Virus record (IMG/VR): IMGVR_UViG_3300048104_000827
Coordinates: 1-40,033 of that record
DNA length: 40,033 nucleotides
Origin: a virus
Direction: 5' to 3' (one strand)
Made by a program: the position numbers and the translations under genes. Shown here piece by piece: positions 1 to 40,033 of the stretch. Position 1 is the first letter of the stretch; each line of letters opens with the position of its first letter. The notes below the pieces were generated by a model that saw nothing but the letters and a program-made list of their open reading frames with translations, searched no databases and had not been told where the DNA came from.

Positions 1-66
1 TATTTGCGAAAGGTACATTTGGTAACAATAAAATCGGGGACTGTCCGGGATGATTTTTATGTGTAA
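1..66 (+). CDS. 3' end of an upstream gene, reading frame uncertain
   Basis: The window opens inside or just after the gene that precedes the tape measure. Two plus-strand frames are open from the left edge. The frame starting at base 3 stops with TGA at 51-53, and the frame starting at base 1 stops with TAA at 64-66. The first is favoured because its codons (AAA, GGT, AAC, no CGN arginine) look more like the neighbouring genes; the second uses CGA and CGG, which are rare here. In lambda-type phages the gene here is the tail assembly chaperone pair (G/GT), often made by a -1 frameshift, but too little sequence is present to test this. Confidence 0.3.
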   Translation, partial: YLRKVHLVTIKSGTVRDDFYV

Positions 67-70
67 ATAC

Positions 71-94
71 TAGATGATTAGAAATAATCATTTA
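71..94 (+). other. AT-rich hairpin in the tape measure leader
   Basis: A 10-bp stem (TAGATGATTA pairing with TAATCATTTA through one G-T pair) encloses a GAAA tetraloop. It lies between the upstream stop codons and the tape measure ribosome binding site. No T-run follows, so it is not a convincing intrinsic terminator. A mRNA processing or stabilising structure in the leader is equally possible. Confidence 0.45.
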
Positions 95-115
95 ATATAA
101 AGGTAAAAGGAATAA

Positions 116-3100
116 ATGGCAGGTATTAGGGCACAGTTAAATTTAGAAGTAAACTCCGACAAGGTTAAAAGAAGTTTACAAAAAGCAACCAGTGAAATTA
201 ACAAAATAGTTAATAAAACTGCTGGTAAACAAGTTGGCTTCAATGTTAACGAGAAAAGCTTTACTCAACCTCTCGGTAGAATTAATGCATCCGCCAATGA
301 GTTTAGTAAATCACTAGAAGCTTCTAATGCTCGGGTTATAGCCTTCGGGGCTTCTGTAGCGATTATAGATGGAATATCTGACGCTTTTAAGAATTTAGTG
401 ATACAGGCGGTCAACTTCGAGAAAACGTTAGCAGATATTAACGCAGTAATGAGTTTGTCTAATAGCCAGCTAGAGGCTTTTGGTTCAAATTTATTCGAGG
501 CGGCTAAAAGCACAGCTCAAGGTTTTAATGTCGCAGCTGAAGCCGCCTTAGAGTTCTCTAGGCAAGGCTTATCTACAGAAGAGGTTATTAGGCGCACAAA
601 TGACGCTTTAATCCTTACTAGGTTGACTAGTTTAAAAGCTACCGATGCTGTGTCAGGATTAACCGCTGCGATCAATGCTTTTGGTGGAGCTGGGCTTAGC
701 ACTACTGATATTATAGATAAATTATCCGCTGTTGATGTTAATTTTGCAGTTAGCTCCGCTGACTTAATTAATGCTCTGCAGAGGTCCGGGGCTGTTGCTA
801 TTGACGCTGGAGTGGAATTAGATAAATTAATCGGTATTGTTGCGGCATTGCAACAAACCACGGCCAGAGGCGGGGCAGTGATTGGTAATAGTTTAAAAAC
901 TATTTTTACAAGAATACAAAGACCCGAGTCAATAAAGCAAATTGAAAATCTTGGAATAGTTGTAAGAGACTTAAGCGGCGCTGTTCTGCCTGCTGATAAG
1001 ATCTTGGTAAATATGGCTAACTCTTTCGACGAATTAACTCAGGCGCAACAATCAAATGTTGTTCAGTTTTCAGCAGGAATTTTTCAAGCCAACGTTTTTA
1101 GGGCAGCACTTGCCGATTTAGCTAAAGAAAATAGTCTAACAACAAAAGCTACAGAAATATCTGCAAATGCATCCGGGGAAGCTGCAAGAAAAAATGAAAT
1201 TTTAAATCAAACCATTTCCGCAATGTCCTCAAGAGCGGCTACTAGCTTACAAGAGCTTGCGGCTGTTATGGGAGAGCTGGGATTAAGTGATTCAATTGGC
1301 ACGGCTTTAGAGTTTGTTAATGATAGGGTCTCTGAAATAAAGGATGGCTTAGGAGGAGGGGAGGCAGAAGGTAGTGATTTCGCGAAAGGGCTAGTGCGGG
1401 GTATTGGTAATGTTTTAACTGGTCCAGGTGTTATAGCTTTTGGCGCTATTTTTATAAAGCTATTTTTTAATATAGCTAAATTCGCCCAAAGCTCCATGAA
1501 GGATGTTTTGGGGATAGTTAATCGCAAAGAACAACTTCGACAAATGGAAGAATCTATAGTTAGGGTGATGGGGGAAAATGCGAATATCCAGCAAGCCTTA
1601 AATAACTTAGAGGGAGACCGAGCGTCTCAAGAAGCTTTCATTTTGGGTATTATAGAAAGGCAAACTAACGCACTACAAAAGCAAAAAGCACTAGCAAGAG
1701 ATCTTTCTTCAACTTTGCTAAACAAGGGGGTGTCGACTGATCTCACATATCAAACCAAGGGTTCGGAAATGGTAGATCTAGACGGCAATGGAAAACCTGA
1801 CCTTCCATATACTGCTAGAGGTCTTTTGCCGGAGCAAAAACTATCAGAGAGGGTAGGCGCGCTTAGAGCTGGTTACACTCCAGGAGAAGTAGCCACAACG
1901 AACATTAAAGGGCTGGGTCAAGTTATATATAACAAAGCAGAGACAATAAAACAATTCCCAGGCATGGAGCAACCCGCAATTATGCCGCCCAAACAAAGTA
2001 AAGCTGGCGGAAAGTATTCAGAAAAATTTCAGGAAAAGCATGGCTTTGATCCATATGCAAGTCAGGGTTTTGTGCCTAACTTTGCTTCTTTAATGGGACA
2101 TAAGCTAGTAATGAATAAGTCTAAGTTTAAACTTTTTGGGAACTCTAAAGACCTAGGATCTGCTATAGGGGAAAAATGGATGGATATAGAGGAGAAAATA
2201 AAAAACAAAGCCCCAGTCACAATAAACTCAAGTTTAAATAAAATTATCAACTCCTCTAGTGACAACAGCAACAAAGCTCCTACAAAAAAAGAGCGTTTAT
2301 ATAAAACCTTCGTGTCTCTTGCCAGTGCTGGAGTTAGGTCGATTGAGAGAGACTTTGATGTACGACCTATTCCTAAAACCAGAAATACAAAACAACTCAA
2401 AGGCGAAAACTCAGCCCAGTTTGCAGAGAGAAGGGTGATAAACCAACTAAACCAGGAGCAACAATTAAATAAAGATCAAGGGTTGGATCATTCTAAATAC
2501 ATTGCAACCAGAGACCCTGTGACAAAAAAGGGGGTAGCGACTTACCCTATTGATACGATAGCTCTCGGCCAAAGCTTCCCTTCTTATGAAGTAAAATCTG
2601 GAGAACTAATTGCCGCAAATTTAATATCGAAAAGCTTAAGGATGGCCTCCGATACAGAACTAGAAGATTGGATGAAGTCTCAAGGTATGATAAAAAAAGA
2701 CCTGGGCGAAAGAAATTTATCTGCTGCCCAAAGATTGGCCCAAAAATTAGGTATAAAAGGAACAGGGGAGGGTGAAGAATTCACTCAAGAAGACGCAGAA
2801 GAATGGGGAATGAATAAGGGTTTCATTCCTAACTTTAAAAAATTATATAGAGGCACATCGGGATACCCGGGATCAAGAGCTACCAATGTGGCTGGAGCAT
2901 ACTGGGATAATCCAGTAAATCTATATAAGGATGTAATTCAAAGATCCATGCAAGCCACGGATGAACTTCAGGCAAAAGCTCCTACTGTATTCAAAAACAA
3001 AATGACTTACGGAGTAGATGAATATAATATAAATGATTCATTGTTTAATCAATTGAGCACAGGGGTATATAAAGCTCAAAATGTAATTAAGTTAAAAAAG

Positions 3101-6100
3101 TTTGTTGATAATTTTGATCTGGATGACATTAGGCATAGCGATGGAATTGATGAGGATTTCTATGATGGTGCTCAAGAAGAAAGAGGCCGAGCGATTGATA
3201 GCATGAAAAAACAAAAGGGTTCCAAAAAAATACCAGGAACCGCATCAAACCCATTGCCATTAATACAAGAACTAAGAAAAGGAGTATATAGTTTTCCTGA
3301 TTTAGGGCGAGGTAGTGAATATAGGGACAGCTTACTTAAGAGGGATGAAGACCAAATAGAGAATCTTTTCGACTGGAAAAAAACAGGCGGAAGAAAACTG
3401 AACCCAGAGTTTCAAAATAATAGAGGCTTTTTTGAGGGTGTGAGCGGTCATGGTGGCGATAAAGCTCTTAGGGGCAGTATGTTTGGTGGTAAGGCTGGCT
3501 TAAGGCAGGCCATGGAATCAAGCGCTGGATTAATACCAAACTTTGGGGCTCAGGGCAGTGGCAGAGGGCGCAACTGGAAAGAAGCTTATGAAAACTTAAT
3601 AAAATTGTATAATGATGGAAAAATAAACAGTGCGCTAGATATCAGCAATGCAATGGGAATAACAAAGGGAGTATTATCAAACTATGCATTAGATAAAACG
3701 CAGAAAAAGGCTAATGGGAAGGAGTATCGTTACGCGACGGGAATGATCAATGAAATAGGTCAAGACGGATACGAAGAATTCCAAAGAATTTATGATGAGT
3801 TTGTTATAAAAAATATAGCTAATAAAAAATTCTCAGAAGGTCGAGACTATGAGGCTTTGATTGGTTGGTTAATAGGGCAATCACCTGGATATAATTCAAG
3901 GCTTGATTGGACTGGAGCAAGAACCGTAATAAGACCTCCCGAGGGTTCGAAATTAAATATTTCAGATTATATTGGAAATAGTAAACGACGTATAGCTGCA
4001 GAAACACTTGCTAAGAAAAGCTTTGATGCTCAACAGGGGGCTGGGCACAACCATGGTGTGTTATACGACAAAATAACTGACGGTTTAAACTTGAGCCCAA
4101 AGCCTGGAGAGCCTTTTGATACTAGAGAGTCATTATTTAGGGAGATAGTTCAAGATGGTCCAGGAGTAGATCCAGTAAGCAAACAGCATAAGATGAAGGT
4201 CTTAGGTGGTGCTTATTTTAAGTATACCAAAGACACGTTCCAACCAACAAAAAAAGTTCTAAACGCGTGGGAAAATCATAAAACGAAGTCAAGTGGCATT
4301 AATAGCGATGGATTATCCCACGATGGTTTCGTCCCAAACTTTCATTACTGGCAAAAATTTATCAAATGGTCTAAAGGTCCAAATGGCTGGGGTCTTAGGG
4401 GAGATGATTTTACTTTAACAGATTTTGCTAATTATTTACAAAACCATACGGACACCAACCCACAAGAGATTGCAAAAATAAATAAACAAATTCAAGGGTT
4501 TAAAGCAAAGGCAAGTAAAGACCTAAAGGGTCTTGGCGGCCCATCTATGGGGAGGGAGGGTGCTAAACATTATGCGTCAAGATCTGCGATTCAAGACAGA
4601 AAGGGCACGATTGATTTAAATGGTATTTTTATTAAAAACCTTAAAGACAAGGTTGATAAGTATAACAGCGGCAGAAGTTTAGGTTCCTTTAGTGATGCAT
4701 CAAGCGGCCTCATTCCAAACTTTGCAGATATAATTCCTTTTGATAATACCACTCCTTTTAAGAAGAAAACAATCAAGTCAAAAAACTTGATGCATCAAGA
4801 ATACTTGAAGGCATATGCTGAAGGCGAGAATCAATTCAAATCAGGACAAACTATGCTGCAGTTTTTGTCTCAGTTTTATGACCCTAAGACTTTACAAGAC
4901 CTTCGAAAATACCCCGAAGATTATAACATATTATCCGAAGGATTTATTCCTAATTTTTCAAGGGGGCCTGTGCCTAACTTCGCCAATCCGTTAATGGATG
5001 CGATCAACAGAGAAAGATCTGCGGGTTTGCCTGACTCAAAAATTAGAGTAGAAAAAAGCCCTCAATTAAAGAGTCCAAAAAACCCAATGGGTTTAGCGGT
5101 GACAAATACACGTGATGAGCCAGGGGGCGTGCAACAAGGCATTAGTAGAGCAAGAAAAATGGGAATCAACCCAAAAGAGCATGGAGCTGCTCATGGTTTA
5201 GTGCCTAATTTTGTTATGGGTATCGCGGGTACAGAAAGCTATGGGCAGGGGTCTTTAAAAAAACCAAAGTTGAGAGGCCCATCTGCTGGTTTTGAAAACG
5301 TGACAAAAAGTCTAAAAAGTTTAAATAACGAAGTAGACGATTTAACCGACAAGATAAATAACCAACAAGAATCAATAAATTCTGAGACTGAGGCTAGAGA
5401 CAACTCTCAATCAGCGCAAATAGATGGGTTGCAAAAACTATTTTATATGCAGTCAACTATTAGTATGGCAAACGGATTTTTGCAACAATTCGCAGAAACT
5501 GGAACTGGGGCGGCCAAACAGCTTGCTGAGTTTAGCCTTGGTTTAAGCGATACATTATCTACATTTATAACTGCAAAAGAAGTTGGAAATCAATTAATGG
5601 ATCTTGCTGACATTAAACCAGAAGAAGGGGTGGGTATACAAGAAATTATTGGATCAAAAAGAGTCAAAGACTTATCGTCAGGAAAAGGTCTATCGGCCAC
5701 TGTATCAAAGGCGATGGGTGGGGTTATGAATTTTGGCAAGGGATTACTTAGGTTTGCTCCCCTGATCGGTCAGGCTGTTACAGCGTTCACCGCAGTAAAT
5801 AGCGCAGTAAAGCAATTTGGTCATTTACTTGGGTTTGAGCAGGGGGCCGGGATAATGGATTTATTTTCTAGCGCCTCAGAAAGAGCGACTAGAAGCATAG
5901 AAAGGTTGTCTAAATCAACAGAGGCTCTTGAAAACACCTTAGGTGCGTTACAATCACAATCAGAGAACACAGAAAAAATACAAGAACTTGAATCTATGGG
6001 GAGCTTGAGAACCCAAAAACAAGAAGCAGAATTGTTCAAATTAAAAATGAAAGATTTGGATATTCAGACTAAAGTTCAAAAATCTATGTCTCAACTTTTT

Positions 6101-9100
6101 GAGAAGAATGTTGTGGGTAGCGCGATAGCAGGACAATTAAGCGAGCAATTTTCACAAAGCGGGATCACTGTAGAAGAGCAAACCAGCACATTACAAAAAT
6201 TAATTAAAGTACAAAAACAAAGAATTGCAATAGAGCAAGGCACGGAAGCATTTGGAAAATTAATTCAGGAAAAATTCAACGACCTCACAAGTGGCTTTGA
6301 TTTCAGTACAATTAGCGGGCAAGACGCTAAGCTTCTTCAGCAAGCATCTGGCTTTAGGGGTGCTCAAGCAGGGATGGCGTTAAGCGGCGTTATGGCTGGA
6401 GGGGAAGAATTAGATGCAAAAGAAAGGCTAAATATTTTATCGGAAAATATTAGTGTAGTTGGTCAGTTTGATTTAAATAAAATAACTGAAAGCTCGGTCC
6501 GCAGTATTCGAGAAACGTTATCAAGCCAACTTAAAGGAACTAAAGAATTCGGAGGAGCGCTAATAGCAAGTCACATTGCAGACATTATTGATACAATTGA
6601 TGATGCAGAAGACAATGTGTCGGGCTTTCAAAAAGTAGAAGCCAAAGCTATAAAGCATGCTCTTGATGCTTTTGTCACCCAGCTTAAAAAACAAAAAAAT
6701 AAGCTAGAGAAATCTGACGCCGCAGAAGATTTTGAACAGAGCACTAAACAAGTTAGAGACGCCTATGTAAGAATCATAGCGGAATACAAAAATCAGAGAC
6801 AACAATTAATTCATCAAAACTCTATATCAGATAAAATTAATTCGACTCAAAGAAAGATCCTAGAATCTACTGACGGAATCTTGGCTCAATACGGTGGGAT
6901 TTCAAGTGATTTTGAAATTAGGCAAAAAACAGAAAGGGAACTTGCGAGCATAAATGAAAAATATAAATCAGCGGTAGATAAATACAACGTAGAATCATTA
7001 AAGGGGATGCAAAAAACTGCAGAAAGTTTAATAAATACTGGACAGCTCGCTCAAGATTTTACATTAGGAATGGAAAGGTCAAAGGAAGCCGTAAAAAAAC
7101 TTGCTTCAAACTTATCAACAGGAGTTAATCTTGATCAATTATCTTCTATTGTAAATAGGTTGGGGGTTGATTTGTCTTCAGCCCAATCAATTAAGCTTGA
7201 TGAGTTATTTTTAAAAATTGCAAGCGAAGCAAGCTCGATGAAGGATAACGGGGAGGTTGTTAATGCATTAATGAAGGAATACGGAAAAATTCTTGATCCA
7301 ACTGTTGCCGCTGCATTCTTAGTAGCATTAAATGAAAAGAAAATAGCCGGTCTTCAGGAGAAAGATATCCAAGCGTTATCAGAACGAGTTAAAAACCACG
7401 AAAGATCAGTAGAAAGCGCGAAAGTAGACCAAGAAACTAGTCAAAAAATACTAAAGCAAAAAGAGATTCAAGAGTTAATACAAAAAAAGACTGTCGATGG
7501 AGCTATAAACTTAGAGAAATTATTATCTAAGCAGGGCGACTTTTCCAGCAAAGCCTTGAAAGAAATACAGGGCGAAGCTGCGACATTAAAAGTATTAAAT
7601 AAATTTCAAAAAGATAGAGTTTCAATTTTAATTAGGAGTGGAAAGCTTGATGAAAAAGCAAGAGAACTACAAATTGAAAAAAACAGAAAAGAGGCAGAGT
7701 CATCAATTCTATCTCTTAAACAGCTAGAAGCTCAACAAGTCATTTTAAACACTCAAAACCAAAGTTCTGAAGAGTATCAAAATATCATAAGAGCCCAACA
7801 AGCCAAACTTAAACAGGAAGTAGTTTCCGCTAAATTATCTCAAGAAGAAGCAAAAGCAAGAGAGGAATTCCTTTCCTATGAAGATACTAGAAAAAGATTA
7901 GCTCAAGCTCAAATAGAAACAGAGCAATCTAACGCCAACACGGCATCATCAATCAATTTGACAAAATTACAACTAGAGGTTGCTCAGAAAAAACTTCTAG
8001 AAAATGTAATGACTCAAATAGAAGAAGAAATCACATCCGCACAAAAAAGCGCCTTAATATCCGCCAAAAAAGTGTCAATACTTAAAGCTTCCAGCAAGCA
8101 GTCAAAACTATTGCAAAAAGCCAACGAACTGCAAGAAGCCTCTAATAAATACCTAGAACTGGAGAACGCTATAAGAAAAGCTACAATCAGTAAAGGTAGT
8201 TTAGACATCAATGCACAGGCAGATATAAACACAGAAAAAGCTAACAAGATTTCATCTATCAGAGAAAATATAGCAAGAAATAAAATTTTAGCAAATACAG
8301 AAGAATTATCGTCTTTATCTAAACTCGAAATCGAAGAAGAATTACAGTCCACCCAAGGGTCAGCTTTAATAGCGTCTGAAAAAGCCATAATACTTTCAGA
8401 AATGGGCGAACAGGGAAGGCTTTTAAAACAGGCAAACGAACTACAGGCGTCTGCAAATAAATTAATTGAATTAGAAAACGCAATCAGAAAAGCTACGATT
8501 AGTAATGCTGAGTTAAGTTTATCAGTTGGAGCCCAGGTGGGCATTGATAGGGCAGCGTCTGTTGCTGGAACGAGGGCTGCTGCGGCAAGGTCATTAACAA
8601 CAGGAAGACCTGAGGATGCATTGGCTTTTGCTCAAAGCCTGGAAGAAACTAATAAACAGCTTGGAATAGGAAGTAGAACACTTGATAGATTGCGAACAAG
8701 GATAGCAGAAATAAACGTATCCTGGGAAAACCTAGGCGCAGACCTTGTAGATATAGGTCTAGATTCAGCGAGAAGTGGGGTTCAGAAAGTATTTGAAGAG
8801 ATCGGCTCTGGAGCCAAAACAGCAGAGCAAGCGTGGAATGATTTTGGTTTAAATCTAGCCAAGCAATTGCTAGACAGGTTCACACAGGCAAATGTAGACA
8901 GAATATTTGCTAATTTGGCTTACGCTTTTACAGGGGTTGACCCAACTAAGGACGCCGCAAAAGTAGCTAATCAAAACGGACCTTTGGTTCTAGCAATAGA
9001 AGGTTTAAGCGGTCAGAAAGATAGTCTAGCTAGAGCCACTAAAGGCTTACAGGCAGAATTGAGGTCTGGCATTAATATAAGAGCAGATAAAATCGATACA

Positions 9101-11716
9101 TCTTTATCTAAACAAGCCGAAGTTTTAACTGAACCTTTACGTTTATTACGTAATAAAATAGAAGATTTGACGAAGGCAGTGCTAAGAGATGTTGAGTCAC
9201 GAGTGGTAAAAGATAGTAAGGAGGGCGATGCTCCAGACCTCTCTGGACCAGCGGCCTTGAATATACGCGAAGATAAACAAAAAGCTTTCGAAAGCAAGCA
9301 AAAATCTCAAGCTAAGGGTCGATCAAGCGCGCTCTCTAACAAATTATCCCAAGAATTTAGCGAAATAGATTCTAGTATTCCTTTGAGACCCTTGCAGGAT
9401 GTGACAAGCAATGTATCTAAATATTCGCAAAAGGCGCAAGAGCAAGAAAGTATAACCAACCCAATAGATTTATTAAGCAAAGAAAAAAAAGAAGATATCG
9501 TGGCTGCAATGTCTGTTAGGTTTAAAAACCATGAACCAACTTATAGCGCTGATGTTTTTAACCGAAACGCAAAAGGGTTTGTAGATTCCACAGCTTATCA
9601 AGAACCGATGGTTCCTCCAAACGCAGGATATGAGATCTTTAGACCTTTAAATCATATATTTCCTAATGACGAACCGACGGTAGGAAACAGAAGTTTAGAG
9701 GAAGCTGCTCAATCATCTGGTTTGGCATCTTCAGAAGCCGCACAATTAAGCAATTTAAATGAAGCATATTTGGGATTAAACAAACTAAACGAAAGTCTTT
9801 TAGATTTAAAATACGCGACAGAAGAAACTCCTGTCAAAGATTTAGCCTTAAAGGATCTTGATTCTGACCTTAATAATCTCGTTGTGTCTGCTACTGGAGC
9901 TAGTCTTCCGATACAGGGAGTGAAACAAGCCATTGTGATGTTAGCTGACACGATGAAAGCTAAAGCTAAAGAAATACAAAACTTGATGAACTCTATGGGT
10001 CTTTCTACTTCGCCTCCACCTGATCAGGGAACTAGTTCACCTGATAGTAAGCATTTTGGAGGAATGGTACAAAAATTTGCGAAAGGAGGGTTTGTTAAGG
10101 GTCCGCGCGGGGAAGATAAGGTCCCGGCAATGTTAACCGCCGGAGAATATGTAATACCAAAAGAAAGAGTAAAACAACTAGCCCAAAGAGACGAGTTGCA
10201 GTATTTATATAAAGGCGGAGGGGTGAAAGCTCAATACACAAACAACGCAGAATCAGATAGATTTGTCGCAGGAATTAAAGGGGCAACCCAAGCAGCTACT
10301 ATGGCCATAGTTACTGACAAGCTCGGCGACTCAATCAATAAAAAACAAGACACACCACCGACGTTCAATAAGCAAAAACTAAAAAATCTAGATTTAGGAT
10401 CAGATGTTAGTTTAAGAAGTGGAGATCCTAGATTAAGTGGGAAAGCATTAGCTCGTGATCCAGCTATGGCCGAATACAGAGATTACTTAATGGATTTAGC
10501 CGCCTACAGAAATCAAAAGAAAAATGAAAAATTTCAAAAAAGAATGGGTGTTTTTAGTTCGATATTAAGTTCGGTTCATTCTTTGGTACTTGGAGAAGTT
10601 ACAGAAATAGCAAAGGAACCTATCAATAAATACGTAGTAAACCCGATAAAGAATGCAGCTTCATCAGTTGCAACAAAAGCCGATAATTGGAGGGGTAAAA
10701 CTTTTGGAAAATATTCAAAACAATACGAAACAGCTTCAAATCTTGCAGACCAAAAAGGCTACGATTTAAACTATAAAGATTTTAGAAACTCAATGGATGG
10801 GTACAAGGGAGAGTTAAAGGATTTAGGTTTTTATGCGGATCAAGGGGGGATAAAATTTTTAAGCCCAACAAGTGGTGAGGTGTATGACATGAATTCTTTA
10901 GAATCTATACGCAGTATGCCGACTTCAGACCAAATGATGGTTTATCGCTCTAAAGCTTTAATAAACCCTCATAACAGAAGCATTACTATGGATCAGTTTG
11001 TAAAGCAAGATTCTGCTTTTTACAACAACCAGCGGCTTGATACAGAGAGCAGAAATAAATATACCAAAGCCGCCCGAAGGGCTTCTGGGGGTTCAATTCC
11101 GACAATGCTAACAGACGGAGAAGCTATCATACCTTCTGAAATAGCAAAAAGAATAGGTTATTCTAGTCTAACTAAAATGAATAAGACTGGCGAAATACCT
11201 ATTGTATCTGGAAAAAAAGGAATCGATAAAGTTGGGCCTGTTGGATTAACACCTGGAGATTTTGTAATACGCAAAAGCTCAACAGATAAATTACTAAAAG
11301 AAAACCCCCGCATGATGAGGTTTGCAATGCAAAACCCAGATGGGTTCAGAAAAGCAGAGCAAAGATATTATCAAGGTGGCATAGTGGGGACCTCTGGTTC
11401 AAGCGTTCAAGTTCCAAGCGTAAATCAAACTACAGGTACAGGCTCAAGAACGACCAGTCAACCTATAAATAGAATACAGCCATTAATATCATCAAGCCAA
11501 CAAAATGCCCCGCAGAAAATTCAACAACAAGCAAAGAACGACGTAACAAACAATATAAACGTAAGCGTAACGGTTGATCAATCTGGAAACGAAAAAGTTT
11601 CTAACGAGGCGGGTGGTAATAAATTCGAGCAAGAGCAGGCCCTTGCAATGAAAATAAAAACAAAGGTGATTGAAGTTATAAGAGAAGAGAAGAGAATAGG
11701 CGGAGAGCTTGGATAA
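116..11716 (+). CDS. Phage tail tape measure protein (TP901 type) with inserted VPNF-motif modules
   Basis: This protein sets tail length and is packed inside the tail tube. At 3866 residues it is several times longer than lambda gpH (about 850). Residues about 80-290 match the TP901 tape measure core (motifs such as FEKTLADINAVMS and TARGGAVIGNSLKTIF). A hydrophobic helix lies at about 433-458. Residues 651-1700 are atypical: eight G-x-[IV]-PNF motifs (651, 902, 1138, 1404, 1531, 1609, 1617, 1694) separate unrelated-looking modules, the first with a PD-(D/E)XK-like signature (E771, D813, E825-V-K827). Residues about 1720-2900 are mostly coiled coil and include a 104-residue-period duplication (from 2635 and 2739). 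The C-terminal part carries three copies of a P-x-M-L-T-x-G-E-x-[IV]-I-type motif (near 3330, 3660, 3700), common in tape measure proteins. AAGGA just upstream supports the ATG. The stop overlaps the next start (TAATG). Confidence 0.96.
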   Translation: MAGIRAQLNLEVNSDKVKRSLQKATSEINKIVNKTAGKQVGFNVNEKSFTQPLGRINASANEFSKSLEASNARVIAFGASVAIIDGISDAFKNLVIQAVNFEKTLADINAVMSLSNSQLEAFGSNLFEAAKSTAQGFNVAAEAALEFSRQGLSTEEVIRRTNDALILTRLTSLKATDAVSGLTAAINAFGGAGLSTTDIIDKLSAVDVNFAVSSADLINALQRSGAVAIDAGVELDKLIGIVAALQQTTARGGAVIGNSLKTIFTRIQRPESIKQIENLGIVVRDLSGAVLPADKILVNMANSFDELTQAQQSNVVQFSAGIFQANVFRAALADLAKENSLTTKATEISANASGEAARKNEILNQTISAMSSRAATSLQELAAVMGELGLSDSIGTALEFVNDRVSEIKDGLGGGEAEGSDFAKGLVRGIGNVLTGPGVIAFGAIFIKLFFNIAKFAQSSMKDVLGIVNRKEQLRQMEESIVRVMGENANIQQALNNLEGDRASQEAFILGIIERQTNALQKQKALARDLSSTLLNKGVSTDLTYQTKGSEMVDLDGNGKPDLPYTARGLLPEQKLSERVGALRAGYTPGEVATTNIKGLGQVIYNKAETIKQFPGMEQPAIMPPKQSKAGGKYSEKFQEKHGFDPYASQGFVPNFASLMGHKLVMNKSKFKLFGNSKDLGSAIGEKWMDIEEKIKNKAPVTINSSLNKIINSSSDNSNKAPTKKERLYKTFVSLASAGVRSIERDFDVRPIPKTRNTKQLKGENSAQFAERRVINQLNQEQQLNKDQGLDHSKYIATRDPVTKKGVATYPIDTIALGQSFPSYEVKSGELIAANLISKSLRMASDTELEDWMKSQGMIKKDLGERNLSAAQRLAQKLGIKGTGEGEEFTQEDAEEWGMNKGFIPNFKKLYRGTSGYPGSRATNVAGAYWDNPVNLYKDVIQRSMQATDELQAKAPTVFKNKMTYGVDEYNINDSLFNQLSTGVYKAQNVIKLKKFVDNFDLDDIRHSDGIDEDFYDGAQEERGRAIDSMKKQKGSKKIPGTASNPLPLIQELRKGVYSFPDLGRGSEYRDSLLKRDEDQIENLFDWKKTGGRKLNPEFQNNRGFFEGVSGHGGDKALRGSMFGGKAGLRQAMESSAGLIPNFGAQGSGRGRNWKEAYENLIKLYNDGKINSALDISNAMGITKGVLSNYALDKTQKKANGKEYRYATGMINEIGQDGYEEFQRIYDEFVIKNIANKKFSEGRDYEALIGWLIGQSPGYNSRLDWTGARTVIRPPEGSKLNISDYIGNSKRRIAAETLAKKSFDAQQGAGHNHGVLYDKITDGLNLSPKPGEPFDTRESLFREIVQDGPGVDPVSKQHKMKVLGGAYFKYTKDTFQPTKKVLNAWENHKTKSSGINSDGLSHDGFVPNFHYWQKFIKWSKGPNGWGLRGDDFTLTDFANYLQNHTDTNPQEIAKINKQIQGFKAKASKDLKGLGGPSMGREGAKHYASRSAIQDRKGTIDLNGIFIKNLKDKVDKYNSGRSLGSFSDASSGLIPNFADIIPFDNTTPFKKKTIKSKNLMHQEYLKAYAEGENQFKSGQTMLQFLSQFYDPKTLQDLRKYPEDYNILSEGFIPNFSRGPVPNFANPLMDAINRERSAGLPDSKIRVEKSPQLKSPKNPMGLAVTNTRDEPGGVQQGISRARKMGINPKEHGAAHGLVPNFVMGIAGTESYGQGSLKKPKLRGPSAGFENVTKSLKSLNNEVDDLTDKINNQQESINSETEARDNSQSAQIDGLQKLFYMQSTISMANGFLQQFAETGTGAAKQLAEFSLGLSDTLSTFITAKEVGNQLMDLADIKPEEGVGIQEIIGSKRVKDLSSGKGLSATVSKAMGGVMNFGKGLLRFAPLIGQAVTAFTAVNSAVKQFGHLLGFEQGAGIMDLFSSASERATRSIERLSKSTEALENTLGALQSQSENTEKIQELESMGSLRTQKQEAELFKLKMKDLDIQTKVQKSMSQLFEKNVVGSAIAGQLSEQFSQSGITVEEQTSTLQKLIKVQKQRIAIEQGTEAFGKLIQEKFNDLTSGFDFSTISGQDAKLLQQASGFRGAQAGMALSGVMAGGEELDAKERLNILSENISVVGQFDLNKITESSVRSIRETLSSQLKGTKEFGGALIASHIADIIDTIDDAEDNVSGFQKVEAKAIKHALDAFVTQLKKQKNKLEKSDAAEDFEQSTKQVRDAYVRIIAEYKNQRQQLIHQNSISDKINSTQRKILESTDGILAQYGGISSDFEIRQKTERELASINEKYKSAVDKYNVESLKGMQKTAESLINTGQLAQDFTLGMERSKEAVKKLASNLSTGVNLDQLSSIVNRLGVDLSSAQSIKLDELFLKIASEASSMKDNGEVVNALMKEYGKILDPTVAAAFLVALNEKKIAGLQEKDIQALSERVKNHERSVESAKVDQETSQKILKQKEIQELIQKKTVDGAINLEKLLSKQGDFSSKALKEIQGEAATLKVLNKFQKDRVSILIRSGKLDEKARELQIEKNRKEAESSILSLKQLEAQQVILNTQNQSSEEYQNIIRAQQAKLKQEVVSAKLSQEEAKAREEFLSYEDTRKRLAQAQIETEQSNANTASSINLTKLQLEVAQKKLLENVMTQIEEEITSAQKSALISAKKVSILKASSKQSKLLQKANELQEASNKYLELENAIRKATISKGSLDINAQADINTEKANKISSIRENIARNKILANTEELSSLSKLEIEEELQSTQGSALIASEKAIILSEMGEQGRLLKQANELQASANKLIELENAIRKATISNAELSLSVGAQVGIDRAASVAGTRAAAARSLTTGRPEDALAFAQSLEETNKQLGIGSRTLDRLRTRIAEINVSWENLGADLVDIGLDSARSGVQKVFEEIGSGAKTAEQAWNDFGLNLAKQLLDRFTQANVDRIFANLAYAFTGVDPTKDAAKVANQNGPLVLAIEGLSGQKDSLARATKGLQAELRSGINIRADKIDTSLSKQAEVLTEPLRLLRNKIEDLTKAVLRDVESRVVKDSKEGDAPDLSGPAALNIREDKQKAFESKQKSQAKGRSSALSNKLSQEFSEIDSSIPLRPLQDVTSNVSKYSQKAQEQESITNPIDLLSKEKKEDIVAAMSVRFKNHEPTYSADVFNRNAKGFVDSTAYQEPMVPPNAGYEIFRPLNHIFPNDEPTVGNRSLEEAAQSSGLASSEAAQLSNLNEAYLGLNKLNESLLDLKYATEETPVKDLALKDLDSDLNNLVVSATGASLPIQGVKQAIVMLADTMKAKAKEIQNLMNSMGLSTSPPPDQGTSSPDSKHFGGMVQKFAKGGFVKGPRGEDKVPAMLTAGEYVIPKERVKQLAQRDELQYLYKGGGVKAQYTNNAESDRFVAGIKGATQAATMAIVTDKLGDSINKKQDTPPTFNKQKLKNLDLGSDVSLRSGDPRLSGKALARDPAMAEYRDYLMDLAAYRNQKKNEKFQKRMGVFSSILSSVHSLVLGEVTEIAKEPINKYVVNPIKNAASSVATKADNWRGKTFGKYSKQYETASNLADQKGYDLNYKDFRNSMDGYKGELKDLGFYADQGGIKFLSPTSGEVYDMNSLESIRSMPTSDQMMVYRSKALINPHNRSITMDQFVKQDSAFYNNQRLDTESRNKYTKAARRASGGSIPTMLTDGEAIIPSEIAKRIGYSSLTKMNKTGEIPIVSGKKGIDKVGPVGLTPGDFVIRKSSTDKLLKENPRMMRFAMQNPDGFRKAEQRYYQGGIVGTSGSSVQVPSVNQTTGTGSRTTSQPINRIQPLISSSQQNAPQKIQQQAKNDVTNNINVSVTVDQSGNEKVSNEAGGNKFEQEQALAMKIKTKVIEVIREEKRIGGELG
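2066..5215 (+). repeat. Array of eight G-x-[IV]-PNF motifs within the tape measure gene
   Basis: The heptapeptide GFVPNFA and its variants (GFIPNFK, GLIPNFG, GFVPNFH, GLIPNFA, GFIPNFS, GPVPNFA, GLVPNFV) recur in frame, starting at nucleotides 2066, 2819, 3527, 4325, 4706, 4940, 4964 and 5195. Spacings are 251, 236, 266, 127, 78, 8 and 77 residues. The DNA between copies is not repetitive, so this is a protein-level punctuation signal rather than a DNA repeat. I recall similar motifs in large proteins of uncultured marine phages but know of no assigned function. Confidence 0.85.
8018..8539 (+). repeat. Two-copy internal duplication in the tape measure coiled coil
   Basis: About 70 residues beginning IEEEITSAQKSALI (residue 2635) recur as IEEELQSTQGSALI (residue 2739). 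Both copies run through LL-x-x-ANELQ and LENAIRKATIS. The offset is exactly 312 bases (104 residues). The nucleotides have diverged, so the duplication is old. Periodic units of this kind are how tape measure proteins gain or lose length. Confidence 0.8.
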
Positions 11717-12789
11717 TGAAGCAAACAGTTTTAGGATATGAGCAAAAATTCTATATCGACGGAACTCAAATCTCTGGAGTCCAAAGTGTAGAAGGGTCTT
11801 ACGCTATTCAGGAGCAGCCAATTAATATTTTAGGCTGGGGGCATATAAATGATACATTTCACGAACACGTTGACAATATTGAAGATGAAAAAGAAGGGTT
11901 CTTGTTAGATGAAAACGGGTTTAGGTTTCTTCAGGAAAGGACTTGCTCTAGGGGTATAGAGAATAGGCCAAAAAGTATGGCAGTATTAAACTCTCCTCTT
12001 GAGGGTAGTTTTTCCATAAACTCAATACTTGTTAGTGAAGATTTTTTTCTCCAATATTTAGGGGATAAACCTTTTACTGGAAGCATTCATCACGATGAGA
12101 CTTATTTTGGTTTTCATAGTGGGTATATAACTAATCATAGTATTGAGTGCTCTGTTGGGGGCCTGCCTACTACAAATACTACGGTTAGGGTATTTGGAGA
12201 TATAGGTGGTTCTCCGGATTACTTTAATCAAGACAACGGAATTCAGTTTCTTAGGTCAGATGATGGTAGGAAATTTGTACAAGAAGAGTCTTACAATAGC
12301 GCTCTGTATGATGCATCTGGAGATAATACGTTTCCTGAAATAAGGATGACAAATCAAGGTAGTATATCCATAGAGTGTACTGGGGCATCCACCGACAGAG
12401 TTACATCATTTAATCACTCAATCGATATACCTATTGATCCAATATACGTAGTTGGATCTCCTTATGCGGCTCAAGTAGATGTAGTATGGCCTGTGGAAAC
12501 TAGCACAGAGTTTACGCTAGAAATTGATGAATATAGGTATCAGAGTTTACGAAAATATATGAGAACTCCTACCGTTCAAGATATAGCAATCAAAATAAAC
12601 GATTGCTTTGGTAAGCCTATACAGCATTATACTGTAAAAGAAGCTAGGCTAATGGGAGAATCTGTATCAGCTTCCACAGATGGTAGATTAACTGTAAATT
12701 TATCTTATAAATCTTATTATAATAAGAGGGGTAAGTTGCCCCATCAAGATGATATAAATCATAGTAAATATATTGCAAGAAATGGGTAA
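11716..12789 (+). CDS. Tail structural protein, paralog of the next gene
   Basis: This is a 357-residue protein directly after the tape measure, translationally coupled by TAATG overlap and with GGAGAG eight bases upstream of the ATG. It is beta-rich, with no signal peptide or membrane segment. It shows the layout of a tail-tube-like beta sandwich used twice. Its second half (SFNHSIDIPIDPIYVVGS, then a PVE...EFTLEID strand) lines up with the same region of the following gene, suggesting the two are diverged duplicates. By position it would be a distal tail or baseplate-hub-adjacent protein. I do not recognise a named family. Confidence 0.75.
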   Translation: MKQTVLGYEQKFYIDGTQISGVQSVEGSYAIQEQPINILGWGHINDTFHEHVDNIEDEKEGFLLDENGFRFLQERTCSRGIENRPKSMAVLNSPLEGSFSINSILVSEDFFLQYLGDKPFTGSIHHDETYFGFHSGYITNHSIECSVGGLPTTNTTVRVFGDIGGSPDYFNQDNGIQFLRSDDGRKFVQEESYNSALYDASGDNTFPEIRMTNQGSISIECTGASTDRVTSFNHSIDIPIDPIYVVGSPYAAQVDVVWPVETSTEFTLEIDEYRYQSLRKYMRTPTVQDIAIKINDCFGKPIQHYTVKEARLMGESVSASTDGRLTVNLSYKSYYNKRGKLPHQDDINHSKYIARNG

Positions 12790-13981
12790 GCCTTTTTATA
12801 GATACGAAGATGTCCCTGTTCTCTTGGCTTCTGAAGGAGAATATCCCGTTATGGTGTTCGCTTCTGCAGCTAGAATTTCTGCAAACCAACCGCTTGAAGC
12901 TAAAAAATTCACCGAAGATTATAATATATCATTCGCCCAACAAACAGAAGATGTATACTTCAAGGAAGCCCACTATTCCGGTTTTTTACTAGGAGACCCT
13001 AATGGACTAGGGATGAAAATACCAAGTTCGATTGAAATTATTAAAAGTGGCCAAAAAATATCTTACCCAAATGGACAAGCTTTATATATGGCTGAAGACG
13101 CGTTTCCTGGGGATTACCATATTAATGTATACTCAACAGGTGAGACCAGGCTTGATCTGATTGAAGATGTACCATATGGAGAGATTGACATAGTTAGAAC
13201 ATATTCCGCGCAAGGAGCAATAAGGGGAAGGCTTAGTGTTGACTATTACATGAACACGGGTAATTTAGATACTTTTGCAAACCTGACTGGTTTGCTTGAT
13301 CCAACAATATACCCTCAGGTTAATGAAGGTAAGGTTACTGGCTCGATTGGGGACTATATATTTAAAGATGCTTATCTAACCACTCTATCTTTTTCCGCTC
13401 AACCCTTCGAACCAATAGTAGCAAATTTAGAGCTAGACATATACGGAAAAATGGAATATTCTGAAGGTTTTGGGGAGGCGGCTTTGAGTACATACGATTG
13501 CGTAAGAGAGCAACAAAACACAGTTCCTCACGCAATGAACACTAAGATTTATGGAGCTAACAGCGTAGGAATAAATTACCCTTTATCTTTTGATTACAAT
13601 ATAAGCGCAAACAGAATCCCTGAAATACCAGTACCTATCAATGGTTATAGCAGCGATGATGGCGAACTACCGGTCAGGGTTTGCAAAAACGAAATCGATA
13701 TCACAGTAAGCCTTGAGGGGGAAAAGCTAGATCCATTTTTAAAAATCACTGGACAAAGAGCAGATGTCACCATCAAGTTATCTGATATAGGTTTTGAAGA
13801 AGAATTTACCGACAACAACCATGGACTGCTAAAAGAATTTAAATTGGCTGGAAAATTAACTTTACCCGAAGAAGTACCCGCAGAGCTAGAACAATACGGA
13901 GTTAAAGACGAGGACGCTATATCTGTATCAGAGGGAGGTTTTTTGAGGGGTAGGGCAACCATAAGACAATCTTACAGGTAA
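12782..13981 (+). CDS. Tail structural protein, paralog of the previous gene
   Basis: The protein has 399 residues if it starts at the ATG at 12782, whose ATGGGTAA overlaps the previous stop by 8 bases. A TTG nine bases upstream is also in frame, but no ribosome binding site supports it over the ATG. It is beta-rich. The middle contains a tail-tube-like segment (RGRLSVDYYMNTGNLDTF, later TTLSFSAQPFEPIVANLELD and YGK). The C-terminal half resembles that of the upstream protein (LSFDYNISANRIPEIPVPIN, then a PVRV..NEIDITVSLEGE strand). It probably forms part of the distal tail. The stop overlaps the next start in TAATG. Confidence 0.75.
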   Translation: MGKPFYRYEDVPVLLASEGEYPVMVFASAARISANQPLEAKKFTEDYNISFAQQTEDVYFKEAHYSGFLLGDPNGLGMKIPSSIEIIKSGQKISYPNGQALYMAEDAFPGDYHINVYSTGETRLDLIEDVPYGEIDIVRTYSAQGAIRGRLSVDYYMNTGNLDTFANLTGLLDPTIYPQVNEGKVTGSIGDYIFKDAYLTTLSFSAQPFEPIVANLELDIYGKMEYSEGFGEAALSTYDCVREQQNTVPHAMNTKIYGANSVGINYPLSFDYNISANRIPEIPVPINGYSSDDGELPVRVCKNEIDITVSLEGEKLDPFLKITGQRADVTIKLSDIGFEEEFTDNNHGLLKEFKLAGKLTLPEEVPAELEQYGVKDEDAISVSEGGFLRGRATIRQSYR

Positions 13982-16900
13982 TGGATATTGCGGCAAAAAA
14001 TTGGGAGGTTGGAAAAAGTTATAAAGTTGACGACATAGTCAGGGCTGGAAACTTATCCTTGCCTTATTATGTGAACACAAAAAAACCCAAAGACGAAGAT
14101 GGGTATTTTGATAAAGCCGGAGCAAATAAAATTATAACAGATGGTGAAGAAAAAATAACCACAGATGTCCCGGATTTTTTAATTATGGATCAAAAGGTAA
14201 GAGGCGAAATTTTTGATAAAAAAACTTTTGATGATTCTGGGCAAATAGAGTTTGGTTACTATTTTCCTATAAATAAAAAATTAGATTACAAGTCAAGGGT
14301 AAGAATCAAAAAGAAAGACTCTTCGTCTGATACCATAGACCCATACAACACTTTTCTTCATAAGAATCAAAGAGGTTCAATCAACCCTTATTTGTCTATA
14401 GGAATAGGTATAGGTGTTAAGTTTTTAGATTCAAGTCAAGGGGAAGTTAAGCCTAAAGATTACAGAAAAACTATGAGGCTAATGGCGTCTTCTGAAATCA
14501 ATCACAAAGAATATTACAATGCTCAGTTGTACATAAACTCAGAAGATATACCTGATAGAGCTGTAGCTGGGGTGACTTTTATATTTGCATACGGAGTAGA
14601 TCAGGGCGCGTTCATGTTTAGGGATATAAAAACGACCACTGCTAGCGAATATTTTTATTGCACTCAAGATCATTACTCTTGGGTTGGGAGTATACCAGGA
14701 GCTAATGAAAGTAAGTACTGGACTCAGGACTTTAAGTGGAGACCTTCATATGGATCAAACGCAAGTTTTGCGTCTATAAATGAAGAGCTTAAAATGGGGG
14801 ACGGTTCGGACTATGTTAATTCATTGGCAATTAATTCTTTACCGATGCAAGTAGATGTTTTATTTGATAATCGAACCGATAGAGAGGCTAAGGCTATTAT
14901 GCATTTTTTGCAAGAAAAGCACTATGCTTACGAATCAATATTTGCTATAGATTACAAGGGGGATAGATTGCTTTCTAGCGATGTTGGTTGTTTTAATTTT
15001 AATTATACTCATCCTTATAGAAAAGATTTAAAATTTACATGTATTGATTTTACTCATAATATCAAGTATAGAAACAATAACAGTATAAGTGCAAAGTTAA
15101 TATGTAGAACAGAAAGTATATTAAGAAGTGTTGAAAGTAATTCTGGTTTTAACGAAAGACTTGACGCTATTGTCAAAATATTTATAGACAAGACCACTAA
15201 GTTCGTAAAAGGCAAAAAAATAAAACTAAATACTTTTTCTATGCAAGATGAAGAAGTAGATGAATATGGAAATGTTATCAGTCCTGGTTTGAGAAAATTA
15301 GGAGCAGTTAAATATATAGAGGGTTTTAGTTATAACGAAGAAGGGAGGCCGACATTCGGCAAAATAGAATTCATTGAACCTCAGGACCTTGATAGGTTAG
15401 ATTGCGTTTATATTAACCCTGTAAACTCACAAGATTCCGTATACAATTTAACTAAAACAAATATACATGCAGCTATAGACGAAAAAACATTTATATTTGG
15501 ACCGCTACCAGAAACTGGCGACCCATCTGATCTTGGGGGTTTTGATTATCTTTTAAGTGATGATGAGTCTAAATTAGATTCAGATGACGAAAGACAAATT
15601 ACAATAAACAACCCAAACGAGAATCCAAATATTGAGGTTAAAAAATTCGTAAGATGCCCAGAAGACTGCATGTCTAATGCCCCATTTTTTCCAGAGGGTG
15701 TAGAGTCCATAACTAGCAAGTTAATAGATCCAGATACCGGAGAAGAAATGAAAAGAGTGGTATTTTTGAAAAACTTCAGACGGTTACAACTCGAAACAGA
15801 GATAACAAGAACCACTACCACAATTGAATTTACGCCGCTTTCATCTTTTACCCTTGAAGCGGAAGATGACTTTGAATTATTAGTCCCGGCTGCGCGAGGT
15901 AGAAAAAGTATTTATATCTCAAACCCAGATAGGGTCGCTAAATTCCCTTGGGCTAAAGTGAGGACTTTTGAAAACAGACCAAGCTTAACTTTTACCTTGT
16001 CTAATACCCCAGCCAACATCAAAACTGCTTTCCTTAAGTTCTACCAAAAGGAATACAAAAAAGAGATAAATCAAAACATGTCTCGGTTTACGGTGGTTTT
16101 TGATCAAAGAGACGACGAGGAAGCTGCGGAGATATTACAGTTTTTAGAGAGCCATTTGGGTCACAGAAAATTTAATTTTACTTTACCTAGACCATACATT
16201 GCAGACTCTGGATCAGAAACTACTCCAGCTAGAAAAAGAACCTCTGTATTTTATTGTCCTGGTTGGTCTCATGAAATTGTTTATAAAAACAACCACAAAA
16301 TAACTGCTACATTCATAGAGTCTACTACGTCTTTAAACGAAAGTCTAGGTGACATGAAGGGACCATGTGCAAGCGCATCAGCTTTCAATTTATTAACTAA
16401 CCACGAACTTTGTACGTTTTCTTCTGTTGCTACTGCAACACATCAAGAGGGGTTGAATTACATAAAAAAGAGTAATAGTTATGATATAAATTTAAGTAAA
16501 AAAATAGTTGAAATGGTATTTGTTGTGGACGCAAACCCTTCTATGCTATCTCAATATTTAAATGTTGCCGGAACCTCTATATCAAAATATAACGCAATAA
16601 GAGATGTAATATTAAAATTGGTTACAGGGTACGATGAAGACAAATTCCCTGGAACCATATCTTACGGGGGAGCTTACGATACTCCAAGTATATCAAAGGG
16701 AATAGGAATGGATGGTGAGCATACGCCCCCCTGGTACGCAAGCTACAATTCTGATGGTACTGCATATAGTAGTTTGCTTAATCAGTATTACGACCCAAAC
16801 CCTTCCAGGACAAAAGAATCCATTAAAACATTAGAAGAAAATGGATATTTTACTGATAACCTGTTTAGGTTTAATTTTGATATTAGGGATTTTTCTATAA

Positions 16901-18963
16901 ACATAGGAGTCCTTTTAATTGGAGACAGATCTAGCTTAGACAAACCGCTGATCGGAGACAAGATGGTAGAAATACCGGACCACCCAAAGAGTTTTGATAA
17001 AATAGAAATATATAAAGCCCTAACAAGCTATTCTCCAAATAATGTATACGGAAAAAACGTGTTAAACGTTACTTGTGATGCTATGGCTCAATTTTTCAAT
17101 AGCCCAAAAGCTGGAATAGTTGATGAGAGGTATGTTTTTATGATAAGTGACTTTAAGTTTAATAGCACAAATAATAATGGGTTATTAAGCATTATTCAAC
17201 AAAGCAAGCCCGGAGGAGAACTAGCAAAAAGGAGACCACTTGACTCTGTGTTAAAAAAATATGGAAGTTCTGGGTTTACGATTCATGATAGGGTTGATGA
17301 ATACGCAGGAACCGAATCTAGTTGGAAGACGGGGTTTGTTGATAGTTTCGAGGTGACGTACACTAATCTATATAACCCAGATTTTACGGACACATATCAC
17401 CCGTCTGAATTTTCCTCTTCAGAGCTTCCGTACGTACCAGGGCTGCAAAATAAAACATGGTACCAAGAATCTATTCCAACTACGTTTGTCCCGATTGGCA
17501 TAGGAGCGTCCAAAGGGGTGAACACAAATTTCTTTAAATATTCAACGGATCACCAAGCTTATGGAAAAGATTATCTAAGTTATGACATTAGTAATGCGAA
17601 CCCTGGGTCTAAAGAAGCCCAAAGAACAGTTAGACTAGTAGATGCAATTTCCGCTATAACAAAAAACTCTAATTCAGACAAAATATTCTCTGTAACTATT
17701 AAAAATTGTGGACCTAATGATATAAGGCTTTACAATACAATTGTATCTTTTGAGCAGTCTAGTGGCAGGGAAAAATGGAGGACTGAACTTATAGAAGCAG
17801 GAATACCCAGTGGGCAAGATATTCGAAATATAAAAGAAGTTGACACCGCAAGTTCTCGACCAGAGCCAACAATAGGGCATGGAGGTCAATATTATAACGA
17901 TATAAATAATGAAAAATTATTAGAAGATAAAAAATCAAACATCCTGTGGAAAACTTTCAACAATAAATATGAAGTTTATCGCAAAGGTCAAGTGCATGAA
18001 ATAAACGGAGGATGGAAGCCGGACACTATAAAGTACCCTATAATCACAGATTCCGGGCAAAATATAATTCTTGATAGTGGCGCCCCTCTGGTAACTGATC
18101 CAGTAGTTATATCCCCCATAAAAACTGAAGGAATTTTTAACTATGGAGTGGCTTTTAAAAATTATCCAGTAAGAGTATTTGGCGACAAAGTTGGATTAAA
18201 TATAATAGATTATAACATAACAAATATCTCAAAAGAAAATGAATACTTAGGTTCATACGATCACCTGCCAATTATAAAAAGAAACGAAACCTTAGATTTG
18301 TTTTTCGGCGTCAGACACAAGGGGCCAGTAGAAAATTTAAACGAAAATGTTCAGTTGTTTTTTAATACTAAAGATGTAGAAGACGGAAGAATGGATTGCT
18401 ATGCCGACTTTTCATTTAATATAAACATGAATAAAGAAGGTTACGAGATAGAAGAACCTAAAATATTCCTAGATAGATGTAGGGGAAGGGTGTTGGCTAT
18501 TGCAATGTGCAACGCTAACGCGGCCAAAGATGATGCTTTTAGGATACATTTAAATGACCAGCCTGTGGCAGATTTTAGGAACCTAATGTATAACCAAGCA
18601 AAGGGTGATGTTTTGTTGTTTGCAGACGACCCAGACAAAGATGATGCAGCAAAAATATATAACATATTAAATACAGGGTTGTCGTGCTCTCCAGGCAACA
18701 TGAGGAAACATTATGCGCCTTACAGTTCAATAAGATGGGGTAACCCGCCAAACAAGATATACTTACAAAACATAGGCAATGTAAATAATGGAAACTGGGG
18801 CCAGTTAATATTTGTTTCGTATAAAGTAGGATTTCCATCAACTTCAGACCCGGGGTTAAATAGAACCTTAGCCCAGCCAAAAATACTAAAAACAGTAACC
18901 TATTCTGGACGTAGCGGGGCTAACTTTGGGCCATTTTATGTAAGAATAGATAGTTGTCAGTAA
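13981..18963 (+). CDS. Large multidomain tail protein with duplicated tail domain and vWA-like region
   Basis: The protein has 1660 residues, in the tail-tip part of the operon. Residues 8-45 look like a small CBM5/12-type module (NW..GKSYKVDDIV...YYV). A tail domain occurs twice, at about 285-375 and 695-785. Both copies contain an F-D-x-R-x-D-x-EA helix start, a FL..H segment, and then an aromatic C..W/F.H...Y.N stretch. Residues about 843-1070 resemble a divergent von Willebrand A fold: MVFVVDANPSM (D850, replacing the classical DxSxS), a following helix, an INIGVLLIGD strand and FMISDF (D1057). The remainder is beta-rich and Ig-like, with scattered cysteines. Its role is probably tail-tip assembly or adhesion. 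It lies between tail genes with TAATG coupling on both sides. The vWA call is a fold inference and less certain than the tail role. Confidence 0.8.
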   Translation: MDIAAKNWEVGKSYKVDDIVRAGNLSLPYYVNTKKPKDEDGYFDKAGANKIITDGEEKITTDVPDFLIMDQKVRGEIFDKKTFDDSGQIEFGYYFPINKKLDYKSRVRIKKKDSSSDTIDPYNTFLHKNQRGSINPYLSIGIGIGVKFLDSSQGEVKPKDYRKTMRLMASSEINHKEYYNAQLYINSEDIPDRAVAGVTFIFAYGVDQGAFMFRDIKTTTASEYFYCTQDHYSWVGSIPGANESKYWTQDFKWRPSYGSNASFASINEELKMGDGSDYVNSLAINSLPMQVDVLFDNRTDREAKAIMHFLQEKHYAYESIFAIDYKGDRLLSSDVGCFNFNYTHPYRKDLKFTCIDFTHNIKYRNNNSISAKLICRTESILRSVESNSGFNERLDAIVKIFIDKTTKFVKGKKIKLNTFSMQDEEVDEYGNVISPGLRKLGAVKYIEGFSYNEEGRPTFGKIEFIEPQDLDRLDCVYINPVNSQDSVYNLTKTNIHAAIDEKTFIFGPLPETGDPSDLGGFDYLLSDDESKLDSDDERQITINNPNENPNIEVKKFVRCPEDCMSNAPFFPEGVESITSKLIDPDTGEEMKRVVFLKNFRRLQLETEITRTTTTIEFTPLSSFTLEAEDDFELLVPAARGRKSIYISNPDRVAKFPWAKVRTFENRPSLTFTLSNTPANIKTAFLKFYQKEYKKEINQNMSRFTVVFDQRDDEEAAEILQFLESHLGHRKFNFTLPRPYIADSGSETTPARKRTSVFYCPGWSHEIVYKNNHKITATFIESTTSLNESLGDMKGPCASASAFNLLTNHELCTFSSVATATHQEGLNYIKKSNSYDINLSKKIVEMVFVVDANPSMLSQYLNVAGTSISKYNAIRDVILKLVTGYDEDKFPGTISYGGAYDTPSISKGIGMDGEHTPPWYASYNSDGTAYSSLLNQYYDPNPSRTKESIKTLEENGYFTDNLFRFNFDIRDFSINIGVLLIGDRSSLDKPLIGDKMVEIPDHPKSFDKIEIYKALTSYSPNNVYGKNVLNVTCDAMAQFFNSPKAGIVDERYVFMISDFKFNSTNNNGLLSIIQQSKPGGELAKRRPLDSVLKKYGSSGFTIHDRVDEYAGTESSWKTGFVDSFEVTYTNLYNPDFTDTYHPSEFSSSELPYVPGLQNKTWYQESIPTTFVPIGIGASKGVNTNFFKYSTDHQAYGKDYLSYDISNANPGSKEAQRTVRLVDAISAITKNSNSDKIFSVTIKNCGPNDIRLYNTIVSFEQSSGREKWRTELIEAGIPSGQDIRNIKEVDTASSRPEPTIGHGGQYYNDINNEKLLEDKKSNILWKTFNNKYEVYRKGQVHEINGGWKPDTIKYPIITDSGQNIILDSGAPLVTDPVVISPIKTEGIFNYGVAFKNYPVRVFGDKVGLNIIDYNITNISKENEYLGSYDHLPIIKRNETLDLFFGVRHKGPVENLNENVQLFFNTKDVEDGRMDCYADFSFNINMNKEGYEIEEPKIFLDRCRGRVLAIAMCNANAAKDDAFRIHLNDQPVADFRNLMYNQAKGDVLLFADDPDKDDAAKIYNILNTGLSCSPGNMRKHYAPYSSIRWGNPPNKIYLQNIGNVNNGNWGQLIFVSYKVGFPSTSDPGLNRTLAQPKILKTVTYSGRSGANFGPFYVRIDSCQ

Positions 18964-20492
18964 TGAGTTTTATAGATCCAAAAGAATACAATATAAGTTT
19001 TTCAGATACATCTCATATGGTGAGATATTCAAATTGTACTTTTTTGTCTGATGAATCGATTGAAAGCCAAAATAATAAATTCATACAAACTGAAGATGGT
19101 TTAATAATACAACTAGAGAATTCTTGTGACGTAAGCCCTGCGGACAGGATAGAGTGCTACAACTTGTGTAGGGAAGGCTTTGTAGATTCAGGAAGTTTTA
19201 GCATTATTAATACTTGCGATTTACCTATAACAATAACAGGGATAACATTGTCAGATCCAGAAAGGTTTTCTTTATATAACTCAGAAAAATACAGAGGAAC
19301 AAAAATATACGAATCATCATCCGTTGAAGAATTGCCGATAACCATAAAACCTAGAAAAAAAATATCAATAGAAACTTTTTTCCATCCAAAATATGAAGAA
19401 CTAGAATTCGGAGACGCTGGAACATTATTAAATAGAACTGGGTCAACATATGGGTCATTCGTGGAATTTTACCCCGGATTTAGAATGTCTAATTGTGATA
19501 AAAACGGGGCTTGTGACGCTCGTATAGCGCTGACCGGAGAATTATTATGTTTGCAAAACGAAGATGATTTAAGCTGGATGTATAACACAGACAATATGGA
19601 CCCTAAGTTTAATAGTGAAAAATTATTAAAAAGTAAAGCTGAAATAGAAAACACTTCATTCATTCTTAAAAAACCAACATTTTATCAAACAGCGCAATCT
19701 AGTTCGGCTCTTGATGTGTACAAGGGACTGAGAGATGCCTGCGTTGGATATCAGGAATATTTTGACAACAATTACTGGTATGATATATATTCGGATTATG
19801 GAATAACTGGGTCTCTAGGAGCTTTTCACGATATAATAGAGCAAATCATAAATAGCGAAACAAACTCTACGTTATCAATAGAAAATGCAAGTGACAACGG
19901 AAGTCTTTTGTTTACGGCGATTGATGACTTGGGATCCAATGGTGATGATATATCAATTTCTCTACTATATGAACAAGAGGAAGACTTAATTACAGAATCG
20001 CAAAATCATATAGAAATACAGAGAGAAAATATCAATAATGAAGATGCTAGCATTTTACAGGAAGAAGTAAATCTCAGAATAGAGAACGGAGAATTAAATT
20101 TGATAAAACCAGTTGAACTAATCGGCCAAGATGGACAAATAGAAGAGTTCGATGAATTCTTGTCAGGGGGAATCGATGCGCTGTCAAATAATTTAAATAA
20201 TCTAACAATAAATGACTTTAATAAAACTTATATACAAAGAAGTCATGATTATTATGAATTAATAACCTATGTCACTGACTATAAAGCTAACAATGTAGTG
20301 ACATTACGTTATCAAAATAAAACATACAAGGGCATGCTTTTTCAGCACTCTGAAAACCCTAATCCTCCAGAAGACGTATCTCAAGTCCCCTTTATCACAA
20401 ACCAAGCAATGTTCTATAGATTTGTGGGTAATGAGATAGAAATATTCTTGTGCGACCTTGGTGATTTTAATAAGGATAAAATAATAGAATAA
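18963..20492 (+). CDS. Tail-associated protein with an Ig-like (choice-of-anchor D / ASH-like) domain
   Basis: The protein has 509 residues from the ATG at 18963, which forms TAATG with the upstream stop. An in-frame TTG at 18954 is less likely. Residues about 65-195 follow the pattern of choice-of-anchor-D / HYDIN-type Ig domains: a strand FSIINTCDLPITITGITL, then LPITIKPRKKISIETFFHP, closing with IALTGELLC. Several cysteines occur here (YNLC, NTC, SNCDKNGAC). The C-terminal third is acidic and rich in Asn and Glu, with no recognised domain. Its place immediately before the gpL homolog makes it a likely tail-tip or decoration protein. Confidence 0.65.
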   Translation: MSFIDPKEYNISFSDTSHMVRYSNCTFLSDESIESQNNKFIQTEDGLIIQLENSCDVSPADRIECYNLCREGFVDSGSFSIINTCDLPITITGITLSDPERFSLYNSEKYRGTKIYESSSVEELPITIKPRKKISIETFFHPKYEELEFGDAGTLLNRTGSTYGSFVEFYPGFRMSNCDKNGACDARIALTGELLCLQNEDDLSWMYNTDNMDPKFNSEKLLKSKAEIENTSFILKKPTFYQTAQSSSALDVYKGLRDACVGYQEYFDNNYWYDIYSDYGITGSLGAFHDIIEQIINSETNSTLSIENASDNGSLLFTAIDDLGSNGDDISISLLYEQEEDLITESQNHIEIQRENINNEDASILQEEVNLRIENGELNLIKPVELIGQDGQIEEFDEFLSGGIDALSNNLNNLTINDFNKTYIQRSHDYYELITYVTDYKANNVVTLRYQNKTYKGMLFQHSENPNPPEDVSQVPFITNQAMFYRFVGNEIEIFLCDLGDFNKDKIIE

Positions 20493-20493
20493 A

Positions 20494-21531
20494 ATGAGAA
20501 ACACACAAGCGCACGTAAAGTCATTGTTTGATATATCCCCATCGACAATAATATGCTTATACAAGATTGATTTAAAGGACAAGGGGGAGTATTTGTTTCA
20601 CGCAGGAGAAAACGGTTTTAGAGGTAAAATAATATTTAATGGAGACCCTTATGATTTTTTCCCAATACAAGTTGAAGGGTTCGAAATGCATGGAGATGGT
20701 AGGTTACCTAGGCCAAAAATGATATTCTCTAATCACCAAGGAAACATATCAATAAGACTTGGGGTTTACAAAGATTTCATTAATTATAAAGTAACAAGAA
20801 TAAAAACTTTCGTAAAATACTTAGATAAAGAAAACTTCCCTGATAGCGTCAACCCTTTTGCTGATCCAGACCCTGATGCTTCTTTTTCTCAAGATGTGTA
20901 TTATGTAAATCAAAAAACAAAAGAAGACGATAATATTGTTGAGTTTGAATTAGTGTCTTTATTGGAATTGCAAAATGCAAAAATACCTGCGAGAACTATT
21001 TATTCGAACTACTGTCCGTGGCAATATAGATCAAACATTGGATGCAGGTACAAGGGGAAGCCGATAGCAGATAAAAAAAATAAAAGATTTGTACCTAGTG
21101 GATACAATGGAGCAATGGTTGGAGAAGAAGTATACATGGAGGGAAGTATTCTTGATGAAGAATTTGCAAAAACGGGAGAAGATGGGTTTTACCCAAAATG
21201 GGATAGATCTAAAAAATACCAAAGAGGGGACATTGTGAGAATCGAACCATTCGACGAAGACAAAGAAATATATCCAGTAAGTATTTACGTATGTTTAAAA
21301 GATGAAACAAGATCTTTTCCGGCAACAGACTCAGAAAATTGGGTGATAGACGCCTGCGATAAAACATTATGTGGCTGTAAATTAAGGTTTGGAGATAATT
21401 CACCAGAGGCGGGAGGAGGATTAAGGGGAGACGTATCAAAGGCAAATCATTCTCAGCAATGGACGGAAAATGGAGGTCAAGGATTACCCTTTGGTGGGTT
21501 TCCTGGAGTAGATCCTTATGAGTTTAAGTAA
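20494..21531 (+). CDS. Minor tail protein L-like, Fe-S tail-tip protein
   Basis: The protein has 345 residues and matches the lambda gpL family: a beta-rich N-terminal domain (GKIIFNGDPYDFFPIQVEGF, then RLPRPKM) and a C-terminal cysteine domain. Lambda gpL binds a 4Fe-4S cluster through C173, C182, C205 and C212. Here C174, C184, C288 and C295 occupy the equivalent places (with C293 extra), and the last pair keeps the six-residue spacing of C205-C212. The roughly 100 residues between the pairs hold an inserted CBM5/12-like module (W236, Y..GDIV, YVC, W283). It lies one base after the previous stop and overlaps the gpK-like gene by 14 bases, the classic L-K order. It acts at the tail tip with the K and J homologs. 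Confidence 0.9.
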   Translation: MRNTQAHVKSLFDISPSTIICLYKIDLKDKGEYLFHAGENGFRGKIIFNGDPYDFFPIQVEGFEMHGDGRLPRPKMIFSNHQGNISIRLGVYKDFINYKVTRIKTFVKYLDKENFPDSVNPFADPDPDASFSQDVYYVNQKTKEDDNIVEFELVSLLELQNAKIPARTIYSNYCPWQYRSNIGCRYKGKPIADKKNKRFVPSGYNGAMVGEEVYMEGSILDEEFAKTGEDGFYPKWDRSKKYQRGDIVRIEPFDEDKEIYPVSIYVCLKDETRSFPATDSENWVIDACDKTLCGCKLRFGDNSPEAGGGLRGDVSKANHSQQWTENGGQGLPFGGFPGVDPYEFK

Positions 21532-22243
21532 ATATACTGAGAAAATAATAGAGCACGCAGAAAACAACCCATCAGTAGAAGTGTGTGGTTTTGTAACATT
21601 TAAAAAAGACTTAACTATATCTGTAGATAAGCAAAAAAACCAGAGCTCAACGCCAGGAGATTGCTTTGAGATATCACCCCAAAAATGGATAAATCACCAA
21701 ATCAATGAAAAGGTGCTTGCGATATATCATAGCCACCCAAAATCCACAGAAACGCCTTCCGACCAAGATATAAGAATGTCAGAAGAAATGGGGGTCCCTT
21801 ATTTAATATACAGTTTAATAACTAAAAAATTTTTCTTATATTATCCCGAGTCTTATATTCCTGACGATTTATTAGGTAGGCCTTATATTAAAGGTTTTTA
21901 TGAATGTACGTGTTTATTTAAAGATTACTTTATAAAAGAACTAGGTATTAATATAACAAAATGGAATGACAATTATTGGTTGACAGATAAAGATCTAGAG
22001 GCAAATGAGTTGCTAGATAAAATATTAAATAATAATTTGTTAAAAATTAAAATTTCAAATATAAAAAAACATGATGTGATTGTTTTTCAGGTAAGAGCTG
22101 GAGGGAGAAAGCATGTTGGTATATATTTAGGCGACGATCAATTTATCCATCAGTGCAATAATACAACTTCAAGAAAACAGTTGCTTGATTGTCGCTGGCA
22201 ATCTAAAGTAAAAGAGGTGTACAGGCACAAATCTTTAGTGTAA
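21518..22243 (+). CDS. Tail tip protein K-like: JAMM/MPN domain plus NlpC/P60 peptidase
   Basis: The protein has 241 residues with the two-domain layout of lambda gpK. The N-terminal JAMM metalloprotease domain keeps its zinc motif: E21, H71-S-H73-P, S81 and D84. The C-terminal NlpC/P60 cysteine peptidase domain starts near GRPYIKGFYEC, with C130 as the probable nucleophile (C132 is nearby), H199 in HVGIYLGDD and H211 as the third residue. In the family this protein is needed for tail-tip assembly and may cut peptidoglycan peptides during DNA entry. GGAG at 21505-21508 sits nine bases before the ATG. It overlaps the gpL-like gene and is followed by the gpI-gpJ fusion. Confidence 0.92.
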   Translation: MSLSKYTEKIIEHAENNPSVEVCGFVTFKKDLTISVDKQKNQSSTPGDCFEISPQKWINHQINEKVLAIYHSHPKSTETPSDQDIRMSEEMGVPYLIYSLITKKFFLYYPESYIPDDLLGRPYIKGFYECTCLFKDYFIKELGINITKWNDNYWLTDKDLEANELLDKILNNNLLKIKISNIKKHDVIVFQVRAGGRKHVGIYLGDDQFIHQCNNTTSRKQLLDCRWQSKVKEVYRHKSLV

Positions 22244-22249
22244 ATAAAC

Positions 22250-22260
22250 TAGGAAAAAGG
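22250..22260 (+). promoter_or_regulatory. Ribosome binding site of the gpI-gpJ gene
   Basis: AGGA at 22251-22254 lies six bases before the ATG at 22261, with a second AAGG touching the start codon. It occupies most of the 17-base gap after the gpK-like stop and fixes this start for the fused gpI-gpJ gene. Confidence 0.6.
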
Positions 22261-25200
22261 ATGAAAAAAGTTATTTTACATGGAGAGTTAGGTAAGCTTT
22301 TTGGAAAAGAGTGGAAGTTAAATGTTTACTCGCCAAACGAGGCTATTCGAGCTTTGTTTGCAAACAACCCAAACATAGAAACTTACTTAAATAAAAAACA
22401 TCAAGAAGGAGTCTTTTATGGGGTTAAAAAAGCCGGAGAAGGTAGTTTTGCTAAACAAGAAGATTATCCTTTGGCCACCGAAAAGGATTTACATATATTT
22501 CCTGTACCTCATGGATCAGGTGGTTTTTTAGGTAGTCTAGTAATGATGGCTGTAACGACTGCAGCAAGTATATACATACAGCAAAAAATATCAGAAGCCA
22601 TGGAAAGAGATGACGCCACTCTTCAGGCTCAGACTCAATCATATATATATAATGGAACACAAAATAGATATCAGCAAGGGTCTACGGTACCCTTGGGGTA
22701 TGGGACAATGAAAATTGGAGCAAACGTTGTAAGCTCTTGCACTATTAACTATGACTACAATTCAGAAATAGGAAAAATCTTCGGGTTTAAGAATGGCTTG
22801 TATAGCTTGATACCGGAGTATGACAAAAATTATATAACTGATCTCGGTCCTTTGGTTTCTTGCTTTGCTTTGAATTCTTTTGATGGAAGTAGTCAGTTTA
22901 GGTTTGTAGACCCTGCTTTTCAATACCTTAGCGAAAAAAGTGTTGATACAAAATTTGGATCAACTGACGGTATATATGGGGGTTTTGAACCAGCCGAAAA
23001 ACAAAAAGACAGGTTTACCTCTGTAGAGGTAAAGGGGAATGCTGTAGGTGGTTATTTTTATTACGAATATAACTTTGCGAAAGGGGTAGATAAACGATTT
23101 TTGGGTAACTTTTCTAGTTTGGGTAATTGGTATCCAAATTTATTAGATATGTCCAGTGCTGAAGCTGATGATTTGTTGTTAAGCCTCGAGGCTAGAAGAT
23201 TTGCGGTAAGTGAAAAAAACGCACTAAGGTCTGCGTATGTTTGTTTGCAAAGCAAGCCAGTTTTAGAAACGTACGTTGGAAAAAAGATTTTTTACCCAAT
23301 ATCGTTTATAGAGCCAGATGCTTACCCCAGTTTTTTAGATGGAACAAACAATAAACCGTCGTATTCTCCGGGCAGTCAATCATTCCCAACTCATGTCGGT
23401 CAAAGATGGAGAGGGACGCGTAAGTCGAATGGAATTGGATGGTTTAAATTAGAATCTACATCTATTATTAAAAGTATAGATTTGCTAGCAGAAGGGGAAA
23501 TAGATGGGTTTGCAGACAAAAACGGAGAAAAACTTGAGTTTGATAGAAACCATAAAACTAATTCTTCTGATATAAATAAAATTCGCAATGAAAAAGATGA
23601 TTATTTGCAAGCTATATTTTTAGATGAAACTCCGGTGAAAGAAGTGAATCATCAATTTTCTGATATAGGTGGTCTAGATAGTTACAATATTAATGAATTT
23701 GATATTGATGTTGGGGTAAACTCCGACGGCTCAATGGGGGGAGAGGATCAAGCGTTATTAGAGCCCCAATATTTATTTACCGCACACACAAAGGAAATAG
23801 GAGCTCAGCTTTTTGGCCCAAGATCGATAAACCAAAATGAGTTTTCTGCCATGCTTCCGTCTAACGATTTTGAGGCAAACAAAATATATCATGAGGGAGA
23901 GTACGTAACGCATCAGGACGATACTTATATTGTAAACATTGGTTTTGATGAAAGTTTTTCTATTAGCGGTAATTACTATCACTTGACAGAAGATCAAATT
24001 TTAGCAGAAGAATCAGAATCTCTTATATATATTGGAAGCGAAGAAAACGCACAGTTTTATGCAGCAATGCCACCCATTAATGAATATCAAGTTTTTTCAG
24101 GGGAATATGTGGATTTTGAAAATAATACTTTTTACCAAGACGGGGACAAGGTAAGATGTCCAAAAGCAAACGGAACAATGAGGTATTGCAAGATGGGGCA
24201 AGATGCAGAAAGATTTATTGGGACTTACAGCGAGAATAAAGATTATAATGGTCAAAGAGGTAAATTAATATTATCAGAATATGTATTAGGCGGACCTAAT
24301 ACAAAATCGAATCTTTATATAATCACTGGGAATGATAATGAAATTGGCACCCCTTTAGATCAAATAGCTGCAGGTTTGAGTATAATTGGAGAAAATCAAT
24401 TTCTTGATTATTCAAAAGACCCAATGTATATGTTTTTAAACTACCAAGACATTGAAGAGCTTAATGACAACAATGAATATGAAGTAAAAGAAATCACTGT
24501 AGCGGAAGATGGAAGTTTAACAGAAAGTGTTTTGTATGGTTTGACTTTTCCTGAAGAAGTAGTTAAAGAAGAAGTTGATATTTCTCCAGGTGGATCAACT
24601 GACTCACAAGAAGGTTTGTGGTCTAGAATTTTCATCCAAAACCCTAAGCAAATTTTAGATGAAAACGGCAACAACATAAGTGATCAAATAAATGTTTTCG
24701 ATATAGTTATGGATTCCTCGATAGAGGATTCTATCATAACTAGGTTTAGTGAAGAAAACTATATATCACACTCAATTATTAACCCTCTTGTAGAGCAAGC
24801 CTATGTCACGCTGCAAATAGATGAGCTTGGCTATGTGTACGAAGGAGATGAGGTTAATGTCTCTTATAAAATAGGGGAGCTTTGGACAGTTTTTTTGGCT
24901 ATTATTGGTATTTATCATGCATTTAGGGTAAAAAGTACTGCATCTTATGGCCTAGCTGCTTTTGGGGTGGGGAAGGGGGCTGCTGGGGCAATTCCTTCTG
25001 CAGCAGGTCCTTTTGCTAATGCTGGAGCAGCTGCGGCGTTGGGTTTCATATCTGTGCATGGATATGCAGCGGCAGGTTGGGCTGGTGGAAATGCGACGGC
25101 AAGTGGAGCGTTAATACTTGCGGTTGCAACAACTATTTTATCTGCAGTTCTAGCTGGTCATCGATTTGATATTGGGACAAAAATTGAAAACTCTGGTGAA

Positions 25201-27552
25201 ACTTGGCCAAACAGAGCTAGGTTTAGAATAAAATACGGTAATGAAGGAGAAAATTTATATTCTACTGATGTATATATTTTTGGGGTAGCAACATCAACAT
25301 ACAGAAAAGACGTAAAAATATATCTCCCACCAAACCCAAATCAAAGAGATAGAATACTAAAGGTATACAAACTCAATAGAGAGAGAAATTTCGTAAAAGA
25401 AGGAGAGCAAGCTGCTAGATATAAAGAGGTGATGTCACTTGCTTCCGTAACAGAAATCACGCCGACTATATTAAATTACGCAGGGTCAGCAGTTGTGGGG
25501 ACAAGGATTAATGCAAAAGATGTACCAAATATACCTGATAGAAATTATCATTTAAGATTAAGAAAAGTGCAAATTCCAACTAACTATAATGCAGAGACTG
25601 GGGTTTATACAGGAAATTGGAATGGGTCCTTTCACCCTGAATTAGCTTGGACTAATAACCCAGCGTGGTGCCTTTATGATTTAATATCCAACAAAAAATT
25701 TGGGGTTGGTAAATTCGGTATCAAAGAAGAAAATATTGATAGGTGGACTTTATATAAAATAGCTAAATATTGCGACGAGTTGGTTTTAACTGGTTATTCG
25801 CCAAAGTATAAAAAGAGAAAATTCATACAAGGATCTTCTGACAAGGTATATTCATTACAAGACAATATAAGTGACAGTCAGTTTGTGTTAGAATTTGGTC
25901 ACATTAATAAAAAACTAGCTATCTTTCATGAAGACGGTACTTATGAGTCGATAAAAATAGTAAAAACTATTAGATCAAATAATAGATTGGTTTTAGACTA
26001 TGAGCCTAAAACGCAAGAGTTTGAAGCAGCGGTATCAATAGATTATCCAATTCTTGAACCAAGATACACATTAAATGCTTTTATAATGAATCAAGATAAT
26101 GCATTTAAGTTGATTAACGAATTCGCTGCTATATTTCGGTCTTATGGTTATTGGTCAGGTGGAGCTATAAATTTCTTCCAAGACGAAAAGAAAGAATCGA
26201 TTATGTTATTTTCTAATAATAATATATCTAATGAAGGTTTTAGTTACTCAAGTACCCCAAAAACATCTAGAACTAATTCTTGTAATATTAAATATATAGA
26301 TAGATACAACATGTATCGACCAAAAATAGAGCACGCCGAAGACAGAGAGGCGATATCAGAAAATAATTATGTAGAGCAAACTATAGATGGGTTTGGAGTA
26401 ACCTCCCAAGCTCAGGCCAAAAGAGCTTCAGAGTTTATTGTAAAGTCGGCTAATTTAGAAACAGAAATTATATCGTTTACGACTAACATGGTGGGTTCTT
26501 ATTTGAAGCCTGGAGATGTAATAGATGTAATAGATAATAAAAGAACAATAGGGAGATTTGCTGGGAAAATTATAGATATAGACATCCATCCAAGAGGAAT
26601 GCTAGCAGAATTAACTTTAGACTACCCTATACATACTTTTATAGACAAAGACGATAAATCGACTTGGAAAAATATAAAGATTTATCAACCAACAGGAAAT
26701 GAAACAATTGAATCATTAGATGGAACACTTGATGTTACTGATAAAAAAATAGACAACATGAGGGTTCAGCAAGTTGGAGAATATTTAGCTTATGACATCT
26801 CAGAAGATAATACGAAAATTAAATTATACAATAATTTATTTGAGTTTATATCTGGTAAGTATGATTGGTATGAAGCTTACCGAGACGCCAGAGCAAGGAC
26901 GGGGCAATTGGCTATTATTGAAGACGAAGATAGTCAGGTCTTAATGCAAAGTATATTGCCTACAGGTGAAATGGCTTGGCTTGGTGGTTTTAACAGAGAA
27001 ATGCCTCCGCCCGAAAAAGTGATATGGCATAATTCAAATCAATGTGGAGATAATATGGTTAAGTATGAAAGCTGGGCATCAGGATACCCTAAATTTGCAG
27101 ACCCATTGGAAACTGATGAAATAAACGAGGAGTATATAATATCTACCGATAGACCCGAAGAAGAGGGCTTTGCAATATCTGCCGATGCATCAGGAAGTTA
27201 TGGTAGCTTTATAGCGACAAGTGGGTCTGATGATGTTTATATACATGGAGACTGGATTCACATGTCTGGAAATATAGAAACGGGATATATTTATGAAAAA
27301 GCCAACATAGGAGGTCTAGAAAGAATTGAAAACTCTGAGGGCACAACTTTTGCTATGGAGGATTCATCTAACTTTGCACAAACAAAGCAGTATAAAGTAA
27401 TAAACATTACCGAAGAAACCAATGGAATATTTAGGATTAACGGACTAGAATATAGTGCAGATAAGTTTGACAATATAGAAAAGAATTTATCAATTAAAAA
27501 ACCAGAAGGGCCGGTTATTTACAACGATAAAAATATATACAATAGAGATTAA
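22261..27552 (+). CDS. Fused tail assembly protein I and host-specificity protein J, with C-type-lectin-like domain
   Basis: The protein has 1763 residues. The first 150 or so correspond to lambda gpI: a ubiquitin-like opening (VILHGELGKLFGKEW, then SPNEAIRAL), a Gly-rich hydrophobic segment (about 82-105) and QQGSTVPLGYGTMKIG. The chain then continues without a stop into gpJ. Hallmarks of J are WTNNPAWCLYDLISNKKFG near 1130 and the tail-hub region about 1260-1430 (LEPRYTLNAFI, then YLKPGDVIDV). Insertions include a CBM5/12-like stretch (about 536-575) and a 95-residue Gly/Ala-rich hydrophobic segment (about 874-968). Residues about 1530-1625 look like a C-type lectin fold (W1536-YEAYRDAR, then W1573-LGGFN and W1605-ASGYP), probably for receptor glycan binding. 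AGGA precedes the ATG. Its stop overlaps the convergent stop of the next gene in TTAA. Confidence 0.9.
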   Translation: MKKVILHGELGKLFGKEWKLNVYSPNEAIRALFANNPNIETYLNKKHQEGVFYGVKKAGEGSFAKQEDYPLATEKDLHIFPVPHGSGGFLGSLVMMAVTTAASIYIQQKISEAMERDDATLQAQTQSYIYNGTQNRYQQGSTVPLGYGTMKIGANVVSSCTINYDYNSEIGKIFGFKNGLYSLIPEYDKNYITDLGPLVSCFALNSFDGSSQFRFVDPAFQYLSEKSVDTKFGSTDGIYGGFEPAEKQKDRFTSVEVKGNAVGGYFYYEYNFAKGVDKRFLGNFSSLGNWYPNLLDMSSAEADDLLLSLEARRFAVSEKNALRSAYVCLQSKPVLETYVGKKIFYPISFIEPDAYPSFLDGTNNKPSYSPGSQSFPTHVGQRWRGTRKSNGIGWFKLESTSIIKSIDLLAEGEIDGFADKNGEKLEFDRNHKTNSSDINKIRNEKDDYLQAIFLDETPVKEVNHQFSDIGGLDSYNINEFDIDVGVNSDGSMGGEDQALLEPQYLFTAHTKEIGAQLFGPRSINQNEFSAMLPSNDFEANKIYHEGEYVTHQDDTYIVNIGFDESFSISGNYYHLTEDQILAEESESLIYIGSEENAQFYAAMPPINEYQVFSGEYVDFENNTFYQDGDKVRCPKANGTMRYCKMGQDAERFIGTYSENKDYNGQRGKLILSEYVLGGPNTKSNLYIITGNDNEIGTPLDQIAAGLSIIGENQFLDYSKDPMYMFLNYQDIEELNDNNEYEVKEITVAEDGSLTESVLYGLTFPEEVVKEEVDISPGGSTDSQEGLWSRIFIQNPKQILDENGNNISDQINVFDIVMDSSIEDSIITRFSEENYISHSIINPLVEQAYVTLQIDELGYVYEGDEVNVSYKIGELWTVFLAIIGIYHAFRVKSTASYGLAAFGVGKGAAGAIPSAAGPFANAGAAAALGFISVHGYAAAGWAGGNATASGALILAVATTILSAVLAGHRFDIGTKIENSGETWPNRARFRIKYGNEGENLYSTDVYIFGVATSTYRKDVKIYLPPNPNQRDRILKVYKLNRERNFVKEGEQAARYKEVMSLASVTEITPTILNYAGSAVVGTRINAKDVPNIPDRNYHLRLRKVQIPTNYNAETGVYTGNWNGSFHPELAWTNNPAWCLYDLISNKKFGVGKFGIKEENIDRWTLYKIAKYCDELVLTGYSPKYKKRKFIQGSSDKVYSLQDNISDSQFVLEFGHINKKLAIFHEDGTYESIKIVKTIRSNNRLVLDYEPKTQEFEAAVSIDYPILEPRYTLNAFIMNQDNAFKLINEFAAIFRSYGYWSGGAINFFQDEKKESIMLFSNNNISNEGFSYSSTPKTSRTNSCNIKYIDRYNMYRPKIEHAEDREAISENNYVEQTIDGFGVTSQAQAKRASEFIVKSANLETEIISFTTNMVGSYLKPGDVIDVIDNKRTIGRFAGKIIDIDIHPRGMLAELTLDYPIHTFIDKDDKSTWKNIKIYQPTGNETIESLDGTLDVTDKKIDNMRVQQVGEYLAYDISEDNTKIKLYNNLFEFISGKYDWYEAYRDARARTGQLAIIEDEDSQVLMQSILPTGEMAWLGGFNREMPPPEKVIWHNSNQCGDNMVKYESWASGYPKFADPLETDEINEEYIISTDRPEEEGFAISADASGSYGSFIATSGSDDVYIHGDWIHMSGNIETGYIYEKANIGGLERIENSEGTTFAMEDSSNFAQTKQYKVINITEETNGIFRINGLEYSADKFDNIEKNLSIKKPEGPVIYNDKNIYNRD

Positions 27553-28349
27553 GAAATCAAACTAAGCATAATCCTTGTTTCTTTAGCTGGTATATCCGAC
27601 CAGTCTTCAGCAGATTTTATTGCATCATTTTGATAAACACCCTCTACTTTATCTTGCCACCATATTTTAATATGTTTTTTTCTGAATTCATCAAAAGAGT
27701 CACAACTTAATATTTCTTTAGCTTTGGTTTCTAGTAAGCTTGTAGGGCTAAGGGGGTTACTTGATGATTTTTTAGAAGAAGATATAGAGTTGGCTGACTC
27801 AGATTTATCTATTTCATCATCTCCAACAATATGAACTTGAAGAAAATTTCTTACGCATCTCACAAACGATCTATTGCAGGCTATTGTTTCTAGGAACTTG
27901 GTGGCAAAACTACTTGTATTATTTAAAGTAGCGTTTGCCATATCTTGAAAAACAACAGGCTTGTCAAAAGTTTCATAGTTGGGGAGAAAGGTCATTGTGC
28001 AAATGACAGCGACATGATCTTCTGCGCATTTAACTACATCATATTTTAAATCTGAAAATCCTCGTAATTTAGCAAGCTCTTTGATTCCGCTTAATTTAAT
28101 AAGAAGCTGGTAATCAGATAAACCATCTATAGATCTAGGCATGTCTTTACCCCTCATTTGAAACCAGCTTTTATTGGGAAATAAATGTTCTTCTTTTACC
28201 ATCTCCCTCCAATTGATAGAGCCGTCTTCGTTAAACGTATATTGAACGTTTTTAAGTAGGCCGTTCTCATCTCTATTGAATAGGTTTGGCCCAAGAGAGT
28301 TGTCTATATTTAGATTACTGACAGGTTCGCTAGTCTTTGTTTTTGGCAT
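27549..28349 (-). CDS. Candidate single-strand annealing protein (ERF/RAD52-like), uncertain
   Basis: The protein has 266 residues and is the last gene of the minus-strand operon, overlapping the upstream gene by 20 bases. The centre (CAEDHVAVICTMTF, FQDMANATLNN, then FLETIACNRSFVRCVRNFL) has a beta-strand/helix pattern. Its helix with regularly spaced Ala, Arg and aromatic residues resembles the conserved helix of phage RAD52/ERF-type annealing proteins. A Ser-rich low-complexity linker (about 185-205) separates a small C-terminal domain, as in many recombinases with a partner-binding tail. SSB is encoded in the same operon, which fits a recombination role. No catalytic motif settles it, so an unrelated DNA-metabolism protein remains possible. 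There is no Shine-Dalgarno sequence at the ATG. Confidence 0.6.
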   Translation of the reverse strand: MPKTKTSEPVSNLNIDNSLGPNLFNRDENGLLKNVQYTFNEDGSINWREMVKEEHLFPNKSWFQMRGKDMPRSIDGLSDYQLLIKLSGIKELAKLRGFSDLKYDVVKCAEDHVAVICTMTFLPNYETFDKPVVFQDMANATLNNTSSFATKFLETIACNRSFVRCVRNFLQVHIVGDDEIDKSESANSISSSKKSSSNPLSPTSLLETKAKEILSCDSFDEFRKKHIKIWWQDKVEGVYQNDAIKSAEDWSDIPAKETRIMLSLIS

Positions 28350-29511
28350 GATTATATATGTTTAAGTGATCAGCTTCTTCCCAGAAATCTTCAGAGTCAA
28401 TAATTTTTTGATACTCATTTGTTTTTTCGATTCCTGCTTTCCATGCTGCTTTGCTATAATACTGTTTATTATTTGATATAAGTGTTTTATTACTGTGATA
28501 ATAAGTATTATTACATAACTCAGACGTAAAGTCAAGATTTTTTTTCTGGGAAGGCAGATATTCCTCAACCGTATAATCAAAATATTTAAATCTTAGTTCA
28601 GATATTTTTTCTAAATTTTTACATATTAATGCGTATTTGATTTGCATTTGATCCAGCGCTTCGAAGTAATTAGTTTCAAAATCTGCATTATCTACAAAAA
28701 TAGTCATTCCTGCTATATTCGATCTGTTGGTATATATATCATTAATGTCTACAGGCCTTGAAATCATTAAGTTTACTCTTCTGGATAACCATGCGCTTAG
28801 AGATTTTGGGCAATCTATATAATCACATCTTAAGTTAATAAGGTTATTGAATGATAATTGATCACTTGGAGTAAAGTCTGGAACTATTTCTATAATATTA
28901 TTATTGTAGTGTTTTCCTATATTTAAAGTTTTGTAATCATGCAAATCATGCTTAATAGATAAATAATCTAAGATCGATTTAGCAACAAGCTCTGGCTTTA
29001 TTTCGTTAATTCTTTTTACACTTTCAGAAAGAGAAAAGGAGGGCTTGGTAGAAGAGAAGTCTGGGCTATATAATTGATAATCTTTTGGGTTACTCCATAT
29101 GGGGTTTGCGTTTTCTTTATAAAGGTTAGAAAAAAGACAAACCATTTTCTTGTTAAAAAAACTAGCCATATGCATAGGTAGGCTATCTATTCCAAAATGC
29201 ATTAGAGAATTCTTTATTACATAAGCCATTTGTTTGTAAGACGCCCCTCTTGTGTCTTCATTACAATCAGAAAACTTAGGATCTTTGGGTCCTCCAATTT
29301 GAACTATGTCGATACCCTCTTCTGATAGGTAATCTTTAATTAAAGAAAATACTACCCCCCAGTGATCGTAATGCTTAGATTGAACTTTTTCTTCGTTTGT
29401 GTGAAAAGTAATATACTTATCGCTTAAAACAGGGTAAAAATGAGGATCTAAATAAGGTTTAGATATCTTGCACCCAAGATTCTTTGCGTATTCTTCAATT
29501 ATGTGAGACAT
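28330..29511 (-). CDS. Protein beginning with a GT9 (heptosyltransferase-like) C-terminal half-domain
   Basis: The protein has 393 residues. Residues 1-150 look like the nucleotide-sugar-binding C-terminal half of a GT9 glycosyltransferase: VVFSLIKDYLSEEGIDIVQIGGP, then a YKQMAYVIKNS helix and GIDSLPMHMASFFNKKMVCLF, corresponding to the family motif G-D-S-x-x-x-H-x-A. The N-terminal Rossmann half normally in front is missing; a matching N-terminal half sits at the end of the GT4 fusion protein two genes upstream. Residues about 190-393 form a second region I do not recognise. The start overlaps the DUF6165 stop in TAATG, so translation is probably coupled. It may transfer a sugar only when paired with the other half. 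Confidence 0.75.
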   Translation of the reverse strand: MSHIIEEYAKNLGCKISKPYLDPHFYPVLSDKYITFHTNEEKVQSKHYDHWGVVFSLIKDYLSEEGIDIVQIGGPKDPKFSDCNEDTRGASYKQMAYVIKNSLMHFGIDSLPMHMASFFNKKMVCLFSNLYKENANPIWSNPKDYQLYSPDFSSTKPSFSLSESVKRINEIKPELVAKSILDYLSIKHDLHDYKTLNIGKHYNNNIIEIVPDFTPSDQLSFNNLINLRCDYIDCPKSLSAWLSRRVNLMISRPVDINDIYTNRSNIAGMTIFVDNADFETNYFEALDQMQIKYALICKNLEKISELRFKYFDYTVEEYLPSQKKNLDFTSELCNNTYYHSNKTLISNNKQYYSKAAWKAGIEKTNEYQKIIDSEDFWEEADHLNIYNHAKNKD

Positions 29512-29897
29512 TAATATTCAGAGTAAGATTTTTGTTCTTGAAATTCTGACCCAGACTCTCTGTTTATTTTATCTTTGATGGAAAATCGCTTGTCGTTCGT
29601 AAAATAAACTGACCTAGCAAGCTCCTGAAATTCTTCGTCAAATTCTTTTGCCCTTTCTTTTTCCCTAATGAGATCCTCTATGTCCCAAAGCTTAGAGTTT
29701 ACATTTACAAGTTCTTTAATTCTTTCTTCTAAGTAATTATATTGACTCAACTCAGACTCTATAATCTGGTTTAAATATTTTTTTTCTTTATTTATGTTTA
29801 AGATTTTTTCTGGATCTTTTATTTTGTTTGATTTAATTTTTAATATAGAGAATTTGTCTAACAATTCACCTACAGAAATTTGGGTGTTAATTTTCAT
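29511..29897 (-). CDS. DUF6165 family protein
   Basis: The protein has 128 residues, full length for the family as I remember it. Its hallmarks are the opening ISVGELLDKFSILKIK, the centre VN-x-x-LWDIEDLIREKE, and the closing ELARSVYFTNDKR and GSEFQEQKSY. It is a helical, charged cytoplasmic protein with no signal or membrane segment. Members are found near glycosyltransferase genes in bacteria, and the function is not known. Here it sits exactly between the two genes carrying the halves of a GT9 fold, overlapping the upstream gene by 11 bases and the downstream gene by one. It could hold the two proteins together, but that is only an inference from position. Confidence 0.85.
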   Translation of the reverse strand: MKINTQISVGELLDKFSILKIKSNKIKDPEKILNINKEKKYLNQIIESELSQYNYLEERIKELVNVNSKLWDIEDLIREKERAKEFDEEFQELARSVYFTNDKRFSIKDKINRESGSEFQEQKSYSEY

Positions 29898-31806
29898 ATA
29901 AATCTAGAGCTATTCTATCTCTTCCGTTGTGCATGTAGTTAAGTATTCTTTGAGTTCCTATGTGCGGCAGATAAGCTATGTCAAAGAAGCCCTCGTTCTG
30001 GCCAGAGCCTTCAAGTAATAAAAGGTTGTCCATTTCTTCTTGATATGGTAGTATTCTATATACATCAGGATTATCTTCAATAAGAGGTCTAAATTGAGTC
30101 TTTGTTATAAAATAGATATTATGATTAGGGTACAGTTTTTTCAAGTTTGAGATGATAGAATTAACCATTAAAACATCGCCCGCACTTTCAGGCATAACAA
30201 CAGCCACTCTTTTTGATGGACCTTCGTTTCCAAGTATGTCTTCGAAATTAAAAGAAGAATTTATTTTAGAGTTTTCTTCATTAGCTACTTTTTTAAAGTA
30301 GCTAAGGACTTCTTCTCTCGTTAAACCTTCTTTTATTTTTTTTATCCAGTGTGTGTGCCCTTTGTCTGTTCCGGCTACCACATCCATTTTTAGGATATTT
30401 TTATATATATCCACAAGCCAGTCGCTATCGCTTTGTATTTGAGGCGGGTCGTAATCAGGGTTTCTTGGCTCGTCGGTAAAATCGAAATCCCATTCACAAA
30501 AAGGCATTTCGTCAAATATTTTTTCTAATTTTTTACCTATAACCTCTACTGAATAATTGTCAATAACAAATTGTCTGGCTTTGCGACCCATTGAAGATCT
30601 TTTTGGTTTAGACATTTTGTAAACCTTGGTTAGTTGCTTGGATATGCTAGATGGATATGTGCTTGCTTTTATGAATTGGGTACCGGGCTCTCTGTACTCT
30701 GACCACTCTAAGGGAAAGCCTGCGCTAGCGCTAGTGCAATGTTCTTCCCCACAACTATAATTAGTAACCAAGGTTATAAGTTCGCAGAGCTTAGCCTCTT
30801 GTATTGGTATTTCTTGTCCACCAGAAGTAAATGGATGACAATAAACATCCATAAGGTTATATATTTCATTTAATTGATGCTCAGAAACCCCGGCAGAAAC
30901 GTTGGTGGTTTTTTGAGATTTTTTTGCGCCACAAAAAGGGCAGTCCAGTTCTTGACCTGAATAAGGTTTTATTTCATACTTATTGCATTTAGGGCAAAAA
31001 TAAGTAGTAAGTATATCTGAATTGTCTATATTTTTTTCTTTAAGTAATCTAGGGATATCCCAGCCTTCGTCCCAATGAGTATGTAGTAGTAGTTTAGCTT
31101 TACATTCCGGATTATTCTTTTGGAAAACTTTGAATCCATCTAGTAAGTTTGGTACGCTTTTTCTTAATTGATTTCTAAATACAAAACCAACAATAAATGC
31201 ATCTTCTTCTATGTTGTGAAGTTTTCTTAATTGAGAACTATTATTCTCACCTAGGTTTTTAAAATTAGAACAATCAACTATTCCGTGAAGAGTTTTAACA
31301 TGAGTGTGTCCTAGTTTGGCCATTTCTCTTTCTGCAAAACCAGCCCAAACATAATAATTGTTAATGTAATTAGCTGCGTCTACTGCAAGTGGTAACATGG
31401 GCTGGGAGTCTATGGTTGTCCAAACCATGCAGTTCATTTTATTCCACCATTTTCTATTCCAATATTCATTAAAAGCCCAGATATCTTCTGCCCCAACATA
31501 GATATCAGGTTGAATATCTTTAATTATGTCATCTATAGTTTCAGAACCATAAGAAGCAGATCTAGCAAGATTTGGGTCTTTGTTTAACTGCCTAATTTTA
31601 GCTTGATCACTTGGAAGGGTCCCTATGCACTTCCAGGGCATTTTAGATAGAGGTACGTGGTTTTGAGAAAAACCATTTGCAGCTTCTATAATTTCGTATT
31701 TATTTGTATTAAATAAATATTTTAATACATTTTTGGAATTTTTACCAAAACCAGTGAATGCTTTGCAGAAATTACTGTGAAATAATATTTTTTTTCTTTT
31801 AGTCAT
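29887..31806 (-). CDS. GT4 glycosyltransferase with zinc ribbon, DUF4214-like domain and GT9 N-terminal half
   Basis: The protein has 639 residues from the ATG at 31806, whose ATGACTAA overlaps the upstream stop; a TTG just before it is less likely. The first 420 residues are a GT-B fold GT4 enzyme (KILFHSNFCKAFTGFGKNS at the start, later the GGQEIPIQEAKL acceptor/donor region). A Cys4 zinc ribbon (C271, C274, C289, C292) interrupts its C-terminal domain. Residues about 455-515 resemble DUF4214 (WLVDIYKNIL, then GLTREEVLSYF). Residues about 530-639 match only the N-terminal half of GT9 (RVAVVMPESAGDVLMVNSII, LKKLYPNHNIYFIT), and the chain stops where the second half should begin. The protein is cytoplasmic and probably extends a glycan. 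No frameshift is needed to read it. Confidence 0.85.
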   Translation of the reverse strand: MTKRKKILFHSNFCKAFTGFGKNSKNVLKYLFNTNKYEIIEAANGFSQNHVPLSKMPWKCIGTLPSDQAKIRQLNKDPNLARSASYGSETIDDIIKDIQPDIYVGAEDIWAFNEYWNRKWWNKMNCMVWTTIDSQPMLPLAVDAANYINNYYVWAGFAEREMAKLGHTHVKTLHGIVDCSNFKNLGENNSSQLRKLHNIEEDAFIVGFVFRNQLRKSVPNLLDGFKVFQKNNPECKAKLLLHTHWDEGWDIPRLLKEKNIDNSDILTTYFCPKCNKYEIKPYSGQELDCPFCGAKKSQKTTNVSAGVSEHQLNEIYNLMDVYCHPFTSGGQEIPIQEAKLCELITLVTNYSCGEEHCTSASAGFPLEWSEYREPGTQFIKASTYPSSISKQLTKVYKMSKPKRSSMGRKARQFVIDNYSVEVIGKKLEKIFDEMPFCEWDFDFTDEPRNPDYDPPQIQSDSDWLVDIYKNILKMDVVAGTDKGHTHWIKKIKEGLTREEVLSYFKKVANEENSKINSSFNFEDILGNEGPSKRVAVVMPESAGDVLMVNSIISNLKKLYPNHNIYFITKTQFRPLIEDNPDVYRILPYQEEMDNLLLLEGSGQNEGFFDIAYLPHIGTQRILNYMHNGRDRIALDLYEN

Positions 31807-32329
31807 CAAATGGTTCAGTATAGGTTTTATCGAATCTATGTTGGTAAATTTTACTTAATAGGTTCTTGAGATAAATAGCTATACATTCAGCCTCGCCGGG
31901 CTCAAGTGAAAGTTTAAAACTAGCCCCACCAGGTTTAGATATAGTAAAACCAAAGGCCGGGACTTTTTGAGAGGATTCTGTAAAATCTTTTGTAGACGGA
32001 TTGTAGCTTTTTAATTTAACAGTTTTATCCCATGGCGTTAGCTTTATAGTAGTCTTATTGTTGGCGTTTTGATGAAAGGTGTTCCACTCGTACCTGTTTT
32101 TCATTGCATTGATTATAGCGCCACACTCAAACTCATTAAACTTAACTGCAACAGTTTTCTCGGGGTTATTTGAATTTCCTTGAAAAGTTCCAGATCCGTT
32201 ATTCCAAGAATATTGAGCAATGGCGTTGACGAATAGAACTGGTTCACCGCTTTTTTTGTCTCTACCTGTTGAGAAAGAGAATCCAAAACCTGTATTGTTT
32301 TTGTTTGGTTTATATATTTGTATACTCAT
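31799..32329 (-). CDS. Candidate ssDNA-binding protein (whirly/PC4-like), uncertain
   Basis: The protein has 176 residues. It opens MSIQIYKPNKNNTGFGFSF, followed by strands VLFVNAIAQYSW and the helix FNEFECGAIINAM. A second, similar strand-helix set (FGFTISKPGGASFKLSL, then EPGEAECIAIYLKNLL) suggests an internal duplication. This layout is like phage proteins annotated as whirly/PC4-type single-stranded-DNA binders, and its operon contains SSB and a sigma factor. No diagnostic residue settles the family. The start forms TAATG with the upstream stop, and the end overlaps the GT4 fusion start by 8 bases. Confidence 0.6.
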   Translation of the reverse strand: MSIQIYKPNKNNTGFGFSFSTGRDKKSGEPVLFVNAIAQYSWNNGSGTFQGNSNNPEKTVAVKFNEFECGAIINAMKNRYEWNTFHQNANNKTTIKLTPWDKTVKLKSYNPSTKDFTESSQKVPAFGFTISKPGGASFKLSLEPGEAECIAIYLKNLLSKIYQHRFDKTYTEPFDD

Positions 32330-32715
32330 TAATTAAAGTCTATTTTTATATGGTTATTTTCAAAGTTTTTTTTCTTTTCTGTGTGGTGTTTTGCTCCACC
32401 TCTTTGTTTGGAATAGTTTTTGTAATACTTTTCCTTCAAGGGGTCTACGCCTCCATTTTGATCGGCCCTCTGCGCGGATAGTTCAGAGCTTTTATCAAGT
32501 AAGTCTCCAACCGTACCTTTCATGTTAGCGGTTTTATTTACAAAATCAGAATTATTCCATGGGTCAATACTGGCTTCAGTTTTTAATTCAGGCAAAGAGT
32601 ATGTTCTTTGCCACTCAACACCATCTTTGTCTATATATTTTTTTTCATCATTCATCCCAAAGAAAACCTCTTTAATTTCCTCAGAATTAGGGTCTTGAAA
32701 TAAATACAGGGGCAT
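32329..32715 (-). CDS. Small protein with FmdB-like N-terminus lacking cysteines
   Basis: The protein has 128 residues. The beginning (MPLYLFQDPNSEEIKEVFFGM, then YIDKDGVEWQRTY) follows the first strands of the FmdB/zinc-ribbon regulatory family, whose start is MPxYxF. There is no cysteine in the whole protein, so the metal site is gone. The rest is hydrophilic, with a basic C-terminal third (KNYSKQRGGAKHHTEKKK) that could contact nucleic acid. One base separates it from the upstream membrane-protein gene. The function is unknown; a small regulatory or virion-associated protein is possible. Confidence 0.65.
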   Translation of the reverse strand: MPLYLFQDPNSEEIKEVFFGMNDEKKYIDKDGVEWQRTYSLPELKTEASIDPWNNSDFVNKTANMKGTVGDLLDKSSELSAQRADQNGGVDPLKEKYYKNYSKQRGGAKHHTEKKKNFENNHIKIDFN

Positions 32716-32716
32716 G

Positions 32717-33016
32717 TTATTTTTTTTGATCTAATTTGTTAGCGGATAATTGTATTAAGTCTAGTAAAGAATCAAACATCCAGCAAACAGCAGACGACGA
32801 AAGCGGAATATAGTAATAGTGTTTATTAGCATCTATCTGGTAGGAAGCATAAGCGATAAAAACGCCAGACCAAAACCCAAGGCACAAACTACATTTAAAT
32901 AAATCTTTAAAAAAAGAAAAATTATTAACGAGTAAGTTTCTTGGCTTGTTTAGAATTGACCCATACATGAGAATCCATGTAAGACCAATGCATGAAATTA
33001 ACTCAAGAGTTATCAA
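32717..33016 (-). CDS. Small membrane protein, DUF1360-like
   Basis: The protein has 99 residues with hydrophobic segments at about 2-20, 45-62 and 70-90, and the central motif CSLCLGFWSG after a Phe-rich, basic stretch, as in the DUF1360 family. It is probably in the inner membrane; the role is unknown. The best start is TTG at 33016, because it keeps the first membrane helix; the next ATG is 16 codons later. AGAAG about eight bases upstream gives weak ribosome-binding support. It overlaps the preceding small cysteine protein by 14 bases. Confidence 0.7.
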   Translation of the reverse strand: MITLELISCIGLTWILMYGSILNKPRNLLVNNFSFFKDLFKCSLCLGFWSGVFIAYASYQIDANKHYYYIPLSSSAVCWMFDSLLDLIQLSANKLDQKK

Positions 33017-33194
33017 GTTCTTCTAAAGCTTCTTTGATTACTGAGAGTTGATCTTTGGTCAAGGTAACCTTGCCTCCGTAATCATCGGTTAAGATGTATT
33101 CGTTGTTCTTATTTTGGTGTGATTTTTTAATAGCTGGGCATCTTCCTTTGCCACAACAAAGTAAGACTGAGTTTCCTTCTCTTCTTATGTTCAT
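33003..33194 (-). CDS. Small cysteine protein, 63 residues, function unknown
   Basis: This short gene is supported by its packing: its ATG overlaps the upstream glycosyltransferase stop in ATGA, and its end overlaps the DUF1360-like gene. The first half has the cluster LLCCGKGRCPAIKK, which could bind a metal. The second half predicts two strands and a helix (YGGKVTLTKDQLSVIKEALEEL). I do not recognise a characterised family. Confidence 0.65.
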   Translation of the reverse strand: MNIRREGNSVLLCCGKGRCPAIKKSHQNKNNEYILTDDYGGKVTLTKDQLSVIKEALEELDNS

Positions 33195-34276
33195 GATTTT
33201 ATTATTTTTAATAATTGTTGTATGGTGTTTTTATAGTTGAATTTATCTTTAAGTTTCAAGCCTTCAGAGTTTTCTTCTCCGTAAAGAGATATAGCTTTTT
33301 CAGTGGAAGAGTAGAAGTCTTCTTCGCTGAAGAGGTTGAAGTTACCTTGATTAAAAGATTGGCCTTTTGTAAAAAATACCTCGTCATAAATCTCTTCTTG
33401 AGAAGAAGGATTTATAAGTATTGAGTTTGACTCATTAGCCCAATCCTTATGAGACGTGGCATTTAAAACTATACTCCATTTTCCTAAAGCGGTGGCATTA
33501 AACGCAGGAAGGTTCCAGCCTTCTGCCCCGCTAAGCCCGCTTAAATCTATATCGAAAGAGTTATATAATTCATTCATGTGAGAATTAGTAGGGAGCCTCG
33601 AAAGTAGGTTTATATTGTTGTAACTTACGCCATCGAGAGCAGATGATATAATTGCATTCATTTGATCAGGCTTAACGAATGGATTGTCAATACAGCATGT
33701 GAGTTGAAATTTTGGATTATTACCATATTTCTTAGCCCAAAGGTTTAAAATTTTCCCCGTATGTTTTCTTTTTTCAAATTTTCCAACCAAGCCAAAATGA
33801 ATCTTGCCCTTGAGATAGGTTTTATTCGTAGGAAAAACATCTTGATCTAACCCTATAGGTACGTAAGCGCAATTATCTAAACCAGAATTTGAGAAACATT
33901 TCTCAGCGTGAGAGCTACTAAATACAGTTTTGTCTTGAAGACCACAAAGATTTATTTCTTCTACAGTTGGCTTGTCACATTCATAAAAAGTATAAAGAAC
34001 CTGCTTGGGTCCAATCCTAGATTCGGATGAATTTAAATGCCACATTTTAATCGAAGCATTGTCTCTAGAAAGTTTCTTTAGGCGGTTATTATAACTTTCA
34101 GTAATCCATTCTTTTAGATCGCTAGATGCCCTATCGAATGCCGACAAATCTAGCTTGTCCCCTATTGGAAAAAAACAGACTTTTTGATCTATGGAATGAA
34201 GTTCTCTAAGCATGTTAAATGATACATTACCGAAACTTAATGAATTTATTGGTCCGCTAAAATTTATGTATTCCAT
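33191..34276 (-). CDS. GT-B glycosyltransferase (GT4/GT1-like)
   Basis: The protein has 361 residues, typical for a single GT-B enzyme. The start MEYINFSGPINSLSFGNVSF forms the first Rossmann strand and Gly-rich loop. FGLVGKFEKRKHT begins the second Rossmann domain, and SGAEGWNLPAFNATALGKW corresponds to the E-G-x-x-x-P-x-x-E donor-sugar region, although the canonical second Glu is Asn here. It is cytoplasmic, with no membrane segment. It follows ssb by one base in the operon and overlaps the small cysteine gene by ATGA. The acceptor and donor cannot be told from sequence. Confidence 0.85.
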   Translation of the reverse strand: MEYINFSGPINSLSFGNVSFNMLRELHSIDQKVCFFPIGDKLDLSAFDRASSDLKEWITESYNNRLKKLSRDNASIKMWHLNSSESRIGPKQVLYTFYECDKPTVEEINLCGLQDKTVFSSSHAEKCFSNSGLDNCAYVPIGLDQDVFPTNKTYLKGKIHFGLVGKFEKRKHTGKILNLWAKKYGNNPKFQLTCCIDNPFVKPDQMNAIISSALDGVSYNNINLLSRLPTNSHMNELYNSFDIDLSGLSGAEGWNLPAFNATALGKWSIVLNATSHKDWANESNSILINPSSQEEIYDEVFFTKGQSFNQGNFNLFSEEDFYSSTEKAISLYGEENSEGLKLKDKFNYKNTIQQLLKIIKS

Positions 34277-34277
34277 A

Positions 34278-34664
34278 TTAAAAAGGCATCTCTTGTTCGT
34301 CTATAATTTCTTTTATACTATTAGAGGGCTTTGGGTTTTCAATATTTTTTTCGTACTCAGTTTTCTTGCCGTTCGGAAGGAACCTAACAATGTCAGCAGA
34401 GATGTACCACTTTTGCCTATTGTTTCCGTTTTTGTCTTTCCATTTGTTGATTTTGATTTTACCTTCTACGTATACGCATGAACCCTTTGATAAAAACTTA
34501 TTACAGTTTTCAGCAACCTTGTTCCAACACTCTATATCTATAAAAATAACCTCCTCCTTGGATGAGTTTATGGCAATAGGGAATTCACATTTTTTGTAAT
34601 CAGAAAGGTTTTTGATTTCTGGGTCTTTTGTGAGGTGCCCAATACCTATGTATTTATTTATCAT
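34278..34664 (-). CDS. ssb: Single-stranded DNA-binding protein (SSB)
   Basis: The protein has 128 residues, with the OB-fold pattern of bacterial and phage SSB: YIGIGHLTKDPEIK at the start, then EFPIAINSS, FIDIECWNKVAENCNKFLSKGS, VYVEGKIKINKW and WYISADIVRFLP. The C-terminus is the acidic interaction tip DEQEMPF, equivalent to DDDIPF of E. coli SSB, joined by a shorter linker than in E. coli. It coats ssDNA during replication and recruits partners through the tip. The start overlaps the sigma gene stop in ATGA, placing SSB second in the operon. Confidence 0.95.
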   Translation of the reverse strand: MINKYIGIGHLTKDPEIKNLSDYKKCEFPIAINSSKEEVIFIDIECWNKVAENCNKFLSKGSCVYVEGKIKINKWKDKNGNNRQKWYISADIVRFLPNGKKTEYEKNIENPKPSNSIKEIIDEQEMPF

Positions 34665-35269
34665 AATTCTTTATGTAGCTCTTTTTTGATTTTATTTATA
34701 GTTTTATTATGAACATTAATGCATCCTTGTATACTTAAGTTCAAGGATTTACTTACAGTTTTCCATGGAGTAAGTTTGTTGCCAGAGCTATCAATATACC
34801 TCATTTTGAATAGTTTGGAGATTCTAGAATCAGGGTCAGACTCAACCATGTTTAATATTTTACCCATCATCTCTTTTTTTGAAACTTGGTTGCTTGTATC
34901 ATCATTAGATGATATAGTATTTATAGCCACGCTGTCCTCACTAATCTCCTTCATGGTTTTGTTTTTTTGCTTATTGTAAAGATTTAAGCACATCCACCTA
35001 GTTTCGTTCCCTAGGTAGGTTGAGAATTTAGTTTTTTTTGATTCGTCGTACTTTAATGCAGCCTGATAAATGTAATAATTTTTATCTGAAATTAGCTCGG
35101 TTTTATATGATGGTCCGCTCCTTATATTGCTTGGTGTGTAGTTATTGACCATTGTCATATATATACCACTATGCCTGTCAATAAGCTCCATTAAACATTC
35201 TGATGGGGCTTCATCGGATTTCAGTCCATAGATCAAGTCTACGTCGGTCATGTCGTTTATATTTTTCAT
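34661..35269 (-). CDS. RNA polymerase sigma-70-like factor
   Basis: The protein has 202 residues if translation starts at the ATG at 35269. Residues about 25-105 follow sigma region 2: ELIDRHSGIYMTMV, ISDKNYYIYQAALKYD and TKFSTYLGNETRW. The C-terminal 50 residues (WKTVSKSLNLSIQGCINVHNK) look like the helix-turn-helix of region 4. The open frame runs back to an ATG at 35293, but that codon lies between the -35 and -10 boxes of the operon promoter and would not be on the transcript. An ATG at 35251 is the next alternative, and none has a Shine-Dalgarno sequence. It is the first gene of the minus-strand operon and probably directs host polymerase to other phage genes. Confidence 0.85.
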   Translation of the reverse strand: MKNINDMTDVDLIYGLKSDEAPSECLMELIDRHSGIYMTMVNNYTPSNIRSGPSYKTELISDKNYYIYQAALKYDESKKTKFSTYLGNETRWMCLNLYNKQKNKTMKEISEDSVAINTISSNDDTSNQVSKKEMMGKILNMVESDPDSRISKLFKMRYIDSSGNKLTPWKTVSKSLNLSIQGCINVHNKTINKIKKELHKEL

Positions 35270-35281
35270 GTTGAATTTTAA

Positions 35282-35307
35282 ATAGTATACCATACTATCA
35301 ATAGTAT
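35282..35307. promoter_or_regulatory. Candidate operator: three alternating ATAGTAT half-sites
   Basis: ATAGTAT occurs at 35282-35288, its reverse complement ATACTAT at 35292-35298, and ATAGTAT again at 35301-35307. The last two form a 16-base palindrome around a CA centre, and the first two form an inverted repeat with a three-base spacer. The array covers the -10 box and the whole spacer of the promoter, where a bound dimer would block polymerase. No repressor gene is visible in the window. Confidence 0.6.
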
Positions 35308-35313
35308 TGTCAA
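35284..35313 (-). promoter_or_regulatory. Sigma70-type promoter of the sigma/SSB/glycosyltransferase operon
   Basis: On the minus strand a perfect -35 box TTGACA (35313 to 35308) is followed after 18 bases by the -10 box TATACT (35289 to 35284). Transcription would start near 35277, leaving only about eight bases before the ATG at 35269. It is the only promoter of this quality noticed and would drive the whole leftward operon to 27549. Confidence 0.75.
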
Positions 35314-35342
35314 CTATATTATTAGATCTACTTAAGAAATAT

Positions 35343-35365
35343 AAGATAAAATAAGATATAAGATA
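35343..35365 (+). repeat. Three AAGATA direct repeats in the divergent intergenic region
   Basis: AAGATA occurs at 35343, 35353 and 35360 within a nearly pure A/T tract between the sigma operon promoter and the rightward GT9 gene. It may be a curved or A-rich upstream element, or a binding site for a regulator of the rightward genes. AT-rich low complexity could produce this by chance. Confidence 0.3.
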
Positions 35366-35377
35366 TACATAAGAATA

Positions 35378-35399
35378 TCCTTAAACTAAGGTTTAAGGA
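35378..35399 (+). other. Perfect 9-bp hairpin upstream of the GT9 gene
   Basis: TCCTTAAAC pairs perfectly with GTTTAAGGA around a TAAG loop, 24 bases before the ATG at 35424. No T-run follows on either strand, so it is not an obvious terminator. It may be a leader RNA structure of the rightward glycan cluster or a dyad operator. Confidence 0.5.
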
Positions 35400-35423
35400 A
35401 ATATTATAACATAAAATACAGAA

Positions 35424-36305
35424 ATGTCAAGTAAAAAAATTTTAATAGTTAATTTTGGTGGCATGGGGGATATATTAAACACCACTTCAGTTGCTACTCA
35501 TTATAAGTTAAATCGAAATGATGTCGATGTAGATTTTCTAACCAAATCTAAGTATAGGCAATTATTGATAAATAATTCTTATATAAAAAAGCTTTTGCAT
35601 TTAGATGACCAGTTAAATGATTATCCGCCACATCAACTATCTCTTAGATTTAAAAGAGATATTGCTAATAGCAACTTGAGTGTCGACAACTATAATGAAA
35701 TTATTTTCCCAGCGCCATATATGTCTCCGCTATATGATGGAACACCAAGAAGCAGGCTGCTTAAAATAATCAAAGATGAATCTAGCGGTATTAAGGAATG
35801 GAACTGTGATTTCTTGCCCCACGTAGAGTTATCTATTGAGGAAAAGAATGAAGCTAAACGTTTCCTAGGAAAGCTTACCGAAAAGCCTAAAATCATGATT
35901 GAGTATGAATTTTTGTCTCAACAAAGTTTTATGGATAAAAACTGCGTATTCAGGATTCTTGATTTTTACAAAGAAAGCGGTTTTAATATTATTTTTTCTG
36001 GCAGAACTAAGCCTAGTTACCTACAAGGTAATGAGTTTGGACCTAATTCAAGCGTATATCACTATTCTGGCTCGTTTATGTCTAATGCTGAAATTTACAA
36101 CTCACTTGATTTGTTTATAGGCTGTTCTTCGGGGCTTACCTGTTTAACTTCTAGTGACTATTGCAACCCAAGTATACCAAGAATAGAATTAGTAAAAGGA
36201 GAGCATTGGTCAACCAAAGATTTTATTCATCATACGAATAAAACAATAATATATAAAGCTAATGAATTAGATCTGGCTTTAAACAAGCACCAACTAAAAC
36301 AATAA
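35424..36305 (+). CDS. GT9-family glycosyltransferase (heptosyltransferase-like), complete
   Basis: The protein has 293 residues, a little short for GT9 but with both halves present. The N-terminal half is KKILIVNFGGMGDILNTTSV with FLTKSKYRQLL. The C-terminal half is KPKIMIEYEF, FNIIFSGR, and then EIYNSLDLFIGCSSGLTCLTS, in place of the usual G-D-S-x-x-x-H motif. It probably transfers a sugar to a polysaccharide core in the cytoplasm. It is the first gene of the rightward cluster, with no Shine-Dalgarno sequence at its ATG. Two bases would normally separate a coupled gene; here the next start comes one base after the stop. It is a useful comparison for the split GT9 on the other strand. Confidence 0.85.
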   Translation: MSSKKILIVNFGGMGDILNTTSVATHYKLNRNDVDVDFLTKSKYRQLLINNSYIKKLLHLDDQLNDYPPHQLSLRFKRDIANSNLSVDNYNEIIFPAPYMSPLYDGTPRSRLLKIIKDESSGIKEWNCDFLPHVELSIEEKNEAKRFLGKLTEKPKIMIEYEFLSQQSFMDKNCVFRILDFYKESGFNIIFSGRTKPSYLQGNEFGPNSSVYHYSGSFMSNAEIYNSLDLFIGCSSGLTCLTSSDYCNPSIPRIELVKGEHWSTKDFIHHTNKTIIYKANELDLALNKHQLKQ

Positions 36306-36306
36306 A

Positions 36307-37440
36307 ATGAAAAAGAAAGCTCTAATTCTTCTTGGTCACCAACAGGCTATGGTAAATTTCTGCTCCTTATTCAGGGAAATGGGCATAGATACTTTTGCGC
36401 CACCATTTGTCAGCGCTCAAGAAAAAAACTCAATATCAATTTACAGAGATAACTCCACTATTTTTAATGAAGGATTAATAGATCGATATAACTTTTTTGA
36501 CCAAGATATATCTGAAAAAAACGCAGATGAAATATGCGAAATAATTGATTCAATGAATTTTGATTTTATTATTTCTTATTTTTTTATTTCATGGAGATTG
36601 AATACAAGACTAATGAACCTTAATTGCTCTAAATATTTTTTAGTATGGGGGGACGAGCACCCAAATCCATTAATCAGGTATGTGAAAGATATAGAATTCG
36701 AAGATAGGTTTTCAAGTTGCCGTAACGCCAAGTATATTTTTTGCCACAAACATTTAATTGAAATTGCTCCAAAAACCCTACCTCCAGATAAGCTCATTCA
36801 ACTTAACATACCCACTAAAAACATGAATGAATTAGAAAACTCTTGGGATCATAATCTCAAATTAGATAATAGGGTCTTAATAGTTTGCAGTAGAGTGTTT
36901 TCAAGTGATGAAAACACCTCTTTTGCATTAACAAGCTGCAGGGTTTTTCTATCATCCTTATTTCTATCTAACCCTAATATTGAGTTTGTATTAATCGGCA
37001 AGGATAACGCAAATATTGCAAAAGACCAACTTCCAAGGAACTTACTTATACATGAATGCAGCAATACAGATGAAGTATTTTTATTTATGCAGAAATGTAA
37101 ATTAATGCTCAACTTCCATCCAATATTACTAGGAGAAATTAGCGGAAACATAATACAATATTCCCAAATCGAAGCTTCATGTATAGGCATACCGATGCTT
37201 CATTGCTCAAAAAGCAGGATAACTGACCATATTGGTTTTAATTCACAATTTACATTTCAAATAGAAGACCAACCGCACTTAAGCTTTGACCACCAATCCC
37301 TGTCGAGAAAATTACAACACCTTTTAGCAAAAAGTAGAACTGACCTTAAAGATATTTCTTCATATCAATCGAAATTATACAACTCTTACAAAATTTCTGA
37401 AATTAAAAATCAATATATAGGTTCCTTTTTACAGCGTTAA
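36307..37440 (+). CDS. Probable GT-B fold glycosyltransferase, family unassigned
   Basis: The protein has 377 residues. The start KKKALILLGHQQAMVNFCSL resembles the first strand and loop of a Rossmann domain. FDFIISYFFISWRLNTRLM follows, then the second domain NRVLIVCSRVFSSDENTSF, IEFVLIGKDN and the late segment QIEASCIGIPMLHCSKS, which matches the position of the donor-binding E-A-x-x-x-G-x-P motif. Spacing is one base from the GT9 stop, implying co-transcription. The catalytic residues cannot be assigned. A non-catalytic GT-B-like protein is possible. Confidence 0.7.
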   Translation: MKKKALILLGHQQAMVNFCSLFREMGIDTFAPPFVSAQEKNSISIYRDNSTIFNEGLIDRYNFFDQDISEKNADEICEIIDSMNFDFIISYFFISWRLNTRLMNLNCSKYFLVWGDEHPNPLIRYVKDIEFEDRFSSCRNAKYIFCHKHLIEIAPKTLPPDKLIQLNIPTKNMNELENSWDHNLKLDNRVLIVCSRVFSSDENTSFALTSCRVFLSSLFLSNPNIEFVLIGKDNANIAKDQLPRNLLIHECSNTDEVFLFMQKCKLMLNFHPILLGEISGNIIQYSQIEASCIGIPMLHCSKSRITDHIGFNSQFTFQIEDQPHLSFDHQSLSRKLQHLLAKSRTDLKDISSYQSKLYNSYKISEIKNQYIGSFLQR

Positions 37441-37459
37441 GTGTGTATATACATTAGAC

Positions 37460-38428
37460 ATGATTTTTGTAACTCAAGATTTAAACTCTTTAGCCCCTTA
37501 CGCAGATGACACACTATCTTTATATTCAAGATGCGGCATAGGAGACTTATTGATATTAAGGGATTACGTTATGCCCAATCATCAAGCTTCCACCCTTAAA
37601 AAGTGCGATCATTGCGGAAGCTTTGTTGGGGCAGATGATTCAGCTGTATTTAGGGGTGGAAAAAAATTCCTTCATCTACGATTCTTAAAGCCGCCTATAG
37701 AACAAAGAAATAAACAGGTCCCTAATTACCTTCATTCTGTTGTAGTTCCTTTTCTGAAAAAAATATTCCCAGCCAATGCGAATATTTTTATATCTTTAGC
37801 TTTGAACCCAAATCGCCCAACAGGAGGCGGTTTCCTTGGCGATGAAATGTACTTTCAAGGCTTTGCTAAAAGTAATAATGTTGCAGCTTCAGCAATTTTC
37901 CCCACTCTTCCACATCAAAATCTAGCAACTGAAATATTTAGCGGAATTAATATTTCGACAGATGTGGCTGAATTTATAAAAACTAAATATATATGTATTC
38001 ACACTCGGCATAGAGGTTTGCATGCTCCTGATCAAGAGTTCTTTCGTAGCTTGTTGTTTGATGTAATTGGCGCCTCTAACACTAGAATCGCCCTTGTTGG
38101 TGAAAAGACAAACTCTTGTAGCTTTCACTCTATACATGATCTTTGTAAAACCTTAATCCCAAAAGGTTCTTTATTTGATTTTACTACTGATGGGTTTAGC
38201 GTAAACAATCTAGCTACTGATTGCTTGATATCAAAATATGCTAAACTTTGTTTGTGTTTTGGTATAGGGGGTAATGTGGTTATGAACTCTTACGCTAAGA
38301 TACCCACCCACACCTACGTTGACCTGGGCGACAATCATCCCTTTTTTAATGAAAAAAATCCTACAATTATATATAGGAATAAATATTCTTTTATGTTAAA
38401 AATAGGTCAACTTTTAAACTCTTTGTAA
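37460..38428 (+). CDS. Putative glycosyltransferase-related protein, unassigned
   Basis: The protein has 322 residues. An early CDHCG motif (single CxxC) is followed by a Gly-rich stretch (NRPTGGGFLGDE). The second half looks Rossmann-like: KYICIHTRHRGLHAPDQEF, then TRIALVGEK and LCLCFGIGGNVVMNSYAKIP, a pattern also seen in the C-terminal halves of GT-B enzymes, where the acceptor sugar nucleotide binds. The neighbours on both sides are glycan genes. There is no signal peptide or membrane helix. The ATG has no Shine-Dalgarno sequence. The function is an inference from fold and context. Confidence 0.6.
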   Translation: MIFVTQDLNSLAPYADDTLSLYSRCGIGDLLILRDYVMPNHQASTLKKCDHCGSFVGADDSAVFRGGKKFLHLRFLKPPIEQRNKQVPNYLHSVVVPFLKKIFPANANIFISLALNPNRPTGGGFLGDEMYFQGFAKSNNVAASAIFPTLPHQNLATEIFSGINISTDVAEFIKTKYICIHTRHRGLHAPDQEFFRSLLFDVIGASNTRIALVGEKTNSCSFHSIHDLCKTLIPKGSLFDFTTDGFSVNNLATDCLISKYAKLCLCFGIGGNVVMNSYAKIPTHTYVDLGDNHPFFNEKNPTIIYRNKYSFMLKIGQLLNSL

Positions 38429-38433
38429 ACTTC

Positions 38434-38850
38434 ATGCATTCCGTAGGGGTAAATTTTGAAAACATATCCTTGTTACGAAGCTTTATCTCTAAACTAGGGT
38501 CTTCTTCCAGGACATTTCGTTATTTTGAATCTAGAGATTTGGAATCTTGTCTATTGAATCATAAAAAAACTATTCTATTAATCGATGGAGGTGAACCCAT
38601 AGGTTATGGACACCTAGACAAAGACCCTTCTGATAAAAAAACATGGTTAGGAATTGCTCTACGCGAAGAATCTTGCGGAAAAGGTTTAGGAAAAAAAATA
38701 ATGGAAAAATTGTTAGAGAATTGCTCGGAAGATATTTACCTGTCCGTTGATTCTTTAAATATGGCCGGACAAAAATTATACTCTAAATTTGGTTTTGAAA
38801 TTATTAAACAGAAAAGTAATATCATTTATATGATAAAACGCCATGTATAA
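38434..38850 (+). CDS. GNAT-family N-acetyltransferase
   Basis: The protein has 138 residues with the GNAT fold: strand TILLIDGGEPIGYGHL, strand TWLGIALREE and the acetyl-CoA loop ESCGKGLGKKIM (G82, G84, G86), ending with the NMAGQKLYSKFGFEII motif. It overlaps the sugar aminotransferase gene by eight bases, as in WecD/WecE and PseH/PseC-type pairs, where the GNAT acetylates the amino group that the aminotransferase installs. The likely substrate is therefore a 4-amino nucleotide sugar. The substrate call is contextual. Confidence 0.85.
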   Translation: MHSVGVNFENISLLRSFISKLGSSSRTFRYFESRDLESCLLNHKKTILLIDGGEPIGYGHLDKDPSDKKTWLGIALREESCGKGLGKKIMEKLLENCSEDIYLSVDSLNMAGQKLYSKFGFEIIKQKSNIIYMIKRHV

Positions 38851-39955
38851 TCTTTACGATCCATATATACCAGAATCTAGCCTCACTTATGCGAAAGAAG
38901 CCTTAAGCAGTGGCTGGATCTCTTCTCTGGGGAAATACCCAAAAGAATCATCTAGACTTTTAGCGGAAAAAATGGGCGTAAAATATGCCTTATTAGTAAA
39001 TAACGGTACATCCGCAACCCATCTAACTACGATTTCTTTAAAAAAATTCTTCCCGAATATAGATACTGTTGTAGTGCCAAGTGCGTGCTATGTCGCTGCA
39101 TATAACAGCTTACATTACGAGGGATATAAAGATATTATTGCATCTGATTTAGACTTAGATACATGGAATATGTCTGTTGATAAAAATGACGTCAATGAGA
39201 ATACCGCTATCATGGCTGTCCATAATCTTGGCGGTATAATTAATATACCAAAACTCAAAAAAGAAAGTAATGTTCCAATTATAGAAGACAACTGTGAGGG
39301 TTTTTTTGGCTCTTATGAAGGCTCTCCTTCCGGCTCTAAAAGTTTTTGCTCATCACTCTCCTTTTTTGGAAACAAGAATATTACTACAGGAGAAGGTGGT
39401 GCATTTTTAACGAATGAAAAAGATGTATACGAGTACGCTTTAAAAATTCATGGTCAAGGTCAAACTAATAAAAGATACATCCATGATGAGCTTGGATATA
39501 ATTATCGAATGACGAATATTCAAGCGGCTTTATTACTAGGGCAACTAGAAGAATACGATTTCATACTAAGCGAAAAAAGAAGAATATTTAAAAGGTACCA
39601 AGAAAACCTAAAAGGTCAAGAATTAATATCACTACAGTCGCTAGAAGAAGGCTCATCTCATTCGTTATGGATGTTTGCGGTTAGATTCAAGCTGTCAAAA
39701 TCTTACGCTGAATCGGAGTCTTTCTTTCTCAAAGAGGGAATCGAAACAAGACCTATGTTTTATTCGTATTGTAAACAAAAACATCTCACCATTAGGGGCT
39801 CTCACAAAAATTCAGACATTCTTCAAGATCAAATTGTAATATTTCCCTCTCACATAGGTTTAAAAAATTCTGACGTGGACTATATTTGCGATAGAATTAT
39901 AAGTTACTCTTGCTTATTATTCAACAATTGGGCTGAGGAAAATAATTTCTTTTAA
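38843..39955 (+). CDS. DegT/DnrJ/EryC1-family PLP sugar aminotransferase
   Basis: The protein has 370 residues, full length for the family. It shows the start SSGWISSLGKYPKESSRLLAE (PLP-domain entry), NNGTSATHL (cofactor phosphate binding), IIEDNCEGFFG (D149 contacting the pyridine nitrogen) and SFFGNKNITTGEGG with K178 as the Schiff-base lysine, then NYRMTNIQAAL. It converts a keto nucleotide sugar to an amino sugar, as in perosamine, Fuc4N or pseudaminic acid routes. No dehydratase or epimerase is in the window, so the keto-sugar must come from the host or from genes further right. Confidence 0.9.
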   Translation: MYNLYDPYIPESSLTYAKEALSSGWISSLGKYPKESSRLLAEKMGVKYALLVNNGTSATHLTTISLKKFFPNIDTVVVPSACYVAAYNSLHYEGYKDIIASDLDLDTWNMSVDKNDVNENTAIMAVHNLGGIINIPKLKKESNVPIIEDNCEGFFGSYEGSPSGSKSFCSSLSFFGNKNITTGEGGAFLTNEKDVYEYALKIHGQGQTNKRYIHDELGYNYRMTNIQAALLLGQLEEYDFILSEKRRIFKRYQENLKGQELISLQSLEEGSSHSLWMFAVRFKLSKSYAESESFFLKEGIETRPMFYSYCKQKHLTIRGSHKNSDILQDQIVIFPSHIGLKNSDVDYICDRIISYSCLLFNNWAEENNFF

Positions 39956-39976
39956 ATCAAAAAAAAATAAAAAAAT

Positions 39977-40033
39977 ATGGCTGATACATTAGGATCATTA
40001 ATAGACAAACTATCCACCGTGGATTTAAAAATG
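39977..40033 (+). CDS. Start of a gene cut by the window edge, possibly DUF6165-like
   Basis: Only 19 codons are present, starting MADTLGSLIDKLSTVDLKM. The pattern [TS]-[VL]-G-x-L-[LI]-D-K-[FL]-S-x-[LV]-[KD]-[IL] resembles the opening of the DUF6165 protein at 29511-29897 (ISVGELLDKFSILKIK), so this may be a second member. The ATG follows an A-rich stretch of 21 bases with no Shine-Dalgarno sequence. The identity cannot be confirmed from this length. Confidence 0.5.
   Translation, partial: MADTLGSLIDKLSTVDLKM

Follow-up and report, generated by a model that had tools for sequence, protein, structure and literature searches.

The locus described here raises the question of why a phage tape measure protein (TMP) should contain a long internal series of modules joined by one short repeated peptide. 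The window (40,033 bp, positions 1–40,033 of IMG/VR record IMGVR_UViG_3300048104_000827; all features below are on the + strand) contains a TMP gene at bp 116–11,716 that encodes a 3866 amino acid protein. A Pfam profile search places the conserved tape measure domain (PhageMin_Tail, PF10145; E = 1.4e-22, above the cut-off) at amino acids 134–316 (bp 515–1063), and the PHROG tape measure families also match the protein in a PHROG profile search (phrog_4211 at 2.1e-51). A hydrophobic, transmembrane-like segment (amino acids 429–458, bp 1400–1489; KD19 peak 1.94) lies 5′ of the module array, and an equivalent segment with a KD19 peak of at least 1.6 is found in 73 of 74 TMPs; the C-terminal tape, about 2170 amino acids without a PNF motif (bp 5213–11,716), has a second hydrophobic stretch at amino acids 1876–1898. 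The gene heads a tail-tip gene run that continues with genes for tube-like (weak match), gpM, gpL, gpK and tail proteins. The gpM-, gpL- and gpK-like genes after the tape gene resemble those of the phage λ tail, whose gpH is an ordinary tape of <1000 amino acids without known cargo. The best reading is that the window TMP is the tape measure of a λ-like siphovirus.

The first-pass annotation described eight in-frame PNF motifs in this protein, and all eight lie where it placed them, with PNF at amino acids 654, 905, 1141, 1407, 1534, 1612, 1620, and 1697 (spacings of 251, 236, 266, 127, 78, 8, and 77, so that two adjacent copies are only 8 amino acids apart). They are GFVPNF (bp 2066–2083), GFIPNF (2819–2836), GLIPNF (3527–3544), GFVPNF (4325–4342), GLIPNF (4706–4723), GFIPNF (4940–4957), GPVPNF (motif 7, 8 amino acids past motif 6; 4964–4981), and GLVPNF (5195–5212), so that the first begins at bp 2066 and the F of the final one ends at bp 5212. 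Composition predicts 0.24 PNF and 0.004 G-x-[ILV]-PNF, and G-x-[IV]-PNF occurs nowhere else in the open frames of the window. To the original count should be added a ninth, decayed copy, GLLPE (amino acids 569–573; bp 1820–1834), which aligns with GLIPNF of a distant relative (L006).

The motif is retained in homologs, with at least two copies in 126 of 127 related TMPs. Its strict form, G[FLYHM][IV]PN[FY], has 400 occurrences across 77 TMPs (209,434 amino acids) and none in the 338,528 amino acids encoded by the remaining frames of those loci (all non-TMP frames of at least 100 amino acids); a logo built from 454 sites reads [AS]-x-G-[FLYH]-[IV]-P-N-[FY]-A. All 16 synonymous nonamers are used to encode PNF among the TMPs, and the motif is conserved as protein, not as DNA; an origin as a recombination or insertion site at the DNA level is ruled out because the codons at the motif vary freely. 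It is also unlikely to be a general tape or tube contact, since the C-terminal tape lacks it. Our literature search found no paper with VPNF, IPNF or PNFA in a phage tape context, nor any published description of a motif-jointed tape cassette array.

The array is bracketed by two conserved modules. The entry module D1 (KQFPGMEQPAIMPP...GFDPY; bp 1835–2083) belongs to a 53-member family in which the columns conserved at 95% or more read QPAIMPP, and the exit module D0 (NP-GLAVTNTRDEP; bp 4982–5212), which motif 8 closes, belongs to a 61-member family and is encoded by 414 viral loci. Between them lie module 1 (family D2; bp 2084–2836), module 2 (D15; bp 2837–3544), of which five family members occur in other contexts, module 3 (D33; bp 3545–4342), module 4 (D7, 127 amino acids; bp 4343–4723), which recurs in eight TMPs, and module 5 (D5; bp 4724–4957), which recurs in nine and has dN/dS values of 0.04–0.11. 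Module 3 has a weak link to families D9, D44 and D69, which bear an FE..D signature (hhalign D9–D33 P = 5.5e-6, uncorrected for 3741 pairs). Modules and the remainder of the TMP gene do not differ in G+C, which rules out recently acquired DNA of differing composition. Two matches below cut-off were set aside: on module 4, TcdB_N (0.0027); on module 1, CDI_toxin_EC869_like (0.037), which leaves the putative active site uncovered.

Module 1 is the one member of the window array for which an activity is predicted, that of a PD-(D/E)xK-type nuclease. Its putative triad is E771, D813 and E825/K827 (TMP numbering), and E..D..ExK is invariant in 22 homologs, which a homolog search found to be confined to these TMPs. 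The AlphaFold model of module 1 is α/β with pLDDT mostly 70–97, and confidence falls at the motif (to about 35–50 at motif 2), so in this model the module is a separately folding α/β domain. The first-pass view that the modules are neither coiled coil nor tape is thereby borne out for module 1 only; AlphaFold did not resolve modules 2 and 3. A continuous helix combined with a motif unconserved in homologs, which that annotation named as the contrary outcome, is not what was found. The nuclease reading rests on the residue triad and on the order of elements (E...D...(D/E)xK in helix-strand-strand-helix order in module 1 and families D2 and D3), because Foldseek gave no match to the PDB at E <1 for module 1 or family D3 (whose AlphaFold model has a pLDDT of only 61), or to BFVD for module 1. 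For module 1, D2 and D3 this is a likeness to PD-(D/E)xK enzymes, and membership is not claimed.

Scans of 87 module representatives against Pfam, PHROG and NCBIfam gave few matches, mostly by chance, and profiles of the D2, D3, ADP-ribosyltransferase (ART)-like and HAD modules gave nothing useful against PDB sequences. A staphylococcal nuclease (SNase) module in one relative (L007, positions 4278–4886) scores 27.9 bits against a Pfam cut-off of 21, its active-site R, E and R align with thermonuclease, and it matches a PHROG endonuclease at 1e-7. A HAD module matches PHROG polynucleotide kinase at 1.1e-5 (a PNK-like HAD phosphatase), and one cassette contains a PcfJ domain (2.9e-7, above cut-off). 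Compared with the R/S-x-S/ExE signature of ADP-ribosyltransferases, eight ART-like modules (family D8) show an R/S/ExE pattern in which the S and ExE are invariant and YRG is present in seven of the eight; this family has no profile or PDB match. The E-D-(D/E)xK residues are invariant in D2, D3, D4 and D13+45, with equivalent residues in D43, and nuclease-like triad modules or SNase, the commonest module class, occur in 65 of the 77 TMPs (of the remaining 12, several are truncated). No match to the D0, HAD, kinase-like or ART-like modules was found in cultured phages.

Related TMPs carry between one and ten variable cassettes, drawn from about 120 families, between D1 and D0. Neighbors have changed in 38 of 42 recurrent variable families; for example, L012, L021 and L025 switch inside ..CCNAATTTTGCA.. 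Where neighbors are swapped (73 left and 79 right pairs), mean identity is 37–64% within the shared module and 5–9% past the motif. The sequences show that every cassette ends in the motif and that phages swap cassettes with breakpoints there. Most module pairs have dN/dS values of about 0.04–0.4; a few (D9, D30 and some D0) are near or above 1, and the D0 pairs with high values are probably misaligned by the ungapped comparison. Judged by these ratios, the modules evolve under purifying selection.

We favor, at a probability of about 0.58, the reading that the TMP is at once a tape and a polymorphic effector polyprotein, a vehicle for exchangeable effectors that are delivered and probably cut at the motif. 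The presence of the same peptide at every boundary of the changeable modules suggests that the tail may bring a variable protein set into the bacterium with the DNA. The cassette array would travel in the tail and enter the host at injection, because tape proteins exit the tail before the DNA does and get as far as the inner membrane: they must be expelled before the DNA can leave (PMC7296036), and in λ the TMP is the phage protein that is found at the ManYZ complex of the inner membrane when the phage injects (PMC13190303). Delivered modules (nucleases, ART-like, phosphatase, and others) would then act at once on host DNA, proteins or defences. The tail lumen is about 4 nm wide and several folded domains of ∼250 amino acids would not fit it easily, so the modules would have to travel unfolded. 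The protein cargo proposed in the first-pass annotation gains support from the recognizable enzyme domains, the exchange at the motif and the selection on the modules. Only tentatively would we go as far as a programmable injector, in which up to ten effectors are threaded unfolded, delivered at DNA entry and cut at a universal PNF joint, the tail being re-equipped by cassette swaps.

With less assurance, the motif may be a common recognition signal through which a cassette can function in whichever array it joins; its most likely role is that of a cleavage site freeing modules from the tape, the alternative being a chaperone handle. As such a handle it would dock to a tail-assembly chaperone or to the wall of the tube, keeping each cargo module unfolded and threaded while the tail assembles; the modules would still be delivered, without cutting. 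Siphophage tape proteins are bound by assembly chaperones, bulky domains need unfolding to fit the lumen, and the motif is short, hydrophobic, linear and within a joint that AlphaFold models as flexible and with low confidence. We nonetheless consider docking rather unlikely: the copies track modules, not length (spacings range from 8 to >400 amino acids), they stand at both outer edges of the array, and the 2170 amino acid C-terminal tape has none. Processing of each module seems to fit somewhat better than a handle per unit length, because motifs track the joints and that C-terminal tape has no copy. The analysis found neither a dedicated protease nor a partner that binds the motif, and the conserved neighbor genes have no informative family match. 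The λ gpK-like protein (bp 21,518–22,243; Pfam Prok-JAB 6e-13, NLPC_P60 1.8e-10) is no more than a speculative candidate for a processing peptidase.

Alternatively, modules might act within the tape or at the envelope, for example as tail-length fillers or in wall or membrane penetration, and never enter the cytoplasm; muralytic domains are present in known tape proteins (SPβ YomI is annotated transglycosylase/tape measure), and the transmembrane-like segment 5′ of the array is nearly universal in these TMPs. This is improbable, given that the recognized modules are nucleic-acid, ADP-ribosyl or phosphate enzymes with no peptidoglycan enzymes among them, and that the arrays of the relatives span 395 to 1373 amino acids. 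Still less probable is that nuclease-bearing modules are selfish homing-type elements spreading in frame, with the motif as a tolerated insertion point. The prevalence of nuclease-like modules favors this idea, as does the marking of exchange boundaries in phages by homing nucleases described in PMC10448857; against it, HAD and ART-like modules are exchanged likewise, no insertion-free TMP was seen among the 127, and the joint is kept at the protein level with its codons free. Although the relatives are all metagenomic contigs, the wide range of independent contigs refutes an assembly or alignment artefact: many independent samples have open frames of up to 4000 codons, the DNA shared at the joint is far below assembly k-mer length, and the modules are under purifying selection.

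The effector-carrier reading has partial precedents. Polyvalent proteins (Iyer et al. 2017, PMC5512222) also combine several unrelated activities, including ART domains, in one polypeptide; they are predicted to be co-injected with the DNA, the phage examples being predicted to be capsid-packaged, and the word "tape" is absent from that text. At least two biochemically disparate effector domains, as in polyvalent proteins, occur in single chains of the relatives (ART-like plus nuclease-like in L009; HAD plus ART-like plus nuclease-like in L025), but in these phages a tail tape measure protein does the carrying and one fixed motif parts its domains. From tape measure biology, the TMP array may likewise be injected with the DNA. 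Polymorphic toxins (Zhang et al. 2012, PMC3482391) have a constant delivery part and swap effector cassettes behind a conserved boundary. The TMP array has the same organization, a constant delivery part with cassettes exchanged at a fixed boundary. Polymorphic toxins exchange a single C-terminal toxin, whereas here a virion tape holds up to ten internal cassettes with a boundary motif for each; and their cognate immunity gene beside the toxin is something that a virus with anti-host effectors would not need. Enzymatic tape measures such as SPβ YomI also place an enzymatic domain inside a siphophage tape protein; those known to us carry wall-degrading domains, and we know of none with a shuffling nuclease/host-modifying array or a PNF motif.

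Non-contractile tails are usually viewed as passive pipes, with the tape serving as a ruler. Should the array prove to be delivered cargo, a widespread uncultured phage group would be using its tape to carry multiple effectors linked by a standard joint, and protein injection by siphophage tails, together with its signal, would become directly testable. The roughly 120 module families, mostly without assigned function, would likely act early in infection on bacterial DNA, defence or metabolism. Two scans matched 231 and 414 viral loci, and the MAG bin names of the relatives disagree (Flavobacteriaceae, Halobacteriovorax and Verrucomicrobiales).

The tape measure protein (TMP) gene lies at the start of the window (bp 116–11,716) and encodes a protein of 3866 amino acids with matches to PhageMin_Tail (E = 1.4e-22) and to tape measure PHROGs (2.1e-51). 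Its eight PNF motifs lie at amino acids 654, 905, 1141, 1407, 1534, 1612, 1620, and 1697, where composition predicts 0.24 PNF and 0.004 G-x-[ILV]-PNF; the spacings that follow (251, 236, 266, 127, 78, 8, and 77) agree with those reported in the first-pass annotation. Searches of viral contigs found 231 loci with a relative of the TMP N-terminal part and 414 that encode the last module. From the best 80 of the 231 and the best 80 of the 414, we read 77 nonredundant TMPs (first set) and 50 more (second set; 48 after a rough redundancy check), and 126 of these 127 proteins carry at least two copies of the motif. The strict motif is found 400 times in the 209,434 residues of the 77 TMPs and 0 times in 338,528 residues of the other frames of the same loci, and 454 sites give the logo [AS]-x-G-[FLYH]-[IV]-P-N-[FY]-A. 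Because its codons vary freely, with 16 of 16 synonymous PNF nonamers in use, the motif is, judged from these sequences, under selection as a peptide. The most divergent TMP (L179, on a 208.9-kb contig) has a drifted joint, KGxIPNFA, suggesting that the motif reaches past the clade defined here.

The order within these proteins is tape N-terminus, hydrophobic segment, the conserved entry module D1 (KQFPGMxQPAIMPP), one to ten variable cassettes, the conserved exit module D0 (NPxGLAVTNTRDEP), and a motif-free C-terminal tape; the array is 395–1373 amino acids long in complete TMPs, and in the window's clade a decayed motif, GLLPE, precedes D1. The window's hydrophobic, transmembrane-like segment (amino acids 429–458; bp 1400–1489) lies just upstream of the cargo array and has an equivalent (KD19 ≥1.6) in 73 of 74 relatives; it could determine the side of the membrane on which the array ends up. 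In contig L181 (bp 323–4162) the module region is divided among several reading frames, each of which contains joints, which suggests a broken or split tape gene.

The 77 TMPs contain 91 module families, and the 50 further TMPs add 33, a few of which are tape rather than cassette, since the motif-based cut also takes stray C-terminal matches. Among the 42 variable families present in at least two TMPs, 38 have more than one neighbor. Loci L021 and L025 differ by the exact insertion of a 152-amino acid module, with the switch within ..CCTAATTTTGCA.., and L012 differs from L025 in the same way. When the same module has different neighbors, mean identity across 73 pairs on the left and 79 on the right (D0 and D1 excluded) is 37–64% inside it and 5–9% directly past the motif. 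Most module pairs have dN/dS values of ∼0.04–0.4, so the cargo is maintained.

Several cassettes resemble enzymes. A staphylococcal nuclease (SNase) module in L007 (Pfam 27.9 bits, cut-off 21; PHROG endonuclease 1e-7) aligns with thermonuclease, including its R, E, and YGR arginine, and family D31 is a second with the SNase pattern. A PNF-bounded cassette of L173 (bp 4021–5931) contains a PcfJ domain (Pfam 2.9e-7, above cut-off), and a HAD-type phosphatase module (FYDFDETLA..TAR..DDAPEN) matches a PHROG polynucleotide kinase (1.1e-5). Eight ART-like modules have S-x-S and ExE, and seven of them YRG; profile searches give these no support. An E..D..(D/E)xK pattern is found in D2 (window module 1), D3, D4, D13/45, and D43, and is invariant in the first four; profile–profile comparison joins D3, D4, D13, D42, D43, and D45. 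Of the 77 TMPs, 65 carry at least one of these families or SNase, and several of the remaining 12 are truncated. GNAT-like, P-loop, kinase-like, ParB-like, and HExxH modules were recognized by eye only; the L166 cassette at bp 5251–5994, with the HExxH metallopeptidase-like motif ALIHEYSHFLDD, is unsupported by Pfam.

AlphaFold predicts window module 1 to be an alpha/beta domain (pLDDT mostly 70–97) with the PD-(D/E)xK enzyme order of helix (E), D, strand (ExK), and helix, and confidence drops to ∼35–50 at the bounding GFIPNF. The D3 model (moderate pLDDT of 61) has the same order of elements; window modules 2 and 3 were not resolved by AlphaFold. Because Foldseek returned zero matches, window module 1 and D3 are called PD-(D/E)xK-like on these models, and membership is not claimed.

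During injection the λ TMP is located at the inner-membrane ManYZ complex, and the defence protein SNIPE probably binds it (PMC13190303); the tape trimer of a gene transfer agent occupies the tail channel and has to exit ahead of the DNA (PMC7296036). Given this behavior, an array within the TMP is positioned for first entry into the cell, and we infer that its modules would be delivered as early effectors. Whatever the length of the modules, each joint carries the motif, the two outer edges of the array included, and this distribution looks like that of a processing site; the motif might instead be a chaperone handle. No protease or motif partner was found among the conserved neighbor genes of the TMP. 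A possible candidate for tape processing is the gpK-like protein encoded at bp 21,518–22,243, which has a JAB metallopeptidase domain and an NlpC/P60 domain; its gene is one of the λ-like tail genes (gpM, gpL, and gpK) downstream of the TMP. Among these, bp 13,981–18,963 encode a 1660-amino acid protein, far bigger than usual gpM, in which only amino acids 662–779 are λ gpM-like.

Among known systems, the window array comes closest to the polyvalent proteins (PMC5512222), the polymorphic toxins (PMC3482391), and tape proteins that carry wall-degrading domains; a full-text literature search with few subscription journals and preprints returned no description of a tape measure whose enzymes form a shuffling array delimited by a motif. 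Farther along the window, the coding strand switches at ∼27.55 kb to a block with two glycosyltransferase-family genes (phrog_2170; bp 29,887–31,809 and 33,191–34,276, minus strand) and an aminotransferase-like gene (bp 38,843–39,955); these genes probably function in sugar metabolism.

Follow-up and report, generated by a model that had tools for sequence, protein, structure and literature searches.

The tape measure protein and its relatives

The stretch of DNA analysed here (the window) is 40,033 bases long and represents the whole of IMG/VR record IMGVR_UViG_3300048104_000827, which is probably a genome fragment. A gene on the plus strand (positions 116-11716) encodes a protein of 3866 amino acids, in which Pfam placed a PhageMin_Tail domain (PF10145) at residues 134-316 (E=1.4e-22, above cut-off) and which was also matched by seven PHROGs tape measure families. 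Genes for minor tail proteins and a J-like fibre protein were identified downstream (Pfam, PHROGs). Because of these matches and the tail genes downstream, the open reading frame is, as judged from its sequence, a siphovirus-type tape measure protein (TMP), in agreement with the original prediction of a nuclease signature inside a tape measure. The PhageMin_Tail domain is N-terminal, followed by an array of modules (residues 651-1694) and a long C-terminal part, with 2172 residues remaining after the last boundary motif. A conserved hydrophobic segment, GIGNVLTGPxxIAFGAIFI (residues 429-447), precedes the array and is possibly membrane-inserting; 18 of the 21 TMPs described below have it at the corresponding position, and it is absent from L028, L029 and L031. 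Elsewhere in the window, a block of minus-strand genes (27549-35293) runs opposite to the tail genes and encodes two glycosyltransferases (PHROG 2170) and a sigma-factor-like protein.

Residues 1-428 of the TMP recovered seven related TMPs from IMG/VR when used as a single query and twenty when used as an alignment, with identities of 46-79%. Cultured phages have only the TMP domain in common with the window protein, at about 25-30% identity. The set analysed comprised 21 TMPs; relatives on L032-L034 (25% identity) lie outside this set, and contigs L008-L016, L035, L036, L076 and L103 are repeats that add nothing to the counts. The nuclease stretch of L124 is that of L001, and L124 was left out of the count of new copies.

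A module array delimited by a conserved motif

The array surrounding the predicted nuclease went unremarked in the original prediction. It is delimited by the motif G-[LFY]-[VI]-P-N-[FY], of which the window TMP contains seven copies, all on the plus strand: GFVPNF (2066-2083, residues 651-656), GFIPNF (2819-2836, residues 902-907), GLIPNF (3527-3544, residue 1138), GFVPNF (4325-4342, residue 1404), GLIPNF (4706-4723, residue 1531), GFIPNF (4940-4957, residue 1609, followed by a degenerate copy GPVPNFA) and GLVPNF (5195-5212, residue 1694), with which the array ends. The motif sits at each module junction with almost no linker, and the nuclease module lies between the first GFVPNF and the first GFIPNF copy. 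Altogether 143 copies were counted in the 21 TMPs versus one elsewhere in the same DNA in six frames. The PN pair was kept in all of them (143/143) and the glycine in 141 of 143; the other positions were L, F or Y, then V or I, then F or Y, usually followed by A. The codons of the motif are mixed while its amino acids are near invariant, so that selection acts on the motif as protein, and for the same reason we rejected the idea that it is a DNA recombination site.

In a wider scan, viral contigs were searched for the codons of GFVPNFA, which gave at least 119 loci. Among the matches listed, 84 of 119 loci had an open reading frame with two or more motifs, and wherever the 5' end of such a frame lay inside the locus it also encoded the TMP N-terminal domain (39/39). 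Part of this domain was still present in 13 of the 45 listed multi-motif frames that were cut at their 5' end. The motif arrangement is therefore tied exclusively to TMPs, and is distributed more widely than the twenty close relatives. Open reading frames with a single motif encoded the domain in 5 of 35 listed cases, and some of these single motifs lie in very short frames and probably represent chance occurrences. Most likely the motif would act as an anchor or hinge for each module along the TMP, or as a processing site.

A predicted PD-(D/E)XK-type nuclease module

Module 1 spans positions 2081-2821 on the plus strand (residues 656-902), as seen in an alignment of its relatives (A3) and an AlphaFold2 model. 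The signature had originally been placed at positions 2417-2600 (residues 768-829), an extent that falls within the module but covers only part of it. E771 (2426-2428), D813 (2552-2554) and the E825-V-K827 motif (2588-2596, with E825 at 2588 and K827 at 2594) were located exactly where they had been predicted. A profile built from the first eight nuclease modules (HMM A1) detected the module in 20 of the 21 TMPs; the copies in L025, L026, L028, L029 and L030 are divergent, and L031 has none. The module occupies the first slot of the array in 18 TMPs, the fourth in L027 and the fifth in L025. With the window module alone as query we obtained no relatives from viral contigs or 50,697 phage records, and relatives were reached only via the conserved TMP N-terminus. 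Matches in L017 (Rufibacter) and L018 (Hufsiella) were rejected, being short lipoprotein-like open reading frames that share a YEVKSGELIAPGIP stretch and have no TMP context, and matches to Klebsiella phages (E = 3) were rejected as chance.

Alignment A3 contains 18 of the 20 modules found; two near-duplicates, L007 (97% identity with L005) and L022 (the same as L021), were left out. Pairwise identities range from 13 to 93% with a median of 27%, and from 15 to 53% against the window copy. Only seven columns are invariant (18/18), namely G739, E771, D813, E825, K827, K839 and G902. G902 is the glycine of the flanking boundary motif, the other six lie outside the motif. Thus the glutamate in the helix ahead of the first core strand (E771), the aspartate of PD-(D/E)XK (D813) and both charged residues of the (D/E)XK motif (E825, K827), all named before the alignment was made, never change, and neither does the lysine of the following helix (K839 in KSLR, positions 2630-2632). 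The chance of four residues named beforehand all falling among six invariants of 246 positions is 1.0e-7. The same four residues were kept in L038, L100 and L115, contigs beyond the first set. Values of dN/dS were 0.07-0.23 in eight of eleven pairs, the remaining three having no usable value (one identical pair, two with saturated dS); the nuclease module is therefore under purifying selection.

AlphaFold2 supplied with A3 gave a model (m80e5fe068a44) with a pLDDT of 87.1 and a pTM of 0.83, and a model from the module's single sequence (pLDDT 39) was discarded. In the retained model a helix (111-132) holds E116, equivalent to E771, and is followed by a strand (140-142); a second strand (159-161) comes directly after D158 (D813), a third (169-172) holds E170 and K172 (E825 and K827), and a helix (178-187, residues 833-842) corresponds to the NLISKSLRM helix that had been read from the sequence beforehand. 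This order, helix-strand-strand-strand-helix, is that of the first five elements of the PD-(D/E)XK core, with the expected residues well placed. The core order originally proposed is reproduced up to its last element; the strands are short, and the final core strand is not evident in the model. Of the two findings named in advance as refuting the prediction, another predicted fold or a lack of conservation of the residues, neither was obtained.

Searches for a named relative gave little. Foldseek returned nothing at E <= 0.001 (best E 1.4 in PDB and 0.65 in BFVD), and VIA-align gave no Z >= 2 among 370 chains, a missing match that does not show that the folds differ. Neither Pfam, PHROGs, PADLOC nor NCBIfam offered a convincing family for the module. 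Comparison with UPF0102, Mrr_cat and VRR_NUC by hhalign gave probabilities no higher than 8%, for a stretch lying outside the catalytic residues; Mrr_cat and VRR_NUC likewise failed to match each other. The Pfam nuclease toxin family CDI_toxin_EC869_like (E 0.03) was rejected, since its match covers module residues 13-72, off the catalytic residues. Phage_ASH, matched by 3 of 18 members (best E 0.00068), was judged a chance hit, as were the NCBIfam and PHROGs matches to the module, and those from NCBIfam and Pfam were weak or off the catalytic stretch. Superfamily membership rests on residues and predicted topology, since neither Foldseek nor profiles nor libraries yielded a named relative. 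The module shares with the PD-(D/E)XK superfamily the conserved E ... D ... ExK residues and, in the model, the order of the first five helices and strands, and differs from it in having no detectable similarity to any family tested and in its unusual location in a TMP. The assignment as a PD-(D/E)XK-type nuclease is supported by signature, conservation and predicted topology, not by a structural match, and to that extent the original call stands, although no solved PD-(D/E)XK structure was retrieved.

The missing match to an active nuclease structure would also suit a PD-(D/E)XK-like fold that serves the TMP structurally or in DNA binding, for example by gripping the DNA end or spacing the tail, without cutting. 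TMPs are structural proteins, and the embedded 114-aa enzymatic motif of the mycobacteriophage TM4 TMP is reported to count towards tail length (PMC1796659). As a 114-aa deletion in the TM4 TMP shortens the tail (PMC1796659), we also dropped the notion that modules cannot count towards tail length. We nevertheless consider a non-cutting module unlikely, because the presumed catalytic residues are constant in modules whose median pair differs at about 73% of positions. The length of the module region also varies almost threefold between TMPs, which would be odd for a fixed spacer: in 14 full-length TMPs it measures 1190 +/- 417 residues (range 670-1935), the N-terminal part 642 +/- 7 and the C-terminal part 2055 +/- 214. 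In L006 and L004, for instance, the module region has 938 and 1755 residues, respectively.

Other modules and their turnover

Splitting the TMPs at the motif gave 122 modules, of which those with at least 25 residues form 32 clusters (BLASTP), the largest merging more than one family. Most modules of the 21 TMPs have no recognisable family. Enzyme-like modules across the family comprise the nuclease, an SNase, and ADP-ribosyltransferase (ART)-like and HAD-like modules; only the nuclease was identified in the window TMP. Module 2 of the window (2837-3526, plus strand, residues 908-1137) belongs to cluster 4, with relatives in L004, L019, L025 and L027. A reading of its 'LYRGTSG' as an ART was dropped, as the YRG is not kept across its five-member cluster. 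Module 3 (3545-4324, plus strand, residues 1144-1403) has relatives in L019, L021 and L001 and weaker ones in L004-L006 (pairwise BLASTP), and its N-terminus looks helix-turn-helix-like by eye.

In L002, Pfam identified an SNase module at residues 870-1066 (locus positions 4266-5606, E 1.3e-5, above cut-off), a second and unrelated nuclease type within a TMP array. ART-like modules (cluster 3) occur in L001, L005, L007, L023, L024, L028 and L029; LYRG and E-x-E were found in all seven and S-x-S in six, a pattern that we take to be that of R-S-E ADP-ribosyltransferases. HAD-like modules (cluster 9) in L004, L006, L007 and L026 all carry YDFDETLA ... DD and are presumably HAD-phosphatase-like. 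Pfam names neither the ART-like nor the HAD-like modules.

Some further patterns were noticed in the arrays. More distant arrays (L085 residues 992-1161, L114 residues 642-946) show an E ... VDA ... FFE[FI]KGG-like pattern and possibly contain further PD-(D/E)XK-type nucleases, and the large modules of L023, L024, L025 and L027 share a D ... EAK ('PLDF ... EAK') near their C end, perhaps marking another nuclease family. Modules in L004 (residues 1628-1878) and L027 (residues 1490-1746) look kinase-like by eye (RDVHSGNF) and had no Pfam match. Cluster 5, a short module ('NGAIY'), occurs twice per array in L025 (adjacent copies, residues 1158-1299) and L001 (residues 1849-1921 and 2153-2226).

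Closely related TMPs differ in module content. The N-terminal backbones of L005, L006 and L007 are 98-99% identical, and in the same flanking motif contexts L005 has an ART-like module, L006 a HAD-like module and L007 both; between motifs, HAD-like modules are gained or lost whole. For L005 and L006 the dS of the nuclease (0.165) is below that of the backbone (0.599), which argues for exchange of the nuclease, and in L004 and L007 the backbone domain is 98% identical while the nuclease is only 64% identical, which argues for its replacement. To judge from these comparisons, the middle of the TMP is made up of modules that are gained, lost and exchanged, separated by the motif.

Such movement raises the question of whether the nuclease itself drives it. 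As a selfish element in the manner of a homing endonuclease, it would cut TMP genes without it or other alleles, spread its neighbours and have no role in the host cell. The modules do exchange and move, and phage nuclease genes are reported at boundaries of exchange (PMC10448857). We regard this explanation as very unlikely, since HAD-like and ART-like modules without the nuclease signature turn over likewise, and what is conserved at the boundaries is the protein sequence and not the DNA, so that a fixed DNA target is lacking there. The presence of the nuclease in 20 of 21 TMPs also leaves few empty sites, and it is translated within a structural protein.

The TMP as a possible effector carrier

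We think it probable that the TMP doubles as a polymorphic carrier of effectors or cargo, with module 1 as a predicted metal-dependent PD-(D/E)XK-type nuclease. In such a protein a constant N-terminal TMP domain (about 640 residues) and the long C-terminal part would flank independently exchanged modules, several of them enzyme-like and each bounded by G-[LFY]-[VI]-P-N-[FY]-A; E771, D813, E825 and K827 would form the putative active site of module 1. TMPs are known to occupy the lumen of the tail and to be expelled from it ahead of the DNA, as two studies discuss (PMC11126660, PMC13277306), so that a module carried within one would arrive at the envelope or in the cytoplasm during entry. Lying in the lumen, the TMP would exit at infection ahead of the DNA and carry its modules along, and the nuclease would fold in the newly entered cell and then cut nucleic acid. 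Candidate targets are host DNA, plasmids, resident or competing phages and the nucleic acid of host defence. Transport in the tail tube and action at entry, which the original prediction had suggested, are what the place of the module in the TMP would lead one to expect. Against the carrier explanation, a folded domain of 247 residues is bulky for a tail lumen. For Sle1, the authors propose that the shape of a globular TMP-like domain may accommodate to the lumen, with folding following once the domain has been ejected (PMC13277306); the nuclease module would have to behave likewise.

The nuclease might also act at entry on the phage's own DNA or on defence nucleic acid, as self-processing or counter-defence, and not on the host genome. 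The module would be positioned just ahead of the entering genome, and host nucleases such as SNIPE act there and reportedly bind TMPs (PMC13190303), so that the TMP would be a suitable vehicle for a counter-measure. As the sequence points to no particular substrate, we see this only as a tentative possibility, though a more realistic one than a selfish or a non-cutting module.

A broader version of the carrier explanation, to which we would give an even chance, is that these proteins form a large undescribed class of TMPs acting as a polymorphic injection platform, in which a constant N-terminal domain and a C-terminal ruler enclose swappable effectors joined by a universal junction motif. The nuclease would take the leading slot, followed by ADP-ribosyltransferases, phosphatases, SNases and other domains, and the junction motif would let the modules pack in the lumen and then be freed or folded in the host.

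Comparison with known systems

Enzymes in phage TMPs (TM4 mt3), a nuclease in a TMP-like effector of a contractile injection system (CIS) (Tme) and injected multi-domain polyvalent proteins are already known. Tme of the Streptomyces davawensis CIS is likewise TMP-related, carries an endonuclease domain and belongs to a tail-like particle, and for Tme activity is reported (PMC11126660). It differs in that it is not a phage TMP and has a single C-terminal nuclease of the EndA type (DRGH, H-N-N) with another fold; it contains DUF4157, whereas PhageMin_Tail is the sole Pfam domain of the window TMP, and the available text describes no repeated boundary motif of the kind present here (PMC11126660). 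The Sle1-type CIS effectors similarly combine a TMP-related delivery backbone with exchangeable functional domains, but these are single C-terminal domains in bacterial CIS, not phage virions, and the accessible part of the study describes no internal array (PMC13277306). Motif mt3 of the TM4 TMP likewise places an enzymatic domain within a phage TMP and aids infection; unlike the module described here it is a peptidoglycan hydrolase aiding DNA entry, not a nuclease, and the text at hand describes no module array (PMC1796659).

Polyvalent proteins recall the predicted domain make-up of this TMP family: a single long protein unites numerous dissimilar domains (ARTs, nucleases, kinases), with mosaic shuffling (PMC5512222). 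Such proteins are proposed to accompany the DNA into the host (PMC5512222), as the window TMP would from its position as a tape measure. They are described as packaged in the head or transferred by conjugation, and the paper nowhere uses the term 'tape measure' (PMC5512222). Zincin peptidases are a common theme among them (PMC5512222), whereas Pfam found none in the TMPs scanned here. In the open-licence PMC literature, outside which lie most subscription papers and all bioRxiv preprints, we came across no account of phage TMPs that contain a nuclease, nor of the motif array, and the strings GFVPNF, GLVPNF, GFIPNF and GLIPNF occurred in none of its papers.

If the carrier explanation is true, the tail would serve to deliver early effectors from a repertoire that changes, in parallel to polymorphic toxins and CIS effectors. 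TM4 mt3 is described as opening the cell wall (PMC1796659); a TMP nuclease among exchangeable modules would be something different, and would place a phage nuclease where host defences such as SNIPE are reported to act (PMC13190303). The conserved junction motif would allow metagenomes to be searched for such cargo by sequence, and would help to ask how folded enzymes pass a tail tube.
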